64,000 nt of DNA from Cytophagaceae bacterium (lineage in GTDB: Bacteria; Bacteroidota; Bacteroidia; Cytophagales; Spirosomataceae): contig CANFVE010000010.1 in NCBI GenBank assembly GCA_947450365.1, forward strand, positions 1-64,000, written 5' to 3'. The first letter of the stretch is position 1. Every line of letters starts with the position of its first letter. Of the stretch, positions 1 to 64,000 are shown in pieces. The position numbers and the translations under genes are program-made. The notes under the pieces are model-generated. The model ran no database searches and was not told the DNA's origin. It saw only the letters and a list, made by a program, of their open reading frames with translations.

Positions 1-2
1 AC

Positions 3-1367
3 GTGAAGCCAATCCGTGACTTCGATATTTTCGTAGGCAAAAACATGGAGGTGAAGGTGGTTAAGATTAACCATACGAATGACAACGTTGTCGTTTCTCA
101 CAAAGTATTAATCGAAAAAGATCTTGAGGCGCAACGTCAAACGATCTTGACGAATTTAGATAAAGGTCAAGTATTAGAAGGTGTGATCAAAAACATGACT
201 AATTTCGGTGTGTTCATCGACTTAGGTGGTGTAGATGGTTTACTTCATATCACGGATATCTCGTGGGGACGGATCAACCACCCGCAAGAGGTGTTGAAAT
301 TGGATCAAAAAATCCAAGTGGTTGTTCTCGACTTCGACGAAAACAAAAAACGTATCTCTTTAGGTATGAAGCAATTGCAAGCGCATCCTTGGGAAGCGTT
401 AGCGGCTGAAACAGAAGTAGGTTCGAAAGTAAAAGGTAAAATCGTGAACGTAGCGGATTACGGTGCGTTCTTAGAAGTATTGCCAGGCGTAGAAGGCTTG
501 ATTCACGTGTCAGAAATGTCATGGTCTCAGCACTTGCGTAATCCACAAGATTTCTTGAAAGTGGGCGATGAAATGGAAGCCGTTGTGTTAACATTAGATC
601 GTGCTGAACGCAAGATGTCATTAGGTATCAAGCAATTAACGGAGGATCCTTGGACGAAGACTGATTTATTAGCGAAATACGCAATCGGTACGAAGCACAA
701 AGGAACGGTTCGTAACTTGACGAATTTCGGTTTATTCCTTGAATTAGAAGAAGGAATTGACGGATTAGTTCACGTGTCTGACTTGTCTTGGACGAAAAAA
801 ATCAAACATCCATCTGAATTCGTGAAAGTAGGCGATTCATTAGATGTGTTGGTGATCGAATTAGATGCGGACAATCGCCGGTTGGCCTTAGGTCACAAGC
901 AATTGGAAGAGAATCCTTGGGATACGTTTGAAAGCGTATTTACGGTAGGTTCGACGCATAAAGCAACTGTCATTTCGAAAAGCGATAAAATGGCTACCTT
1001 AGAATTACCTTACGGGATTGAAGGATTGGCTCCATTGAAGCAATTGACGAAAGCGGATGAATCCGTAGCGGAAGTTGGTGAGGCATTGGATTTCGTTGTA
1101 ATCGAATTCCAAAAAGAAGATCGCAAGATCATCTTATCTCACACACGTACGTTTACAGAAGCTACGGCGGAAGAAGTAGCTGCGGCTGCTGCGAAACCAG
1201 AGAAAAAGAAAGCTACAAAAGTGGCTGAAAAGCCAGCAACCGTAACTGCTGAAAAATCGACGATGGGCGATATCGGTGCTTTGTCTGCTTTGAAAGAGCA
1301 AATGGAAGGCGCTGAACGCGAGCAAGCGATCAAAAAATTAGAGAAAAAATCTAAGAAAGCAGAGTAG
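3..1367 (+). CDS. rpsA: 30S ribosomal protein S1 (5'-truncated by window edge)
   Basis: S1 binds mRNA on the small ribosomal subunit and helps initiation, which matters in Bacteroidota where Shine-Dalgarno sites are weak. The visible 454 residues hold four S1 OB-fold repeats at about 54-124, 140-210, 229-300 and 316-383, with recurring NFGVFIDL / YGAFLEV / NFGLFLEL cores and GLLHITDISW / GLIHVSEMSW blocks. A lysine- and alanine-rich tail follows. Family members have about 580-600 residues and six repeats, so the N-terminal part lies outside the window and the first visible GTG is not the true start. The last repeat (ATLELPYGIEGLAPL) is more divergent, as is usual. Identification is secure. 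Confidence 0.95.
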   Translation: MKPIRDFDIFVGKNMEVKVVKINHTNDNVVVSHKVLIEKDLEAQRQTILTNLDKGQVLEGVIKNMTNFGVFIDLGGVDGLLHITDISWGRINHPQEVLKLDQKIQVVVLDFDENKKRISLGMKQLQAHPWEALAAETEVGSKVKGKIVNVADYGAFLEVLPGVEGLIHVSEMSWSQHLRNPQDFLKVGDEMEAVVLTLDRAERKMSLGIKQLTEDPWTKTDLLAKYAIGTKHKGTVRNLTNFGLFLELEEGIDGLVHVSDLSWTKKIKHPSEFVKVGDSLDVLVIELDADNRRLALGHKQLEENPWDTFESVFTVGSTHKATVISKSDKMATLELPYGIEGLAPLKQLTKADESVAEVGEALDFVVIEFQKEDRKIILSHTRTFTEATAEEVAAAAAKPEKKKATKVAEKPATVTAEKSTMGDIGALSALKEQMEGAEREQAIKKLEKKSKKAE

Positions 1368-1384
1368 TCTTTTGACAAATACGG

Positions 1385-1420
1385 AAAAGGGGAATGCGAG
1401 AGCGTTCCCCTTTTTGTTTT
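1385..1420 (+). terminator. Rho-independent terminator of rpsA
   Basis: A hairpin pairs AAAAGGGGAA (1385-1394) with TTCCCCTTTT (1405-1414), with further pairs inside, and runs into a T-rich tract. It starts 17 nt after the rpsA stop codon. Confidence 0.85.
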
Positions 1421-1541
1421 TAAGGAGATTGTATAGCTAAGATTCCTTTGTAAAATATCAAGAAAATGATTGGCAATTCGGAGTTTTTTTGGCAAATTTA
1501 CCCATTCGAGAAAACCGATTTACAAACTTAACTATTTACCT

Positions 1542-2990
1542 ATGGCTAATGATTCACGGCGTGATTTTCTAAAAAACGCTTCGCTGGCGGCCGCCAGTTT
1601 TTACATTGTTCCGCGTCACGTGTTGGGAAAAGGATTTACTGCTCCATCTGATAAATTAAATATCATGGGGATAGGTGCAGGGGGAAAAGGGTACGGGGAT
1701 ATTATGAGTTCGTTTAATAAAGGGGCTGAAAATATTGTGGCGTTGGTGGATGTGGATGACCGTCAGGCGGTTCGTGCACGTAAGGAGTTGCCTAAGGCAA
1801 ATTATTACCGTGATTTCCGGGTGGCATTAGAAAAAGAAGGCAGCAATGTGGATGCCGTAATTGTATCTACCCCGGATCACACGCATACGACGATCGCGAT
1901 GGCGGCCATGAATCGAGGTAAGCATGTATACGTGCAAAAGCCATTGACGCATGACATTTATGAGGCGCGTATGATGGCGGAAAAAGCGCGGGATATGAAG
2001 GTGGTAACTCAGATGGGTAACCAGGGATCATCCGGGGATGGTGTTCGTCAAATGATGGAGTGGTTTGATGCGGGGGTGATTGGAAAAGTGCATTCGGTTC
2101 AAGTATGGACGAATCGTCCAGTTTGGCCACAAGGTATCGCTTATCCTACGGCGGGTTCTCCGGCACCGGCTGAATTGGATTGGGATTTATGGCTAGGACC
2201 TGCGAAATATAGAGAATATAATCCGGCCTTGCTTCCGTTCAAATGGAGAGGTTGGTGGGATTATGGCACTGGCGCCTTGGGCGACATGGGATGTCACTTA
2301 TTGGATCCTCCGTTTAAAGTATTGGGTATTCGCGATGCCTTAACGGTAGAATGTTCGGTGGGATCAGTTTTCTTGCAAGATTGGGTTCCAGAATGGATTC
2401 CAGAAGGATGTCCGCCATCGTCGATGACGACGTTGAAATATGCGGCGTCGGATCGGAATAAATCAGCGGTTACCTTAACGTGGTATGATGGAGGTCTTCG
2501 TGCACCACATCCAGAAGGAATTCCAGCGACGGAAGTAATCGGTGATCCTGATGGAACGAATGGAGTTATTTTGATTGGTACAAAAGGAATTATGACCTGC
2601 GGAACGTATGGTATGTATCCTAAAGTATTCAAAAATGGCAAACAAGTTCCGGAGGCAGAATTACCTAATAAAGTAACCTATGCGCGGGTAAAGGATGGTC
2701 CAGCGGGCCACCAAACCCAATGGGTTGAGGCGTGTAAGGCAGGATTCGGTAAAATGGAAGTGAGTTCAGGTTTCGATTATGCGGGACCGTTTACGGAATC
2801 TGTATTGATGGGTAATTTGGCGATTCGTTCGTATATGTTGCGTGAAGGCGAAGGCCGGACGGCGAAGTATATTGGACGCCAGCAATTAAACTGGGATGCG
2901 GCAAACATGCGCGTAACTAATTTTGACCTTGCTAATCAGTTCGTAAAACGCGAATACCGTGCGGGTTGGAAGTTAGACGAGAAAAAGTAA
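1542..2990 (+). CDS. Exported Gfo/Idh/MocA family oxidoreductase
   Basis: This is an NAD(P)-dependent sugar-type dehydrogenase of the Gfo/Idh/MocA family, exported to the periplasm. The ATG at 1542 gives MANDSRRDFLKNASLAAAS, a twin-arginine signal with a hydrophobic stretch, so the longer upstream reading was rejected. The Rossmann loop is GIGAGGKG near residue 45. STPDHTHT and a QKPLTHD segment (variant of the EKP motif with the catalytic-site lysine) follow, and the C-terminal half is the Gfo/Idh substrate domain. About 482 residues fits the exported Bacteroidota subgroup, which includes GH109-like enzymes. The substrate is unknown. It is monocistronic, between two terminators. Confidence 0.85.
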   Translation: MANDSRRDFLKNASLAAASFYIVPRHVLGKGFTAPSDKLNIMGIGAGGKGYGDIMSSFNKGAENIVALVDVDDRQAVRARKELPKANYYRDFRVALEKEGSNVDAVIVSTPDHTHTTIAMAAMNRGKHVYVQKPLTHDIYEARMMAEKARDMKVVTQMGNQGSSGDGVRQMMEWFDAGVIGKVHSVQVWTNRPVWPQGIAYPTAGSPAPAELDWDLWLGPAKYREYNPALLPFKWRGWWDYGTGALGDMGCHLLDPPFKVLGIRDALTVECSVGSVFLQDWVPEWIPEGCPPSSMTTLKYAASDRNKSAVTLTWYDGGLRAPHPEGIPATEVIGDPDGTNGVILIGTKGIMTCGTYGMYPKVFKNGKQVPEAELPNKVTYARVKDGPAGHQTQWVEACKAGFGKMEVSSGFDYAGPFTESVLMGNLAIRSYMLREGEGRTAKYIGRQQLNWDAANMRVTNFDLANQFVKREYRAGWKLDEKK

Positions 2991-3011
2991 CCTTTAACTA
3001 AGTTATGATAT

Positions 3012-3048
3012 AAAAAGACGGGGCGAATGTCTCGTCTTTTTTATTTTT
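3012..3048 (+). terminator. Terminator after the Gfo/Idh gene
   Basis: AAAAAGACG (3012-3020) pairs with CGTCTTTTT (3033-3041) across a 12-nt loop and is followed by a T-rich run. The T-run doubles as part of the -7 element of the next gene. Confidence 0.8.
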
Positions 3049-3049
3049 G
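3042..3049 (+). promoter_or_regulatory. -7 promoter element TATTTTTG for the cupin gene
   Basis: TATTTTTG matches the Bacteroidota -7 consensus TAnnTTTG and lies 16 nt upstream of the ATG at 3066. No good -33 TTTG is seen. It supports 3066 rather than the in-frame codon at 3027 as the start. Confidence 0.5.
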
Positions 3050-3065
3050 TAAAAATATTCAATTT

Positions 3066-3581
3066 ATGCGCGCTAACTTTCCGGCTTCCTCTCCTGCTGA
3101 ATTCGTTTTTTCTGAGGTGGAGGCTTATATTCAGTCTCAAGGGTACACGATTATCGACAAAGATCATACCCGGCCTTGGGGAGGATTTTTTGTTATCCAA
3201 GAAGATCAGGCTGCGGCTTTTGCCATTCAGTTTTTCCCTCATTTAAGTCTTGATTCGATTCAAATAACGAATAAATTAAGTCCTAAATTTTTGGTGGTAG
3301 CTCCTGAAAAACGACTTTCCTGGCAATATCATTTTCGGCGTGCGGAAATCTGGACAGTTGTCGCAGGACCCGTTGGCGTGGCCATTTCAGACTCGGACGA
3401 ACAAGGCGAAGTGGGAACCTATCAGCCAGATGATTTTATCAAATTAGCCCAAGGCGAAAGACATCGCCTTATCGGCTTAGATGCCTGGGGGGTTGTTGCC
3501 GAGATTTGGCAACATACAGATGCAAACAATCCTTCCGACGAATCTGACATCGTCAGACTCCAAGATGACTTCGGCCGTTAA
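3066..3581 (+). CDS. Cupin-domain mannose-6-phosphate isomerase-like protein (PMI type II family)
   Basis: A 171-residue single cupin related to the C-terminal half of type II phosphomannose isomerases. The metal-site block reads SWQYHFRRAEIW followed by TVVAG, keeping the Q-x-H-x-x-R-x-E pattern, and a second block QGERHRL supplies the other histidine. An N-terminal PWGGF segment also fits the family. The usual two-domain enzyme also carries a nucleotidyltransferase domain, absent here. Close relatives in Bacteroidota are often labelled phosphoheptose isomerase, so the exact sugar phosphate is uncertain. The ATG at 3066 was chosen because the -7 box lies between it and the alternative upstream start. 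Confidence 0.75.
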   Translation: MRANFPASSPAEFVFSEVEAYIQSQGYTIIDKDHTRPWGGFFVIQEDQAAAFAIQFFPHLSLDSIQITNKLSPKFLVVAPEKRLSWQYHFRRAEIWTVVAGPVGVAISDSDEQGEVGTYQPDDFIKLAQGERHRLIGLDAWGVVAEIWQHTDANNPSDESDIVRLQDDFGR

Positions 3582-3619
3582 TAAATGTAATCTGCCGTTC
3601 ATCTAAAAATAATACAAGA

Positions 3620-3654
3620 AAACTTTGTAGTCTCCGAAAGTTTCCATAGTTTTG
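3620..3654 (+). promoter_or_regulatory. Promoter with candidate TetR operator for the efflux operon
   Basis: TTTG (3624-3627), 19 nt, then TAGTTTTG (3647-3654) is a complete Bacteroidota -33/-7 promoter. An inverted repeat AAACTTT (3620-3626) / AAAGTTT (3637-3643) with a 10-nt spacer covers the -33 box and half of the spacer, where a TetR-type repressor would block polymerase. The regulator's ATG follows at 3683. Confidence 0.6.
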
Positions 3655-3682
3655 CTTCCCGATTAACAAAGGGTAAAAGCAA

Positions 3683-4288
3683 ATGAAATCGCGTATTCTA
3701 GAAAAAGGAACTGAATTATTCTTCCGATATGGTGTTAAGACCGTGACGATGGATGCGATTGCGACGGATTTGGGCATTTCTAAAAAAACGATATATCAAC
3801 ATTTTCCAGATAAAGACACCATCGTATATGAAGTCGTAAAAACCTTCACGGAGCAAGATTTAGAGAAATGGGCTGAGCTCGATAGGCTGTATCCAAATGT
3901 CATCGAAAAGATGTTTAAGTCTTTCGAAATGGTGAAGGATATGCTTGTGCAAATGAATCCGCGTTTGTTATTTGAAATTCAAAAGTACTTTCCGACCGCG
4001 TATCAACTTTTTGTTGAGCATGGTGAAAAATGTATACATGAAAATCTAATCGCAGATTTTAAGAAAGGGGCGCAATTCGGATATTTCAGAAATGATATTG
4101 ATTTTGAATTGCTCGCGCGCTTGCGGATGGCTGAAGTTGATTTGGCTTTTAACCCCAATTTTTACCCGAACAATAAATTATCATTGTATGAAACCCAACT
4201 TACGCTGATGGACATTTTCATGCGAGGCATTTTAACCGATAAAGGCTTAACGCTTTACACATCTTATCAAAACAATTTAACCAAATGA
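3683..4288 (+). CDS. TetR/AcrR family transcriptional regulator
   Basis: A 201-residue regulator with the TetR helix-turn-helix in residues 1-50 (RILEKGTELFFRYGVKTVTM, then ATDLGISKKTIYQHFPDKD). The C-terminal ligand-binding domain is divergent, as is normal for the family. Its stop overlaps the start of the TolC-type gene by 4 nt (ATGA), so it is the first gene of a four-gene efflux operon and probably controls it. The inverted repeat in the promoter at 3620-3643 is a plausible own operator. The inducing ligand cannot be read from sequence. Confidence 0.9.
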   Translation: MKSRILEKGTELFFRYGVKTVTMDAIATDLGISKKTIYQHFPDKDTIVYEVVKTFTEQDLEKWAELDRLYPNVIEKMFKSFEMVKDMLVQMNPRLLFEIQKYFPTAYQLFVEHGEKCIHENLIADFKKGAQFGYFRNDIDFELLARLRMAEVDLAFNPNFYPNNKLSLYETQLTLMDIFMRGILTDKGLTLYTSYQNNLTK

Positions 4289-5625
4289 TCCGCTTAAGAA
4301 AATTTTACGTCGGTCTATGTTTACTCAGCTCCTTGGCTGCAACTGCACAAACTTTCAGCCTTAAACAAGCTGTTGATTATGCCATTACGCATCAGGTGCA
4401 AGTAAAAAATAGCCAACTCGATTTGCAAAACGCAAGCGCCAAAATCAATGAAATCAAAGCCATGGGTTTACCTCAGGTGAATGGTTCCGTCGCGCTGACG
4501 AATAACATCGTATTACAACGGATGTTTATTCCCGCCAAAATCTTCAATCCGGCCGCCGCAGAAGGGGAATTAATCGCCGCGAAATTCGGGGTGGAAAATT
4601 CGGGATTTGCGAATGTCACATTGAGCCAGTTGGTCTTCGATGGCACCTATTTATTAGGCTTAAAGGCATCTTCGGTGTACAAGGATTTAGCCGTTAAGTC
4701 GGTGACACAGTCGAAACAACAAGTAGCCGAAAACGTAACGAAAGCCTATTATGGGATTTTAGTCAACGAAAAACGTTTAGCCCTATTGAGCCTAAATGTT
4801 TCTCGATTAGATACGTTATTAAAAGAAACTCGGGCCTTAAATAAGCAAGGCTTTGTGGAGAAAATCGATGTGCAGCGTTTAGATGTACAAGCCAATAATT
4901 TGCGTACCGAATTAGAAAACGTGGTTCGATTACAGGAATTGAGCTTTTCTTTGTTGAAATTCCAAATGTCCTACCCCATGGACGAAGCGATTCGCCTAAG
5001 TGAATCCTTAGACCAAGTGGAATTGTCCACCTTCAATCTAAACCCGAAAGGGGAATTTAGCTATGCCAATCGCATTGAATATTCGATTTTACAAACTCAG
5101 GAAAATTTGGCAGAACTGGATTATAAAAGTATCAAGGCGGGTTATTTGCCACGCTTGTTATTGAATGCTAATTACGGATACAATGCAGGGGCGAACGCAT
5201 TTGGAGATTTAATGACCAAACAATGGTTCGATAACTCGGCGATCACGGTATCCTTACAAATTCCGATTTTTGATGGGTATTCAAAAAAATACAAGGCGAT
5301 TCAATCGCAGAATAATCTTCAGAAGGTTCGCCAGTCTTATGATTTGTTAAAGTCATCCATCGACATGCAACGGTCTCAAGCGAGTATCACCCTGAAAAAT
5401 GCCTTGGAATCCATGAAAGAGCAAAAAGCAAACTTGGATTTAGCCAACGAGATTTCATGCGTTACCCGAGTGAAATACCAAAATGGCGTGGGCTCTAACC
5501 TAGAGGTATTAAATGCCGAATCATCCATTAAAGAATCTCAGGCGAATTATTTTACCGCATTGTATAATGCGCTTGTCGCCAAAGTAGAAGTTGAAAAAGC
5601 AAACGGAACATTATACATAGACTAA
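4285..5625 (+). CDS. TolC-family outer-membrane efflux protein
   Basis: The outer-membrane channel of a tripartite pump, 446 residues. An N-terminal signal peptide ends near SLAATAQ. The mature part has the alternating amphipathic helices of TolC-type proteins, with two related halves (AVDYAITHQVQVKNSQLDLQ near the start, LANEISCVTRVKYQNGVGSN near the end). It overlaps the TetR gene by 4 nt and is 6 nt from the adaptor gene, so co-expression is near certain. One cysteine (ISCVTR) in the mature part is unremarkable. Confidence 0.9.
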   Translation: MIRLRKFYVGLCLLSSLAATAQTFSLKQAVDYAITHQVQVKNSQLDLQNASAKINEIKAMGLPQVNGSVALTNNIVLQRMFIPAKIFNPAAAEGELIAAKFGVENSGFANVTLSQLVFDGTYLLGLKASSVYKDLAVKSVTQSKQQVAENVTKAYYGILVNEKRLALLSLNVSRLDTLLKETRALNKQGFVEKIDVQRLDVQANNLRTELENVVRLQELSFSLLKFQMSYPMDEAIRLSESLDQVELSTFNLNPKGEFSYANRIEYSILQTQENLAELDYKSIKAGYLPRLLLNANYGYNAGANAFGDLMTKQWFDNSAITVSLQIPIFDGYSKKYKAIQSQNNLQKVRQSYDLLKSSIDMQRSQASITLKNALESMKEQKANLDLANEISCVTRVKYQNGVGSNLEVLNAESSIKESQANYFTALYNALVAKVEVEKANGTLYID

Positions 5626-5631
5626 GTAATC

Positions 5632-6741
5632 ATGAAAAAAGTAAGCATCCTCCTTTTTGGAATTTTGGTATTCGCAGCATGCGGATCGAAAGATAAAAAA
5701 CAAGAATTAGCCGATTTAAAAAGTCAGGAAAAAGATTTACAGGTGAAAATTGCCGCCTTGGAAAAAACCATAGGTAAACCTTCGGATCAGGCTGTTGCGA
5801 AGGTCATCACGGTGACCGCCAGCCCGATCGCAGCGCAAACCTTTAACCATTTTGTGGAAGCGCAAGGAAGCGTGATTGCAGAAAATACCGTTTTAGTTAG
5901 TCCACAAACAGGGGGCGTGATTTTAACCTTGCCCGTGGTAGCGGGTCAATCGGTTTCAAAGGGTCAATTAATTGCGACCTTGGATAATAACATCTTGCAG
6001 GAGTCATTGGAAGAGGTGCGCCAACAATTATCGCTTGCCAAAACCATCTTCACGAAACAAAAGGCGCTTTGGGACCAACAAATCGGAACGGAAGTTCAGT
6101 ATTTGAGCGCAAAGTCGAACATGGAGTCTTTGGAAAAACGAATTGTTACCCTAAAAGCGCAATTGGGACTTTCTCGCGTAACGGCTCCGATTGCCGGAAC
6201 GATCGAATTAGTTCGTCAAAAAGCGGGTGAAATGGGTGCTCCTGGCGTGCCGATTGTGCAAATTGTTAATTTGGGCAATTTGAAAATCTCTGCAAAAATC
6301 GCCGATTCTTATGTGGGTACGGTGAAGCAAGGTGACGAAATCAACATCAAATTCCCCGATTTAAACAAGGAATTTAAGGCACGGATTTCATTGGTGTCTA
6401 AAATTGTAAATCCATTGACCCGCACGTTTGAGATCGAGGCTCGTATCCCAAATGTTGGAGGCGATTTAAAGCCGAATTTATTGGCCGTGATTAATATCAA
6501 TGATACGTCGAAGAAAAACGCGATCGTCATCAGTGAAAACATCATCCAAAAAACCGAAAAAGGAAATTTAGTGTATGTGGCTGTGGAAGAAAATGGCAAG
6601 CAAGTGGCACGCGCCCGGACGGTAACGGTGGGCTTGACGTATAATGGCCAAGCGGAGATTACATCGGGTTTAAAAGCAGGTGAAGCGGTTATTACACAAG
6701 GATTTCAAGAGTTAGTTGATGGCACAGCCATCTCATTCTAA
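5632..6741 (+). CDS. RND efflux periplasmic adaptor lipoprotein (MFP/HlyD family)
   Basis: This subunit bridges the inner-membrane RND pump and the TolC-like channel. The N-terminus has a lipobox (FAAC at about residue 17) followed by a charged coiled-coil segment (KKQELADLKSQEKDLQVKIA). The split lipoyl domain begins VVAGQSVSKGQLIATLDNN and closes with VTAPIAGTIELVRQKAGEMG. Beta-barrel and membrane-proximal domains follow (TVGLTYNGQAEITSGLKAGE). At 369 residues it is a normal length. It sits 6 nt after the TolC gene and 7 nt before the RND gene. Confidence 0.92.
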   Translation: MKKVSILLFGILVFAACGSKDKKQELADLKSQEKDLQVKIAALEKTIGKPSDQAVAKVITVTASPIAAQTFNHFVEAQGSVIAENTVLVSPQTGGVILTLPVVAGQSVSKGQLIATLDNNILQESLEEVRQQLSLAKTIFTKQKALWDQQIGTEVQYLSAKSNMESLEKRIVTLKAQLGLSRVTAPIAGTIELVRQKAGEMGAPGVPIVQIVNLGNLKISAKIADSYVGTVKQGDEINIKFPDLNKEFKARISLVSKIVNPLTRTFEIEARIPNVGGDLKPNLLAVININDTSKKNAIVISENIIQKTEKGNLVYVAVEENGKQVARARTVTVGLTYNGQAEITSGLKAGEAVITQGFQELVDGTAISF

Positions 6742-6748
6742 GTAGCAC

Positions 6749-9700
6749 ATGGAAAAAAATATCAAAAATGAGCAATTGCCAGAAGGCAAGGGCATCATCT
6801 ATAACATGGTGGGCTGGTTAGCCCAAAACCGTACAACCGTTTACATCTTTACCTTCATCATTTTTGTGGCGGGGATTGGGATTTATTCAAGTCTTCCCAA
6901 GGAGCAGTTTCCGGACATCGTCGTACCGCAAATGGTCATTCAAACGGTTTATGCTGGAACGACTCCTTCGGATATCGAGAACACGATCAATAAACCGATC
7001 GAAAAGCAAATTAAATCCATTACCGGGGTGAAACGGGTGAAATCGAATGCGCTGCAGGATATTTCAGTCATCATCGTCGAGTTTAACACGGATGTCACGG
7101 TGCCCATCGCGAAGCAGCGTACCCAGGATGCGGTGGATAAGGCAATTGCGGATTTACCAAAAGACCTGACTCGCGAACCTTCCGTGGCGGAGGTGAATTT
7201 CTCGGAGTTCCCGATTATGAATATCAATATTGCCGGGGATTATCCGCTGGATAAGTTAAAAAAATACGCGGAAGACCTTCAAGATGAAATCGAGGGGATG
7301 CCGGAAATCAACCGGGTTGATATCATCGGCGCATTAAAGCGGGAGATTCAGATTAATTTGGATTTGTATAAAATGCAAAGCTATGGCTTGACGTTTTACG
7401 ATATTCAGTCGGCGGTACAAGGCGAAAATGTGAATATTTCGGGGGGTGATTTGGCTGTGGATGGGGTGCGTCGTTCCTTGCGAGTGACGGGTGAATTTAA
7501 GGCGATTGACCAATTGGCGAATTTAATGGTAGGTTCTTCTACGGGAGCACGTGTTCGCCTGAAGGATGTGGCTGAGGTGAAAGATAGCTATGAGGAGAAG
7601 CAGGATTTCGCGCGATTAAACAACAAATCCGTGATTACGTTGAATGTGATCAAGCGAAGTGGGGCGAATTTGATTGAGGCGGCGGATCGGATAGAGGAGC
7701 GGATTAAGGAATTTAAGGAAAATCGGTTCCCAGCGGGCTTGACGGTCACGACGACGGCAGATCAATCGGAGCGTACACGGGGTGATTTGGCGGATTTGAT
7801 TAACACGGTGGTCTTGGGATTTATTTTCGTGGTGATTGTCTTGATGTTCTTCATGGGAGTTCGGGATGCGGTATTTGTGGGATTATCGGTGCCTTTATCG
7901 GCGTTGTTGACCTTCTTATTTATGCCTTCGCTGGATTTTACGTTGAATACGATTGTCTTGTTTGGTTTCTTATTGGGCCTTGGAATTGTGGTGGATGATG
8001 CGATTGTGGTCATTGAAAATGCGCACCGCTTGTTTAATAATTTCAAGAAATTGACGATTGTGGAGTCCGTAAAATTGGCCGCCTCGGAGGTTTTTGCGCC
8101 GGTTTTATCGGGAACCTTGACGACGATTTCGCCCTTTTTGCCTTTGCTATTTTGGCCGGGAATTGTGGGGGAGTTTATGAAATACTTGCCGATTACCTTG
8201 ATCATCACGCTTTTTGCCTCGCTTTTTGTGGCTTATGTGATGAATCCGGTGTTTGCGATTACGTTTATGAAGCGTCATGATGAGGAGGTAAATGATGTGA
8301 AGAATCCGAAATTATCGGACATTCGTCGGACTTTGGTGATTTTGTTGAGCCTGACCGTTTTTGGGTATTTAGCCGGATTTGGTTTGGGTCATTTTGGCTT
8401 TGGTAATTTCTTTTTGTTGTGCATCATTTTATATGTATTTAATCATTTTGTGATTACGCCTAAATGGATTGTGCCGTTCCAGGAGAAGACCTTACCTAAT
8501 TTTAAAACGAATTATCGGAAGGTGATATCGTGGGTGTTGACAGGCCGTCGGCCTATTTACACGACACTTTCGGCCTTTCTTTTATTGATTGTGACCATTG
8601 TTCTGATGGGCATCGTGAAGCCAAAAGTTGTTTTCTTCCCTTCAGGTGATCCGGATTACATTTATATCTATGCGAAAAATCCGATTGGGACTGACGCTGT
8701 GGTAACGGATTCAGTGACGAAGGTGATTGAAAAGCGGGTGTTTTCGTTCCTTCAAAAAGAAGGCTATATGAAAATCGTCAATTCGGTGATTTCAAATGTG
8801 GGTAAGAATGCGGGGGATCCGATGCAGCCGGATCGTGGCGCGACGCCGCATAAAAGTAAAGTGACGGTGGCATTTGAGAAATTGCAATTGCGGGATGGGA
8901 TAAAGACGGGTGAAATTTTGAGTAAGATTCAAAATGATTTTGCGAAAAACCCGTTGGCCGGAGTAGAATTAGCCATTGAGCGAGAGAATAATGGACCGCC
9001 GACGGGCAAGCCTATTTCCATTGAAATTTCTGGGGATAATTTTGTGGTCTTGCAGGATTTAGAGAAAAAGGTGCGTGCCGCGATTGTGAAATCGGGCATT
9101 CAAGGAATTCAAGAGTTGAAGTCAGATTTGGTGACGAATAAACCTGAAATCATTATTGACGTGAATCGGGAAAAAGCGTCTCGTGAGGGTATTTCTTCGG
9201 CACAAGTGGCGATGGCTGTTCGGACGGGATTATTTGGCGCGGAGATTTCGAAATTTCGGGATGAGAAGGACGAATATCCAATCCAATTGCGCTTAAAAGG
9301 CAATTCTCGGAATCAAGTGGAGAAGTTATTGCAAATGAATATTACCTATCGGGATATGAATATGGGTGGTGCGCTGCGCCAGGTACCCTTGAATTCGATT
9401 GCGGATATTCATTATGCGACTTCGTTTAGTCAAATCAATCGGAAGAATCAGGAGCGCGTGGTAACGCTGGGATCGGATGTGATTCAGGGCTATAATGCTA
9501 ATGAGATTGTAGGAGAATTAACGACGCTTTTTGAAAATCTTGATGTGCCTCAGGGCTATGAGATTCGGATGGGTGGAGAGCAGGAGGATCAAAAAGAATC
9601 AGGGGCATTTTTAGCTGTGGCGTTCTTGGCGGCCTTGGTGTTGATTTATTTGATTTTGGCGACGCAGTTTAATTCAGCGGTGAAGCCATTGATTATTTTT

Positions 9701-10177
9701 GCGACGATTTTGTTATCCTTGATTGGGGTTTTATTAGGTTTTATGGCCTTTGGAATGACTTTCTCGGTGATTATGTCGGGGGTAGGAATTATCGCTTTGG
9801 CGGGGATTGTGGTGAAGAATGGAATTTTGTTGATCGAGTTTATTGAGGAGTTGCGCTTTAAGCGGGGCTATGATTTGAAGGAGGCGATTATTGAGGGGGG
9901 TGGTATTCGGTTGACGCCTGTGCTTTTGACCGCTTCGGCGGCGGTGTTGGGATTGATTCCGTTGGCTTTAGGATTGAGCATTGATTTTGTGGGGATGTTT
10001 ACGGAATTAGATCCGCATATTTTCATCGGTTCGGATTCGGCGGTATTCTGGGGGATTTTGGCATGGACGATTATTTTTGGATTAACGTTCTCGACCATTT
10101 TGACGCTCGTAATCGTGCCGTGTATGTATTATATATCGGAGCGGATCAAACAAAAATTAACAAAGCAAACAATTTAG
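6749..10177 (+). CDS. RND-family efflux transporter permease (AcrB/HAE1-like)
   Basis: A 1142-residue proton-driven inner-membrane pump with the duplicated RND layout: TM1 near residue 30-50, a large periplasmic loop with the PKEQFPDIVVP and GTTPSDIENTI blocks, TM2-7, a second loop, and TM8-12. TM4 carries LGIVVDDAIVVIEN, whose paired aspartates are the proton relay in AcrB. GIIALAGIVVKNGILLIEF is the matching TM10 block. The cytoplasmic linker near residues 510-570 (RRTLVILLSLTVFG) adds extra hydrophobic segments, making it about 100 residues longer than AcrB. Substrates are unknown. A terminator follows. Confidence 0.93.
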   Translation: MEKNIKNEQLPEGKGIIYNMVGWLAQNRTTVYIFTFIIFVAGIGIYSSLPKEQFPDIVVPQMVIQTVYAGTTPSDIENTINKPIEKQIKSITGVKRVKSNALQDISVIIVEFNTDVTVPIAKQRTQDAVDKAIADLPKDLTREPSVAEVNFSEFPIMNINIAGDYPLDKLKKYAEDLQDEIEGMPEINRVDIIGALKREIQINLDLYKMQSYGLTFYDIQSAVQGENVNISGGDLAVDGVRRSLRVTGEFKAIDQLANLMVGSSTGARVRLKDVAEVKDSYEEKQDFARLNNKSVITLNVIKRSGANLIEAADRIEERIKEFKENRFPAGLTVTTTADQSERTRGDLADLINTVVLGFIFVVIVLMFFMGVRDAVFVGLSVPLSALLTFLFMPSLDFTLNTIVLFGFLLGLGIVVDDAIVVIENAHRLFNNFKKLTIVESVKLAASEVFAPVLSGTLTTISPFLPLLFWPGIVGEFMKYLPITLIITLFASLFVAYVMNPVFAITFMKRHDEEVNDVKNPKLSDIRRTLVILLSLTVFGYLAGFGLGHFGFGNFFLLCIILYVFNHFVITPKWIVPFQEKTLPNFKTNYRKVISWVLTGRRPIYTTLSAFLLLIVTIVLMGIVKPKVVFFPSGDPDYIYIYAKNPIGTDAVVTDSVTKVIEKRVFSFLQKEGYMKIVNSVISNVGKNAGDPMQPDRGATPHKSKVTVAFEKLQLRDGIKTGEILSKIQNDFAKNPLAGVELAIERENNGPPTGKPISIEISGDNFVVLQDLEKKVRAAIVKSGIQGIQELKSDLVTNKPEIIIDVNREKASREGISSAQVAMAVRTGLFGAEISKFRDEKDEYPIQLRLKGNSRNQVEKLLQMNITYRDMNMGGALRQVPLNSIADIHYATSFSQINRKNQERVVTLGSDVIQGYNANEIVGELTTLFENLDVPQGYEIRMGGEQEDQKESGAFLAVAFLAALVLIYLILATQFNSAVKPLIIFATILLSLIGVLLGFMAFGMTFSVIMSGVGIIALAGIVVKNGILLIEFIEELRFKRGYDLKEAIIEGGGIRLTPVLLTASAAVLGLIPLALGLSIDFVGMFTELDPHIFIGSDSAVFWGILAWTIIFGLTFSTILTLVIVPCMYYISERIKQKLTKQTI

Positions 10178-10197
10178 TTTTTTTTGGGTTAAATTGT

Positions 10198-10230
10198 AAA
10201 ATCCCGGGGATTTGGTCCTCGGGATTTTTG
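10198..10230 (+). terminator. Terminator of the efflux operon
   Basis: AAATCCCG (10198-10205) pairs with CGGGATTT (10220-10227), followed by a short T run. It lies 20 nt after the RND stop codon. Confidence 0.8.
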
Positions 10231-10291
10231 TTTTTCAGGCTAAAAAGCTGATTAAAATAAATTAACTTAGGGGGAATTAAAATTTATCAAC

Positions 10292-11983
10292 ATGAAGAAA
10301 TGTATACTTTTTTGTTTGTTTATGCCCATGGTTGTTTTTGGGCAAGATCGTCCGTATGGGAAGTTGTGGGCGACGCGTTCGCAGGTGATTGCGCAGCATG
10401 GGATGGCGGCGACCTCACATCCTTTATCCACACAGGCGGCATTGGATGTGTTAAAAGCTGGGGGAAATGCGATTGATGCGGCGATTGCGGCGAATGCGAT
10501 GGAGGGGGTTGTTGAACCGCATGTAAATGGAATTGGAGGAGATTTGTATGCGATCGTTTGGGATGCTAAAACCAAGAAATTATATGGCTTAAATGGTTCT
10601 GGACGTTCGCCGAAATCCTTGACTTTGGCGGAATTTAAGAAACGTGGCTTGACGCATATTCCGTCCACGGGCCCTTTGCCAGTGAGCGTTCCGGGATGTG
10701 TGGATGCGTGGTTTGAGTTGCATAAAAAGTTTGGTACGATGCCGATGTCCAAAGTTCTGGAAAAGGCGGTATCCTATGCACGGAATGGTTTTCCGGTGCA
10801 TGGGGAATTAGCCTCGGGTTTAGCGCGGGTTCCGGCGAATTATGGAAAATTTCCGAACGTGGCGGAGCATTATTATCCATCGGGCAAAGTACCTGTGGAA
10901 GGGGATGTGTTTAAAAATCCGAATTTAGCGAATACGCTGGAGCGCTTGGGTAAAGAGGGTCGGGATGTGTTTTATAAAGGAGATATGGCCAAGACGATGG
11001 ATGCCTTTATGAAGAAGAATGGCGGCTTTTTGAGTTATGAGGATTTGGCGTCGCATACGTCGACGTGGATCGATCCGGTTTCGGTGAATTATCGGGGCTA
11101 TGATGTATGGGAATTGCCGCCCAATGGCCAGGGAATTGCGGCCTTACAAATGTTGAATATTTTGGAGGGCTATGATTTTTCCAAAATCAAATTAGGCAGT
11201 GCGGAGCATATTCATTTGTTTACGGAGGCCAAAAAATTGGTTTTTGAGGATCGGGCTAAATTTTATGCGGATATGGATTTTGCCAAAATCCCGGTGAAGA
11301 GTTTGATTTCGGAAGAATATGCGGCGGAGCGTCGTAAATTGATTAATCCTGCGCGGGCGTCACGGCATTTTGATGCGGGCAATCCGGCCTTAAAGGATGG
11401 GGATACGATTTATTTGACGGTGGCGGATAAGGATGGGAATATGGTGTCGTTGATTCAAAGTAATTATCGGGGTTTTGGTTCGGGGATGATGCCCGATGGT
11501 TTGGGTTTTATGTTTCAGGATCGTGGGGAATTGTATAGTTTGAAGGAGGGGGAGAATAATACCTATGCGCCGGGTAAGCGGCCATTCCATACGATTATTC
11601 CGGCGTTTATGACGAAGGATGGGCAACCCATCATGAGTTTTGGGGTGATGGGCGGAGGCTTTCAGCCGATGGGCCATGTGCAAATTGTCATGAATGTGGT
11701 CGATTTCGGGATGAATGTACAAGAGGCGGGGGATTTTCCTCGGATAAATCATGAGGGTTCTTCTGAGCCGACGGGGGAATTAATGGAACCCACAGGAGGA
11801 ATGATTACCTTGGAAAGCGGGTATTCGTATGAGGTGATTCGGGAATTATTGCAAAAAGGTCACCAAGTGGGTTATTCGGCAGGGATTTATGGCGGCTATC
11901 AATGTATTCGTTGGGACCCCGTTCGAAAAGTGTATTTCGGCGCCACCGAATCCCGTAAAGACGGCCAAGCAGCTGGGTACTAA
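10292..11983 (+). CDS. Exported gamma-glutamyltransferase family protein
   Basis: An Ntn-hydrolase of the GGT family that hydrolyses or transfers gamma-glutamyl groups, for example from glutathione, in the periplasm. An 18-residue signal peptide ends VVFGQ. Family hallmarks are STQAALDVLKAGGNAIDAAI, GIGGDLYAIVW and GNMVSLIQSNYRGFGSGM. The autoproteolysis/catalytic threonine is expected at Thr372 in DGDTIYLTV, where the family usually has TTH. The GGGFQPMGH segment also fits. At 563 residues it is a full-length precursor. The Tyr in place of His two residues after the Thr hints at a non-classical substrate. Confidence 0.85.
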   Translation: MKKCILFCLFMPMVVFGQDRPYGKLWATRSQVIAQHGMAATSHPLSTQAALDVLKAGGNAIDAAIAANAMEGVVEPHVNGIGGDLYAIVWDAKTKKLYGLNGSGRSPKSLTLAEFKKRGLTHIPSTGPLPVSVPGCVDAWFELHKKFGTMPMSKVLEKAVSYARNGFPVHGELASGLARVPANYGKFPNVAEHYYPSGKVPVEGDVFKNPNLANTLERLGKEGRDVFYKGDMAKTMDAFMKKNGGFLSYEDLASHTSTWIDPVSVNYRGYDVWELPPNGQGIAALQMLNILEGYDFSKIKLGSAEHIHLFTEAKKLVFEDRAKFYADMDFAKIPVKSLISEEYAAERRKLINPARASRHFDAGNPALKDGDTIYLTVADKDGNMVSLIQSNYRGFGSGMMPDGLGFMFQDRGELYSLKEGENNTYAPGKRPFHTIIPAFMTKDGQPIMSFGVMGGGFQPMGHVQIVMNVVDFGMNVQEAGDFPRINHEGSSEPTGELMEPTGGMITLESGYSYEVIRELLQKGHQVGYSAGIYGGYQCIRWDPVRKVYFGATESRKDGQAAGY

Positions 11984-11984
11984 C

Positions 11985-12021
11985 TTACCTTTGCCAATCC
12001 TAGCCGGTTTGGCAAAGGTAA
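11985..12021. repeat. 13-bp perfect inverted repeat between the GGT gene and nagA
   Basis: TTACCTTTGCCAA (11985-11997) is mirrored by TTGGCAAAGGTAA (12009-12021) across 11 nt. Each arm contains TACCTTTG, a consensus -7 element, so the two arms form facing promoter-like boxes. No T-run follows, so it is not a typical terminator. The right-facing box lies 49 nt upstream of the nagA ATG. Confidence 0.8.
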
Positions 12022-12042
12022 AGCGGAAAAACCATTTTGACG

Positions 12043-13122
12043 ATGAAAAAACTGATATTTAAAAAAGTCTTTACCGGAACCGAGTGGTTGGAAAATCAAG
12101 CTATTTCCATCGAAAATGGAAAAGTTTCCGCCATGGAAACAGAAAAAGGGGGAGAAGATATTGGTTTTTTGTGCGCGGGTTTCATCGATTTGCAGGTATA
12201 TGGGGGTGGGGGGAAGTTGTTTTCGAACCAACAAACCACCGAGGCCATCCAAGCCACCTTCAACGAACACGTAAAAACCGGCACCACCCATTTCCAAATC
12301 ACCCTTAATTGCTCCCCTAAAGAAAGCATGTGGCGCGCCATCGAGGCCAGTAAAAATTATCAAGGATTTGGGCTCATCGGACTACATTTGGAAGGGCCCT
12401 TTTTCAACCCGATCCGTCGCGGCGCACATCAAGAGGCCTTCGTCCAAAAGCCTGATCATCATTTTTTAAATGAACTAATTGATCAAACAGCAGGCCTCCC
12501 GACTTATCTGACCATTGCCCCCGAAATGTTTGCGGAGCAAGAATTAATGCAACTGATAGACAGTCCCTTAATGTTGTCGATAGGGCATTCGGAGGCAAGT
12601 TTTGAAGAAGCAAAATCTGCGATAAACGCGGGAATTCCTCGAATTACCCATTTGTTTAATGCGATGTCGCAGTGGCAAAGTCGGGCGCTGGGCATCGTGG
12701 GAGCCAGTTTTATGTCAGACGCTTGGACGAGCATCATCGTGGATGGACAGCATTGTGATTTTGATTCGGTGCGATTAGCCAAAAAACTCAAAGGACCGAA
12801 ACTCTTTTTAATCACAGATGCCGTTACACACGACGAATCCGGACCCTATTTTTTCTCGAAAAAGGGAGACCGATTTACGAATGACCAGGGAACTCTGTCC
12901 GGTTCGGCGCTGACCATGGAAAAGGCTGTTCAAAATTGCGTGAATGAGGTCGGCATTCCCCTCGACGAAGCGCTACGCATGGCCACCGTATATCCAGCGC
13001 AGGTCGTAAACCGTTATCATGAAATAGGTTCGATCGGCCTTGGAAAAAAGGCGTGTTTTGTTCATCTTTCGGATGATTTAAAAGTCCAACAAGTTTGGTA
13101 CGACGGCCAGACAATGTTATAA
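12043..13122 (+). CDS. nagA: N-acetylglucosamine-6-phosphate deacetylase
   Basis: NagA deacetylates GlcNAc-6-phosphate to glucosamine-6-phosphate in amino-sugar and peptidoglycan recycling. The amidohydrolase blocks are present: AGFIDLQVYGGGG near 45-57, the metal-site HLEGPF at 115-120 (Glu117), GHSEAS, THLFNAM, DGQHCD and LITDAVT with the catalytic aspartate. At 359 residues it is slightly shorter than E. coli NagA (382). ATG 12043 was preferred over the TTG two codons upstream. It is followed 9 nt later by an aminotransferase gene. No nagB is in the window. Confidence 0.88.
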   Translation: MKKLIFKKVFTGTEWLENQAISIENGKVSAMETEKGGEDIGFLCAGFIDLQVYGGGGKLFSNQQTTEAIQATFNEHVKTGTTHFQITLNCSPKESMWRAIEASKNYQGFGLIGLHLEGPFFNPIRRGAHQEAFVQKPDHHFLNELIDQTAGLPTYLTIAPEMFAEQELMQLIDSPLMLSIGHSEASFEEAKSAINAGIPRITHLFNAMSQWQSRALGIVGASFMSDAWTSIIVDGQHCDFDSVRLAKKLKGPKLFLITDAVTHDESGPYFFSKKGDRFTNDQGTLSGSALTMEKAVQNCVNEVGIPLDEALRMATVYPAQVVNRYHEIGSIGLGKKACFVHLSDDLKVQQVWYDGQTML

Positions 13123-13131
13123 CCTCTTTTC

Positions 13132-14277
13132 ATGATTCAGTTTCCTTCCAAACAGCCGCACGTTCAAACAACGATTTTTACCAAAATGTCCCAAATGGCC
13201 TTGGACGAAAGGGCGCTTAATTTGTCCCAAGGCTTCCCTAGTTTTGACTGCTCGGATGAACTCCAAGAACTCGTTCGGTTTTATAGCCAAGGACATAATC
13301 AATATGCCCCCATGGCAGGAATTCCGGCGCTCCGACAAAGCATCTCCGAAAAAACAGCCTCTTTTTATGGCGTCGAATTAAACCCTAACACCGAAATTAC
13401 CGTCGTTTCCGGCGCCACCGAGGCCCTTTTTGCTGCAGTTCATTGCTGCGTTTCGCCTGACGACGAGGTAATCATGTTTGACCCTTCCTATGACGCCTAC
13501 GACCCGATGGTGCGCCTTGCGGGGGGTATTCCTGTCCATATTTCACTTTCGGCCCAGAACGGCTTCCAGATGGATTGGTCTATTTTAAGCCAAAAAATCA
13601 GTCCCAAAACCCGTGCCATTATGGTGAATTCACCCCATAATCCCACAGGGGCGGTTTGGTCGCAAGCAGATTTGGATGCGTTGGCTGATATTTTAAAAGG
13701 CACGCAGATTTTGTTGATTTCCGATGAAGTCTATGAGCACATTGTCTTCGACGGAAAGTCCCACGCCTCTGTGTTGCTACACCCGGAATTACGGAAACGA
13801 AGCTTCGTGTGTGGTTCATTTGGAAAAACGTATCACGTGACGGGCTGGAAAATCGGCTACTGCCTTGCCCCGGCCTATTTAACGGCTGAATTTAGGAAAT
13901 TACACCAATGGGTTACTTTTTCGACCGTCACGCCGCTGCAGCATGCGTTGGCCGATTACATCAAAATCCCCAAGCATTACCTCGAATTAAGTGATTTTTA
14001 TCAAAAAAAGAGGGACTTATTTGTTGGTTTTTTCCAACATTCCCGCTGGAAAATCCTTCCCTCCCATGGTAGTTTTTTCCAATGCTTGGATTATTCAGCT
14101 ATTAGCGACGAAACAGACGTCGACCTCGCAGACCGACTAACCCACGATATCAAAGTCGCCTCCATTCCCATTTCCGTGTTCTACGAAAGGCCTCCCGGCG
14201 ATAAAATTTTGCGATTTTGCTTTGCGAAATCCGATGAAATGCTCACGGAAGCGGCGAAAAGACTCGCGGCCTTATAA
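13132..14277 (+). CDS. PLP-dependent aminotransferase, class I/II (methionine/kynurenine aminotransferase-like)
   Basis: A fold-type I aminotransferase of 381 residues. The family signature is complete: YAPMAGIPALRQSI near 58-71, NSPHNPTGAVW (166-176), SDEVYEH (197-203) and the Schiff-base lysine Lys232 in SFGKTYHVTGWKIGYC. The N-terminal LSQGFPSFDC is typical of the YbdL/kynurenine-glutamine transaminase K subgroup, which uses methionine or aromatic amino acids. The gene starts 9 nt after nagA and ends in a 6-nt tail-to-tail overlap with the glycerate kinase gene. The substrate assignment is by subgroup resemblance only. Confidence 0.85.
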   Translation: MIQFPSKQPHVQTTIFTKMSQMALDERALNLSQGFPSFDCSDELQELVRFYSQGHNQYAPMAGIPALRQSISEKTASFYGVELNPNTEITVVSGATEALFAAVHCCVSPDDEVIMFDPSYDAYDPMVRLAGGIPVHISLSAQNGFQMDWSILSQKISPKTRAIMVNSPHNPTGAVWSQADLDALADILKGTQILLISDEVYEHIVFDGKSHASVLLHPELRKRSFVCGSFGKTYHVTGWKIGYCLAPAYLTAEFRKLHQWVTFSTVTPLQHALADYIKIPKHYLELSDFYQKKRDLFVGFFQHSRWKILPSHGSFFQCLDYSAISDETDVDLADRLTHDIKVASIPISVFYERPPGDKILRFCFAKSDEMLTEAAKRLAAL

Positions 14278-15396
14278 ATATTTGAGTGCGATTTCTTCCC
14301 CAATTTTTTCCAAATAGGGGCCTGCATTTGTCATGGCATCTTTTTCATTTTCCGCTTTGGACATTACGGAAAACACATCGGAGGCATCAAAAAACACGGG
14401 TAGTTTCTCGGCCTCCTCAAAGGCCCCACAGACGATGAGGGTTTGTTTGAATTGTTTGTCGGCCCGCTGAAGTACTTGGGAAATCAACTTCCCCCCCCAA
14501 CTTTGCCCATCTACTTTCCCCTCTCCCGTAATCACATAATCAGCCTTCCGTATCGCCCGATCAATATGCAATTTATCCAACACCCATTCCGCCCCCAATG
14601 ACATCTTAGCCCCTAAAAAATACACCGCACCCGCCCCAAGCCCCCCCGCTGCACCCGCGCCGGATTGCGCCGAAATCGCATAACCCGCCAACCCATCAAA
14701 TAGATTAGCCATATTATTTAGACCCTTGTCTAATTCTTTAATTGAAGCCACGGTAGCTCCTTTTTGTTTAGCAAATACATGTGCCGCACCGGATTTGCCT
14801 GCGAGTGGATTTTGCACATCGGTGATGACAAAAAACTCGACTGAATTTAATTTATTCGCCAAAGGACTAGGAAGTAGTTGGGTCACCTGGGCCAATTCCT
14901 TTCCGATGGGTTGTAATTCTTTTCCTGCAGCATCTAAAAATCGATATCCGAGCGCATGGGCCATGCCGATGCCCGCGTCGTTTGTGGCCGAACCTCCGAG
15001 TGTCAACACAATTTTTTCCGCCCCCTTTTCCATCGCCGCATGAATTAATTCTCCTGTCCCAATGGAGCTAGTAAGACTTGGATTTCGCTCTTTGCTCGTT
15101 AAAAGCATTAATCCAGAGGCGCGTGACATTTCAATATAGGCCATTTTTTGATCGGCCAACCATAAATATTCCGCCTGAATTTTCCGAAATAATGGATCTT
15201 GAACCAGTACTGAAATCCAGGATCCGCCATGCGCATGTTGGATTACCTCCAAAGTCCCCTCGCCTCCATCAGCCAATGGCAATTTTTGAATCGTGCTCTT
15301 CGGCCTTCTTTTCATAATGCCCCGTTCCAATGCCTCGCAGGCCTCCTGCGCCGTTAAAGAACCCCTAAATTTATCTGGACAGATTAATATATGCAC
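14272..15396 (-). CDS. Glycerate kinase (GlxK/GarK type)
   Basis: Phosphorylates D-glycerate, feeding it into glycolysis. It starts MHILICPDKFRGSLTAQEAC, the hallmark of the family, followed by LPLADGGEGTLEVI near 42-55. LGGSATNDAGIGMAHALGYRF, SGAGAAGGLGAGAVYFLGA and VITGEGKVDGQSWGGK are further conserved blocks. At 374 residues it is a normal length. It is a lone minus-strand gene, converging with the aminotransferase gene and diverging from the small lipoprotein gene at 15458. Confidence 0.92.
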   Translation of the reverse strand: MHILICPDKFRGSLTAQEACEALERGIMKRRPKSTIQKLPLADGGEGTLEVIQHAHGGSWISVLVQDPLFRKIQAEYLWLADQKMAYIEMSRASGLMLLTSKERNPSLTSSIGTGELIHAAMEKGAEKIVLTLGGSATNDAGIGMAHALGYRFLDAAGKELQPIGKELAQVTQLLPSPLANKLNSVEFFVITDVQNPLAGKSGAAHVFAKQKGATVASIKELDKGLNNMANLFDGLAGYAISAQSGAGAAGGLGAGAVYFLGAKMSLGAEWVLDKLHIDRAIRKADYVITGEGKVDGQSWGGKLISQVLQRADKQFKQTLIVCGAFEEAEKLPVFFDASDVFSVMSKAENEKDAMTNAGPYLEKIGEEIALKYL

Positions 15397-15433
15397 GAAT
15401 CAGTATTTATGCCCCAATTTACGCACAATTCCT

Positions 15434-15441
15434 TACTTTTG
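15434..15441 (+). promoter_or_regulatory. -7 promoter element TACTTTTG
   Basis: Matches TAnnTTTG and sits 16 nt upstream of the lipoprotein ATG at 15458. It excludes the longer in-frame reading upstream. No clear -33 TTTG is seen. Confidence 0.5.
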
Positions 15442-15457
15442 TGAGGTATTCTACCCG

Positions 15458-15841
15458 ATGAAAAAGCTTTTACTCATTTTTTGCCTCGCCTTTTTGGCAT
15501 TTTCTTGTACCCAGCAACCTGATTTAGCCGGTTTCGATGCTGAGGCATTTAAACAGGATCGTGGCGCTTGTCAACATACGCGTAATTCACAAATCTCTTG
15601 GTTGAAAGCCCATAAATCCACCTGGAAAGGCGTCAGTTCCAATGACGTGGAAGCATTTTTAGGCAAGCCTGATGTCCAACAATTAGCCGATCGAAACCAA
15701 GAATATTACATTTATTACCTCGAAACCGGTCCGCACTGTGCCGATATTAAAACGGAATCCCCCGCCAAATCCATGGCTTTTCGATTTAGCGCCATCGGTC
15801 TCGCAACCGAAATTACCTTTCAAAATGGAATTCCTGAATAA
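15458..15841 (+). CDS. Small lipoprotein of unknown function
   Basis: A 127-residue protein with a signal peptide and lipobox (LAFLAFSC, cysteine at about residue 17), so it is probably anchored in a membrane facing the periplasm. The mature part has a short helical start, a FLGKPDVQQL segment and a QEYYIYYLETGPHC strand region reminiscent of small SmpA/BamE-type outer-membrane lipoproteins (an N-terminal helix followed by a FLGKP-like turn). That resemblance is only suggestive. I do not recognise a named family. Confidence 0.7.
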   Translation: MKKLLLIFCLAFLAFSCTQQPDLAGFDAEAFKQDRGACQHTRNSQISWLKAHKSTWKGVSSNDVEAFLGKPDVQQLADRNQEYYIYYLETGPHCADIKTESPAKSMAFRFSAIGLATEITFQNGIPE

Positions 15842-15843
15842 AT

Positions 15844-16182
15844 TTATTTAGTGAACATCCCCACGAGACTGTTGGTCATCCCCACCAAAAAACTAAAAAT
15901 CAAAGGCGCTACAAATCCGCTCACATGAAAGCCATCGATATAGGCTTCCACCAAATAGACTAATCCTACATTAATCACCAAGGAAAACAAACCCAAGGTT
16001 AAAAAGGTAATTGGGAAACTGATAATTTTTAAAATAGGCCTCACGAACGAATTCAAAAAACCCATTGCCAAGGCCACATAGAGCGCCACTAAATAGCCAT
16101 CCACGCTAATCCCTTTCAAGTATTTTGGGATAATCATGACCACCACCGCGATCACCACATAGCGTATAATAAATCCGATCAT
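15844..16182 (-). CDS. Phage-holin-4-like small membrane protein
   Basis: A 112-residue protein with four predicted membrane segments (FIIRYVVIAVVVMIIPKYL, LVALYVALAMGFLNSF, ITFLTLGLFSLVINVGLVYLV, FVAPLIFSFLVGM). LNSFVRPILKIISFPITFLTLG is the signature of the superfamily IV holin-like proteins (YvlD type), which are common in bacterial chromosomes and usually unrelated to phages. It is 3 nt downstream of hisIE on the same strand and probably co-transcribed by position. Its role is unknown. Confidence 0.8.
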   Translation of the reverse strand: MIGFIIRYVVIAVVVMIIPKYLKGISVDGYLVALYVALAMGFLNSFVRPILKIISFPITFLTLGLFSLVINVGLVYLVEAYIDGFHVSGFVAPLIFSFLVGMTNSLVGMFTK

Positions 16183-16185
16183 AGC

Positions 16186-16782
16186 TTATTTTTGATGTCT
16201 TTTTTGTAATAAAGAGACGATTTCTTCCAATCCAATCCCGCGGTCTTCCAATAAAACCAATAAGTGAAAAATCAAATCCGCAGCCTCGCCTTTGAACAAT
16301 TCATCATTGTTCATGAGCGCCTCGATCACGAGTTCAACGGCCTCTTCTCCCACTTTTTGAGCCACCTTATGGGTTCCTTTTTGAAATAATGAAGCTGTAT
16401 ACGAACTTTCTGCCGATTCATTTTTGCGTGAGCGAATGACATGTTTTAGGTAATCTAACCAAGCCGCGTTATCCACATTTTCATTTCCAAAACAGGTATC
16501 AGCGCCCGTATGGCAGGTAGGCCCCTGCGGATTCACCTGAATTAAAATCGTATCTTGGTCACAATCGATTTGCACGCGCACGACGTCTAAGTAATTTTCA
16601 GAGCTTTCCCCTTTTGTCCACAGCCGATTTTTAGACCGGGAAAAAAAAGTCACTCGCTTTTCCGCCAAGGTTTTTTCATAGGCTTCTTGGTTCATATAGC
16701 CTAACATCAACACCTGCAACGTCGCCGCATCTTGAATAATGGCCGGAATAAGGCCTTTGGAAAAATCAATCGTTTGACTCAT
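16186..16782 (-). CDS. hisIE: Bifunctional phosphoribosyl-AMP cyclohydrolase / phosphoribosyl-ATP pyrophosphatase
   Basis: Carries out the second and third steps of histidine biosynthesis. The N-terminal HisI domain (about 1-105) has VTFFSRSKNRLWTKGESSEN, the metal-binding DCDQD and the cysteine block PTCHTGADTCF. The C-terminal HisE domain (about 110-198) has SYTASLFQKGTHKVAQKVGE followed by EAVELVIEA. At 198 residues the fusion has the standard length. It is the last his gene of a minus-strand hisH-hisA-hisF-hisIE operon, 24 nt after hisF. Confidence 0.95.
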   Translation of the reverse strand: MSQTIDFSKGLIPAIIQDAATLQVLMLGYMNQEAYEKTLAEKRVTFFSRSKNRLWTKGESSENYLDVVRVQIDCDQDTILIQVNPQGPTCHTGADTCFGNENVDNAAWLDYLKHVIRSRKNESAESSYTASLFQKGTHKVAQKVGEEAVELVIEALMNNDELFKGEAADLIFHLLVLLEDRGIGLEEIVSLLQKRHQK

Positions 16783-16806
16783 GATGTAAAAATAAGGTTG
16801 AAGGTA

Positions 16807-17562
16807 TTAAATCCGCATGGGAATTCCTTTATTGGCCAAATAATTCTTTAAGGCCAGAATTTCTATTTCTTTAAAGTGAAAAATACTCGCTGCCAAACCT
16901 GCATCCGCCTTCCCCTCCGTAAAAACCTCATAAAAATGTTCCATCGTTCCTGCCCCACCGGATGCAATAATCGGAATGCTCGAATGACTTGAAATTTCGG
17001 AAGTCAATACATTCGCAAAACCCGCCTTCGTCCCGTCCGTATCCATCGAGGTCAATAAAATTTCCCCTGCCCCACGCGACTCGACCTCTTTGGCCCAAGG
17101 AATCGTTTTGATTTCCGTAATTCTCCTTCCCCCATGCGTATGTACCCAATCCAATCCATCCACCCGCCGGGTGTCGATTGCCACAATGATGCACTGGGAG
17201 CCAAATTGCAAGGCTAATTCATCAATTAATTCCGGTCGACGAACCGCCGACGAATTAATCGACACCTTATCCGCTCCAGCATTCAATAGCGCTGAAACAT
17301 CCGCAATCGAGCTAATCCCTCCACCCACCGTAAACGGTATATTGACATGCCGCGCCACCTCACGGACTAAATTCACTAAGGTTTTCCGGTTATCCACCGT
17401 GGCCGTAATATCTAAAAACACGAGTTCATCCGCCCCTTCTTGTGCGTACAAGGCACCTAATTCGACCGGATCGCCCGCATCTCGCAAATCCACGAAGTTT
17501 GTGCCCTTGACGGTCCGACCTTCTTTTATATCCAAACAGGGAATAATTCGTTTCGTTAACAT
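16807..17562 (-). CDS. hisF: Imidazole glycerol phosphate synthase, cyclase subunit
   Basis: A (beta/alpha)8 barrel that closes the imidazole ring using ammonia from HisH. It starts [20 protein letters not shown], with the catalytic Asp11. IIVAIDTRR near residue 130 gives the second aspartate. DGTKAGF and [14 protein letters not shown] are the phosphate-binding loops. At 251 residues it is a normal length. It overlaps the end of hisA by 7 nt, which suggests translational coupling. Confidence 0.96.
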
Positions 17563-18290
17563 GCCGATTCCTTTGAAAATGTGGCTAACTCCTCCAAACT
17601 AATTCGCCCCTCATAAAAGGCCTTCCCCACAATTACACCAAATAAATTCATCGCCCGTAAGTTGATCAAATCCTGCAAATTAGCCACGCCACCACTCGCA
17701 ATGACCTGCAATGAAGGCGTCTTCGCCTGTATGTTCTCATATAAATCAAAACTGGGCCCTTGCAATAAGCCATCTTTTGCCACATCGGTGGAGATGACAT
17801 ATTTGGCCCCTGCTTGTTCATATTCGGCTAAAAAATCATAAATCGATACTTCGGAATTTTCTTGCCAGCCGGCCACCGCAATTTGCTCATGGTGCGCATC
17901 CGCACCTAAAATAATCCGATCCGCCCCGTATTTGGTAAACCAAGCTTTGACTAATTCCGGATTGCGCACCGCGATGCTCCCAGCCGTGATTTGAGCCGCT
18001 CCGGCGGAAAAGGCTAGGTCGACCATTTCGTCGGATTGTACCCCTCCCCCAAAATCTACATGTAATTTCGTTCCTTTTGCAATGCGCTCTAATACCGCGG
18101 CATTCACGATTTTTTTGGCCTTCGCCCCATCCAAATCCACCACATGTAAACGCTGAATTCCGGCCCCTTCAAAGGCCTTGGCGATTTCTAATGGATCGGA
18201 GGAATAGACCTTTTTTTGAGCATAATCCCCTTGGGTCAAGCGAACGCATTGGCCGTTTATGATGTCGATGGCGGGGATTAATTGGAACAT
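17556..18290 (-). CDS. hisA: ProFAR isomerase (HisA)
   Basis: Isomerises ProFAR to PRFAR in histidine biosynthesis. The barrel starts [20 protein letters not shown] with the catalytic Asp8. [23 protein letters not shown] and [15 protein letters not shown] (second catalytic Asp) are conserved blocks, and [13 protein letters not shown] is the C-terminal phosphate loop. At 244 residues it is a normal length. It is 3 nt after hisH and overlaps hisF by 7 nt. Confidence 0.96.
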
Positions 18291-18293
18291 AAA

Positions 18294-18881
18294 TTATAAA
18301 GCTAAAAAATTCTCGATGACGCGTTGGCCCGCTTGTCCACTGATTTCCGCGTGGAATTGCGCAGCGTAAAAATTGTCTTTTTGCAACATGGCCGAAAAGG
18401 GTTGGACATAGTCACAAATCGCGGAGGTATACGGATTCAAGGGCGCATAGTAGGAGTGGACAAAATAGACATATTCAGACGCCTTTAAGCCTTTCATGAG
18501 CGGATTTTGTCCCTGCGCTTCGATCGAATTCCAGCCCACATGCGGGATTTTTAAATCTGTCGATTGGAAACGTTTGATCGCTACATCAAAAACACCCATG
18601 CAGGTCGTATCGTTTTCTTCGGAATGCTTGCATAACAATTGCATCCCGATGCAAGTGGCTAAAACCGGTTGTTTTAACGTAGGAATCAATCGGTCCAATT
18701 GCTTCTCCCGCAAATAAGCCATCGCCGTACTCGCCTCGCCCACACCCGGAAAAATGACTTTATCGGCCGTACGGATTTCCTCTTCCTCATCCGTCCAGGA
18801 ATAGTTCATCCCGATCCGGTCAAGCGCATACATGACCGAAGCCACATTTCCCGCATTGTATTTAATAATGGCAATTTTCAT
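18294..18881 (-). CDS. hisH: Imidazole glycerol phosphate synthase, glutamine amidotransferase subunit
   Basis: A class I glutaminase that delivers ammonia to HisF. It starts MKIAIIKYNAGNVASV and has FPGVGEA, the nucleophile Cys77 in LATCIGMQLL, and the histidine-glutamate pair in FHAEISG (usually FHPEKSG, so the proline is replaced but His and Glu are kept). At 195 residues it is a normal length. It is the first gene of the four-gene his cluster. hisG, hisD, hisB and hisC are not in the window. Confidence 0.95.
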   Translation of the reverse strand: MKIAIIKYNAGNVASVMYALDRIGMNYSWTDEEEEIRTADKVIFPGVGEASTAMAYLREKQLDRLIPTLKQPVLATCIGMQLLCKHSEENDTTCMGVFDVAIKRFQSTDLKIPHVGWNSIEAQGQNPLMKGLKASEYVYFVHSYYAPLNPYTSAICDYVQPFSAMLQKDNFYAAQFHAEISGQAGQRVIENFLAL

Positions 18882-18888
18882 TCGGCTA

Positions 18889-18896
18889 CAAAGGTA
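18889..18896 (-). promoter_or_regulatory. -7 promoter element TACCTTTG for the his operon
   Basis: On the minus strand this TAnnTTTG match ends only 7 nt before the hisH start codon, so the transcript would have almost no leader. No -33 TTTG is visible at the expected distance. Confidence 0.45.
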
Positions 18897-18927
18897 GGCA
18901 AAAGGGCTTGTATTATGAAAACAGATG

Positions 18928-18935
18928 TATCTTTG
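18928..18935 (+). promoter_or_regulatory. -7 promoter element TATCTTTG for the VTT gene
   Basis: A TAnnTTTG match 17 nt upstream of the ATG at 18953. It lies back-to-back with the hisH promoter and excludes the longer in-frame start at 18908. Confidence 0.5.
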
Positions 18936-18952
18936 TAGCCCAAGACCCGCTT

Positions 18953-19621
18953 ATGAAGCTTTCGCGCAACGTACTCATTGAATCCCTCTACCTCATTTGG
19001 ATGGGCTTTTTGCCCCTCTTGTCGAGCTCCGTATTAGGCTATTTTGCGCTGTCAAATCCTGAATTTTTTCAAAACCTAAGCACTGGGGATCAAGTGATTT
19101 TTTGGATCGCCGCTGTTTTTATCATGGGCTTGGCCTTAAGTCCTACGACCTTTTTTGCCTTATTTACGGGATATGTATTTGGTTTTCAGGGAATTATACC
19201 CTTGATTATCGCCTATAGTTTGGCTTCCCTTTTAGGCTATTATGTAGCCAAAAAACTGAAGGGGGATGCCATTATCGCGCTTTTGAGGGAGAAATTTCCA
19301 TTGGATCATTTTCTTGAAAATGTCCGCGCGAATTCATTTTCTTGGGTATTTGTGACTCGCTTATCGCCTGTGTTCCCCTTTGCAATTACGAACGCATTAA
19401 TGGCATTTTTAGGGGTTCGGGTGAAGCAATTTTTTGTGGCAGGGACCTTGGGCATGTTACCCAGAACCTTGCTTGCCTTGTGGACAGGCACGCAAGCGAA
19501 GACGATTCAAAGCCTTTATCAAAACCCTGGTTCCGCGCAATGGCAAGATTTTGCTAGCCTGTTTTTGCTTGTTGTTTCTGGGTTTGGAATGATTTGGTTG
19601 GGCAAAAAAAAGGCCAAATAG
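18953..19621 (+). CDS. TVP38/TMEM64 (VTT/SNARE-associated) family membrane protein
   Basis: A 222-residue polytopic inner-membrane protein of the DedA/VTT superfamily, a group linked to lipid handling. Hydrophobic segments fall near residues 15-35, 50-75, 80-105, 135-160 and 195-215. LSPTTFFALFTGYVFGF, YSLASLLGYYVAKKL and VFVTRLSPVFPFAITNALMAF are the conserved blocks, including the re-entrant loop with its Arg and Pro. The start at 18953 follows a -7 promoter box. The last codons overlap a terminator hairpin serving the converging gene. Confidence 0.82.
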   Translation: MKLSRNVLIESLYLIWMGFLPLLSSSVLGYFALSNPEFFQNLSTGDQVIFWIAAVFIMGLALSPTTFFALFTGYVFGFQGIIPLIIAYSLASLLGYYVAKKLKGDAIIALLREKFPLDHFLENVRANSFSWVFVTRLSPVFPFAITNALMAFLGVRVKQFFVAGTLGMLPRTLLALWTGTQAKTIQSLYQNPGSAQWQDFASLFLLVVSGFGMIWLGKKKAK

Positions 19622-19640
19622 CGGATTGCATTTGGCCTTT
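19602..19640 (-). terminator. Terminator of the Dabb gene, embedded in the 3' end of the VTT gene
   Basis: AAAGGCCAAAT (19609-19619) pairs with ATTTGGCCTTT (19630-19640) across 10 nt, an 11-bp perfect stem. On the minus strand it is followed by a run of T, so it should terminate the gene ending at 19645. The hairpin covers the last two codons of the plus-strand gene. Confidence 0.75.
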
Positions 19641-19644
19641 GACA

Positions 19645-20040
19645 TTAGATCATTTCGGAATCAAATACTTGAACTTTTCCCCACAAATGCTTGTTGTCAT
19701 CAATGAATTTTTTGTGCAAAGGATGGTATAAATATTCCTTTTCTTTTTCGGCATTTTCGAAAACTAAAACCACTGAAAAGGTATAACTTGCTTCTGTAAC
19801 GGGTTTATCAAAATCTGTTACGATGGCTTTCCCTACGTGGGCGGATTGGATCATGGGAAGGGTTCCTAAGGCTTTTAGGGCTTTGAACAATTGATTTTTT
19901 TCGGCCTCATTTCCTGGGTTTTTAGCCCAAAATAATACGTGGTGAATGAAAGTCATAGGAGCAGAAGCGGGTAAGGTCCCAAGGGACGCAGTGGCGGCGA
20001 TGAGGCCAGATTTTTGAATAAAATTTCGTCGAGTCGTCAT
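19645..20040 (-). CDS. Exported Dabb (stress-responsive alpha/beta-barrel) domain protein
   Basis: A 131-residue protein with a twin-arginine-like signal (MTTRRNFIQKSGLIAATASL) followed by a Dabb ferredoxin-like domain: FIHHVLFWAKNPGNEAEKNQ, FDKPVTEASYTFSVVLVFEN and YLYHPLHKKFIDDNK with the conserved HPxH. Dabb proteins form dimeric barrels, and some bind small aromatic or lipid-like ligands. The function here is unknown. It is divergent from the reductase-like gene at 20079. Confidence 0.8.
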   Translation of the reverse strand: MTTRRNFIQKSGLIAATASLGTLPASAPMTFIHHVLFWAKNPGNEAEKNQLFKALKALGTLPMIQSAHVGKAIVTDFDKPVTEASYTFSVVLVFENAEKEKEYLYHPLHKKFIDDNKHLWGKVQVFDSEMI

Positions 20041-20078
20041 GAAATAAATAGTTTGTTTACATTTTATTCAATTCTACA

Positions 20079-20765
20079 ATGGAAAATCCAAAAATCAAAG
20101 TAATTATCACCGGAGTTACCGGGATGGTCGGTGAAGGCGTGATGCATGAAGCCTTGGCTTCTCCTTTTGTCAGCGAGGTTTTGGCGATTTCACGTACCTC
20201 GACAGGCCTTATTCATCCAAAATTAAAAGAATATCGATTAGCCGATTTTTTTCAACCCGCTGAATTAGTCGATATGGTCAAAGGCTATGATGCTTGTTTA
20301 TTTTGTTTGGGGGTTAGTTCGATTGGGAAGTCGGAAGCTGAATTTACCCATTTGACCTATGACCTGACCATCGGATTTGCGCATGTGTTAGCGGATGTAA
20401 ACCCAAACATGTCCTTTTCCTACATTTCGGGGACCGGAACGGATTCCTCAGAAAATGGACGTATCATGTGGGCACGTGTTAAAGGAAAAACCGAAAATGA
20501 TTTGGGGAAATTGGGCTTTAAACAGGTATATGCATTTCGCCCTGGGTATTTGAGCCCAACCAAAGGCCTGAAAAACACCTTGCCTTATTATGCCTACATT
20601 GATTGGATGTATCCCCTTTTCTCTTTGATGGCTCCTGGGGCCGTTTCGACCTTACGGGAATTGGGCTTGGCGATGCTGGAAGCATCCGTTTTTGGGACTA
20701 AAAAAACACATGTGGAGGTGCGGGATATTCGGGCCTTGGCCCAACAAATGAGCCAACGGAAATAG
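20079..20765 (+). CDS. NAD(P)-binding epimerase/reductase-like protein (atypical SDR)
   Basis: A 228-residue Rossmann protein. IITGVTGMVGEGVM near residues 9-22 is the GxTGxxG nucleotide-binding loop of atypical SDRs. CLFCLGVSSIGKSE and YISGTGTDSSENG follow, but the classical YxxxK pair is not clear, although MWARVKGKTE sits in the corresponding place. Related short proteins are annotated as NAD-dependent epimerases or nucleoside-sugar reductases. The substrate is unknown. It precedes gpmI by 50 nt. Confidence 0.75.
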   Translation: MENPKIKVIITGVTGMVGEGVMHEALASPFVSEVLAISRTSTGLIHPKLKEYRLADFFQPAELVDMVKGYDACLFCLGVSSIGKSEAEFTHLTYDLTIGFAHVLADVNPNMSFSYISGTGTDSSENGRIMWARVKGKTENDLGKLGFKQVYAFRPGYLSPTKGLKNTLPYYAYIDWMYPLFSLMAPGAVSTLRELGLAMLEASVFGTKKTHVEVRDIRALAQQMSQRK

Positions 20766-20815
20766 AATTTTACCCGTATTTTGGTTAATTTTACACGTCT
20801 TTAAATATAATTCGC

Positions 20816-22336
20816 GTGAACAAGAAAGTAGTATTAATGATATTAGATGGTTGGGGTATTGCCACCAACCCAAAGGTTTCAGCCATTGACGCCGCCAAAA
20901 CCCCTTTTATTGATTCCCTCTATCAAGCCTATCCGCATTCCAAATTAGAAGCTTCCGGTCTTGCCGTAGGTCTTCCAGAAGGCCAAATGGGAAATTCAGA
21001 GGTGGGTCACATGAATTTGGGGGCCGGTCGGGTCGTGTACCAAAACCTTGTTCGGATCAACAAAGCCGTTCAAGAAAACACATTAGGGCATGAACCTGAA
21101 TTGGCTAAGGCTTTCGAATATGCCAAAAGCAACCATAAATCTGTTCATTTTATTGGTTTAGTTTCGGATGGTGGGGTGCATGCCCACATTGAACATGTGA
21201 AGTCTTTATTGACTTCTGCCTCCGAAGCCGGTTTACCAAATGTTTTTGTGCATGCCTTTACGGATGGTCGGGATACAGATCCAAAATCCGGCATGGGTTT
21301 TATGACGGATTTATTCCAACACACCCTGAAAACAGGTACTCAAATTGCCTCCGTCACAGGTCGGTATTTTGCGATGGACCGGGATAATCGCTGGGAGCGC
21401 GTGGCCCTTGCCTATCACGCCATGGTGGATGGAGAGGGTGCACCTACTCAGGATGTATTGGCCTCCATACAAGCGAATTATGATGCAGGAGTGACAGACG
21501 AATTCATTAAACCTATCATTGTGACAGATGCGGCTGGTGCGCCGGTAGGCAAGATTACCGAAGGAGATGTGGTGATTTGTTTTAATTTTAGAACGGATCG
21601 GGGCCGGGAAATTACGCAGGCCTTAACGCAAAAAGATTTTCATGAGGAGAATATGCACAAGTTAAATTTGTACTATTTAACGATGACGGAATATGACAAG
21701 GAATTTGTGGGCGTGCATGTGATTTTCAATGATTCGAATTTGCCGATGACGATGGGTGAGGTCTTGGAAGGGGCAGGCAAAAAACAGATCCGCATTGCAG
21801 AGACGGAAAAATATCCACACGTGACGTTTTTCTTTTCGGGGGGGCGGGAACAGCCATTTATTGGTCAAACAAATCTTATGCGAAATTCGCCAAAAGTGGC
21901 TACGTATGATTTGCAACCGGAGATGTCGGCGGCAGATTTACGAGATGCTTTGATTCCAGAATTGGAAAAAGAGGAAGTTGATTTTGTGTGTTTAAACTTT
22001 GCAAATCCGGACATGGTGGGCCATACGGGGGTTTTTGAGGCGGTGGTCAAGGCGGTTGAAACGGTTGATGCTTGTGCGGAAGCGGTGGTGAAGGCGGGTC
22101 TGGCTCATGGGTATTCGTTCGTTATTATTGCGGACCATGGGAATGCGGACGTGATGATGAATGAGGATGGATCTCCGAATACAGCACATTCCACGAATTT
22201 GGTCCCTTGCATTTTGGTAGACCAAGATTTTCACCCTAATTTAAACGATGGAAAATTAGGCGATGTGTCTCCTACAATATTAAAATTGATGGGGGTAGCC
22301 CAACCGAAAGAAATGACTGGAGTTTCTCTCTTTTAA
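20816..22336 (+). CDS. gpmI: 2,3-bisphosphoglycerate-independent phosphoglycerate mutase
   Basis: Interconverts 3- and 2-phosphoglycerate in glycolysis, using two Mn ions and a serine nucleophile. The N-terminus reads VVLMILDGWG with metal ligand Asp11, and Ser61 lies in GQMGNSEVGHMNLGAG. HAFTDGRDTDP and the C-terminal metal block IADHGNADVMMNEDG / TAHSTNLVP are present. At 506 residues it is a standard length. Translation starts at a GTG (20816); no upstream ATG fits. The next gene follows 11 nt later. eno, the next glycolytic step, lies nearby on the other strand. Confidence 0.95.
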   Translation: MNKKVVLMILDGWGIATNPKVSAIDAAKTPFIDSLYQAYPHSKLEASGLAVGLPEGQMGNSEVGHMNLGAGRVVYQNLVRINKAVQENTLGHEPELAKAFEYAKSNHKSVHFIGLVSDGGVHAHIEHVKSLLTSASEAGLPNVFVHAFTDGRDTDPKSGMGFMTDLFQHTLKTGTQIASVTGRYFAMDRDNRWERVALAYHAMVDGEGAPTQDVLASIQANYDAGVTDEFIKPIIVTDAAGAPVGKITEGDVVICFNFRTDRGREITQALTQKDFHEENMHKLNLYYLTMTEYDKEFVGVHVIFNDSNLPMTMGEVLEGAGKKQIRIAETEKYPHVTFFFSGGREQPFIGQTNLMRNSPKVATYDLQPEMSAADLRDALIPELEKEEVDFVCLNFANPDMVGHTGVFEAVVKAVETVDACAEAVVKAGLAHGYSFVIIADHGNADVMMNEDGSPNTAHSTNLVPCILVDQDFHPNLNDGKLGDVSPTILKLMGVAQPKEMTGVSLF

Positions 22337-22347
22337 AAATTGAATGT

Positions 22348-23007
22348 ATGGCGAAAGTCGTTGTTTTTGGAAATACGCTCACGGCAGAATTAGCCTTATA
22401 CTATTTGCAAACGGATAGTCCGCATGAGGTTGTTGCCTTTACGGTGGAGGAGGAGTTCATCGAAGAGCCTACCTTTCACGACTTACCTGTCGTGCCTTTT
22501 GAGACCGTAGAAAAATTATATCCTCCTTCAGAATATCACTTCTTTGCGCCGTTGACTGAAAAGAATATGAATCAGGTGCGGGCGAGGGTGTTCCAACAAG
22601 GCCTCGACAAAGGCTATTCCTATATTTCCTACATTAGTTCTCGGGCGACGGTTTTGACGGATCAAATCGGCCGAAATTGTTTTATTTTAGAAGATAATAC
22701 CATTCAACCCTACGTGACGATTGGCGACGATTGTGTGCTTTGGTCAGGAAATCATATTGGGCATCACGGGATCATTGGCAATCACGTATTTTTTACATCA
22801 CATGTGGTACTTTCTGGACGTTGCATCGTAGGAGATTATTGCTTTTTTGGGGTGAATGCCACGATTAGGGATAAGTCGACGATCGGGGAAGGGACATTGG
22901 TCGCCATGGGCGCGAATGTGACCCGTCAAAAAACGGACCCTTGGTCGATTTGGAAAGGAAATCCGGCGGAGAAGGCCAGCCTTTCAAGCAAAGATATTAA
23001 GATATAA
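22348..23007 (+). CDS. NeuD-like acetyltransferase with left-handed beta-helix
   Basis: A 219-residue sugar O-acyltransferase of the sialic-acid NeuD type. The N-terminal half (about 1-90) is a small Rossmann-like PglD_N domain (VVVFGNTLTAELALYYL). The C-terminal half has hexapeptide repeats (FILEDNTIQPYVTIGDDCVL, then HIGHHGIIGNHVFFTSHVVL and STIGEGTLVAMGANV), which form the trimeric left-handed beta-helix binding acetyl-CoA. HIGHH supplies the catalytic histidine. The acceptor is unknown. It may be co-transcribed with gpmI (11 nt gap) and ends in a strong terminator. Confidence 0.8.
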   Translation: MAKVVVFGNTLTAELALYYLQTDSPHEVVAFTVEEEFIEEPTFHDLPVVPFETVEKLYPPSEYHFFAPLTEKNMNQVRARVFQQGLDKGYSYISYISSRATVLTDQIGRNCFILEDNTIQPYVTIGDDCVLWSGNHIGHHGIIGNHVFFTSHVVLSGRCIVGDYCFFGVNATIRDKSTIGEGTLVAMGANVTRQKTDPWSIWKGNPAEKASLSSKDIKI

Positions 23008-23041
23008 AAAAAGCCCTTCTGATCTAGAAGGGCTTTTTTTT
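23006..23041. terminator. Bidirectional terminator between the NeuD-like gene and the ftsB-like gene
   Basis: A perfect 15-bp stem, 23006-23020 with 23026-23040, has a 5-nt loop (GATCT) and A/T runs on both sides. It can terminate both converging genes. It touches the stop codons of both. Confidence 0.92.
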
Positions 23042-23357
23042 AGTGTTCAATGGGTTGATTGTTTTCGTCCACGATGACAAAAATATCTTCCTTGGGTTTT
23101 TTCATCAGGTATTTTTCTCTGGCATATTTTTCCAACAAAGCAGGGTTTCCAATCACCATGCGGCGTTCTTTTTCCAGCTCTTTTATTTTTTGTTGGTAAA
23201 AGGCTTTTTCAGATTTCATACTGCTTAATTCGTTCCATAAGCGATACTGAACCGTGAGGTCATTGGTATCTAAAAAGAACATCCATACGAGCATCGAGCC
23301 CATTGATATGGCATAAAAGCGGTACTTCCCCCAAAAAAGCCTTTTCAGCAGGTCCAT
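23040..23357 (-). CDS. FtsB/DivIC septum formation initiator family protein
   Basis: A 105-residue bitopic cell-division protein. A transmembrane segment (YRFYAISMGSMLVWMFFLD, about 12-30) is followed by a leucine-rich coiled coil (about 38-75, SSMKSEKAFYQQKIKELEKE) and the typical FtsB-like tail EKYAREKYLMKKPKEDIFVI. FtsB/DivIC scaffolds the divisome with FtsL and FtsQ. It is 9 nt downstream of eno on the same strand, an arrangement common in many bacteria. Confidence 0.87.
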   Translation of the reverse strand: MDLLKRLFWGKYRFYAISMGSMLVWMFFLDTNDLTVQYRLWNELSSMKSEKAFYQQKIKELEKERRMVIGNPALLEKYAREKYLMKKPKEDIFVIVDENNQPIEH

Positions 23358-23366
23358 TTCTAAAAT

Positions 23367-24650
<1,284 letters not shown>

Positions 24651-24753
24651 TTAATTATTGTGAATAAATGAATTACTAATTAATGTGTAAATTGACTCGC
24701 AAAATAACGCATTTTTTAGATAATTTCCGTGAAAATCTTTGAATAAACCTTTT

Positions 24754-25461
24754 ATGAAACTGTTATCATTTCTTTTCCTTGGCTTTTGCCTTCCCCTGAC
24801 CATTTTTTCGCAAACTCTTGAGGTAGAACCTTTTGAGCAAAAATTGAAAGAGACGCCGAAGGCTATTTTGTTGGATGTTCGTACTTCTGGTGAATTTGGC
24901 GGGGGACATTTGCCCAAGGCCAAGAATATGGATTTTCGATCTGCCGATTTTGCGAATCAAATCAAAACGTTACCGAAGGACCAACCGATTTTTGTGTATT
25001 GCCTTTCCGGTGGTCGGTCAGCGCAAGCTGCTGAATTATTAAAAAAAGAAGGCTATCAGGTGACTGAATTAAAGGGAGGCTATTTAAAATGGACCACCAA
25101 ATTAAAGCCTTTGGAGGGAGTTCCGGCTGTGGCACATGATGCGGCTTGGGATGTGGAGGCGTTTGCGAAGGAAACGGCAAATGGGAAAGCGGTAGTTGTC
25201 GATTTTTATGCCAAATGGTGCGCGCCCTGTTTAAAAATGATGCCTACCGTGGATAAATTGGCTAGCGATTTTGCCGGTCGTGTGAAGGTTTTGAAAGTCG
25301 AGGCAGATGGAAATCAGGCGGTGTTGCAACAGTTTGGTATCGACGAAATCCCGAGTTTTTTGGTTTTCCAAAACGGGAAAATGATCCAAAAAACATCGGG
25401 ATTCCGGGAAGAAGCTCAATTAAAAGAACTTTTTGATCAGGCTATTGGGACCATTCGGTAG
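24754..25461 (+). CDS. Exported rhodanese-thioredoxin fusion protein
   Basis: A 235-residue periplasmic protein with an N-terminal signal peptide (cleavage near TIFSQ, residue 20). Residues about 25-115 form a rhodanese domain with the active cysteine Cys83 in VYCLSGGRSAQAA. Residues about 130-235 form a thioredoxin domain with CxxC (Cys156, Cys159, WCAPC). The pairing suggests thiol or persulfide handling in the periplasm; the partner is unknown. The ATG at 24754 was chosen over the TTG five codons earlier. Its end overlaps the converging aldo/keto reductase gene by 20 nt. Confidence 0.88.
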   Translation: MKLLSFLFLGFCLPLTIFSQTLEVEPFEQKLKETPKAILLDVRTSGEFGGGHLPKAKNMDFRSADFANQIKTLPKDQPIFVYCLSGGRSAQAAELLKKEGYQVTELKGGYLKWTTKLKPLEGVPAVAHDAAWDVEAFAKETANGKAVVVDFYAKWCAPCLKMMPTVDKLASDFAGRVKVLKVEADGNQAVLQQFGIDEIPSFLVFQNGKMIQKTSGFREEAQLKELFDQAIGTIR

Positions 25462-26413
25462 GTTGGCGTTCCCAGCGATGCGCTTTCAATTTTTCCAATA
25501 AATTCGATTCAAGTCCTTTGCCATCGGATGCAGCTATATTATTCTGCACATGTTTGATTTTGCGCATGCCAGGAATTATAGTTCCCACATCGGGATTCGA
25601 TAAAATAAAGCGCAAGGCCATTTCAGGCATGTCCATTTCGGCAGGAACAAGCGGCTTGAGCGCATTCGCATGATCCACGCTTGAAGTTAAATTTTCCGGT
25701 ACAAAATAGGTAGCTCGCCAATCATCCGCGGGGAATGTGGTATCATAGTTTAAGAGTCCAGTCAAACTTCCTTCGTCAAAAGGCACACGTGCGATAATGC
25801 CTACGTCCATTTTTTTACACAATGGAAACAATTCATCCTCAGGATTTTGATCGAAAATATTATAGATCACTTGGACAGCGGATATCATCCCCGTTTCAAT
25901 GGTCCTCAAGCAGTTGTTTGGCTCCCAGCGATTAACAGAAACTCCCCAATGGGCTACTTTTCCTTCTTTGGTTAACTTTTCAATGGCATTTTTCCATTCA
26001 TCCTGATCTGCCCACGCGTCCTCCCAGACATGAAATTGTTGGAGATCAATTTGTTCAAGCCCCAGGTTTTTTAAGCTTTTTTCCGTGTATTCTACGATGT
26101 GTGATGCCGGAAAACAATCTTTTAATAAGAAATGTGATTTCGAAGGCCATGTGAAGTTTTTTGGGGGTATTTTGGTCGCCGCATATAGCTTTTTGTCAGG
26201 ATGGCTTTTTAAAAGTTTTCCTAATATTTGTTCACTTTTTCCTTCCGCATAGCCCCAAGCGGTATCAAAAAAATTACACCCTAGTTCAACGGACAGCTCA
26301 AGTGATTTTTTTACCTCATCTTGATCAGATCCTGTCCAGCCCGCAAGGCCCCACATCCCATAGCCCAGCTCACTAATTTCCCAATTGGTTTTCCCAAATC
26401 TTCTTTTTTCCAT
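25442..26413 (-). CDS. Aldo/keto reductase
   Basis: A 323-residue NADPH-dependent oxidoreductase with the AKR barrel. The start is placed at the ATG at 26413, giving MEKRRFGKTNWEISELGYGM, the conserved family N-terminus; the upstream extension has no support. The tetrad aspartate and tyrosine are in FFDTAWGYAEG, the lysine in YAATKIPP, and the histidine in QQFHVWED. IPGMRKIKHVQNNIAA is the C-terminal cofactor region. It resembles the YajO/general-stress Gsp69 subgroups. The substrate is unknown. Confidence 0.87.
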   Translation of the reverse strand: MEKRRFGKTNWEISELGYGMWGLAGWTGSDQDEVKKSLELSVELGCNFFDTAWGYAEGKSEQILGKLLKSHPDKKLYAATKIPPKNFTWPSKSHFLLKDCFPASHIVEYTEKSLKNLGLEQIDLQQFHVWEDAWADQDEWKNAIEKLTKEGKVAHWGVSVNRWEPNNCLRTIETGMISAVQVIYNIFDQNPEDELFPLCKKMDVGIIARVPFDEGSLTGLLNYDTTFPADDWRATYFVPENLTSSVDHANALKPLVPAEMDMPEMALRFILSNPDVGTIIPGMRKIKHVQNNIAASDGKGLESNLLEKLKAHRWERQPTEWSQ

Positions 26414-26724
26414 ACGTATATTTTTAGATAACAAAAGTATATAAAATTTTCTAGTCTCAGAATTAAGGATACCCAAATACGCTTTTGGCCGTTCCGTTTA
26501 ATCTGTTATTTGTCTCGTTTAATGACGAAAGTATGTTTAAACATATTTATTTATATCTTTTTATTTCCGCTTAATAAACGTTTTTATTAACATAATTGGT
26601 TAATAACGCAAATAACCTAATTCGTTTATTTATATCCTTATCTGTGGGCTATTTTTGTTGAGTAAATACTACAAAGTATGTAAGCGTTTACACATTAGGT
26701 TCTAAAATTTTCTTCATCTAAATT
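26414..26724. other. AT-rich intergenic region with palindromes upstream of the LytTR gene
   Basis: This 311-nt stretch between two divergent genes has no coding signal. It holds a 12-bp direct repeat TTTATTTATATC (26546-26557 and 26625-26636). It also holds an inverted repeat TTAATAAA/TTTATTAA (26571-26578, 26583-26590) and a second one TTATTAAC/GTTAATAA (26584-26591, 26599-26606) that shares its left arm with the first. Confidence 0.7.
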
Positions 26725-27051
26725 ATGAGCGAACATATTACGATTGGGCAAACCCATGTACTAATTTCCGAAATCCTTGTTATTCGTGGAGAAGGAAATT
26801 ATTCGAATATCATCACCCGAGACGGCCGTCGATTATTGTCTTGCCGGACGCTAAAGTACTTTGCCACGATGCTGGAGGAGATCCATTTCATTCGTCCATC
26901 GAAATCAGCTCTCGTGAATCGACTGGCCATTGCACACATTGATTTTAAATCTCAAAAATCGATCCGATTAGAAAATGGAGATACGATTTCCATTTCCCGA
27001 CGGAATGTTCGCCCGCTGCGTGAACTCTATCAATCTTTTCAAGCATCCTAG
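26725..27051 (+). CDS. Stand-alone LytTR-type DNA-binding protein
   Basis: At 108 residues it is little more than one LytTR DNA-binding domain. EILVIRGEGNYSNIITRDGR matches the domain's first strands, TLKYFATMLEEIHFIRPSKS the central helix and turn, and RLENGDTISISRRNVRPLRE the C-terminal signature. No response-regulator receiver domain is present, so it is not phosphorylated like LytR/AgrA proteins. The palindromes just upstream are possible targets, including self-control. No sensor kinase lies nearby. Confidence 0.85.
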   Translation: MSEHITIGQTHVLISEILVIRGEGNYSNIITRDGRRLLSCRTLKYFATMLEEIHFIRPSKSALVNRLAIAHIDFKSQKSIRLENGDTISISRRNVRPLRELYQSFQAS

Positions 27052-27120
27052 ACATAAATTATTTTTTTTACAATAAAAAGGGTAATTTAGGTTTTTAACC
27101 TATTTTATCATTTTTATACA

Positions 27121-27981
27121 ATGGAAAGAAGAAATTTTTTACAAGGGCTAGGGCTGGGTGTAGCTGGATTCTATACGAATCCATTATTTGCAAGCAAGGT
27201 CAATATAGGCCCCTTAGCGGTTCAATTATATACCATTCGTGATGCAGTGGCTAAAGATCTTGAGGGGTCGTTAAGCAAATTAGCTGGAATCGGATATAAA
27301 CAATTAGAATTGTTTGATTATAACGGTAAATTTTTCGGCAAAACGGCAAAAGAATTTAAAGGTATTTTGGATCGTACGGGGTTAAAGGTGGTAAGTTCTC
27401 ATCATACAACAGGCTTTGAAGTGAAAGGGAAAGGAACCCTATTAGATGGTTGGGAAAAGGCTGTTGAGGATTTACATGAACTCGGTTCCGAATATATGGT
27501 TTGTTCCTATTTGCATCCGAGTGAGCGAACAACCAAGCATTATGAAATGTTACCCGCACTTTTGGAAAAATCAGGTCAGGCCACAAAAAAAGCAGGGATC
27601 CAATTTGCCTATCACAACCATGATTTTGAATTTCAAAAATCCGGAGACTTTATTCCCTATGATTTTATTTTAAAAAATACGCCAGCTGATTTGGTTAAAA
27701 TGGAATCTGATTTGTATTGGTTTGCCAAAGCTGGTCAAGATCCTGTGGCCTATTTTGAAAAACATCCTGGGCGTTTCCCATTGTGGCATGTGAAGGACAT
27801 GGAGGCGGGAACGGGTATTTTTACCGAGGTTGGAAATGGAACGATTAATTTTGATCGGATTTTTGCCGCGCGGAAAACGGCAGGTTTGAAATATTGGTTC
27901 GTCGAGCAAGACCAAAGCAAACAAGATCCCTTTGAAAGCCTAAAAATTAGCCGCGATTATTTAGCAAAAAAGAATTTTTAA
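27121..27981 (+). CDS. Exported sugar phosphate isomerase/epimerase (xylose isomerase-like TIM barrel)
   Basis: A 286-residue AP-endonuclease-2-type TIM barrel. The N-terminus MERRNFLQGLGLGVAGFYTN is a twin-arginine-like signal, so the enzyme probably acts in the periplasm. VQLYTIRDAVAKDLEGSLSKL opens the barrel. YHNHDFEF, MESDLYWFAKAGQDPV and LWHVKDMEA carry the metal-binding residues. The C-terminus WFVEQDQSKQDPFESL is typical of this Bacteroidota subgroup. It may work with exported Gfo/Idh oxidoreductases, as at 1542, but they are not adjacent. Confidence 0.82.
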   Translation: MERRNFLQGLGLGVAGFYTNPLFASKVNIGPLAVQLYTIRDAVAKDLEGSLSKLAGIGYKQLELFDYNGKFFGKTAKEFKGILDRTGLKVVSSHHTTGFEVKGKGTLLDGWEKAVEDLHELGSEYMVCSYLHPSERTTKHYEMLPALLEKSGQATKKAGIQFAYHNHDFEFQKSGDFIPYDFILKNTPADLVKMESDLYWFAKAGQDPVAYFEKHPGRFPLWHVKDMEAGTGIFTEVGNGTINFDRIFAARKTAGLKYWFVEQDQSKQDPFESLKISRDYLAKKNF

Positions 27982-28682
27982 GCCATATAGGCTCGCCAGA
28001 ATTTGGGATTATATTTTTCCCATGCATGGCATCCAAAAGGCAAGGAATCCCCATTTAGCGTAAAACCTAGGTGGGGATTTTGTTCGATGGCGAATTTCAG
28101 GCCTTGTTGCCACGTAGGTAATCGTAGCATCCATCGCAATGGAAAAGTGCGGCGCTCATACATCGAAAACATACAATCCTCATTGGCCACCCATTTCGGC
28201 AAAAAGGTATGGTATACCTTCAGGAAGTGTAAGATGGGTTTGATTTTTCTCAACGAAAACCCGCCATTAAACAACACCCGGTGGATATATGGGATATCTA
28301 CATGTGCAGGATTTTTAAAATGACGCAATTTCAATTTCGGAGCTCCTATGTAATCTAAATTTTGTGCGCACCAGTATTCCAACTGATCACTAAATACATA
28401 GGCGTCTAACTGATAAATCAACATAAACTCGTATTCCCCAAATCGCTCATAAAAAGCAGGATCAATGAGCAAATGATTATACGTTTGAGGACTTTGGAAG
28501 AATGAGTCTGCAAATCGTTCGATGCAACGACCTTCGTGGTAATCAAAGGAAAGCGATTCGGGCGCGACAAAAACAATCGGATGATGGCCTAAAATGGAGA
28601 AACAACGAGCTAATGAAATCTGCTCATTGGGATTCAGATTTTCTTTATAAATCGGGATAACGATAACCGCGCGTTTCGACAT
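27978..28682 (-). CDS. DUF5672 family protein (glycan-related)
   Basis: A 234-residue protein of the DUF5672 type, found in surface-glycan gene clusters and thought to be glycosyltransferase-like. It starts KRAVIVIPIYKENLNPNEQI and has YEFMLIYQLDAYVFSDQLEY, with a DAYVF block resembling a DxD motif, followed by IGAPKL and NGGFSLRK. It directly follows the GT2 gene (1 nt gap) and its end overlaps the isomerase gene by 4 nt. The acceptor and sugar are unknown. Confidence 0.75.
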   Translation of the reverse strand: MSKRAVIVIPIYKENLNPNEQISLARCFSILGHHPIVFVAPESLSFDYHEGRCIERFADSFFQSPQTYNHLLIDPAFYERFGEYEFMLIYQLDAYVFSDQLEYWCAQNLDYIGAPKLKLRHFKNPAHVDIPYIHRVLFNGGFSLRKIKPILHFLKVYHTFLPKWVANEDCMFSMYERRTFPLRWMLRLPTWQQGLKFAIEQNPHLGFTLNGDSLPFGCHAWEKYNPKFWRAYMA

Positions 28683-28683
28683 A

Positions 28684-29670
28684 TTATTCTAAAAGATCGC
28701 CTAATAAGGGTCTCCACCATTTTCCACCATCGTGCTTTCGATAATATCCGCGTGTAAGACTTTGCAAAATAGGAAATATTCGCATGATTCGGTTCGCCGG
28801 TAATTGACTTCGCATCTGATAATGGTCCTTGCGCTGTTTCAACTGGGAAATAATCGCTGGTTTTATGTTGGCCAGATTTGCAAAATACGTATGAAGCGCA
28901 AAGCTGTCTTGGTATTTCTTATTAAGTCTGTCTAGTTTTTCCGTACGCGCGCGTGTAAAACGATCCGCTAAGGTAATCACGGGTCCGCTGCTTTTCAGGC
29001 CCACTTGTTGGCTATCATGCTCCCGATATTCCACAAGTACATCTTCCAGAAAACCAATTTTTTGGTCCATGGCTAAATACAGCGCTATCCACCCATCATG
29101 AATAAGTTCCGGAATAATTAAAGGCACCGGAAATACGGAATCACATATTTTTTTCCGAATGGCCATCGTTGCTCCCGTCACCACATAGCCTTTGCCAAGT
29201 ATCTCAAAAGCGCCCCCTTGTTTCCAATAATTCTGTAATTCTTCAGTAAATTCGATTTGTTCAAAGGATGTTTTGCCTTTACTATTTCCTGCTTGGTCAA
29301 TCATCAGCGCATTCGAAAACACGGCGTCCTTGTCCGGATTGGCCTCTAAATAGGCAACTTGTTTGGCTACCTTATCTTTTTTCCAAAGATCATCCTGATC
29401 ACACAAAAAAATGATTTCTCCTGAACAGGCTTGAATGCATTTTTCAAAATTTTTGCTACTCCCCAAGTTCGTCGCATTTGTATGAAGGACTACTGGGAAA
29501 TCGATACTTTTTTGAAATGCCTCAATAATTTCAAATGTCCGATCGGTGGACCCATCATCGCAGATAACCAATTCATGCACAGGGGTGCTTTGGTTTTTGA
29601 TGGAGGCCAATTGCTGGCCCAAAAACCGTTCTCCATTATACGTACATAAAGCAACTGAAATTGTTTTCAT
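28684..29670 (-). CDS. Glycosyltransferase family 2
   Basis: A 328-residue GT-A enzyme. SVALCTYNGERFLGQQLASI opens the fold, VICDDGSTDRTFEI (residues about 34-47) binds the nucleotide, and FLCDQDDLWKKDKV near 90-103 contains the metal-binding DxD-like block. It resembles rhamnosyltransferase-like GT2 proteins of LPS or capsule clusters. Its ATG directly abuts the rsmG stop codon, so it is probably translated from the rsmG transcript, with the DUF5672 gene following. Confidence 0.87.
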   Translation of the reverse strand: MKTISVALCTYNGERFLGQQLASIKNQSTPVHELVICDDGSTDRTFEIIEAFQKSIDFPVVLHTNATNLGSSKNFEKCIQACSGEIIFLCDQDDLWKKDKVAKQVAYLEANPDKDAVFSNALMIDQAGNSKGKTSFEQIEFTEELQNYWKQGGAFEILGKGYVVTGATMAIRKKICDSVFPVPLIIPELIHDGWIALYLAMDQKIGFLEDVLVEYREHDSQQVGLKSSGPVITLADRFTRARTEKLDRLNKKYQDSFALHTYFANLANIKPAIISQLKQRKDHYQMRSQLPANRIMRIFPILQSLTRGYYRKHDGGKWWRPLLGDLLE

Positions 29671-30297
29671 TTACATGGGAACGTAAAGGACCTTTTTGGT
29701 CTCGAAAAAATCTTCATCAAAATAGGTCGAAAGATCAAAAATCTTATGTTTTTTCCCAAATTCCTCAAGCTCTTCCCTTAAATCTCCTCCCTTTAAATAC
29801 AAGATTCCATTTCGCATTGAATGGAAATGATTTGGGCTGATTTTTTTGCGCACCCAATAATAAAATGGAGTGATACGCGTAACGGCCCGACTCACCACGA
29901 ATTCAAAATCTTGATCGATATCTTCTGCCCGTGCATGTTTGGCTTTGACATTTTGGAGGCCAAGGGCTTTGGCAATTTCCTCCACGACTTTTATTTTTTT
30001 TCCAATGCTATCGACCAATAAAAAGGAGCATTCCGGAAACAAAATCGCCAAAGGAATTCCCGGGAAACCACCCCCCGTGCCCACATCTAGGATTTCAGTT
30101 CCCGGTCGAAAATCGATTATTTTGGCGATGGCCAGCGAATGCAGGACGTGATGCAGCATTAAATTATCGATATCCTTGCGCGAGACCACATTGATTTTTT
30201 CATTCCATTCTGTATACAATGGGAAAAGCAGCTCAAATTGCTCGAGCTGCTTTTCGGTAAGATTGGGAAAATATTTTTTTACAATGTCTGCCGTCAT
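29671..30297 (-). CDS. rsmG: 16S rRNA (guanine527-N7)-methyltransferase
   Basis: RsmG methylates G527 of 16S rRNA using S-adenosylmethionine. The start at 30297 (MTADIVKKYFPNLTEKQLEQ) matches the family better than the longer reading. NEKINVVSRKDIDNLMLHHV, the SAM loop EILDVGTGGGFPGIPLAILF, and VSRAVTRITPFYYWV are conserved. At 208 residues it is typical. It sits between the PiT transporter gene (41 nt upstream) and the GT2 gene (abutting). Confidence 0.93.
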   Translation of the reverse strand: MTADIVKKYFPNLTEKQLEQFELLFPLYTEWNEKINVVSRKDIDNLMLHHVLHSLAIAKIIDFRPGTEILDVGTGGGFPGIPLAILFPECSFLLVDSIGKKIKVVEEIAKALGLQNVKAKHARAEDIDQDFEFVVSRAVTRITPFYYWVRKKISPNHFHSMRNGILYLKGGDLREELEEFGKKHKIFDLSTYFDEDFFETKKVLYVPM

Positions 30298-30337
30298 AAG
30301 GAAATGAAAGCACAAAGATAGCTAATTGGTCGATGAA

Positions 30338-31795
30338 TTATCCTACAATCCAGCGTAATAAAACAAATAAGGTGGCAGACAAAACAATGGTCACGGGCAA
30401 GGTTAATACCCAGGCCATCACAATATTTTTTACAGTTCCTCCTTGTAGGTTTTTGATGCCTCGGGATGCAACCATCGTTCCTGCAATACCAGAACTTAGC
30501 ACGTGCGTGGTACTTACCGGCCATTTATATGCCGTGGCTAATCCGATGGTTAGCGAGGCAATTAATTCTGCCGAAGCGCCTTGTGCATAGGTCAAATGAT
30601 CTTTTCCGATTTTTTCTCCGATGGTAATCACGATTCGTTTCCACCCGATCATCGTTCCCAATCCCAAGGAAAGGGCTACCATCCACATCACCCAACTTGG
30701 CGCAAAGTCCGTCACCCCCGCCATGCCCGTGGAGCTTGAACCCCCAAACGTAAAGAATGGCGCTTTATCGCCTTGGGTGGCTTGTTTAAATGCTTTTTTA
30801 TCAATTTCTGATAAAGCCACCGATTCACTTTCTAGCAGTTTTTTCGCATGTTTATTAATGGTAAGAGCCGCTTTGCGAATATCGAATTTCTGGGCCGTGG
30901 ATAAATGATCCGTATTCAAACCCGGAACCAAAATCGTGGCTAAATCGGTTGACGATTTTTTTAATTTCACTAAACTCTCGTGCTCCTTATCTGATAAAGG
31001 AAGGGTATCGATTTTCGCTGAAATGCTTTGAACCGTCGTTAAACTTTCTTTCACTTTCACCAAATCCAATGAGGTATTTACTGCAAAATAACCAGGCAAG
31101 AAGGCGATCAAAATGACCATGACCAATCCAATTCCTTTCTGCCCATCATTCCGACCGTGGAAAAAGGAAACCAAAGTACAGGTCGTGATTAAGATCGCAC
31201 GAATCCACATGGGTGGCGGCGAATTCTTTTTAGGTTCTTTGAAAATCTCTTTATTTTTAATCGATTTTTTTAAGATATACATGAGGATAATCGCCAAGGA
31301 GAAGCCAAATAGGGGCGATAATAAGAGGGCTTGTCCGATTTCAATGACCTTATCCCAGTTGATGGAGGAGGTCCCCATATTGGCATTTTCAGGCAGCAAG
31401 GCATGGCCCACTCCAATCCCGATAATCGACCCAATCAGGGTATGGGAGCTCGAAGCAGGGATACCAAAATACCAGGTGCCTAAATTCCAAAAAATAGCCG
31501 ATAACAATAAGGCGAGCGCCATCGCCATCGAATGGTAGACATTGGCATCAATCAGTAATTCCGTGGGCAAAAGTCCGATAATACTCATCGTAACCCCTAC
31601 GCCTCCGGTTAACAGACCTAAAAAATTCATAAAACCTGACCAAACGACGGCTTGGGTCGGTTGAAGCGAATGCGTATAAATCACCGTCGCCACCGCATTT
31701 GCGGTATCATGAAATCCATTCACAAATTCAAAAGCACAGGCTGCAAAAAGGCAGAAAAATAAGAGGAAAAATAAGGTGGGGTCAAGTCCAAACAT
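30338..31795 (-). CDS. Inorganic phosphate transporter (PiT family)
   Basis: A 485-residue low-affinity phosphate/cation symporter. The two PiT signatures are present: GFHDTANAVATVIYTHSL near residues 27-44 and FHGRNDGQKGIGLVMV after the first half. A third, WPVSTTHVLSSGIAGTMVAS, lies near the C-terminus. The two membrane halves are separated by a charged soluble loop (about 250-350), longer than in E. coli PitA. It is relevant to the phosphorus theme of the 43-62 kb region, but its own upstream region shows no TTAACA repeats. Confidence 0.93.
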   Translation of the reverse strand: MFGLDPTLFFLLFFCLFAACAFEFVNGFHDTANAVATVIYTHSLQPTQAVVWSGFMNFLGLLTGGVGVTMSIIGLLPTELLIDANVYHSMAMALALLLSAIFWNLGTWYFGIPASSSHTLIGSIIGIGVGHALLPENANMGTSSINWDKVIEIGQALLLSPLFGFSLAIILMYILKKSIKNKEIFKEPKKNSPPPMWIRAILITTCTLVSFFHGRNDGQKGIGLVMVILIAFLPGYFAVNTSLDLVKVKESLTTVQSISAKIDTLPLSDKEHESLVKLKKSSTDLATILVPGLNTDHLSTAQKFDIRKAALTINKHAKKLLESESVALSEIDKKAFKQATQGDKAPFFTFGGSSSTGMAGVTDFAPSWVMWMVALSLGLGTMIGWKRIVITIGEKIGKDHLTYAQGASAELIASLTIGLATAYKWPVSTTHVLSSGIAGTMVASRGIKNLQGGTVKNIVMAWVLTLPVTIVLSATLFVLLRWIVG

Positions 31796-31862
31796 TGGGT
31801 TTTATGCTTATTGAATGTAAAAAATCTTTTAAAGATGGGTACAATTTTCTCCAAAGGGAGAA

Positions 31863-31870
31863 CAAATATA
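31863..31870 (-). promoter_or_regulatory. -7 promoter element TATATTTG for the PiT gene
   Basis: A minus-strand TAnnTTTG match 67 nt upstream of the PiT start codon. The -33 position would fall within the neighbouring gene and no TTTG is obvious. Confidence 0.35.
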
Positions 31871-31890
31871 TTAAGTAATTATTAAATATT

Positions 31891-33123
31891 TTATTTTCGT
31901 TTTCGCCTTGCTTTTTTGGCCTCAGATAGCAATTTTTTGGCTTCTGTATGCTGGGCTGATTTCCGATCCGCCTTGTCCATCACCTCTTTGCAATAGTCCA
32001 CCGCCTCATCGTATTTAGCCTCTTGGAACGCAATCCGTGCTAAGCCCAATACCGAGGCCCAATAATAGCCCGAATCCATTGAATCGGTTTCTTTGGAAAA
32101 GGTTAAACATTGATTAAAATAGGTTTTGGCTTCTGCCAAATTTTTGAAAACATACAATTGATAATAGCCCAAAATATAACTCGCATATCGCCCGGATGTG
32201 CTTTCATAGCCCACTTGATGCGATGTGATCTTTCCCAAAATGTCTTTCGAAAGGCTCATGGCCTCATCTAATTTCCCAACCATAAACGCCGATCGGGCAT
32301 GATATCGATGAAAAAATGGATTATCCGGAAAATTTTCGTGCGTGTATTTGGCCATGTCATAGGCCTTATCGGACATGTTTTCCATGCCATAGATTTGTAG
32401 CAAGAAATAGCGCGCCTCTGTGCGGGTATAAAAGGCTTGATAACTAACCTTTTCTAATTGCTGGATCCCCATCTGCTTGTTCGCTTTCGGGAATAACCAT
32501 AGGACGGGCCGGAGTAATGGGAAATGTTGTTTAATAAAATGGTAATAATAATTATAAAGACCGTCTCCGAACATCAATTCCGGACTAAAGTCGGCAAATT
32601 CCCTTGAATATTCGAGGTACTTGAGGGCATTTTTAGCGGCCAAGGTTGCCCGTGTCCAATTTTTTCGTTCGGCATGCAAACGGCCCTTGAATCCATAGGC
32701 GGCGGCCATGAAAAAGGCGGCTTCTGGGTTTTCGGTTTCATCCCAAATCTTCTCTGCTTTATCAATGCTGCTATCCATGTATTCGATCAGGCGATCGTCA
32801 TAGACTTCATTGCCCGTATTGGGAACAATCCGCCACCATTGCATGAGGCCTAAGAGGAAATCGGGAAGGGGATGATTGGGGTATTTGACTTTGAGGTAAT
32901 TAAATTCGCGTTCCGCTTCCGGGAATTTAAAATTATACATCTGATTGATGGCAGATGTCGCCTCGATTTGTACTTCAGAGGTCAGTAAAAGCATGCCTTT
33001 CGAACGCTCTTTTTCAGCCTCTTCTGTTTTTTTCCACCATTGACCTTGCGAAGCGAAGGCCAATGGCAGAAAACAGCAAATAAAAATGATTTTCCTACGA
33101 AGAAATTTCAATTTGATCTCCAT
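31891..33123 (-). CDS. Exported tetratricopeptide-repeat protein of unknown function
   Basis: A 410-residue protein with a signal peptide (IIFICCFLPLAFASQGQ) and helical TPR-like repeats over most of its length, for example INQMYNFKFPEAEREFNYLK and EMSWSLSK-like pairs such as AFMVGKLDEAMSLSKDIL and LGLARIAFQEAKYDEAVDYC. The C-terminus is lysine/arginine-rich. The start overlaps the end of rng by 29 nt, which suggests coupling. The function is not recognisable; TPR proteins usually act as scaffolds in the periplasm. Confidence 0.8.
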   Translation of the reverse strand: MEIKLKFLRRKIIFICCFLPLAFASQGQWWKKTEEAEKERSKGMLLLTSEVQIEATSAINQMYNFKFPEAEREFNYLKVKYPNHPLPDFLLGLMQWWRIVPNTGNEVYDDRLIEYMDSSIDKAEKIWDETENPEAAFFMAAAYGFKGRLHAERKNWTRATLAAKNALKYLEYSREFADFSPELMFGDGLYNYYYHFIKQHFPLLRPVLWLFPKANKQMGIQQLEKVSYQAFYTRTEARYFLLQIYGMENMSDKAYDMAKYTHENFPDNPFFHRYHARSAFMVGKLDEAMSLSKDILGKITSHQVGYESTSGRYASYILGYYQLYVFKNLAEAKTYFNQCLTFSKETDSMDSGYYWASVLGLARIAFQEAKYDEAVDYCKEVMDKADRKSAQHTEAKKLLSEAKKARRKRK

Positions 33124-34651
33124 TTTGGTTTAAGAATTTAAATTCTGTTATGCCAAATGAGGAGTCTTCCATGATGTTTACCCAGGTTTTAAATTTCAAA
33201 AACCAGTTCATCCGAATGGAAGGAAATCCTTTGGTAAAATAGGCATTCAAAAACGGATGCACAAGAAGGGTTAATTTTTTCTCGTTTTGTTTCATGATTA
33301 AATGCTCCACATGCTGCGCCACGATGTCTGAAACGGCAATACTCGCCGTGATGGTTCCCGAACCGCCACAACTCGGACATGTTTCATGCGTAGCTACATT
33401 CATTTCGGGACGAACGCGTTGGCGTGTAATTTGCATCAAGCCAAATTTCGTCAGCGGCAAAATGGTGAATTTCGAACGATCGGTTTTCATTTCATCTCGC
33501 ATGATGTCCTGAATTAATTTCCGATTATCCGCTTTTTTCATGTCGATGAAATCGATCACGATAATCCCCCCCATATCACGTAAACGCAATTGGCGCGCAA
33601 TTTCTTTTGCCGCCTCGCGGTTCACGCTCAAAGCCGTTGCTTCTTGATCTTCCTCGGAATTCGATTTATTCCCCGAATTCACGTCAATCACGTGCAGCGC
33701 CTCGGTATGTTCTACGATTAAATAGCCACCTCCTGGCAAGGAAACCGAACGACCAAAAAGCATTTTTAATTGCTTCTCGATCCCTACTTGTTCAAATAAC
33801 TTGGTTTTGCCCGTGTGAAGCTTTACGATTTTTTCCTTTTCGGGAGCAACCGTGTGCACATAATCTTTGGCCTCGTTGTACAGTTCTTGACTATCCACAA
33901 TGACATTGTCGAAGTCGTTATTTAAGAGGTCGCGCAACATAGACGTCGCCCGGCTCATCTCCCCAATCACCCGATCGGTCGGCTTTGCCTCCGCTAATTT
34001 CTTCATCCCTTCTTCCCATTTCGAGATCGAATCGCGCAAATCACGCTCCATTTCCTCCACGGCTTTGCCTTCGGCTACCGTTCGCACGATCACGCCGAAG
34101 TTCTTCGGTTTGATGGACGACATGAGTTTTTGAAGACGATTACGCTCAGAACGTGAGGTGATTTTCTTCGAAATATTGACGCCATTGGCAAAGGGAACTA
34201 AGACCAAGAAACGTCCTGCGATGGATATATCACATGAAAGACGCGGGCCCTTGGTGGAAATAGGTTCTTTGACGACTTGCACGAGGACTTGTTGGCCCTT
34301 CGTTAATGCCTTTTCGATTTTCCCTAGTTTGTCGATTTCCTCCTCCAGCTTATAGTGTTCCAAACGGACATTTTTTCCTTTTTTGGTCAATACATCTTTC
34401 GTGAATTTTTGCACGGTATTTAGGTTAGGACCTAAATCGTGGTAGTGCAAGAAGGCATCTTTTTCGTAACCGATGTCGATGAAAGCGGCGTTTAAGCCTG
34501 ACACTAATTTTTTGACAGTTCCTAAATAGATATCTCCCACGGAGAATTTCGGTTCAGACTGTTCGATATGGTATTCTACGATCCTTTTGTCGTGCAAAAG
34601 GGCTATTCTATCGCCCTTGGGCGTAGAATTAATGATTAATTCATTACTCAC
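33095..34651 (-). CDS. rng: Ribonuclease G/E family endoribonuclease
   Basis: A 518-residue single-strand-specific endoribonuclease for rRNA processing and mRNA decay. The N-terminal S1 domain (about 35-125) has FSVGDIYLGTVKKLVSGLNA and AAFIDIGYEKDAFLHYHDLG. The catalytic DNase I-like subdomain has VIDVNSGNKS and GGIIVIDFIDM, giving the paired metal-binding aspartates. The zinc-link CPSCGGSG follows near 435. It lacks the long RNase E scaffold tail. It lies in a minus-strand series HU - TPR protein - small basic protein - rng - TPR protein. Confidence 0.93.
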   Translation of the reverse strand: MSNELIINSTPKGDRIALLHDKRIVEYHIEQSEPKFSVGDIYLGTVKKLVSGLNAAFIDIGYEKDAFLHYHDLGPNLNTVQKFTKDVLTKKGKNVRLEHYKLEEEIDKLGKIEKALTKGQQVLVQVVKEPISTKGPRLSCDISIAGRFLVLVPFANGVNISKKITSRSERNRLQKLMSSIKPKNFGVIVRTVAEGKAVEEMERDLRDSISKWEEGMKKLAEAKPTDRVIGEMSRATSMLRDLLNNDFDNVIVDSQELYNEAKDYVHTVAPEKEKIVKLHTGKTKLFEQVGIEKQLKMLFGRSVSLPGGGYLIVEHTEALHVIDVNSGNKSNSEEDQEATALSVNREAAKEIARQLRLRDMGGIIVIDFIDMKKADNRKLIQDIMRDEMKTDRSKFTILPLTKFGLMQITRQRVRPEMNVATHETCPSCGGSGTITASIAVSDIVAQHVEHLIMKQNEKKLTLLVHPFLNAYFTKGFPSIRMNWFLKFKTWVNIMEDSSFGITEFKFLNQNGDQIEISS

Positions 34652-34676
34652 AATACGATTGAGAAGAATGTTGGAC

Positions 34677-34690
34677 AGGGGAAATCCCCT
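34677..34690 (-). promoter_or_regulatory. Short GC hairpin in the rng leader
   Basis: AGGGG and CCCCT flank 4 nt (34677-34690), lying 26 nt upstream of the rng start codon. It could form a small RNA hairpin close to the ribosome entry site. Confidence 0.4.
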
Positions 34691-34767
34691 TTAAAAATAT
34701 ACAGCAAAACAAACGCCAAAAACAGGCTATTTATCAAAGGATAAAATGCCTGTTCTTGCGCTATATG

Positions 34768-34792
34768 TTACAATTTCAATCGGAAATTGTAA
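34768..34792 (-). promoter_or_regulatory. 10-bp perfect hairpin between the small basic-protein gene and rng
   Basis: TTACAATTTC (34768-34777) is mirrored by GAAATTGTAA (34783-34792) across 5 nt. No T-run follows in either direction, so it is not a standard terminator. On the minus strand it lies in the 149-nt leader of rng, just after the preceding small gene. Confidence 0.65.
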
Positions 34793-34800
34793 TCAATGCA

Positions 34801-34890
34801 TTACTTCTTCTTGTGACGATTCTTACGAAGACGTTTTTTACGCTTGTGTGTTGAAATCTTATGACGTTTTCTTTTTTTTCCGCAAGGCAT
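34801..34890 (-). CDS. 29-residue COX24/AURKAIP1-type basic protein (probable ribosome-associated)
   Basis: A very short gene reading MPCGKKRKRHKISTHKRKKR then LRKNRHKKK. About two thirds of the residues are Lys, Arg or His. This matches the tiny Bacteroidota proteins named after the C-terminal domain of mitochondrial AURKAIP1/COX24 (mS38), a small-subunit ribosomal protein. It starts at an ATG (34890) and ends in TAA, and uses AAA/AAG and CGT codons typical of highly expressed genes. It is in series with HU, a TPR gene and rng on the minus strand. Function by homology is ribosomal; direct evidence is not in the sequence. Confidence 0.85.
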   Translation of the reverse strand: MPCGKKRKRHKISTHKRKKRLRKNRHKKK

Positions 34891-34950
34891 ACCTGTTAGC
34901 GTTTAATGTGTTAATAATGTTGGAGATTGATTTTCAACCTCAATTCGTAT

Positions 34951-35802
34951 TTAATGCTGCTGTAATTCAGCAAGCAATTCTTTGGCGGCCTTGGTTTCTT
35001 CCGGGTCTTTGCTATTCGCTAAAACCTTTGTAAGCACCTTTTGGGCCTCTACTTTTTTATCTAACTGGGCCAAACAAAATCCGAGATTTAAGGCGGCTTT
35101 GTGGTTATTAGGTTCCAGCTTCAATATTTGGGTGAATCGTTCTTGGCCTTTGCCAAACTGATTCGATTTAATGGATAATATTCCTAAATTAAACAAGGCT
35201 GGCACGAAGGTCGGCTCTTGTTCGATAACCTCTCGAAGCAGGGTAATTCCCTTCATCGGTGTGGGCGTATCCACATAGGTCATGGCCAAATTCGTTTTTA
35301 CCAACAGGTTATTCGGATCTTGCCCTAATGCTTTTTCAAAGTACAAACGCGCCTTATCACCCATTAAACGGCCTTTTTTAGCGTCAATCGCATAGGTTTG
35401 CGCTTCAAAATAGGCCTGTCCCGCTCGTAAGGTATGAATGGCTGCTGCGTGTGTATCGGAAAATTGACCGGCATACACGGCGGCACTGTCATATCTGGAC
35501 AAATCCATAAAAGCCCGCATGAGGTTTTCTAAGGCGACCACTTGCTTGACTTCGTTGGGAGCGGTTTTTAATGCAGCTTTCAGTTGGGCAATGCGTTTTT
35601 CTTGCGCCTCTGTGAAAGGTGCCGCATGCTTTTCTTCGGCTTGTACCGTATCCATCTTATTTTTTAGACCATTCGCGTCTCGATTGGCCCCTCCGGCTAC
35701 GGAGGATTCAGTTTTTGCACTCACATTTCCTTTGGGTAATTGGAAAATGAGGGCGGTTAACCCGAGGCCAATAAATAAAATAAGCGCAAGCGTTTTATTC
35801 AT
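34951..35802 (-). CDS. Membrane-anchored tetratricopeptide-repeat protein
   Basis: A 283-residue protein with one N-terminal membrane segment (LALILFIGLGLTALIFQL, residues about 4-21) and a periplasmic part of TPR units. Clear repeats include ARLYFEKALGQDPNNLLVKT, PALFNLGILSIKSNQFGKGQ and KAALNLGFCLAQLDKKVEAQ. The region 40-75 is low-complexity and charged. It sits 31 nt after HU and 60 nt before the small basic-protein gene on the same strand. This order with HU and rng recurs in Bacteroidota, as I recall, but the role is unknown. Confidence 0.82.
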   Translation of the reverse strand: MNKTLALILFIGLGLTALIFQLPKGNVSAKTESSVAGGANRDANGLKNKMDTVQAEEKHAAPFTEAQEKRIAQLKAALKTAPNEVKQVVALENLMRAFMDLSRYDSAAVYAGQFSDTHAAAIHTLRAGQAYFEAQTYAIDAKKGRLMGDKARLYFEKALGQDPNNLLVKTNLAMTYVDTPTPMKGITLLREVIEQEPTFVPALFNLGILSIKSNQFGKGQERFTQILKLEPNNHKAALNLGFCLAQLDKKVEAQKVLTKVLANSKDPEETKAAKELLAELQQH

Positions 35803-35833
35803 TTGTTAAGACCTTTTTAAGAAGGATTCCTTC

Positions 35834-36127
35834 TTAGTTAGCCGGGTCAGTGCTCGTTTTTACTTGTTCAACAAACACCTTGGCCGGCTTGAAACTTGGC
35901 ACATAATGTTCATCAATCGTAATTGACGTATTTTTTGAAATATTCCGAGCAATTTTTTTCGCTCTTTTTTTATTGATAAAACTGCCAAAACCACGTACAT
36001 AAATGTTTTCTTGTTTGGCTAAATTATCTTTTACTACTTGGAAGAAATTTTCTAACGTTTCAGAAACATCTTTTTTATCTATCCCTGTTTTGCTGGAAAT
36101 CTCAGCAATTACATCTGCCTTAGTCAC
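35834..36127 (-). CDS. HU/IHF family DNA-binding protein
   Basis: A 97-residue histone-like protein. The GTG at 36127 gives (M)TKADVIAEISSKTGIDKKDV, the canonical HU N-terminus. VRGFGSFINKKRAKKIARN is the family signature before the DNA-binding arms, and SFKPAKVFVEQVK ends the fold. A GTG 18 codons upstream is in frame, but it lies inside the -7 promoter element, so it cannot be used from that promoter. It is the first gene of the minus-strand run towards rng. Confidence 0.9.
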   Translation of the reverse strand: MTKADVIAEISSKTGIDKKDVSETLENFFQVVKDNLAKQENIYVRGFGSFINKKRAKKIARNISKNTSITIDEHYVPSFKPAKVFVEQVKTSTDPAN

Positions 36128-36180
36128 GGTAATTAATTCTTTAAATTCAAAATCTACATTCCTTTCTTTCAAAAGGGACA

Positions 36181-36212
36181 CAAAAGTAATGCTTTTCTAC
36201 TAGAGAGGCAAA
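36181..36212 (-). promoter_or_regulatory. Promoter of the HU gene (TTTG-N20-TACTTTTG)
   Basis: On the minus strand, TTTG (36209-36212), 20 nt, then TACTTTTG (36181-36188) is a near-ideal Bacteroidota promoter. The start point would fall near 36175, giving a leader of roughly 45 nt to the GTG at 36127. This decides the HU start. Confidence 0.7.
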
Positions 36213-36234
36213 CGTTCTTCATGAATAATTTGAG

Positions 36235-36242
36235 TATCTTTG
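36235..36242 (+). promoter_or_regulatory. -7 promoter element TATCTTTG for mutY
   Basis: A TAnnTTTG match 21 nt upstream of the mutY TTG start. It is back-to-back with the HU promoter. No -33 TTTG is found at 19-21 nt. Confidence 0.45.
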
Positions 36243-36263
36243 AAATTAATCAAATGAATTCGC

Positions 36264-37331
36264 TTGATTCACCCATTTTCTTCGACCCTTCTTACCTGGT
36301 ATCAAGCCCATGCGCGTGATTTGCCTTGGCGAAATACGAAGGACCCCTATGTGATTTGGTTGTCGGAGGTCGTACTCCAACAAACCCGCATCGCCCAAGG
36401 TACGCCCTATTTTCACGCCCTTTTACACGCTTTTCCCTCTGTGCACGAGTTAGCTGAGGCTGACGAGGCAACCTTATTCCGGATTTGGCAAGGGTTGGGG
36501 TATTATAGCCGGGCGCGAAATCTGCATAAAACAGCGAAATACATCGCCGCGAACGGAGGAATTTTCCCAAATAACTATGCGGAATTAATCAAATTGCCCG
36601 GCATCGGCCCCTACACCGCTGCGGCGATTTCCTCATTTGCCTTTGGTGAACCCAAGCCTGTGGTGGATGGAAATGTGTTTCGAATTCTCGCTCGGTATTT
36701 TGGTGTCGAAACGGATATTTTGCATGCTTCCGCACGTAAAATTTTCACGGAGTTGGCCGAAGGGCTGATTCCGGCGGATCATGCGGCAACGTTTAATCAG
36801 GCCATCATGGAATTTGGCTCCCTTCAATGTAGCCCAGTTCCTCAATGTGCTTCTTGCCCCCTCCAGCCTTCATGTGTAGCCTATGCCACTGATCGCACGC
36901 AAATGCTACCGGTCAAGTCTAAGAAAAAACCTGTTCGGGAGCGATACTTGGCTTATTTTATTTTTGAATACCAAGGAAAAATTTGGGTGCGCCAGCGTAC
37001 CCAAAAGGATATTTGGGCAGGCTTATGGGAATTTTATCTCGTGGAATTACCGGATTTGGGGCCAAGTTTAGATGTTTTGTCCAAAGACCCTTGCGTAGGA
37101 CCTTGGTTTACCGAGTTGGATGCCTTTGCCCTAAAAGCACCCGCGCCTCATTTATTAAGTCATCAAAAACTGATTTCAAAGGCTTGGCATATCCAAGTTC
37201 CTGATCATTTTGAGATGCCCCAATCGGATGAATATCAGTGGATTGAGCCCCAGGACTTTAAAAACCTTGGTAAGCCGGTTTTGTTATTAAATCTGATAAC
37301 TGATAATCTTTCGTTGCAAGAATTATTTTAA
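36264..37331 (+). CDS. mutY: A/G-specific adenine DNA glycosylase
   Basis: MutY removes adenine mispaired with 8-oxoguanine. WYQAHARDLPWRNTKDPYVI and WLSEVVLQQTRIAQGTPYF (catalytic Glu) start the fold. The helix-hairpin-helix is LPGIGPYTAAAISSF and the catalytic Asp lies in VVDGNVFRILARYF. The 4Fe-4S cysteines read C-X5-C-X2-C-X5-C (CSPVPQCASCPLQPSC), one residue shorter in the first gap than the usual C-X6-C. A NUDIX-like domain ends the 355 residues. Translation starts at TTG 36264, because an in-frame stop lies just upstream and the nearby ATG is out of frame. Confidence 0.93.
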   Translation: MIHPFSSTLLTWYQAHARDLPWRNTKDPYVIWLSEVVLQQTRIAQGTPYFHALLHAFPSVHELAEADEATLFRIWQGLGYYSRARNLHKTAKYIAANGGIFPNNYAELIKLPGIGPYTAAAISSFAFGEPKPVVDGNVFRILARYFGVETDILHASARKIFTELAEGLIPADHAATFNQAIMEFGSLQCSPVPQCASCPLQPSCVAYATDRTQMLPVKSKKKPVRERYLAYFIFEYQGKIWVRQRTQKDIWAGLWEFYLVELPDLGPSLDVLSKDPCVGPWFTELDAFALKAPAPHLLSHQKLISKAWHIQVPDHFEMPQSDEYQWIEPQDFKNLGKPVLLLNLITDNLSLQELF

Positions 37332-37342
37332 ATTTACCTATG

Positions 37343-37350
37343 TACCTTTG
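37343..37350 (+). promoter_or_regulatory. -7 promoter element TACCTTTG for ssb
   Basis: A TAnnTTTG match 48 nt upstream of the ssb ATG at 37399. It overlaps the alternative upstream in-frame start at 37348 and so argues against it. Confidence 0.5.
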
Positions 37351-37398
37351 GGTTTGACAAGGAGCCTTGTCGACCTAACACACAAAACATTCAACAAT

Positions 37399-37860
37399 AT
37401 GGCAGGCGTAAATAAAGTTATTTTATTGGGCAATTTGGGCAGCGATCCGGAGGTGAGAGCGTTACCCAGTGGTGTAAAAGTGGCGAATATTAATATCGCA
37501 ACTTCCGAGGCATATACCGGAAAAGATGGTCAACGCGTAGAACAAACCGAATGGCATCGTGTCGAATTATGGGATAATTTAGCCACCATCGCCGAGCAAT
37601 ACCTAAAAAAAGGAAATCAGGTCTATATCGAAGGTAAAATTCGCTCGGAAGAATGGCAAGATAAATCAGGCGTAACCATGCGAGGCTATCGGATTCGGGC
37701 CACTTCGATGAATTTAATCGGAGGACGAAATGAAAGACCCAGTGGAGATTCGCCAGAGGCTCGTCCAAAACCAGAACCCGTTTCGTTCGGAAATCCAGAG
37801 GCTCCCAAGTCCCAAGCATTTCCTCCTTTAATGACCGAAGGCGACGACCTTCCATTTTAA
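37399..37860 (+). CDS. ssb: Single-stranded DNA-binding protein
   Basis: SSB coats single-stranded DNA in replication and repair. MAGVNKVILLGNLGSDPEVR is the canonical N-terminus and fixes the start at 37399. ANINIATSEAYTGKDGQRVE, the ETEWHRVELW-type strand (EQTEWHRVELW) and GNQVYIEGKIRSEEWQDK complete the OB fold (about 1-105). A Pro/Gly-rich linker ends in the conserved acidic tip GDDLPF, which recruits partners. At 153 residues it is standard. The order mutY-ssb-gldE is familiar from Bacteroidota. Confidence 0.96.
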   Translation: MAGVNKVILLGNLGSDPEVRALPSGVKVANINIATSEAYTGKDGQRVEQTEWHRVELWDNLATIAEQYLKKGNQVYIEGKIRSEEWQDKSGVTMRGYRIRATSMNLIGGRNERPSGDSPEARPKPEPVSFGNPEAPKSQAFPPLMTEGDDLPF

Positions 37861-37870
37861 ATTTTATGAC

Positions 37871-37907
37871 AAAAAAGGGAATCTGACCAAATCTTATTCC
37901 CTTTTTT
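37871..37907 (+). terminator. Terminator after ssb
   Basis: AAAAAAGGGAAT (37871-37882) pairs with ATTCCCTTTTTT (37896-37907) across 13 nt, with a T-run at the end. Confidence 0.85.
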
Positions 37908-37938
37908 GTAAATTTGCGCTCAATAGTGCACATAAATT

Positions 37939-39282
37939 ATGGATGCCGACCCCTATCCGAGTAGCTTATTCTTGATGCTTGACCCTTCGGTCAGTTTTAG
38001 TACGCTGTTGCTTATCACCGTCATTTTATTGACTTTGTTGCTTCTTTCTGCGCTTTTGGCCGGGTCGGAAGTAGCCTTTTTCTCCTTGAATGCAGAACAA
38101 CGAATCAGCCTGCGAGAAAGCGACGGAAAATCTGAAAAGGCAGTCAGTCATTTGTTGGATAAACCCCAACAACTTCTTGCCACCCTCCTCATTTCCATCA
38201 ATTTTGTCAATATTATCTTCATTACGCTAGCTAATTACCTGACAGAACTCGTCATGGGACCCCAATCGGTGGGAACGCTTATCGTGACTTTGTTTTTGTT
38301 ATTCGGCGTCACCTTTATTATTACGTTTTTTGGGGAATTGATCCCTAAAGTTTGGGCTCAGCAAAATAATTTGAATTTTGCACGCTATTCTGCCCCGCTG
38401 ATTGAGTTTTTTACATTTATTTTTATGCCCCTATCGAAGGTATTGTTGGGGATTTCAGGATTAATCGAAAAAAGAGTTCAGAAAAAATCTTACACGCTCA
38501 CAACTCATGAATTAAATCAGGCTTTAGAAATCACGACCGATGAAAATACGTCTGAACGTGAAAAGGATATTTTACGTGGGATTTTGAATTTTGGAAATAC
38601 CTCGGTGAAATCAGTCATGCGGGCGCGCAGGGACATTATGGCCTTGGATACGGACATGGATTTTCATGAATTGATGGATAAAATCAATAAAAACGGCTAT
38701 TCGAGGATTCCGGTGTATAGCGAGACCATTGATAAAATTGAGGGGATATTATATATCAAAGATTTATTGAAGGATTTGGATCAAGATGAGAATTTTGATT
38801 GGGTTTCTTTGTTGCATCAGCCCTTTTTTGTCCCTGAAAATAAAAAAATCGATGACCTTTTGTATGACTTTCAAGAGAAGCGTGTGCACATGGCGATCGT
38901 CGTCAATGAATATGGTGAGACGGAGGGATTGGTGACAATGGAGGATATCATCGAGGAAATTGTCGGGGAAATCAATGATGAATTCGATGACGAGGAAGTG
39001 GATTATAAGAAATTGGATGAGCAGAATTACCTCTTTGAGGCAAAAACTTCGATCAATGATTTTTGCCGGGTGTTCGACATCGATGTCTCATTTTTTGAAA
39101 AGGGAAAAGGGGAAAGTGAGACATTGGGGGGCTTATTGATTGAATTGTTTGGTCGAATTCCAAATTCAAATGAGGAAATTTCCTTTGAATCCTTTTTGTT
39201 TCGTGTGCAATCCGTGGATACCCGGCGAATAAAAAAAATCAAGGTTACTCTTCAACAAAATCCAAGCCATGAGACAGTCTAA
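37939..39282 (+). CDS. gldE: Gliding-motility-associated protein GldE (CNNM/CorC-type, CBS domains)
   Basis: A 447-residue inner-membrane protein. A DUF21 domain with four membrane segments (about 15-180, LLALLLSALLAGSEVAFFS-like start and LFGVTFIITFFGELIPKVWA) is followed by two CBS domains (VKSVMRARRDIMALDTDMDF; FVPENKKIDDLLYDFQEKRV) and a CorC/HlyC C-terminal domain. The position after mutY and ssb matches gldE of gliding Bacteroidota. GldE was originally linked to gliding in Flavobacterium; its relatives transport Mg or Co. gldD, usually next, is not found here. Confidence 0.82.
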   Translation: MDADPYPSSLFLMLDPSVSFSTLLLITVILLTLLLLSALLAGSEVAFFSLNAEQRISLRESDGKSEKAVSHLLDKPQQLLATLLISINFVNIIFITLANYLTELVMGPQSVGTLIVTLFLLFGVTFIITFFGELIPKVWAQQNNLNFARYSAPLIEFFTFIFMPLSKVLLGISGLIEKRVQKKSYTLTTHELNQALEITTDENTSEREKDILRGILNFGNTSVKSVMRARRDIMALDTDMDFHELMDKINKNGYSRIPVYSETIDKIEGILYIKDLLKDLDQDENFDWVSLLHQPFFVPENKKIDDLLYDFQEKRVHMAIVVNEYGETEGLVTMEDIIEEIVGEINDEFDDEEVDYKKLDEQNYLFEAKTSINDFCRVFDIDVSFFEKGKGESETLGGLLIELFGRIPNSNEEISFESFLFRVQSVDTRRIKKIKVTLQQNPSHETV

Positions 39283-40222
39283 GACAGGATTTTTCGTATG
39301 TCTCATGTTCCTGGTGCTGGCTTGTGAAAAACCAGCCCCTACGCCCACGCCGCCAGTTCCGGTCGTTGAATCAACCTACGAAAATGTACAGGACAGGGGC
39401 TTGTTGGAAAACGCCCAACTTGACGAAGCCTCTGGCCTAGCCGCAAGTCGATTAAATCGTGGCTATTTGTGGTCACACAATGATTCAGGGGATAAAAATC
39501 GAATTTTTTTGTTTGATACCTATGGAAAAGGTAAATATGAATTTACGATTCAAGGTGCGGAAAATAGAGATTGGGAGGATATGGCCGTCGTTAAAGAAGC
39601 GGATGGGTCAGCGACGATTTATGTGGCAGATTTTGGCGATAATAATTCATCTTATAGTTCCTATGCGATTTATTGGTTTAAAGAACCCGTGATTTCTGCG
39701 AGTACTCCGGCGTCGAATACCATCACCCAAGTAAATAAGGTGACATTTACGGTATCGGATGGATCGCGGGATATGGAATGTTTACTGGTAGACCAACAAA
39801 GCAAAGACCTCTTCATCATCTCCAAGCGCGAAACACAAAAGCAATTATATAAAATTGCCGCGGCGAATATGGTCGCTGGATCGACAACCAAAGCGGAATT
39901 CATTCAAAAATTGGACAATATTTCCCAGCCTTTTTCCAGCGCGGCCCAAGTCATTCAAGGATTTTACATCACAGCAGGTTCAGTTTCGCCGGATAATACG
40001 GAGATTTTAGTGAAGAATTATTTGGAAATCTATTATTGGAAACGCAAGGAAGGTGAAACGATTCCGCAGGCCTTGGCGCGTCAGGCAAAAACGGTTCCTT
40101 ATCAAATGGAACCGCAGGGCGAAGGCATCACCTTTGCAGAAGATGGAGGAGGGTATTATACGATTTCAGAATCCGCGGATGGCTCTAGCCCCGTGCATCT
40201 ATTCTTTTACAAGAAAAAATAA
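39269..40222 (+). CDS. Lipoprotein of unknown function
   Basis: A 317-residue lipoprotein with lipobox LVLACEK (cysteine near residue 18), a proline-rich linker (KPAPTPTPPVP) and a beta-rich mature domain. Blocks such as NRGYLWSHNDSGDKNRIFLF, NRDWEDMAVVKEADGSATIY and VADFGDNNSSYSSYAIYWF suggest a beta-propeller, possibly metal-binding. I do not recognise a named family. It overlaps the end of gldE by 14 nt, occupying the place where gldD is often found, but has no GldD similarity that I can see. It meets the uvrD gene end to end. Confidence 0.7.
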   Translation: MRQSKTGFFVCLMFLVLACEKPAPTPTPPVPVVESTYENVQDRGLLENAQLDEASGLAASRLNRGYLWSHNDSGDKNRIFLFDTYGKGKYEFTIQGAENRDWEDMAVVKEADGSATIYVADFGDNNSSYSSYAIYWFKEPVISASTPASNTITQVNKVTFTVSDGSRDMECLLVDQQSKDLFIISKRETQKQLYKIAAANMVAGSTTKAEFIQKLDNISQPFSSAAQVIQGFYITAGSVSPDNTEILVKNYLEIYYWKRKEGETIPQALARQAKTVPYQMEPQGEGITFAEDGGGYYTISESADGSSPVHLFFYKKK

Positions 40223-42508
40223 TTATTCGACGACCATCAGTTTCGCAAAACTTAATAAAAGCACTTTCTCGCCCACACCCTTTTCGAAATCAATGTGCGC
40301 TTTTCGTTCCGCGCCATTAACTTCTAATTTTTTGATAAGGCCAAATCCGAATTTTTGATGTTCTACCCGCTGGCCTTCTTGAAGATTTTCCGGTGCGGTT
40401 TGTTTGAATTCGGCGGAAGGAACGTGTTGATAATTGGTATTTTGTTTGGGCTTTTGGATGAGTTGGGCCGCGGAAGCACTTCCTGCCGTGGATTTTTCCA
40501 CAAAACCCGTTTTCTGAACGGGTCGAAACGCACTCGTATCTTTTTTCCCTTGGACTTTGGCCATTTTCAAGTAGGTGGAATCCAATTCATTTAGGAATCG
40601 ACTAGGTTCACAACTCTTCAGTCGGCCAAACTGATATCTCGATTCCGCATAGGAAATCATTAATTTTTTCTCCGCACGCGTGATGGCTACGTAAAAAAGG
40701 CGACGTTCTTCTTCGAGATCGGCCTGGCTTTGCAGCATCATTTGGCTTGGGAACAGGTCCTCTTCCAAACCGACTAAGAAAACGTGTTTGAATTCTAGGC
40801 CTTTTGCGGAATGGACCGTCATGAGCGTGACTTTGTCGCGGTCGTTGGGGTCTTCGTTCGTGTCGGCATTGGTCAACAAAGACACTGATTGCAAAAATGT
40901 CCCCAAAGATTTGTCCTCATTTTCTTCAGAATCTACGAATTGCTTGATGGCATTTAGTAATTCTTGCAAGTTTTGGTAGCGCGCTAAACCTTCTACTGTT
41001 TTATCTTCATAAAGTTCGCGTACGAGCCCAGATGCTTTTGCGACATGAGAGGCAACTTCATAGGCATCTTTTTGTTCGACTTCGACGAGGAGTTTGAAGG
41101 ACTTAATGAGGTCCGCAAATTGTTCGATGGGTGCGCTGCCGCGATTGCCTTGAAATTGATTGATATTAGAAACCACATCCCAAATCGACATTTGATTTTC
41201 GGCCGCTGTCACGGCGATTTTCGCGATGGTGGTGTCTCCGATACCGCGTTTAGGGAGGTTAATGATGCGTTTAAATGCTTCTTCGTCGTTTTGATTGACC
41301 ACAAAACGGAGGTAGGCGAGGACATCTTTGATTTCTTTTCGTTGGTAAAAAGAAAGTCCTCCGACGATTCGGTATTTGATGTTTAGTCGGCGCAAAGATT
41401 CTTCAAAAGATCTTGATTGGGCGTTTGTTCGATAAAGGATGGCGAAATCGGCCCAGGTAAAGCTGACTTCCTTTTGTCGGGTTTCGAAAATCGTGGAGGC
41501 GATGAGTCGACCTTCCTCGTTATCGGAACTGGCGCGGATGATTTCGATTTGGTCACCTTCTTCGTTGGACGTAAAGACGTCTTTTTTCAATTGGCTTTTA
41601 TTGCGCGAAATGATGGAATTCGCCACGGCCACGATCGCTTTGGTGGAGCGGTAATTTTCCTCCAGTTTGATGGTGGTTAAATCAGCATAATCGCGTTCGA
41701 AATTCAGGATATTTTGAATATCGGCGCCTCGGAAGGCGTAGATGCTTTGGGCATCGTCCCCTACGACGCAGATATTTTGGTTGACAGCGGCTAATTTTTT
41801 GGTAATAAGGTATTGGGAGACGTTGGTGTCCTGAAACTCGTCGACCATGACGTGTTTAAATTTGTGTTGGTATTTATTCAATACATCCAAATGGTCCCGG
41901 AATAGGATGTTTGTTTGAAAAAGTAAATCGTCGAAATCCATGGCGTTTGCTTGGAAGCAACGGGCGCTATAGCTTTTGTACAGCTGGCCCATCATCGGAA
42001 TTTTCGCCAGTCGGTCTTCGTGTTCGAGGACGGAGGAGCCGAGGTATTGTTCGGGGCCGATGAGCCGATTTTTCGCGTTGGAAATTCGGTTAAGCACCAA
42101 ATTCACTTTATATACCTTGTCATCAAGATTTTGTTCTTTGATGAGGGCTCGAATGAGTGATTTGGAATCGTCGGTATCGTAAATGGAGAAGTTGGACGTA
42201 TAGCCTAGTCGTTCGCCTTCGAAGCGGAGGATTTTGGCAAAAATGGAGTGAAAAGTACCCATCCAAATGTTTTTGGCTTGGGAACCGATGACAGATTCGA
42301 TCCGGTGACGCATTTCGCCAGCGGCTTTGTTGGTAAATGTCAATAAAAGGATCGAAAAAGGATCCACCCCATGCTGAATCAAATAGGCAGTTCGGTAGGT
42401 AAGTACCCGTGTTTTGCCTGATCCGGCACCTGCAATGATCATCAGGGGGCCGTCCATGTGCTGAACAGCTTTCCGCTGGGGGTCATTTAATCCTTCCAAA
42501 AAATCCAT
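40223..42508 (-). CDS. UvrD/PcrA-type DNA helicase
   Basis: A 761-residue 3'-5' superfamily 1 helicase for repair and replication restart. Motif I is GAGSGKTRVLTYR (about 27-39), motif Ia LTFTNKAAGEMR, motif II VDEFQDTN near 218, motif III GDDAQSIYAFRGAD, motif IV EENYRST, motif V VTLMTVHSAKGLEFKHVFLV and motif VI FYVAITRAEKKL. A tail (about 690-761, GQRVEHQKFGFGLIKKLEVN) is the tudor-like domain that PcrA uses to bind RNA polymerase. The -7 box lies 30 nt upstream. Confidence 0.94.
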   Translation of the reverse strand: MDFLEGLNDPQRKAVQHMDGPLMIIAGAGSGKTRVLTYRTAYLIQHGVDPFSILLLTFTNKAAGEMRHRIESVIGSQAKNIWMGTFHSIFAKILRFEGERLGYTSNFSIYDTDDSKSLIRALIKEQNLDDKVYKVNLVLNRISNAKNRLIGPEQYLGSSVLEHEDRLAKIPMMGQLYKSYSARCFQANAMDFDDLLFQTNILFRDHLDVLNKYQHKFKHVMVDEFQDTNVSQYLITKKLAAVNQNICVVGDDAQSIYAFRGADIQNILNFERDYADLTTIKLEENYRSTKAIVAVANSIISRNKSQLKKDVFTSNEEGDQIEIIRASSDNEEGRLIASTIFETRQKEVSFTWADFAILYRTNAQSRSFEESLRRLNIKYRIVGGLSFYQRKEIKDVLAYLRFVVNQNDEEAFKRIINLPKRGIGDTTIAKIAVTAAENQMSIWDVVSNINQFQGNRGSAPIEQFADLIKSFKLLVEVEQKDAYEVASHVAKASGLVRELYEDKTVEGLARYQNLQELLNAIKQFVDSEENEDKSLGTFLQSVSLLTNADTNEDPNDRDKVTLMTVHSAKGLEFKHVFLVGLEEDLFPSQMMLQSQADLEEERRLFYVAITRAEKKLMISYAESRYQFGRLKSCEPSRFLNELDSTYLKMAKVQGKKDTSAFRPVQKTGFVEKSTAGSASAAQLIQKPKQNTNYQHVPSAEFKQTAPENLQEGQRVEHQKFGFGLIKKLEVNGAERKAHIDFEKGVGEKVLLLSFAKLMVVE

Positions 42509-42538
42509 ATGCGTCTAAAATGTGGGTACTAAGGGCGA

Positions 42539-42546
42539 CAAAAATA
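42539..42546 (-). promoter_or_regulatory. -7 promoter element TATTTTTG for the helicase gene
   Basis: A minus-strand TAnnTTTG match 30 nt upstream of the helicase ATG (42508). The -33 region shows no clear TTTG. Confidence 0.4.
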
Positions 42547-42592
42547 GGAAAAAAGGATGGGTTTTTGGCTGAAAAAATTGATTTAAATCCAT

Positions 42593-42620
42593 AAAAAAAA
42601 GACACAGAATATCTGTGCCC
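42593..42620 (-). terminator. Terminator of the small secreted-protein gene
   Basis: On the minus strand GCACAGA and TCTGTGTC flank a 3-nt loop and run into eight T. It lies about 35 nt after the stop codon at 42653. Confidence 0.85.
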
Positions 42621-42652
42621 TTTTCCCTTAATCTTTCACTTGAAATGCTAAA

Positions 42653-43009
42653 CTACTGAATCGCAACCATGTCGCGTTTTACCTCAGTTTGTATACTAAA
42701 GGTTTTGGATTTCAACAGATTTTTACGCGCATCTAAAATGTCCATGCGATAAGCCCCATCGACTAAATTCGCAAAACTGAACATCTTTTTATGTGTAATC
42801 GCTTCGCTGTGAATTAGGTTATTTTCAGCATCATATATCGTTACAATTAATTGCGTTTTCAATTCTGGACTGACTAAGAATTTCAATTTCCCTACGTGTT
42901 CGATCGAAACAGGTAGCGACAGCTCTGCCGCAGTGGCAGCAGATGAAAGGGACAACAAAGCAGCGAATGCATACGCTGCGATTGAGTTTTTGGTGATGAA
43001 ATTTTTCAT
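42653..43009 (-). CDS. Small secreted protein of unknown function
   Basis: A 118-residue protein with a signal peptide (YAFAALLSLSSAATAAE, cleavage near residue 28). The mature part of about 90 residues is all-beta in character: HVGKLKFLVSPELKTQLIVT, YDAENNLIHSEAITHKKMFS, FANLVDGAYRMDILDARKNL. This resembles the Ig-like strand pattern of short Bacteroidota proteins and T9SS-type domains, but no sorting-signal motif is clear. It is monocistronic with its own promoter and terminator. The function is unknown. Confidence 0.75.
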   Translation of the reverse strand: MKNFITKNSIAAYAFAALLSLSSAATAAELSLPVSIEHVGKLKFLVSPELKTQLIVTIYDAENNLIHSEAITHKKMFSFANLVDGAYRMDILDARKNLLKSKTFSIQTEVKRDMVAIQ

Positions 43010-43032
43010 ACTGTTTAATTTTTTTACTTAGG

Positions 43033-43087
43033 CGGAAATATTTCCGTTTTCTTGTCTCAAATCTAGACGTTTAAAATGAACTCCAAA
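43033..43087 (-). promoter_or_regulatory. Promoter plus 14-bp palindrome upstream of the small secreted-protein gene
   Basis: On the minus strand TTTG (43084-43087), 18 nt, then TAGATTTG (43058-43065) form a promoter. Just downstream is the perfect palindrome CGGAAATATTTCCG (43033-43046), located at the expected transcript start. It may be an operator or a 5' hairpin of the mRNA. Confidence 0.5.
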
Positions 43088-43258
43088 TTAAATCCGTGTA
43101 AAATTTAAATTTTCCAAGAAAGTTCTTCTATAAAAAATTATATTTCTTCGAATTGTGCAAAAATTATACTTGAAATTTAGTTTTATTCGTTATTTGCCAT
43201 TAAAATTTTCACTCCTAAAAATCCATGTTAACAAATTGTTACGAAGGGGCTTCTTTTT

Positions 43259-43325
43259 TTAACAATTTGGTTAAAAGTTCATAATGTTTGGTTAACGAGT
43301 TGGTCTAAGCGGCGGGCTAATTTTG
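43259..43325 (+). promoter_or_regulatory. Pho-box-like promoter of the first TonB receptor gene
   Basis: TTAACA (43259-43264) and TTAACG (43292-43297) are 33 bp apart (three times 11). The second is followed by exactly 20 nt and the -7 element TAATTTTG (43318-43325). The ATG follows 27 nt later. A further TTAACA lies at 43228, out of register. The hexamer takes the place of the -33 box, as in activator-dependent promoters. The same layout occurs at 48997-49063. Confidence 0.5.
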
Positions 43326-43352
43326 CATCGAAAAAAAACACCAAAATCATTT

Positions 43353-46160
43353 ATGAAATTCGCTTTACGTTACACCAATCTTTTCATTTTCAATTTCCTG
43401 TTCATTTTTGGGGCATTTGCCCAGCAATCGGGCGTCTTACGGGGTACTATTAAAGATGTTAAAACAAAAGAAGATATCATCGGGGCGACCATTTTATTGC
43501 AAGGATCTACGAAAGGCGCCTCTACAGATGTTAATGGTTTTTTCAATTTTGGCAAATTGCCTGTTGGGACCTATTCTTTAAAAATCTCATTTGTAGGCTA
43601 TCAGCCTAAAGTCTATGAAGGAGTTAAAGTAACTGTGGATCAGGTGACCGAATTGAATCTGACCCTCGCGGAGGAATCTGCGACACTTGCGGAAGTGAAA
43701 GTTGTGGCCCAACGACTAACGAATACCGAGGTTTCCGTTATTTCAGAATTAAAGGCTGCCCAATTAGTAGTAAGTGGTATTTCTGCTGCCCAAATCACGA
43801 AGACATTGGATCGCACCGCGGCTGAGGTGGTAAAGCGTGTTCCGGGTGTTACGATTTTCGGAGAGCGCTTTATTAATATTCGGGGTTTGAATGAACGATA
43901 TAATACGGTTCAATTGAACAATACCTTTGCTCCATCCATGGAAACGGATATGCGTTCGTTTTCATTTGATATCATACCCGCGGGACAAATCGATCGTATT
44001 TTGGTGTTTAAATCTCCGGCTGCGGAATTACCAGGTGAATTTGCGGGTGGGGTCGTTAAAATCTTTACAAAGTCGATTCCAGAAAATAATTTCTTGACCA
44101 TCGACGTAAGTAATTCGTATCGCGATGGCACGACGGGCGAATCTTTTAGTTCCCCTCAGCACGGAGCCAATTATTTCACAGGCTTTAATAGCGGATATTT
44201 TGATCTGCCCAAAAGCTTTCCTACTTCTAAATTTGCTTTTCCTAGTTCTGGAGAGGCTTTGGCCCAAGTAGGTCGTTCATTAAAAAATAACTGGGTAGCG
44301 GAGAAATCCACCGCCAATCCTGATATGCGGATTTCCTTATCGAGTGGCTTGAAATTCAATTTGGGAAATGTTAAAGTGGGGAACGTAACCGCGATTAATT
44401 ATTCGAGCACGAAGACCCTGTTTAACATGGTGCGCAATGATTATGAATTTAGTAAGGCGACTCCGGAATTTGTGTTCAATTTTAATGACCAACAAAATTC
44501 ATCCGCCATTCGCGTTGGCGTCCTGCATAACTGGGCATTTCGCCTAAACGACCACCATACCATCGAATTAAAGAATTTATTTAATCAATTGAGCAATGCG
44601 CAATTTGTTAACCGTGTGGGTATCGACAATGGGGCCAATTGGAATATTCAATCCTTTGATCAGGTATATCGCGGTATTTACACAGGCCAATTATCCGGCA
44701 AGCATGATTGGAATGACGGGAATACAAAATTAGACTGGGTAGCCGGGTATAATTCTTCTTTCCGCGATCAACCCGATTACAAGCGTTTCCGCTATTTGAT
44801 TGATGGGGCCAATAAAGTATTATATGTCCCAACGGGTGCTGCTCAAACCTTTAATTTAGGTCGGACCAATATCATTCTATCCGAAAGTTCTTATACGGGG
44901 GGTGTAAACCTATCACATAAATTCGTGTTAGCCGAAGGAAAAGAATTAGAATTCAAAACAGGTCTATTTGCGGAATCAAAAAAACGTCAATTTGACGCAC
45001 GTAACCTAGGCTATGTGCGTGCCAACAGTTCCTTATTTAATATTGGTTCTTTGCCAATCGACCAGATTTTTTCTGAAGCGAATATTAACAGCACCAACGG
45101 GGTTAAACTGGATGAACAAACGAATCCAAGTGATGCCTATTCGGCGACAAATGATTTAATCGCCGCCTACATTCAAGGAGGCTACGCGATTGGGACTAAA
45201 TTCAATTTGGTAGCGGGTATTCGGGCGGAGAATAATAGCCAGAAATTGAAGTCCTTCGACATGACCGGTAAAATTCCGATCAATTATGATAACACAAAAT
45301 TAAATGTGTTGCCTTCATTTAATTTGACCTACAATTTCACTGAAAAATCATTATTGCGTTTGGGATATGGTCAAACGATCAACCGTCCAGAATTTAGAGA
45401 GGTTGCTCCATTTGCCTTCTATGATTTTGTGAACAATCGTAACATTTCTGGAAATCCTAATTTGAAAAATGCGAGCATTCAAAACTTTGATTTTCGTTAT
45501 GAGCAATACCCAACTCCATCGGAGGTGATGAGTTTGGCATTTTTCTACAAGCAATTTACCAATCCGATCGAGGTCGTTTTCGCTTCCGGATCTAATCCAG
45601 AATTAAATTTTGCAAACGCCCAAAGTGCCTATAGCGCAGGTGTCGAGGCTGAAATTAGAAAGAATTTGCAAGCCGAAAATCCTAACAGCTTTTTAGGAAA
45701 ATCAAGTCTTGTGTTTAATGGAGCCTATATTTTAAGTAAGGTATCCTTGGGTTCAGGTGCTGGAGCTAACCAATCAGATAATCGTCCTTTGCAAGGCCAA
45801 AGTCCTTACATTTTAAATGCTTCGTATAATTACAACGATCAGAAAAAGGGATTCCAAGTGAATGTATCCTTTAATGTGATTGGCAAACGTATTTATGCGG
45901 TGGGAAATAACTATGGCTACAATTACCCAGATTGGTATGAAATGCCTCGGAATGTAGTGGATTTAACCTTCTCGAAGCGTTTAACTAAAAATATACAATT
46001 GAAAGGCGGAATCAGTGACATCTTAAATAACAAGAATATTGTCATTCAGGATGGGAATCAGGATGGAACCTTGGATACGGCGAAGGACCAAATCATTCAA
46101 TCGTATTCCCCAGGCCGCGTATTTTCATTGGGACTCATTTATACCCCTTTTGGATTCTAG
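43353..46160 (+). CDS. TonB-dependent receptor with carboxypeptidase-regulatory N-domain
   Basis: An outer-membrane active transporter of 935 residues. A signal peptide (FNFLFIFGAFAQ) is followed by a CarboxypepD_reg beta-sandwich (about 28-110, LRGTIKDVKTKEDIIGATIL and STDVNGFFNFGKLPVGTYSL). The plug domain has RTAAEVVKRVPGVTIFGERF and NIRGLNERYNTVQLNN, and the 22-strand barrel ends in FSLGLIYTPFGF. The ATG at 43353 was chosen over the TTG ten codons earlier, which falls in the promoter. The next gene, a beta-helix lipoprotein, starts 35 nt later. Ligand unknown; the promoter hints at phosphate control. Confidence 0.9.
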   Translation: MKFALRYTNLFIFNFLFIFGAFAQQSGVLRGTIKDVKTKEDIIGATILLQGSTKGASTDVNGFFNFGKLPVGTYSLKISFVGYQPKVYEGVKVTVDQVTELNLTLAEESATLAEVKVVAQRLTNTEVSVISELKAAQLVVSGISAAQITKTLDRTAAEVVKRVPGVTIFGERFINIRGLNERYNTVQLNNTFAPSMETDMRSFSFDIIPAGQIDRILVFKSPAAELPGEFAGGVVKIFTKSIPENNFLTIDVSNSYRDGTTGESFSSPQHGANYFTGFNSGYFDLPKSFPTSKFAFPSSGEALAQVGRSLKNNWVAEKSTANPDMRISLSSGLKFNLGNVKVGNVTAINYSSTKTLFNMVRNDYEFSKATPEFVFNFNDQQNSSAIRVGVLHNWAFRLNDHHTIELKNLFNQLSNAQFVNRVGIDNGANWNIQSFDQVYRGIYTGQLSGKHDWNDGNTKLDWVAGYNSSFRDQPDYKRFRYLIDGANKVLYVPTGAAQTFNLGRTNIILSESSYTGGVNLSHKFVLAEGKELEFKTGLFAESKKRQFDARNLGYVRANSSLFNIGSLPIDQIFSEANINSTNGVKLDEQTNPSDAYSATNDLIAAYIQGGYAIGTKFNLVAGIRAENNSQKLKSFDMTGKIPINYDNTKLNVLPSFNLTYNFTEKSLLRLGYGQTINRPEFREVAPFAFYDFVNNRNISGNPNLKNASIQNFDFRYEQYPTPSEVMSLAFFYKQFTNPIEVVFASGSNPELNFANAQSAYSAGVEAEIRKNLQAENPNSFLGKSSLVFNGAYILSKVSLGSGAGANQSDNRPLQGQSPYILNASYNYNDQKKGFQVNVSFNVIGKRIYAVGNNYGYNYPDWYEMPRNVVDLTFSKRLTKNIQLKGGISDILNNKNIVIQDGNQDGTLDTAKDQIIQSYSPGRVFSLGLIYTPFGF

Positions 46161-46195
46161 TTTTCTCATATTAACAATTAAATAAATCAATTAAA

Positions 46196-47971
46196 ATGAA
46201 ACAAGTAAAAACACGTTTAATGAAAGTAATGGCGGTATTGTCCGTCATTTCGATTGCGTTTTCTGCATGTCAGAAAGACGAGGAGGTATTTCCTGTACCA
46301 ACAGTAACTTCTTCAGGTGCATTATCAGGAATTCCTGGTGCAACAGTTAGTGTAAAGGCAACCATTAGTGCTCCGGCTGGTTTGAAGTCTATTACCGTTT
46401 TGAAAAATGGGGTGGCTTTCGATACCAAATCATTCATGGGTACAGAAAAAACTGCTGATTATGCTAAGGATTATGTGATTGAGGGCGCTGCAGGTACTGT
46501 GGTGACATTCAGTATTCAGGCAACAGATGCTAAAAACCAAGTAAGTTCAATTACCCCAGTTTCTGTAAATGTAACGGCCATTCCGCCAAAAGCCATTGTG
46601 GAGGTAAAAGGTAACTTAGAAGGAAATGTAACTTGGACATCGGATAAAATCTACAAGTTGGTTGGTTTTGTACGGGTAGGTCAAGAAGATGTTTTCGGTA
46701 CTATCACGAAAAAAGGGGTGTTAACGATCCAACCAGGAACGGTCATCATCGGAGATCGTGCTTCTAAAGGTGCTTTGATCGTTCAACGTGGTTCTCAAAT
46801 TATTGCGAATGGTACCGCTTCAGCGCCTATCGTATTTACATCTGAGCGTTTGCCAGGTGAGCGTGAGGCAGGAGATTGGGGTGGATTAGTTATTTGCGGA
46901 CAAGCGCCAAATAACTTGCCAAATGATGCCACAAACCGTCAATTGGAAGGTGGTTATGGTGCATTCCATGGCGGTACTGATGCGGCTGATAATTCAGGTT
47001 CATTGAAATATGTTCGTTTAGAATATGCAGGTATTCCGATTAACCCGAACCAAGAGGTGAATTCATTAACCATGGGTTCTGTAGGTTCTGGAACGACGAT
47101 TGATTATGTACAAGCTTCATTCGGATTAGATGATTCATTTGAGTGGTTTGGTGGAACGGTAAATGCAAAACACTTAATCGCTTATAAAGGATTAGATGAT
47201 GATTTTGATACAGATAATGGATTCTCTGGATACGTGCAATTCGGTATTGGTATTCGGGGTGCTGCGATTGCGGATCAGTCAGGATCGAATGGTTTTGAGT
47301 GTGATAATGATGCGAACGGTTCAGCTAATACGCCATTTACTTCTGCGATTTTTGCGAACATGTCGATCATCGGCGCGAAGGGTGCGGTGAATATTGCGAT
47401 TGACCCATTGTTCCAACACGGAGCTCAATTGCGTCGTAACAACAAGCAAAAAATCTACAATACGGTCATCACAGGATATCCTTATGGAGTTTACATCGAT
47501 AGCCAAAAAGGAAATGCTAAGGCTAATGCGGCAGCTGGAGATATCGATTTACAAAACGTAATCTTAGCCGGTGTGGAAGGCTGGGGAACAGGTGGTTTCG
47601 GTTTGGGATGGTCTGTAAACGTAAAACCAATGGGTGTGGCGGTTCCAGGATTTGAAAACATGTCATCAGGTACGAATGGTACGGCCATTTTGATTGGAGA
47701 TAAGTCGCCAGAAGATTGGTTCAAAGGTTTGACGGGGAATAAGATTGTAGGATCTAATGCAAATTTAGGCTTGTCAACAAGTTTATGGTCGGCAGGTCGT
47801 CCGACATTTACGTTGGCAACTGGTACAACGGAATCGTTGATCGGACCAAAATTGAAATCTGATTTACCGGCTTTCTTTGAGGCTACAGATTATGTAGGTG
47901 CGTTTAAATCAACTGACTGGACAACTGGTTGGTCTGAATTTGCTCCTCAATCAGTCGTTTACGTTAAATAA
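46196..47971 (+). CDS. Surface lipoprotein with predicted right-handed beta-helix
   Basis: A 591-residue lipoprotein. The lipobox is IAFSACQK (cysteine near residue 23). An Ig-like domain (about 30-130) is followed by a large repetitive beta domain: GVLTIQPGTVIIGDRASKGA, LIVQRGSQIIANGTASAPIV, FTSERLPGEREAGDWGGLVI. This region is typical of parallel beta-helix proteins that are widespread in Bacteroidota and sometimes misnamed. Asp/Asn-rich stretches (GLDDDFDTDNGF, NGFECDNDANGSAN) could bind Ca. It follows a TonB receptor gene by 35 nt, so it may be the receptor's surface partner, as SusD is for SusC. Ligand unknown. Confidence 0.8.
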   Translation: MKQVKTRLMKVMAVLSVISIAFSACQKDEEVFPVPTVTSSGALSGIPGATVSVKATISAPAGLKSITVLKNGVAFDTKSFMGTEKTADYAKDYVIEGAAGTVVTFSIQATDAKNQVSSITPVSVNVTAIPPKAIVEVKGNLEGNVTWTSDKIYKLVGFVRVGQEDVFGTITKKGVLTIQPGTVIIGDRASKGALIVQRGSQIIANGTASAPIVFTSERLPGEREAGDWGGLVICGQAPNNLPNDATNRQLEGGYGAFHGGTDAADNSGSLKYVRLEYAGIPINPNQEVNSLTMGSVGSGTTIDYVQASFGLDDSFEWFGGTVNAKHLIAYKGLDDDFDTDNGFSGYVQFGIGIRGAAIADQSGSNGFECDNDANGSANTPFTSAIFANMSIIGAKGAVNIAIDPLFQHGAQLRRNNKQKIYNTVITGYPYGVYIDSQKGNAKANAAAGDIDLQNVILAGVEGWGTGGFGLGWSVNVKPMGVAVPGFENMSSGTNGTAILIGDKSPEDWFKGLTGNKIVGSNANLGLSTSLWSAGRPTFTLATGTTESLIGPKLKSDLPAFFEATDYVGAFKSTDWTTGWSEFAPQSVVYVK

Positions 47972-47978
47972 TTCTTGA

Positions 47979-48006
47979 GAGGGGGTTTTCGGGCCCCCTC
48001 TTTTTT
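47979..48006 (+). terminator. Terminator after the beta-helix lipoprotein gene
   Basis: GAGGGGG (47979-47985) pairs with CCCCCTC (47994-48000) across 8 nt, followed by six T. It lies 8 nt after the stop codon. Confidence 0.9.
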
Positions 48007-48013
48007 AATTCTT

Positions 48014-48550
48014 ATGAAATATTACACCAGCATCATCTTATTTTTTTTAATCACTTCGTGTACGTCAAGTGATTCTCCAGATTATTATTTCAAACCCGTC
48101 GATCGGGATATTTTAGTAACGAATATCATTACCTATGTTGGGCCGAATGCCCCGTATGCCTCGGATTCTACCCGGTTTAATCCAGAATTCAGAGCCTCCT
48201 ATGAGAAGGAATTGCCTAAGTATCAATTGGTTAATTTGTTTAAAACCGATGGTGGTACTTATTATTATTTTTTAATTCGACCGGTGGGTCATTTGGCACA
48301 ATTTCGGCGGGGTGTCGTGGGTTCTTTTACCTTAGATAGCGCGAGTTTAATGCCGAAAAATTTTAAAGAAATTATCAATACGCCTCATTTAGCTGAAGAA
48401 ATTGTGAAAGAGCGGGCAGGATTCTTGTTCAAAGAATTAGTTAAAAAAGGGAAAATTGAGGAATATATGGTCATGCGTGATTACGTGGAATGGCCAGATA
48501 GTACGTTGCAATATTCGGAGAAAACGAATCGTTGGGTTTTTCAACGATGA
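48014..48550 (+). CDS. Small lipoprotein of unknown function
   Basis: A 178-residue lipoprotein with lipobox FFLITSC (cysteine near residue 16). The mature part has a YYFKPVDRDILVTNIITYVG start and a YYYFLIRPVGHLAQFRRGVV strand region, then a helical KEIINTPHLAEEIVKERAGF segment. I do not recognise a family. The start at 48014 lies just after the terminator of the previous gene, so it may depend on readthrough or a weak own promoter. Its stop overlaps by 4 nt an ATG of the next gene (ATGA at 48547), indicating coupling. Confidence 0.7.
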   Translation: MKYYTSIILFFLITSCTSSDSPDYYFKPVDRDILVTNIITYVGPNAPYASDSTRFNPEFRASYEKELPKYQLVNLFKTDGGTYYYFLIRPVGHLAQFRRGVVGSFTLDSASLMPKNFKEIINTPHLAEEIVKERAGFLFKELVKKGKIEEYMVMRDYVEWPDSTLQYSEKTNRWVFQR

Positions 48551-48960
48551 GAAGTATCCTACAACTTTATATTGGTGTAATAAAGAAAATGCCGCGGGGC
48601 TTCCTCTCGGCATTTCTTGTTTTTCTATGTTGCTCCTGCCTCTATGATCAATCAAACAGCCAGCTTAGTCCCGCGTCCTGCAGCACTTCCCCCTCGAGTC
48701 AAGTATCTTTTTCGCGGGATATTTTTCCCATCATTAAAACCAATTGTTTCCAATGTCATGATGCGAAAAATCATTATGGCGGCATTGTGATTGAAACCTA
48801 TACCCAAATTGCCGAATCCGGAAAATCAGGAGAATTATATAATTCCATTCAGATCAATAGTTCGACTGGTAAAGCCTACATGCCCAAAGGAGGACGTTTG
48901 ATGGATTGTGAAATTGCATTAATCCAAGCCTGGATAAAACAAGGTGCGCTCAACAATTAA
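48547..48960 (+). CDS. Single-haem c-type cytochrome-like lipoprotein
   Basis: A short lipoprotein of about 137 residues with one CxxCH haem motif (NCFQCHDAKNHYGGIV). A hydrophobic start ends in LVFLCCSC, so the cysteine there is a likely lipid attachment site. After the haem motif comes YIxG-like packing (IQINSSTGKAYMPKGGRLMD) and the end EIALIQAWIKQGALNN, which matches small cytochrome c (planctomycete-type) domains that cap with a W-IxxGA helix. An ATG at 48589 would also give a lipoprotein signal. A terminator-like hairpin lies within the signal-peptide codons. Confidence 0.72.
   Translation: MRSILQLYIGVIKKMPRGFLSAFLVFLCCSCLYDQSNSQLSPASCSTSPSSQVSFSRDIFPIIKTNCFQCHDAKNHYGGIVIETYTQIAESGKSGELYNSIQINSSTGKAYMPKGGRLMDCEIALIQAWIKQGALNN
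48587..48625 (+). terminator. Terminator-like hairpin inside the cytochrome-lipoprotein gene
   Basis: AAATGCCG (48587-48594) pairs with CGGCATTT (48608-48615) and CTTGTTTTT follows. It falls within the signal-peptide region of the downstream gene, so it may reduce its expression. Confidence 0.5.
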
Positions 48961-48996
48961 TTTCTAAATACCTCCATGGGGCCACTATAGGCCATT

Positions 48997-49063
48997 TTAA
49001 CAATTAGGTAATCTGTTCTTAACAATTCCTTAACATTGGATTATAGGGTGTCGATTACCTTTG
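48997..49063 (+). promoter_or_regulatory. Pho-box-like promoter of the second TonB receptor gene
   Basis: Hexamers at 11-bp spacing read TTAACA (48997), GTAATC (49008), TTAACA (49019) and TTAACA (49030-49035). Exactly 20 nt later stands the -7 element TACCTTTG (49056-49063), and the ATG follows 25 nt further on. TTAACA-N5-TTAACA is the form of phosphate-regulator boxes in other phyla (PhoP of Bacillus, Pho boxes of cyanobacteria). The last repeat occupies the -33 position. Confidence 0.6.
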
Positions 49064-49088
49064 CGGCACAAACACCAATATAAACAAC

Positions 49089-52000
49089 ATGTTATCATCG
49101 ACTAAAGCAGGATTTGTCCTGATCTTTACATTTTTGACCCTTGTGTTTTTTCAGTCCTTGGGTCAAATTACAACCTCAAGTCTTAGTGGAAAAGTGAAGG
49201 ATGCGAAAGGGGAAGAAATTCCAGGGGCAAGCGTTCAATTGTTGCACGTCCCAACAGGCACCCGTTACGGCGTTGCTACCCAAATTGACGGGAATTTCTT
49301 ATTAGCAAACATGAATCCTGGGGGTCCTTACACGCTAAGTGTTTCGTTTGTCGGGTTTAAAACGTTCAAAGCCGAAAATTTAAATTTGACCCTTGGTTCA
49401 AATCCTGCGGTAAATGTGGTGATTTCGGAGGAGACGACTACGCTGGTGGAAGTGGTGGTCAAAGCTGACAAGGGAGGAACGAAGTCCGGTGCCCTTACGC
49501 AATTAAACGAATCTACGATTAAGGCGGTCCCAACGATCAGTCGGAGTTTAACCGACATGACTCGCCTAACCCCGCAAGGAAGTTCAAGTAATTCATTTGC
49601 TGGAACAAATTTCCGGTATAATAACGTAACCGTCGATGGAACGATTAACAATGATGCCATCGGCTTTAGCCCTTCTTTAGGAGGTCAAAGTGGAACCTCA
49701 GGCATGCCAGGTTCGAGCACGCGGACCAATCCGATTTCCTTAGACGCCATTCAAGATGTTCAAGTCTATGTGGCCCCCTACGATGTTAAAATCGGTAATT
49801 TTACCGGGGGATCCATCAATGCGGTGACGCGTACAGGAACGAACCAAGTGAAGGGATCTGCCTATGCCTATGGCCGAAACTCTGTGATTACGGGCCCTAA
49901 CAATGCCGGCGATGGCGCGAAAATTCCATCCGATTATTCTGATTACCAAACGGGTTTTCGGGTAGGTTTGCCTTTGATTAAAAATAAATTGTTTTGGTTT
50001 ACCAATGAGGAAATCACGCGTCGGAATGAGCCTTTATTTTATGGGGCTGGCGATAAAGGAACGATTTTGGATGTGGCTACGGCCCAACAAATCACCTCGT
50101 TTTTGAAAACCAATTATGGTTTCGATCCAGGTGCTTATGGCAATTATGCCATAAATTCACAAAGCAATAAATTCTTCAATCGACTAGATTGGAACATTTC
50201 GGATAAGCACCAAATGTCCATCAGAAATAGCTATGTCGCTTCTGAAGCGACGAATTTAGAACGGGATGCTGCTAATTTCCGCTTTGGCTCAATGGATTTT
50301 CGTCAGGTGAATCGTACGAATTCCACGGTGGCAGAATTGAAAAGTCATTTTGGTAGTTCATCGAACAGTTTGATTTTAGGCTACACGAATATTAAGGATT
50401 ATCGGGAACCGTCGAGTAGTAATTTCGCATTTCCTCAAGTGGAAATTGCCGCGAACGGCGGAACGATTTTCTTAGGGAATGAGCGTGAAGCGACGGTGTT
50501 TAATATGAAGCAAAATACCTTTGAGTTTACAGACAATTTCACGTGGTTTAAGGGAAATCATACCTTTTTGATTGGTACGCATAACGAGCTTTACAATATC
50601 AATTATGGCTTTGTCAATTCATGGAATGGCCGGGTTTCTTACAAGAGCGTGGCCGACTTCTTAGCATCCAATGTGAACCGGGTTCGTGGCTCCTACAGTT
50701 TTACAAATAATGATCGGGATTACATTTATAACAATCCCTATGCATCATTTAACGTAGGACTTTACAGTGTGTATGCGCAAGATGAAATTCAGGTAACAGA
50801 GAAATTAAAATTGTCACCGGGAATTCGATTTGATTTAGCGAGTACGGATTCACCTTCCTTGAGTCCCAAAACGGCGATGACGAAAGTGGACCCAAATGCA
50901 GGAACGACTTATACGGCCTCAACGCCTTTGAATCAGGTTTCAAATACGATTTTTGGTCAGGTATTGGTTTCTCCTCGCTTGGGATTCAACTACGATGCGC
51001 TGGGAGATCGTTCATTGATTCTTCGTGGTGGAACAGGGATTTTTACGGGTAGAATTCCATTTGCTTGGTTGGGTTATGCATTCTACAACGATGGCGTTGG
51101 TTTCGGAGCTTTTGACGTAAACAATGTGGCAGGTAAAAACAAAGGCGATGTGTTGAAAGACGGCGCGAAAACCTTTGCCTTCAATAATGGCCAGGCGAGT
51201 TTAACCCAAGTAGATGCGATGGCCAATAACTTCAAAATGCCTCAGGTATGGCGGAGTAGTTTTGCGGTGGATCATACCGTGAATGGGTATAAGATTACCT
51301 TGGAGGGGATTTACACAAAGACGATTTCGGATTTGAAGTTCCAACAAGTAAACTTGAAAGATTCGGTTAAATATTATTCTTACGATGTCTTGAAGCAAAT
51401 GCCGATTTACCTTTCTGGAGGTGCTACGGGCCAAAAATTAAACACATCTTTCTCGAATGCCTATGAATTATCGAATACTTCCGAGGGACATCGCTATAGT
51501 TTAACGGCGCAGGTTTCCAAGAGTTTTGCGACAGGATTTAATTTTATGATGGCGTATACATTTGGTCAAAGTTTTGATTTGACGAATGGAATCCGAAATT
51601 CAATGGAATCGAACTGGCAGTTGAACCAATCCCTAAACCCCAACAATCCAAAATTAGCGTATTCGAATTTTGATATTCGTCATCGGATTATCGGATCCTT
51701 TGGTTATACGAAAGCATGGAAAAATGGAAGCGCTACGACCTTATCTGGGGTATTTAGTGCGCAATCAGGCGCTCCATTCACCTGGGGTTTTGTGAACTCG
51801 ACGCTTGCGAATACTCCGCAGGCGGCAGGTTTAGGCTATGTGTTTAAAGATGAGGCGGAGGCGACTAAATATTTTGTGGATGATGCCAAGTTAGGTACGG
51901 CAGCGGTACAAGCCAAAGCTTTCATGGATTTTGTGAATGGAGATGAATATCTGAGTACGCGCAAGGGTGATTTTACGGAGCGAAATGGTGGCCGCACGCC

Positions 52001-52295
52001 TTGGAATACGACCTTGGATTTGAAATTAAATCACTCGGTTCGGTTGACGAACGGCCATGAAATCCAACTTTCCTTAGACATCATGAATGCCACAAATTTA
52101 ATGAATGCCGATTGGGGTAGAATTTATTTTTCCCCAAATACCTTTAATTCAACAGCTAGTTTAGGATTAACTCGGATTAATTCGGGCACGGCGGCTGATC
52201 CGACATTTAAGTTTGCCAGACCAACGGAGCCTTATACCATCGACCAAATGGGTTCTAGATGGCAAATGCAAGTGGGCGCGAGATATACGTTTTAA
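49089..52295 (+). CDS. Oar-like TonB-dependent receptor
   Basis: A 1068-residue outer-membrane receptor with signal peptide (LTLVFFQSLGQ), an N-terminal carboxypeptidase-regulatory domain (about 28-105, LSGKVKDAKGEEIPGASVQL), a plug domain (SRSLTDMTRLTPQGSSSNSF, FRYNNVTVDGTINNDAIGFS) and a large barrel ending in MQVGARYTF. The plug text and length match Oar-type receptors, known for protein or large-ligand transport. It has the Pho-box-like promoter and lies upstream of the phosphonate cluster, with which it converges. Ligand unknown. Confidence 0.9.
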   Translation: MLSSTKAGFVLIFTFLTLVFFQSLGQITTSSLSGKVKDAKGEEIPGASVQLLHVPTGTRYGVATQIDGNFLLANMNPGGPYTLSVSFVGFKTFKAENLNLTLGSNPAVNVVISEETTTLVEVVVKADKGGTKSGALTQLNESTIKAVPTISRSLTDMTRLTPQGSSSNSFAGTNFRYNNVTVDGTINNDAIGFSPSLGGQSGTSGMPGSSTRTNPISLDAIQDVQVYVAPYDVKIGNFTGGSINAVTRTGTNQVKGSAYAYGRNSVITGPNNAGDGAKIPSDYSDYQTGFRVGLPLIKNKLFWFTNEEITRRNEPLFYGAGDKGTILDVATAQQITSFLKTNYGFDPGAYGNYAINSQSNKFFNRLDWNISDKHQMSIRNSYVASEATNLERDAANFRFGSMDFRQVNRTNSTVAELKSHFGSSSNSLILGYTNIKDYREPSSSNFAFPQVEIAANGGTIFLGNEREATVFNMKQNTFEFTDNFTWFKGNHTFLIGTHNELYNINYGFVNSWNGRVSYKSVADFLASNVNRVRGSYSFTNNDRDYIYNNPYASFNVGLYSVYAQDEIQVTEKLKLSPGIRFDLASTDSPSLSPKTAMTKVDPNAGTTYTASTPLNQVSNTIFGQVLVSPRLGFNYDALGDRSLILRGGTGIFTGRIPFAWLGYAFYNDGVGFGAFDVNNVAGKNKGDVLKDGAKTFAFNNGQASLTQVDAMANNFKMPQVWRSSFAVDHTVNGYKITLEGIYTKTISDLKFQQVNLKDSVKYYSYDVLKQMPIYLSGGATGQKLNTSFSNAYELSNTSEGHRYSLTAQVSKSFATGFNFMMAYTFGQSFDLTNGIRNSMESNWQLNQSLNPNNPKLAYSNFDIRHRIIGSFGYTKAWKNGSATTLSGVFSAQSGAPFTWGFVNSTLANTPQAAGLGYVFKDEAEATKYFVDDAKLGTAAVQAKAFMDFVNGDEYLSTRKGDFTERNGGRTPWNTTLDLKLNHSVRLTNGHEIQLSLDIMNATNLMNADWGRIYFSPNTFNSTASLGLTRINSGTAADPTFKFARPTEPYTIDQMGSRWQMQVGARYTF

Positions 52296-52309
52296 CCGTA
52301 GCGACGAAA

Positions 52310-53632
52310 TTACGAAGCGGCGTTGTCAAGTTTGAGACTTAATAGCGCCGTTTTTTTGATTAAAAATTTTCTGAAAAAGTACATCGCGGTTAGGAAAGAT
52401 ATAATTACTCCTGCAATTCCTATGATTTTTATCCAAAAGAAAAATAGCTTTGGTATAACCCATTCAGGAAACAAAAACCCCGCACTCAATAAAAGTAAAT
52501 TATATCCTAAATAGCCAATTGAATCTACGATATACATCAAAAATCCCACATTGGCTTTAATTCTAGTTATGGAAATCATGCGCTCAAAAACGGAAGTTGT
52601 AATCGTTAAATAGGGAAGGTAAATACCAAAGCCAGTTAAGACAATCAACCAAAATTTTGGTAGATAATTAAGGCCCCAAAGCCCGGAAATAATCAAAAGC
52701 AAATAGCCCGTTGCGATGCATCCTAGACTTAAGAAAAAGGCCGTTTTGTTTTTCTTTATCAGTACCAAACTTCCATTAATGAGTAAAATACCGACGGTTA
52801 CCCAAATTTCGGTTTGGGAATACAAAGAAGGAACACTTGAATAACCTAAATATTTCCAGATTTCAGGTGCGAAATCAGATCGAATGCCGCGTAATAGAGA
52901 GGCTCCTAAATACAATATACTGACGCCGATGATACCTGGCCACAGCATTTTAAACACATGAATTCGATCCGCCTGAGTCATGGGAATGCGTTCGGAGCGA
53001 TTGGCTATATCCGCTACATTTGGTCTAGGAATTTGCGTCAGCATCCAAACGAAAAACACGAGAGGTCCCATAAACAAAAGTCCTGCGATAAAGGGCATCC
53101 AAGTTTCAGGGATTTGAAGGCTGAGGAGCCAACTGCCCGTTGACTTCGAAACCCCATCCGCCAAAATAAAACTTGACCCCAGAGCCGCTATATATAATTC
53201 CGTATTCTTCTTCCCCTCCAAAAAACCCTGAATATACCCAAATATCATGCCCAAAGGCAAGCCATTCATGACCAGGAACAGAACATTCCATGGTTTTGGA
53301 CATATGCCAAATCCCAAAAGAGCTATTTCTGCCACCAAAATACTTAGCAAAATCGCTCGGGCTCTTTTTTCCCAAGTTATGCCCGAGACCACAAATATGC
53401 CACACCATTTGGATAGCATATAACCCGCAATTTGAGAGGAAATTAATACGGATTTCCATGGGATACCGTGCCAGCTTTGATCTACATATAAACCCGCCGT
53501 AAAGGGTTTCCGAAAGCCATACACACAAAAATAACAGCCAAAAGCGGCCACCATTGACCAAATGGGATGCATTGCAATTTTTTGCAATAGGCTTTTTTCA
53601 CCTTGATTCCTTAAATCCAGGGATGAAATCAT
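52310..53632 (-). CDS. DUF5690 family MFS-like membrane protein (candidate phosphonate transporter)
   Basis: A 440-residue polytopic protein with about 12 hydrophobic segments, matching DUF5690. AFGCYFCVYGFRKPFTAGLY resembles the early region of organophosphate:Pi antiporters (GlpT/UhpT), which also carry a conserved arginine there. MNGLPLGMIFGYIQGFLEGK and FGIYLPYLTITTSVFERMIS are further conserved parts. It overlaps the phnZ-like gene by 4 nt and is the last gene of the minus-strand phosphonate operon, which argues for phosphonate import or exchange. That role is inference. Confidence 0.78.
   Translation of the reverse strand: MISSLDLRNQGEKSLLQKIAMHPIWSMVAAFGCYFCVYGFRKPFTAGLYVDQSWHGIPWKSVLISSQIAGYMLSKWCGIFVVSGITWEKRARAILLSILVAEIALLGFGICPKPWNVLFLVMNGLPLGMIFGYIQGFLEGKKNTELYIAALGSSFILADGVSKSTGSWLLSLQIPETWMPFIAGLLFMGPLVFFVWMLTQIPRPNVADIANRSERIPMTQADRIHVFKMLWPGIIGVSILYLGASLLRGIRSDFAPEIWKYLGYSSVPSLYSQTEIWVTVGILLINGSLVLIKKNKTAFFLSLGCIATGYLLLIISGLWGLNYLPKFWLIVLTGFGIYLPYLTITTSVFERMISITRIKANVGFLMYIVDSIGYLGYNLLLLSAGFLFPEWVIPKLFFFWIKIIGIAGVIISFLTAMYFFRKFLIKKTALLSLKLDNAAS
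52318..52357 (+). terminator. Terminator of the Oar-like receptor gene, inside the 3' end of the DUF5690 gene
   Basis: CGGCG (52318-52322) pairs with CGCCG (52346-52350), with an inner AAGT/ACTT stem, followed by seven T. It overlaps the last codons of the converging DUF5690 gene. Confidence 0.7.
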
Positions 53633-54174
53633 AAAGTAAATGATTCCAAATAAGGCGCATAATATGCCACTGGTTTCACTTCTAACTCGGGCACTTTGGC
53701 TAAATCATCATATTTGCGAAGAATGACTGCATCCTTGTGGTAAGGATTTGCCTCAAAGATGGCGCATTCCTCCAAGGTCATCGGGCCACCTTGTAGACCT
53801 AAACTGATAATGGAAGGTTCGCTTAATAAACCTAAATATGAAGGGTCAACTTGGCATAGATACCGTTTTGCCGCCACATGTAAACGCACGGGCTCCACGA
53901 CCTCATTCGTAAAATGTTGTTTTAAAAAATCATTCGCCAATTCTTCATGAAAATCATCTACGCCGTGGTCCGGTGCATCATCAGGTAAATGGTGCAACAA
54001 ATGTCCAATGTCATGCAATAGACCCGCCACCACGATATTCGCTTGTTCGCCATTTTCCATGGCCAAGTGTGCCGCTTGTAGCGCATGCTCTTTTTGACTC
54101 ACGGCTTCTCCGCCATATTGTGAATCGCCATGCTCTTCGATTAGGCGGATGATTTTTTCAACGATTTCTGACAT
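53629..54174 (-). CDS. phnZ: PhnZ-type HD-domain phosphonate oxygenase
   Basis: A 181-residue HD-domain protein of the group associated with phosphonate operons (TIGR03276). PhnZ is a mixed-valent di-iron oxygenase that splits 1-hydroxy-2-aminoethylphosphonate into glycine and phosphate. The expected residues are all present with a constant 4-5 residue offset from PhnZ as I recall its numbering: Tyr20, His30, His54-Asp55 in LLHDIGH, His58, His76, His99, Lys103 and Asp156 in RKYDDLAK, with Arg153 nearby. It overlaps the DUF5690 gene by 4 nt. A PhnY hydroxylase to make the substrate is not in the window. Confidence 0.87.
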   Translation of the reverse strand: MSEIVEKIIRLIEEHGDSQYGGEAVSQKEHALQAAHLAMENGEQANIVVAGLLHDIGHLLHHLPDDAPDHGVDDFHEELANDFLKQHFTNEVVEPVRLHVAAKRYLCQVDPSYLGLLSEPSIISLGLQGGPMTLEECAIFEANPYHKDAVILRKYDDLAKVPELEVKPVAYYAPYLESFTL

Positions 54175-54259
54175 GATTTTCTAGATTAAATTGTAATTTA
54201 GACCTAGCCGCATAGATTAAAAAGGCAGCGGAATTCATTTAAAATAGATTTCATATTGC

Positions 54260-54272
54260 CGTAACAATTACG
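54260..54272. repeat. 13-bp palindrome just upstream of the phnO-like gene
   Basis: CGTAA and TTACG flank CAA (54260-54272), 4 nt before the ATG at 54277, in the 102-nt gap between the divergent phnZ and phnO-like genes. No TAnnTTTG box is seen in this gap in either direction. It may be an operator. Confidence 0.45.
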
Positions 54273-54276
54273 TAAA

Positions 54277-54714
54277 ATGGACATTGGTTTTGAGATTCGA
54301 GAGGTTCAATCAACAGATGAGGAAGTCGTTCGTATTTTATTGGACGAATTGGAAGAACGCATCGCGGACCCATCCATTTTTCATACGATTTTCAAGGAAT
54401 ATCTTCACCGAAAGGAGGCAGTTTTTTTAGTCGCGGAAGTGGATCGAAATGTGATTGGTTTTATTTCGTGTTTGGGCCAACGGTTATTGCATCACGAAGG
54501 TTGGGTCTATGAAATTCAAGAATTAATTGTCACCGAGGCATTTCAAGGAAAGAAGATAGGTCAAGCACTTATCGAGGAAGTGCGCAAACGAATAGAGCCA
54601 CGCGGTATTAAGTCCATTGAAGTGTGTTCCAATAAGCGAAGAAAAAAAGCCCATGCTTTTTATCAGGCAGTAGGCTTTGCAAATTCGCATGAAAAATTTA
54701 CGATCTATTTTTGA
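54277..54714 (+). CDS. PhnO-like aminoalkylphosphonate N-acetyltransferase (GNAT)
   Basis: A 145-residue GNAT enzyme very like E. coli PhnO (144 residues), which acetylates aminoalkylphosphonates. Matching blocks are HHEGWVYEIQELIVTEAFQG, the acetyl-CoA loop KKIGQALIEE, and VCSNKRRKKAHAFYQAVGF followed by SHEKFT, where PhnO has NVKRHDAHRFY and SHFRFTK. It faces the opposite way to the other phosphonate genes, divergent from the phnZ gene and converging with the FAD oxidoreductase gene (10-nt overlap). A palindrome CGTAACAATTACG ends 4 nt before its ATG. Confidence 0.82.
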   Translation: MDIGFEIREVQSTDEEVVRILLDELEERIADPSIFHTIFKEYLHRKEAVFLVAEVDRNVIGFISCLGQRLLHHEGWVYEIQELIVTEAFQGKKIGQALIEEVRKRIEPRGIKSIEVCSNKRRKKAHAFYQAVGFANSHEKFTIYF

Positions 54715-55856
54715 TAGAGTGTATTCATGTATTCTTGGGTAAAACCTGGGCTTGTGGTCATTCCCTTACCTCCGATGCCATTGATTAGGTGGATTACGTC
54801 CTCAATTTCTTTGGTAAAAACTTCGGATTTGGTGCCTTGCAAATAATACCCGGCCCAGGAGGAATCTACGTGCCAGCTTTCTAGCTGGATAATTTTTTTT
54901 GCCTCTTCTAGCATTAATTCATTGATTTCCGTTGAGATTTCAAATCCAAAATTCGCCTGCTTGTGGGCAGGCACATATTCGTGAGAATCGCCTAAGATTA
55001 TGGAACCGTCTTCGGCTTGTTTAAATAAAATATGAATGCCTAGGTTTTGAAGGGCGGTCTGTTCGGCTGTTGTGGTGATTTTAGCAAATGATGGACAAGA
55101 TTTAAAACTATCGTAGCGACGAATGGTCAATCCGGTTAATATATTCGACTTGATTAATTTTTTCTGTGGCGCTAAACGAAGCATTTGCAATTTGCTGATT
55201 TTTAATTCTGCGCCATTGTAATGCTCGGGAAATAAAAATTGTGTATCACGTCCATTGGCCACGATGACTTTATCGGCCCAATAGGTTTGTTTATGCGAGG
55301 TGAACACTTTGGCGATGCCCCGTTTTTTTTCTACATCGATGACAGAGCAGAGGTTTTGATAATGCAAGCCCATGTGTTGGATCATGAATTCGCGTACCTT
55401 ATGCACCATGACCAATGGGTTCAAAGATGCTTCCTCGGGCATGAAAAGTCCTCCTTTGACATAGTTCTTATTGAGGGCAGGATTAATTTCTAGACACTCA
55501 GCTGCTGTATAAAGCCGGCACGTGTAGGATCTTTCGGAAAATAGTTTTTGAATTTCCTCTAAAAGCGTTGCTTCTTGATCATCCGATGCATAATACCAAG
55601 AACCATTTTTGACTAGGGAAATATTGGTTTCCTCCTGTAGGTCCTTATAGATCTTTAGGGATTTTCGTCCATAATCAAACCATTTATTCAGGGATTGTCC
55701 GGAGGGAACGGCTTGCCCAAAATTCCGAAAACTTGCTTCAAAGGGTTGGGAATCTTTTTCTAGCAAAAGAACCGCTTTCCCCTTTTTCAAGGCGTGAAAG
55801 GCGGAAAATGTACCTATAATTCCGCCACCTACAACGATAAGATCATATTTTTTCAT
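54705..55856 (-). CDS. FAD-dependent oxidoreductase, phosphonate-associated (TIGR03364 type)
   Basis: A 383-residue DAO-family flavoenzyme. The FAD loop is VVGGGIIGTFSAFHALKKGK (about 8-27). SFRNFGQAVPSGQ near residue 45 is the hallmark of the TIGR03364 group, which sits beside phosphonatase-like genes. GIGGKGMTTSPG closes the FAD site. Members have been proposed, and some shown, to oxidatively remove the amino group from 2-aminoethylphosphonate-like compounds, giving phosphonoacetaldehyde. The gene overlaps the end of the HAD gene by 14 nt. Together they would form a two-step hydrolytic route. Confidence 0.85.
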   Translation of the reverse strand: MKKYDLIVVGGGIIGTFSAFHALKKGKAVLLLEKDSQPFEASFRNFGQAVPSGQSLNKWFDYGRKSLKIYKDLQEETNISLVKNGSWYYASDDQEATLLEEIQKLFSERSYTCRLYTAAECLEINPALNKNYVKGGLFMPEEASLNPLVMVHKVREFMIQHMGLHYQNLCSVIDVEKKRGIAKVFTSHKQTYWADKVIVANGRDTQFLFPEHYNGAELKISKLQMLRLAPQKKLIKSNILTGLTIRRYDSFKSCPSFAKITTTAEQTALQNLGIHILFKQAEDGSIILGDSHEYVPAHKQANFGFEISTEINELMLEEAKKIIQLESWHVDSSWAGYYLQGTKSEVFTKEIEDVIHLINGIGGKGMTTSPGFTQEYMNTLYQK

Positions 55857-56580
55857 GATTGATTTCCTCGATTATCGCTATTAAATCATCAATTCTATTC
55901 AATAAACCATCATTAGGGAAAGGCTCTAATTGGCTTCTTGTATGTGTTCCATTGCACACACCCAGTGCTAGGCGAATGTTTGCATTTTTTCCAAAGGCTA
56001 AGTCGACCGGCGTATCTCCTACATTAATGACTTGTCGAGGATCCGTAATGCCTGTTTTTTTCATAGCTAAATGAATCATGGCTGGGTCAGGTCGGCCCTT
56101 TCCCGCTTCATCTGGCGTTAGGGATAAATGAATACCCTGGCTATTTCTAAGATTTATAAAATTTTGATTTAAGGATTGTCCCCAGCCAATTTTGGTAAGT
56201 ATGATATTGGCAACTGTTCGGTAAAATCCTGTTGTTAACGCAATGAAAATTTCATTTTTGTGTAGGTAGTCGAAAAGTTCTTGACAACCTTCTGTTTTTA
56301 AGACAGGCTGTGTCCGATAATGCGCTTCTAAAATGTCTTTAAAATCATGGTATGACTTTTCGGCTTTTGCCGGAATCGTTGAATCATGTTCGCCGAGTTG
56401 CTCTGTCCAAAGCATTTCAAATACTTGCAATTTTGCGTAGCCCTGAAGTGAGAGAATGCGTTCGTCACTAGCGTGTAAACCGTTTTGAATAGCAGCTTTT
56501 TTAAAGCACATTTCGACTTCGTGTTGGTCCAAAATGGTCGTCCCTGCCATATCCAATACGACTAATTTTATTTTTGTCAT
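55843..56580 (-). CDS. Phosphonatase-like HAD hydrolase (PhnX/TIGR03351 type)
   Basis: A 245-residue HAD enzyme. Motif I is VLDMAGTT with nucleophile Asp10; the AGT after it is the phosphonoacetaldehyde hydrolase (PhnX) form. In the cap, LQGYAKLQVFEML places Lys50 where PhnX has its Schiff-base lysine. ALTTGF is motif II and INVGDTPVDLAFGKNANI motif IV. PhnX cleaves phosphonoacetaldehyde to acetaldehyde and phosphate; TIGR03351 members are described as phosphonatase-like. It is the first gene of the minus-strand cluster and is divergent from the SusC gene. Confidence 0.85.
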   Translation of the reverse strand: MTKIKLVVLDMAGTTILDQHEVEMCFKKAAIQNGLHASDERILSLQGYAKLQVFEMLWTEQLGEHDSTIPAKAEKSYHDFKDILEAHYRTQPVLKTEGCQELFDYLHKNEIFIALTTGFYRTVANIILTKIGWGQSLNQNFINLRNSQGIHLSLTPDEAGKGRPDPAMIHLAMKKTGITDPRQVINVGDTPVDLAFGKNANIRLALGVCNGTHTRSQLEPFPNDGLLNRIDDLIAIIEEINHEKI

Positions 56581-56608
56581 CGTCGTTTAAAAATCGAAGT
56601 AAGTTATT

Positions 56609-56650
56609 CAAAATTACCTTTTTGTTATCCCAATATTAAATAATTGTCAA
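56609..56650 (-). promoter_or_regulatory. Promoter of the phosphonate operon with degenerate 11-bp repeats
   Basis: A -7 element TAATTTTG (56609-56616, minus strand) lies 28 nt upstream of the HAD gene. Upstream on the same strand TTGACA (56645-56650), TTAATA (56634-56639) and ATAACA (56623-56628) follow each other at exactly 11-bp spacing. They fit the Pho-box-like hexamer only loosely, and the distance to the -7 box differs from the two receptor promoters. Confidence 0.3.
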
Positions 56651-56801
56651 TAGAATAAAAATGGTATTATTCTAATTTTTTATTTATTCCATTTTTGAAT
56701 TTTACACATTGGAAACACGGTAATAACGCAATGGTAATATTAGGTTTTAACTCTTAACAATCTCTTTTTTTTCAATCTGATTTTACCATAAAATCAATAA
56801 T

Positions 56802-56809
56802 TACTTTTG
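56802..56809 (+). promoter_or_regulatory. -7 promoter element TACTTTTG for the susC gene
   Basis: A TAnnTTTG match 26 nt upstream of the SusC ATG. A TTAACA at 56754-56759 lies 42 nt upstream, which is in the same 11-bp register as the two Pho-box-like promoters but is a single copy. A pair of GGTAATA repeats (56719, 56733) lies further up. Confidence 0.45.
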
Positions 56810-56835
56810 CCTTAAATTAACTAAACTAAAAATTC

Positions 56836-59800
56836 ATGAGAAAGAATCTACAAAGATTTATCACCAAAAACGCGTCAAAAGTGCTATTTTGGCTCGTTTT
56901 AGCTGTGGGACAGTTGACCTACCATGTAGGTCTTGCACAAGACCGTCAAGTTAAAGGAACCGTGGTTTCTAATGATGACAAGGCGGGTATTCCAGGGGTT
57001 TCAATCCGAGTAAAAGGAGGGAAACAAGGAACAAATTCGGATGTTAATGGACAATTTTCATTAGCAGTGCCTTCCAATGGAATATTAGAATTTTCCATGG
57101 TAGGTTACAAAAACCAAGAAGTCAAAATTGGAAGCCAAACAGACATCAAGATTGTTTTAGAAATCGATGCGCGTCAATTACAAGAGGTTGTGGTAACTGC
57201 CTTAGGTATTAAAAAAGATGTTCGTAGGATCGGGGTAGCCATTCAATCAGTGGACGGATCGGCCACCATTAAAGCTCGTGAGCCAAATGCAATCAATGCA
57301 TTGTCGGGACGTGTGGCTGGTTTGACTGTGGGTGCTCAACCAGAGTTACTACGTAAGCCTAATATCTCTTTACGTGGTAGTTCTACTGTCCTATATGTAG
57401 TGGATGGTGTGCCTATCAACTCAGATACTTGGAACATTTCTCCGGATGATATCGAAACCTATTCAGTTTTAAAAGGAGCATCTGCTTCGGCTTTGTATGG
57501 TTTCCGAGGAAAAAATGGTGCCATATTAATTACGACTAAGCGAGGTTCGTCAGATAAGCGTGGGTTCTCAGTAGAAGTTAATTCTTCGACACAATTGCAA
57601 GGAGGATTCTATGCCATTCCAGAAGTTCAAGATGAATATGGTCCTGGGGATCATGGCGCGTATGCATTTGGAGATGGAAAAGGGGGCGGATTAAATGATG
57701 GAGATTACGATGGGGGTTGGGGTCCAAAATTCAATGGTCAATTAATTCCACAATATGATTCTCCAGTGGATCCAATTACTGGTAAGCGTTCTGGAACTCC
57801 CTGGATCGCACGTGGCAAAGATAACCTAAAGCGTTTTTTGGAAACAGGAGTATTATCAACGAATAATATTTCAGTAGCAGCTTCTGGGGAGAAGTATAAT
57901 TTACGATTTTCTACTTCTCACATATATCAAAAAGGTATTGTTCCTAATACTCAATTAAATATGACAAATTTCAATATCACGGCAGATTATAAATTCTCCA
58001 ATAAATTGAAGTTTGAGTCAAACTTACAATACAACCGTCAATACACGCCAAATATTCCAGATGTAAACTACGGTCCTAACTCGATTATTTATAATATCGT
58101 CTATTGGGCGGGTGCCGATTGGAATATCGATGATATGCGCAATTATTGGCAAAAGGGGAAAGAAGGTATTCAGCAAATTTATGCAGAATATCAGCGCTAC
58201 AATAATCCTTATTTTATGTCATACGAATGGTTACGGTCCCATTACAAAACCGATATTATTGGCCAAGCTGCCTTGCGTTATACTTTTAATGATAACTTGA
58301 ATTTGTTAGCAAGGACTCAAGTAACGACTTGGGATATGTTACGCACGGAAAAATTCCCTTATTCTGCAGGTACGTATGGACGTGATGAGCGTCGTGGAGA
58401 TTACCGCGAAGACCGTCGTTCATTGTTTGAAAATAATACGGAGTTATTATTGACTTTCGACAAAGATGTGTTGCCTGGACTTAATACAAAAATTACGGCT
58501 GGTGCATCCCAACGTATTTTCCAATACAAATCCATGTTTGCGACTACAAACTATTTGAACGTTCCGGGTTTGTATAATTTTTCGAACTCAGCAAATCCGG
58601 TACAAGTGGCCAACTTTGGTTCAGACATGCAAGTGCTTTCAGCCTATTATTCAGCGGACTTTTCTTATAAGAAATACTTAACTGTTTTCGCAACTGGGCG
58701 TATGGATAAGTTATCTACCTTACCTCAAGGAAATAACACATTCTTCTATCCTTCATTTGGCGCGGTTACCGTATTGTCTGATTATGTGGATTTGCCAGAA
58801 ACAGTTTCTTTCTTGAAATTCCGAGGATCTTATGCGAACGTAAAAGATGGTTTAACATCCTCTACCATTGATAACCGAATGGGAACTTATTCAGGTGAAA
58901 ATTACAACTCACCTTACGACGGTCCTTCGTATCAAAACAATACAGTTTATTCAACGGGTTTCTACTACAATAATCAAACAGGTGCAACCTATGGGAATGA
59001 ATTAAGTAATCCGAACTTGAATCCATCTGAAACCTCTCAGACTGAATTCGGTATGGATTTGCGGTTATTCAAAAATCGGATTGGAATTGATGTTGCATAT
59101 TTCATCTCAAATGATGGCCCTTCTATCTTCTCATTGCCAATTTCATCTACTTCAGGATATACATCTGCTTTAGTAAATGGTATTAAGACGCAAAAGAAAG
59201 GATATGAAATTTCGGTAACGGGTACACCAATCCAAACTGCGGATTTCCGCTGGGATGTTTTAGCGAATTATTCAACGTATGAGCAACGGTTAACGGATAT
59301 CTACCCAGGAATCACAAGCTTAAATACATTCTTAAAAGTAGGCGATCGTACAGATAAATTATATGGATCTGCATTCCTTCGCACACCTGATGGAAAAATC
59401 ATTAATACCGCCGGTGGTATTCCGATTAACGTTTCTGGAACACAAGCCCAGTATTTAGGAAATATTAATCCTGATTTCGTATTTGGCTTTAATAATAAGG
59501 TTACTTACAAAAACCTAAGCTTAAGTGTGTTGTTTGACGGTCGTGTAGGTGGGTCAATTATCAATTATACCCAACAGCAGGCATACCGAGGGGGTCGCCA
59601 CATTGGAACAACGCAAGGGATTTTTGCGGAGGCTCGTCCTCAAGATGCGTTAGGTGTTAAAGCGTTTATAGGCCAAGGTGTTGTGGTAAGTAATGGTGTT
59701 GCCATTAAGTTAGATGCAAACGGGAAAATTACAAATTATGCTGATTTGCAATTTGCTCCTAATACGGTGAAAACATATGTTCAAGATTATGTAGGACGTT

Positions 59801-60057
59801 ATTATAATACGAATGAAGGTAATTTAATGAGCCGTTCATTTGGTATGTTGAAGGAAGTAGTTTTCGGCGTAAAATTACCAGCTTCTTGGTTTGGTAAGTA
59901 TGTTTCTACCGCGAATGTTTCTTTTGTCGGACGTAACTTATTGTATTTTGCTGAAGCGAAAGACACGGATTTGTCACAGTATTTGTCTGATGGAGCTTCA
60001 AGTCCACAAACGCCTTCTGTAAGAAGTTACGGGGTTAATTTAAACTTCACATTCTAA
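56836..60057 (+). CDS. SusC/RagA family TonB-linked outer-membrane protein
   Basis: A 1073-residue SusC-type transporter that imports ligands together with its SusD lid. A signal (VGQLTYHVGLAQ) is followed by a carboxypeptidase-regulatory domain (about 38-110, GIPGVSIRVKGGKQGTNSDV). LQEVVVTALGIKKDVRRIGV is the SusC family signature. The plug (REPNAINALSGRVAGLTVGA; VVDGVPINSDTWN) and barrel follow, ending in VNLNFTF. susD follows after a 29-nt gap. It diverges from the phosphonatase gene. SusCD systems mostly take up glycans, but phosphate-regulated SusCD systems are also reported in Flavobacterium, as I recall. Confidence 0.94.
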   Translation: MRKNLQRFITKNASKVLFWLVLAVGQLTYHVGLAQDRQVKGTVVSNDDKAGIPGVSIRVKGGKQGTNSDVNGQFSLAVPSNGILEFSMVGYKNQEVKIGSQTDIKIVLEIDARQLQEVVVTALGIKKDVRRIGVAIQSVDGSATIKAREPNAINALSGRVAGLTVGAQPELLRKPNISLRGSSTVLYVVDGVPINSDTWNISPDDIETYSVLKGASASALYGFRGKNGAILITTKRGSSDKRGFSVEVNSSTQLQGGFYAIPEVQDEYGPGDHGAYAFGDGKGGGLNDGDYDGGWGPKFNGQLIPQYDSPVDPITGKRSGTPWIARGKDNLKRFLETGVLSTNNISVAASGEKYNLRFSTSHIYQKGIVPNTQLNMTNFNITADYKFSNKLKFESNLQYNRQYTPNIPDVNYGPNSIIYNIVYWAGADWNIDDMRNYWQKGKEGIQQIYAEYQRYNNPYFMSYEWLRSHYKTDIIGQAALRYTFNDNLNLLARTQVTTWDMLRTEKFPYSAGTYGRDERRGDYREDRRSLFENNTELLLTFDKDVLPGLNTKITAGASQRIFQYKSMFATTNYLNVPGLYNFSNSANPVQVANFGSDMQVLSAYYSADFSYKKYLTVFATGRMDKLSTLPQGNNTFFYPSFGAVTVLSDYVDLPETVSFLKFRGSYANVKDGLTSSTIDNRMGTYSGENYNSPYDGPSYQNNTVYSTGFYYNNQTGATYGNELSNPNLNPSETSQTEFGMDLRLFKNRIGIDVAYFISNDGPSIFSLPISSTSGYTSALVNGIKTQKKGYEISVTGTPIQTADFRWDVLANYSTYEQRLTDIYPGITSLNTFLKVGDRTDKLYGSAFLRTPDGKIINTAGGIPINVSGTQAQYLGNINPDFVFGFNNKVTYKNLSLSVLFDGRVGGSIINYTQQQAYRGGRHIGTTQGIFAEARPQDALGVKAFIGQGVVVSNGVAIKLDANGKITNYADLQFAPNTVKTYVQDYVGRYYNTNEGNLMSRSFGMLKEVVFGVKLPASWFGKYVSTANVSFVGRNLLYFAEAKDTDLSQYLSDGASSPQTPSVRSYGVNLNFTF

Positions 60058-60086
60058 TTTTTCATTTCTATTAAATGATTCATACA

Positions 60087-61673
60087 ATGAAAATCAAAAA
60101 TATAATTTTAGGTATGTTAGGTTTCTCTTTGCTGACTTTAAGCAGTTGCGAAAAGACCTTTGATCAATTGGAAAAAGACTCCAATCGTGCCGTACAAGTT
60201 CCTGCGTCCTTAGTGTTGCAAACTGTAGAATACAATGTCTTGAATGATAATGGTCGCCCTTTCTCTGCGGAAGCTCGTTGGAACCAGTTCTATTGCTCTA
60301 ATTATAACTATTATGCAAATAATGAATATAACTTAGGACAAATGCCAAATCAATACACCACCTTGAAAAATGTAATCAAGATGGAAGAAGAGGCTAAAAA
60401 AGCAGGTTTAGCCGATGTGAATGGATATTCAGCTTTAGGTAAATTTTTCCGTGCGTATTTCTTTGATCAAATGTCAAAAAGGGTAGGTGATTTACCTATG
60501 ACAGAGTCGTTGAAAGGAATCGAAAATACGGCTCCAAAGTATGATTCACAAAAAGTAATTTATGTGCAAATCTTAAAATGGTTAGATGATGCCAATACAG
60601 ACTTGTCGACCTTGATTGCAAAGGGGGAAACAGTTTCTGGCGATTTTTATTTTTCAGGGGATTTGAAAAAATGGCAAAAAGTTGTGAACGCATATCGTTT
60701 GCGCGTGTTGATCACCTTATCAAAAAAAGATTCAGATACTGACTTGGCGGTGAAAACGAAATTTGCTGAAATGGTCAGCAATCCAACTAAATATCCAATT
60801 TTGGGTTCGAATGGAGAGTCATTGCAATTCGTTTGGAATTCATTTAACAAGTATCCTTCGAACCCAGATAATTTTGGTTTTGATGCAACACGTCAAAATA
60901 TGGCGTCTACCTACGTTGGATACTTAACTAAAATTCAAGACCCTCGTGTGATGGTTACATGTGAGCCAGCAGGTTCAGATTTGAAAGCAGGTAAATTGCC
61001 ATCAGACTATACGGCTTATCGTGGCGCAGGTTCAGGGGATGTTTTGGATGACATGTCTAAAAATGCAGGTTTGTCGAATGGCACTGGTTTTGCACCGGGT
61101 ATTTATTCATTCCAAAATCGTGCTCGGTACTATCAAAATTATACGGGTGAGAATACGTTTATCGTAGGCTATCCTGAATTATGTTTTAATATCGCAGAGG
61201 GTTATGCACGTGGATGGGCCACGGGGTCAGCTGAAGATTGGTATAAGAAAGGGATCAAGGCTTCTCATGCTTTCTATGGTATAGTGGATGGCGCGAATAC
61301 GATGACGTATTCGAAGACAGGATCTAAAGATGCGGCTGATTTGACGAAATATACGGTCAACTTTAATTTTGATACCTATTACGCACAGGCTTCTGTTCAA
61401 TTAGATGCTGCAAATGCAATTGAGAAAATTGTTTCTCAAAAATATGCAGCCTTCTTTATGAATTCAGGAATGGAGGCATATTTCAATTGGAGAAGAACGG
61501 GTTTTCCTGCATTCTCCACAGGCGCAGGAAATGGTAACTCAGGCCGTATAGCTCTTCGTTGGATTTATCCATCGACGGAAAGAACTGCTAATGCTACGAA
61601 TTACACAGCAGCCATAACGAATCAGTTTTCTGGTAAAGATGATATTAATGACCAGATTTGGTTGATTAAATAG
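60087..61673 (+). CDS. SusD/RagB family lipoprotein (SusD-like_2 type)
   Basis: The surface-exposed lid of the SusCD transporter, about 528 residues. The lipobox LTLSSCEK lies near residue 21 (cysteine). FDQLEKDSNRAVQVPASLVL, RAYFFDQMSKRVGDLPMTES, and WLDDANTDLSTLI are typical of the SusD-like_2 group with TPR helices. The C-terminal part has YFNWRRTGFPAF and GRIALRWIYPSTE, which fit the family. The ATG at 60087 is preferred (signal MKIKNIILGMLGF); the ATG at 60075 would add four residues. Ends with a terminator. Confidence 0.92.
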   Translation: MKIKNIILGMLGFSLLTLSSCEKTFDQLEKDSNRAVQVPASLVLQTVEYNVLNDNGRPFSAEARWNQFYCSNYNYYANNEYNLGQMPNQYTTLKNVIKMEEEAKKAGLADVNGYSALGKFFRAYFFDQMSKRVGDLPMTESLKGIENTAPKYDSQKVIYVQILKWLDDANTDLSTLIAKGETVSGDFYFSGDLKKWQKVVNAYRLRVLITLSKKDSDTDLAVKTKFAEMVSNPTKYPILGSNGESLQFVWNSFNKYPSNPDNFGFDATRQNMASTYVGYLTKIQDPRVMVTCEPAGSDLKAGKLPSDYTAYRGAGSGDVLDDMSKNAGLSNGTGFAPGIYSFQNRARYYQNYTGENTFIVGYPELCFNIAEGYARGWATGSAEDWYKKGIKASHAFYGIVDGANTMTYSKTGSKDAADLTKYTVNFNFDTYYAQASVQLDAANAIEKIVSQKYAAFFMNSGMEAYFNWRRTGFPAFSTGAGNGNSGRIALRWIYPSTERTANATNYTAAITNQFSGKDDINDQIWLIK

Positions 61674-61972
61674 ATTGTTTTCATAAAGTGAATGGTTTTC
61701 AAAAAGTGGCGGAATGTATGTTCTGCCACTTTTTTGTATTTTAATTGGTTTCGTTTTTTTTAGAGAATTTTAGTAGCAGATTAAGGATTAATAGTTGGCT
61801 TTAAATTTTACCTAGGAATTTCTCAAAATTTAAATAGAGTTTGAAAATGCTTCTTTTTTTGTCTCATTTTTCCTAATTATTACGCCATGATTACATAATT
61901 GTTAATTCGAAAAATGCGTATCAAAATATACCAATAGGTAGTTTATTTTTACTTACTAATTAAATAAACTAC
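61674..61972. other. AT-rich intergenic region before the glycan cluster
   Basis: A 299-nt region with no gene. After the susCD terminator it shows AT-rich sequence with no recognisable TAnnTTTG promoter or long palindrome. The glycan genes start at 61973. Confidence 0.6.
61701..61735 (+). terminator. Terminator of the susCD operon
   Basis: AAAAAGTGGC (61701-61710) pairs with GCCACTTTTT (61725-61734) with an inner GAA/TTC stem, followed by T. It lies 27 nt after the susD stop. Confidence 0.9.
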
Positions 61973-63004
61973 ATGGCGCGTAAGAATATTTTATTCTTAA
62001 CTGGATCGATTAATCAAACAACTCAAATGCATGCAATCGCTTCGCATTTAACTGCCCATAATTGTTTTTTTAGTCAGTTTTTTTCCGATGATTTTTTTAT
62101 TTCTAAAGCCATCGAATTAGGCATTTTGGATACCACTATCATGGGCAATCCTTTACGAAAAAAGGCTGAATTTTACATGGCTGAAAATCAATTGAACCTA
62201 GATTATAAAGCCTTAGAAAATTCATATGATTTAGTTGTTTTCTGTTCGGATATGTTGTTCCCCCAAAAATTTGTTAATGCCAAAACCGTGTGGGTTCAAG
62301 AAGGTATGATTGATCCTTACACAACATTAAGTTCAATCATTCAAAAATTAAAATTACCTAGGTATTGGAGTTTTGGCACCTCCTTAAATGGTACGTCCAA
62401 TTTATGTGATATTTATTGCGCCGCATCTGAGGGATATAAAAATTATATTACCTATCATGGAACAGATGCAAACAAAGTGGTCGTTTCAGGTATTCCTAAT
62501 TATGATAATTTAGTAACCTATGCAACGAATGATTTCCCATATCGTAATTATGTGATGGTGGCGACAACGGATATGCGGGAAACGTTTCGCTATGAAAATC
62601 GTCCATTATTCTTGAAAAAATGTGTGGAAATAGCGGATGGAAGAACATTACTTTTTAAACTTCATCCCAACGAAAAAATGAATCGTGCAATTCAAGAAAT
62701 TAAAGATCATTGTCCAGAAAACACGATGATTTTTACGGATGGTCCTACGAATGAAATGATTGCTAATTGTGATGAATTAATCACCCAATTTTCAACAGTA
62801 GTTTATACGGGAATCGCTCTTGGAAAAAAAGTACATTCTTATTTTGATTTAGAAGAATTGCATGAAAAACTTCCTATTCAAAATGGAGGTTCTTCGGCAA
62901 AATCGATAGCCAATTTGTGTGGGGCGTATTTAGATTTTGAAGGTCCTAAAAACGAGTTTTTATCTTTACTCCCTACTTTTTTTTCGGATAAAATACATGC
63001 ATAA
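61973..63004 (+). CDS. GT-B-like glycan biosynthesis protein (CDP-glycerol glycerophosphotransferase-like)
   Basis: A 343-residue protein of two Rossmann-type halves without signal peptide. TLLFKLHPNEKMNRAIQEIK and ITQFSTVVYTGIALGKKVHS are the pattern of the C-terminal half of capsule or teichoic-acid glycerophosphotransferases and UDP-GlcNAc 2-epimerase-like proteins. The N-terminal half (KNILFLTGSINQTTQMHAIA, LVVFCSDMLFPQKFVNAKTV) is more divergent. No catalytic residue can be assigned with confidence. Its stop overlaps the start of the cytidylyltransferase gene, so it is part of a surface-glycan operon. Confidence 0.65.
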   Translation: MARKNILFLTGSINQTTQMHAIASHLTAHNCFFSQFFSDDFFISKAIELGILDTTIMGNPLRKKAEFYMAENQLNLDYKALENSYDLVVFCSDMLFPQKFVNAKTVWVQEGMIDPYTTLSSIIQKLKLPRYWSFGTSLNGTSNLCDIYCAASEGYKNYITYHGTDANKVVVSGIPNYDNLVTYATNDFPYRNYVMVATTDMRETFRYENRPLFLKKCVEIADGRTLLFKLHPNEKMNRAIQEIKDHCPENTMIFTDGPTNEMIANCDELITQFSTVVYTGIALGKKVHSYFDLEELHEKLPIQNGGSSAKSIANLCGAYLDFEGPKNEFLSLLPTFFSDKIHA

Positions 63005-63797
63005 TATGATTCTTATTTTGGTGCAAGCCCGAATGACCTCTTCACGTTTTCCAGGAAAAGTATTAAAGGAGATTCAGGGGAAACCTATTATAATTCACCA
63101 ATTAGATCGAATTGCCCAAATAAAGACCAAGGTAAAACTCGTCGTGATAACTTCTGATCAAGAATCTGATGATCAATTAGTACAAATAGTGAAAGAAAAT
63201 GGCTATGATGTTTTTCGAGGATCGATGAATGATTTATTAGATCGGCATTACCAAGCGGCCCTTTTTTATAATGCGAGTGTTATTGTAAAAATCCCCTCGG
63301 ATTGTCCCTTAATTGATCCCCAAGTAATCGATCGGGTATTGACCTATTACAATGACCATCAAGACATATTCGATTTTGTAAGTAATCTACATCCAGCTTC
63401 ATATCCCGATGGAAATGATGTGGAAGTGATGTCGTTTTCTGCGCTAACAAATGCATGGAAACATGCAACCAAATCATTAGAGCGAGAGCATACTACACCT
63501 TATTTTTGGGAAAATCCAGCCAAATTTTCGATTGGAAATGTGCTTTGGGAAAGTGGTTTAAAATTGGATATGACCCATCGTTTTACACTTGATTATATGG
63601 AGGATTTTGAATTTATAAAACAGGTCTATGACCAATTATATCCAGCTAAAGAAAATTTTAGTTTGTTGGATATTTTGGATTTGTTGGATCAGGAACCCCA
63701 GCTCATGAGTTTAAATGAAATGTATGCCGGGGTGAACTGGTACCGCCATCATTTAGATGATTTAAAAACGATTGATTCAAGCCAAACTAAATTATAA
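62997..63797 (+). CDS. SpsF-type cytidylyltransferase
   Basis: A nucleotide-sugar-forming enzyme of the CMP-sugar synthetase family (SpsF/CMP-KDO synthetase-like), 266 residues. LVQARMTSSRFPGKVLKEIQ is the nucleotide-binding block, followed by GKPIIIHQLDRI, VKIPSDCPLIDPQVIDRVLT (metal/nucleotide) and LTNAWK, LEREHTTPYFWE, RFTLDYMEDFEFI near the end. The ATG at 63006 is an alternative start and would remove three residues. It overlaps the previous gene by 8 nt and is followed 1 nt later by a transketolase-like gene. The sugar is unknown, possibly a keto-sugar acid. Confidence 0.82.
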   Translation: MHNMILILVQARMTSSRFPGKVLKEIQGKPIIIHQLDRIAQIKTKVKLVVITSDQESDDQLVQIVKENGYDVFRGSMNDLLDRHYQAALFYNASVIVKIPSDCPLIDPQVIDRVLTYYNDHQDIFDFVSNLHPASYPDGNDVEVMSFSALTNAWKHATKSLEREHTTPYFWENPAKFSIGNVLWESGLKLDMTHRFTLDYMEDFEFIKQVYDQLYPAKENFSLLDILDLLDQEPQLMSLNEMYAGVNWYRHHLDDLKTIDSSQTKL

Positions 63798-63798
63798 T

Positions 63799-64000
63799 AT
63801 GGACGAAATAAAGTTAAAAGAGTTAGAAGATTTTGCCTTGCGCGTGCGTCAGCATATCATTCCGATGGCCACCCAGGGAGGATGCTTTTTAGGAGCCTCT
63901 CTTTCTGCCGTTGATTTATTGACCTATTTATATGTGAATCACATGCACATAGATCTACCCACTTTACAGGACCCCAATCGGGATTATTTATTTTTATCAA
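63799..64000 (+). CDS. Transketolase-like TPP enzyme, N-terminal subunit (3'-truncated by window edge)
   Basis: An open gene running off the window, 67 codons visible. MDEIKLKELEDFALRVRQHI is followed by IPMATQGGCFLGASLSAVDL and LTYLYVNHMHID, then DPNRDYLFLS. SLSAVDLLTYLYVNHMHID and DRDYLFLS fit the N-terminal TPP-binding half of split transketolases (SLSAADILTALYFHVL; DRDRFVLSKGH). The catalytic GHPGG stretch is replaced by CFLGA, so the first histidine of the TPP site is missing. Split, non-canonical transketolases occur in surface-glycan clusters. The C-terminal partner should follow beyond the window. Confidence 0.75.
   Translation, partial: MDEIKLKELEDFALRVRQHIIPMATQGGCFLGASLSAVDLLTYLYVNHMHIDLPTLQDPNRDYLFLS

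Follow-up and report, generated by a model that had tools for sequence, protein, structure and literature searches.

The window analysed here, a stretch of 64,000 nucleotides, comes from a freshwater Aquirufa whose genome is 93.6% complete. All five open reading frames that an earlier note, made from the letters of the sequence, had reported between positions 52,310 and 56,580 are present there. They encode a DUF5690 membrane protein (52,310–53,632, reverse strand), a PhnZ-type HD-domain protein predicted to be a mixed-valent diiron oxygenase (53,629–54,174, reverse), a GNAT acetyltransferase resembling PhnO (54,277–54,714, forward), a putative FAD-dependent aminophosphonate oxidoreductase of the HpnW/PbfD type (54,705–55,856, reverse) and a PhnX-like HAD protein, a candidate phosphonatase (55,843–56,580, reverse). 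The overlaps described for the DUF5690 and HD genes (4 nt) and for the FAD and HAD genes (14 nt) are real, and the 3' end of the GNAT gene overlaps the FAD gene by a further 10 nt. Since the GNAT gene lies on the opposite strand and a 102-bp divergent intergenic region separates it from the PhnZ gene, a single polycistron of all five genes is ruled out.

Of 17 wide neighbourhoods compared in Aquirufa, 16 contain all five genes together with an adjacent SusC gene, as labelled by profiles built here and applied with score thresholds to mechanically called ORFs, on contigs many of which are short. These labels undercount, as a HAD in locus L155 and a FAD enzyme in L179 are present but unlabelled. 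All 16 complete clusters keep the 4-nt PhnZ/DUF5690 overlap and the place and opposite orientation of the GNAT gene, and their HAD and FAD genes overlap by 8, 14 or 23 nt. Conserved content, overlaps and strands thus place the cluster beyond chance. Taking the five genes as the whole unit nevertheless missed a larger one, comprising a SusCD pair, DUF5690 as transporter, esterases and regulation.

The HD protein passes the TIGR03276 cut-off narrowly in a profile search (215.8 against 214.6 bits), and it matches TmpB (6npa, 1.1e-38) and PhnZ (4mlm, 2e-26) in the PDB. The residues named for it earlier (Y20, H30, H54, D55, H58, H76, H99, K103 and D156) were all recovered, and E23 is present as well. 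These ten positions, taken from the 4mlm alignment and presumably the metal and substrate residues of PhnZ, are invariant in 61 PhnZ homologues, a set that leaves out proteins shorter than 80% of the window protein and counts some genomes twice, as the collections overlap. With 169.5 and 158.7 bits, the protein remains below the 300-bit cut-offs of the TmpB and GmPhnZ1 equivalogs (NF049941 and NF052439). It shares its metal-site residues with the oxygenases of the PhnY*/PhnZ, TmpA/TmpB and GmPhnY*/GmPhnZ pairs (PMC10574752) but differs from them in falling below both substrate-specific NCBIfam cut-offs and in having no hydroxylase partner in the cluster. Among 7 PhyH proteins of the genome, the best reached 45.9 of the 500 bits required for a PhnY-type hydroxylase (TmpA-type enzymes lay outside the search). 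A complete PhnY*/PhnZ route was rejected on this search of a 93.6% complete genome, and PhnZ would depend on a substrate that arrives already hydroxylated: from an (R)-1-hydroxy aminophosphonate taken up by the cell, it would yield phosphate together with glycine or methylated glycine. The two independent phosphorus-releasing routes proposed earlier are plausible, but the oxidative one is missing its hydroxylase.

The HAD protein carries D10 and K50 where they had been placed, and D10, A12-G13-T14, K50, R163 and D189 are invariant in 52 homologues collected under the same length rule and with the same double counting. It fits the TIGR03351 PhnX-like description, which we take to comprise a DxAGT motif, a cap lysine and an Arg replacing Lys. 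The catalytic residues thus agree with the earlier assignment to PhnX/TIGR03351, whereas the scores do not (164 of 218.9 bits for TIGR03351, 77.9 of 220 for TIGR01422). HAD proteins of relatives scatter around the TIGR03351 value, with 222.6 (L051) and 229.1 bits (L083) above it and 208.4 (L096) below. The GNAT protein matches PF00583 (58.4 bits), but reached only 73.3 of 142 bits for the PhnO profile NF007530. Being below the curated cut-offs, both proteins are best described as closest to the named families and not as members, so that of the earlier family assignments those of the HD, FAD and DUF5690 proteins stand and these two are not supported in the form given. The GNAT enzyme, the weakest step of the scheme, may acetylate surplus or non-metabolised aminophosphonates.

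The flavoenzyme belongs to TIGR03364 (354.5 against 285.1 bits), as does PbfD1, which, in the available text of its description, converts N-methyl-AEP or AEP to phosphonoacetaldehyde; the PbfC and PbfD enzymes assayed there use N-methyl-AEP, and AEP less well (PMC10590968). By this precedent, the window enzyme would oxidatively deaminate N-methyl-AEP or AEP to phosphonoacetaldehyde, which the PhnX-like HAD could then split into acetaldehyde and phosphate via a lysine Schiff base. In contrast to PbfD, its substrate is predicted, and the host genome contains no PhnW above cut-off. The TIGR03364 family description, as quoted in the same source, gives HAEP (PMC10590968). A single route could accordingly be envisaged in which HpnW deaminates (R)-1-hydroxy-2-aminoethylphosphonate, the HAD cleaves the resulting hydroxy-aldehyde and PhnZ oxidises the same substrate. 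TIGRFAM had long ago suggested such a route for TIGR03364. It would suit a PhnZ that requires a hydroxylated substrate in a genome with no hydroxylase above cut-off, and a HAD whose scores below both PhnX-type cut-offs mean that its substrate could differ. We consider it unlikely, in view of the substrates of the assayed PbfC and PbfD enzymes and of the occurrence of HpnW and HAD without PhnZ in 8 of 18 enzyme-bearing Bacteroidota neighbourhoods.

In the genome that holds the window, PhnW was not found above cut-off, and PhnJ, PhoA and PepM gave no match. Entry through PhnW or C-P lyase and supply from the organism's own phosphonate synthesis were thus rejected at a genome completeness of 93.6%, and, given also the missing PhnY-type hydroxylase, the substrates are probably imported. 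To our knowledge, phosphonate import in Bacteroidota and Planctomycetes is a largely open question.

Divergent from the HAD gene lie genes for a SusC/RagA TonB-dependent outer-membrane transporter (56,836–60,057, forward; TIGR04056, 473.3 against 368.25 bits) and a SusD-like lipoprotein (60,075–61,673, forward; PF12771, 202.5 bits), so that the pair shows the co-localisation with organic-phosphorus enzymes by which a phosphate utilisation system (PUS) is recognised. SusC adjoins the HAD gene in 16 of 17 Aquirufa loci. However, SusC genes are abundant, with at least 19 in many genomes, and adjacency alone proves little; the pair might be an unrelated neighbour of the phosphonate enzymes, importing for example peptides or glycans. 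Outside Aquirufa, 10 genomes were chosen for a SusD near DUF5690, and in 9 of them the best match of the window SusD lies at the phosphonate locus. Phylogenetically, 18 of 22 phosphonate-locus SusDs, the window's included, form one clade drawn from several families (support 100/99). The clade excludes all 16 paralogues, themselves part of the matches listed, and has support 100/100 in a tree with 15 paralogues; that tree omits L212, the best match in genome G238, upon whose addition the 18-member clade stands. A single clade of all 22 was rejected (p-AU 2e-8 with 15 paralogues, 2e-5 with 16), and SusD was thus probably recruited more than once.

Across 37 genomes of the same genus, with HpnW counted as present only above cut-off, 23 have both HpnW and SusD, 2 HpnW only, 1 SusD only and 11 neither (Fisher p 1e-6, for linked genes in partly incomplete genomes and hence not independent events). 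In the SusD-only genome, a fragment of HpnW lies on the contig that carries SusD, and in one genome counted among the 11 (G023) an HpnW scores 221 of 285 bits. The multiple origin of the locus SusDs and the 4 of 18 enzyme-bearing loci in which only another TonB receptor is in view would favour an unrelated importer. Set against the 18-member clade tied to phosphonate loci and the co-occurrence in Aquirufa, that reading appears distinctly unlikely, and the SusCD pair is, judging from these sequence comparisons, part of the phosphonate locus. Powered by TonB, it would carry an aminophosphonate, or a conjugate bearing one, across the outer membrane.

On the other side of the cluster, a TonB-receptor-like protein (49,089–52,295, forward; PF25183, 182.5 bits) is possibly co-regulated, and an exact CTTAACA-N4-CTTAACA direct repeat precedes its gene (49,018–49,035, forward). 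A protein 88% identical to it adjoins DUF5690 in locus L036. A neighbouring 591-aa protein (model pLDDT 71) gave weak, pectate-lyase-like matches only.

The DUF5690 assignment is clear, with 389 against 25 bits for PF18943 and the profile covered from 1 to 382 of 382. The AlphaFold model (pLDDT 88.7) retrieved human G6PT1 first in Foldseek (9ll1, TM 0.66/0.72), NorA second and GlpT at rank 29, and transporters outside the OPA group, NorA and sialin among them, fit nearly as well as G6PT1. The protein thus models as an MFS-fold transporter. By sequence, its profile matched no PDB chain. Aligned by hhalign to single E. coli transporters, it reached probabilities of 59% for UhpT, 1.7% for GlpT, 0.4% for EmrD and 0.1% for LacY; the GlpT alignment pairs Y34, Y38, R41 and K75 with the motif of GlpT, whose phosphate-site residues we take to be R45 and K80. 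DUF5690 occurs in 29 of 296 Bacteroidota genomes drawn evenly across the phylum, the window's own included. At least one of HpnW, HAD and PhnZ was found in 18 of the other 28 neighbourhoods and none in 10 (one of which, L099, is also without a DUF5690 label), so that DUF5690 may have other uses. It adjoins phosphonate enzymes in Bacteroidota, Planctomycetes and Acidobacteria, in a non-Aquirufa count that excludes 8 of 97 loci without the label and includes loci (L129–L196) chosen by similarity to the window DUF5690 among the matches listed. We propose that it acts as an aminophosphonate permease resembling organophosphate:phosphate antiporters and would move the substrate into the cytoplasm. 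The GlpT-like AEP permease AepP belongs to the same broad fold class as the DUF5690 model, while DUF5690 is a separate Pfam family from it (PMC8316502, available part).

The divergent HAD/SusC promoter region (56,581–56,835) contains a conserved CTTAACAAT block at 56,751–56,766, whose TTAA core is present in 17 of 17 aligned Aquirufa regions; the window repeat ahead of SusC is only half conserved. A weak Pho-box-like repeat in the PhnZ–GNAT gap (54,260–54,277, forward; 3 mismatches) is alone not above chance, and with 3 mismatches allowed the window shows no enrichment of the motif, with 7 copies where 6.2 are expected. With one mismatch or none, 12 copies were counted across 18 sequences totalling 382 kb, where 0.2 would be expected, but these sequences are homologous to one another. 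The motif also lies upstream of Pit phosphate-transporter genes in Aquirufa. Relatives carry phosphatases and Pit transporters at or near the locus, and their loci add PhoA- or NPP-type esterases, none of which is found in the window locus; in those relatives such an esterase, probably secreted, may trim the imported compound. These phosphate genes, and the repeat common to the Pit upstream regions, make it highly improbable that the cluster serves detoxification or nitrogen and carbon salvage, by acetylation and by deamination to acetaldehyde or glycine, instead of supplying phosphorus, even though GNAT is constant in the complete Aquirufa clusters and AEP is, in the available text, a nitrogen source via AepP in Pseudomonas putida (PMC8316502).

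Taken together, the five genes and the divergent SusCD pair are probably a locus of the phosphate-starvation type for the use of aminophosphonates, and can be regarded as the phosphonate counterpart of the Bacteroidota PUS. In Flavobacterium, PusCD, a SusCD-type importer beside phosphatases, phosphodiesterases and PitA, is proposed to take up organic phosphorus, and some PUS also adjoin phosphonate-degrading enzymes; the available part of that account includes no DUF5690, HpnW or PhnZ, whereas the window locus is centred on aminophosphonate genes and DUF5690 (PMC8115612). Low-phosphate induction was measured there (PMC8115612), while the Aquirufa locus is known from its sequence, with a Pho-box-like repeat only. 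Achromobacter likewise has HpnW (TIGR03364), PhnHD (TIGR03276) and a phosphonatase in or near one operon, but this proteobacterial set contains a true PhnX where the window has a divergent HAD, and the available text mentions neither SusCD nor DUF5690 (PMC11203657). The chemistry of the locus has thus largely been published, with enzymes of known kinds. In addition, the block appears to hold an outer-membrane importer of its own and DUF5690, a transporter family that lacks an assigned function and whose name was absent from the papers in one literature search.

Phosphonates, stable compounds with a C-P bond, hold phosphorus in a reduced form. The locus offers a candidate outer-membrane phosphonate importer, defined by the SusD clade, and a candidate function for DUF5690. 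More tentatively, and with rather less confidence than in the locus itself, Bacteroidota may possess a dedicated TonB-powered importer lineage that takes up aminophosphonates or esters of phosphonates such as phosphonolipids and phosphonoglycans. In it, the SusCD clade would act with a secreted esterase of the alkaline-phosphatase superfamily that frees the headgroup and with DUF5690, whose family would be defined by aminophosphonate permease activity and would do likewise in Planctomycetes, Verrucomicrobia and Acidobacteria. Among the carriers of the locus are Aquirufa beregesia 50C-KIRBA, Cnuella takakiae RG1-1 and Flavisolibacter nicotianae X7X, named strains in which the importer and DUF5690 proposals are directly testable.

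The window comprises bases 1-64000 of one contig in an assembly of 2.66 Mb (61 contigs, completeness 93.6%), whose source we take as an Aquirufa (Bacteroidota, Cytophagales). Upon re-checking it, we found the five open reading frames that an earlier note had described as a compact aminophosphonate cluster to be correct throughout, together with their overlaps and named residues: DUF5690 (52310-53632, minus strand), a PhnZ-type HD protein (53629-54174, minus), a GNAT protein (54277-54714, plus), an HpnW-type FAD protein (54705-55856, minus) and a HAD protein (55843-56580, minus). The GNAT gene runs antiparallel to the other four, both in the window and in all 16 complete Aquirufa clusters. The enzyme calls were also right, with the HD and FAD proteins scoring over their family cut-offs and the HAD and GNAT proteins under theirs. 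The HD protein reached 215.8 bits with TIGR03276 (cut-off 214.6) and retrieved TmpB and PhnZ as PDB relatives, while scoring under the substrate-specific TmpB and GmPhnZ1 models; ten of its active-site positions are invariant in 61 homologues, some genomes being counted twice. The FAD protein scored 354.5 bits with TIGR03364 (cut-off 285.1). The HAD protein scored 164 bits with TIGR03351 (cut-off 218.9) and 77.9 bits with the PhnX model (cut-off 220), and yet, despite this low profile score, 52 homologues all retain its nucleophile, DxAGT motif, cap lysine and arginine, again with some genomes included twice. The GNAT protein scored 73.3 bits with a PhnO-type model (cut-off 142). The two C-P bond-cleaving routes proposed for these enzymes are likely, but only half supplied, as no hydroxylase was seen.

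The predicted import chain, absent from the earlier note, is the more interesting part of the locus. The DUF5690 protein, which scored 389 bits with its family profile, has a confidently predicted MFS fold, matched best by G6PT1 and nearly as well by NorA, sialin and others. Its Y34, R41 and K75 are invariant in 25 sequences and align, with a weak sequence link, to the Y-x3-Y-x2-R and SK motifs of GlpT. Of 296 evenly sampled Bacteroidota genomes, 29 encoded DUF5690, always as a single copy. Among the 28 neighbourhoods other than that of the window, 18 contained at least one of HpnW, HAD and PhnZ and 10 none of the three; HpnW and HAD were found together in 14, PhnZ in 8, and enzymes with both SusC and SusD in 9. 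At 89 non-Aquirufa loci with a labelled DUF5690, a set partly picked by similarity and undercounted by gene labels, at least one of the three enzymes was present in 55 and at least two in 40. At some DUF5690 loci, a class-V aminotransferase or a zinc alcohol dehydrogenase accompanies or replaces these enzymes; one such dehydrogenase falls narrowly under the TIGR03366 cut-off (324.5 versus 328.1). The most economical reading of DUF5690 is that of a predicted aminophosphonate permease.

A named survey extended the family to Planctomycetes, Verrucomicrobia and Acidobacteria. In records of Planctomycetes and Acidobacteria (stretches L129-L196), DUF5690 adjoins HpnW or PhnZ, and in Rhodopirellula baltica (L167) it occurs with HpnW. 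One cluster (stretch L084, 9010-17458) combines DUF5690, HpnW, a class-V aminotransferase, an aldehyde dehydrogenase, a phosphodiesterase-family (possibly PhnA-like) protein and PhnZ; this genome apparently has several means of breaking aminophosphonates.

Wide neighbourhoods showed the block to be conserved in 16 of 17 Aquirufa genomes. The divergent SusC gene (56836-60057, plus, in the window) begins beside the HAD gene in all 16 blocks and is followed by SusD (60075-61673, plus) in 15; in the remaining one (L038) the contig breaks off and SusD is found on a different one. Among 37 genomes of the same genus, 23 had both HpnW and SusD and 11 had neither, with HpnW only in 2 and SusD only in 1 (Fisher p = 1e-6, the events being non-independent because of linkage and incomplete genomes). 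Outside Aquirufa, 10 genomes have SusD near DUF5690, and in 9 of them the best match of the window SusD lies at the phosphonate locus, G238 being the exception. A tree was built from 22 SusDs of phosphonate loci and 16 paralogues; 18 of the 22 formed one clade (support 100/99) that contains no paralogues and extends to Chitinophagaceae and Saprospiraceae; three others fell in a second clade and one (L083) stood apart. An earlier tree without the paralogue L212 was in agreement. SusCD is therefore a genuine, mostly inherited part of the locus, which was probably recruited more than once. A single clade for all 22 phosphonate-locus SusDs was rejected (p-AU = 2e-5).

The exceptional Aquirufa genome, G007, has a lone HpnW gene (stretch L035, 8937-10097; 66% identical) flanked by two Pit phosphate transporter genes, with HAD, PhnZ, DUF5690 and SusCD all absent from that stretch. 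The window has a phosphate transporter of the Pit type (PHO4, 295 bits) away from the locus, at 30338-31795 on the minus strand. A PhoA-type alkaline phosphatase gene lies between HpnW and GNAT in 11 of the 16 blocks; it is absent from the window, and no match was found in the window's genome (93.6% complete). An NPP-like esterase is encoded close by in 7 of the 16. As judged by eye, all 11 PhoA proteins and all 8 NPP proteins inspected have a signal-peptide-like N-terminal stretch. After SusD, the window encodes a surface-polysaccharide-type protein and a cytidylyltransferase-like protein (61973-63797), as do L033, L034 and L036; the pair is unlabelled in the remaining stretches, three of which (L038, L043 and L046) stop at SusC or SusD. 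A further row of genes at 43323-48960, partly retained beside the locus in Aquirufa, encodes a TonB receptor, a 591-residue protein, a 191-residue protein and a small protein that matches a cytochrome weakly. The predicted structure of the 591-residue protein is a beta-strand-rich solenoid, which recalls the FI/FII lipoproteins of Flavobacterium PUSIII/IV.

In the respective papers, PbfD1 (TIGR03364) and related flavoenzymes are described as converting N-methyl-AEP to phosphonoacetaldehyde (PMC10590968), Achromobacter as carrying HpnW, PhnX and PhnHD in or near one operon (PMC11203657), and the PusCD loci of Flavobacterium as induced by low phosphate and located next to phosphonate-degrading enzymes (PMC8115612). 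Our literature search found no paper naming DUF5690 and none pairing Aquirufa with phosphonate. The window locus is thus best read as a variant of the phosphate utilisation system (PUS) kind, with enzymes from known families.

An exact direct repeat, CTTAACA-N4-CTTAACA, with a period of 11 nt, is located at 49018-49035, starting 71 bp upstream of a TonB receptor gene at 49089. This candidate site resembles known Pho boxes. Allowing at most one mismatch, 12 copies were observed versus 0.2 expected in 18 Aquirufa sequences (382 kb), an excess that does not amount to as many independent events because the sequences are homologous. Three of these copies, two in L035 and one in L045, lie upstream of genes profiled as PHO4 phosphate transporters, and near-identical repeats also precede genes alike in size and position, not themselves profiled, in L044, L047 and L048. 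In the divergent region between HAD and SusC, the first half of the repeat retains its TTAA core in 17 of 17 sequences, with the second half less well preserved.
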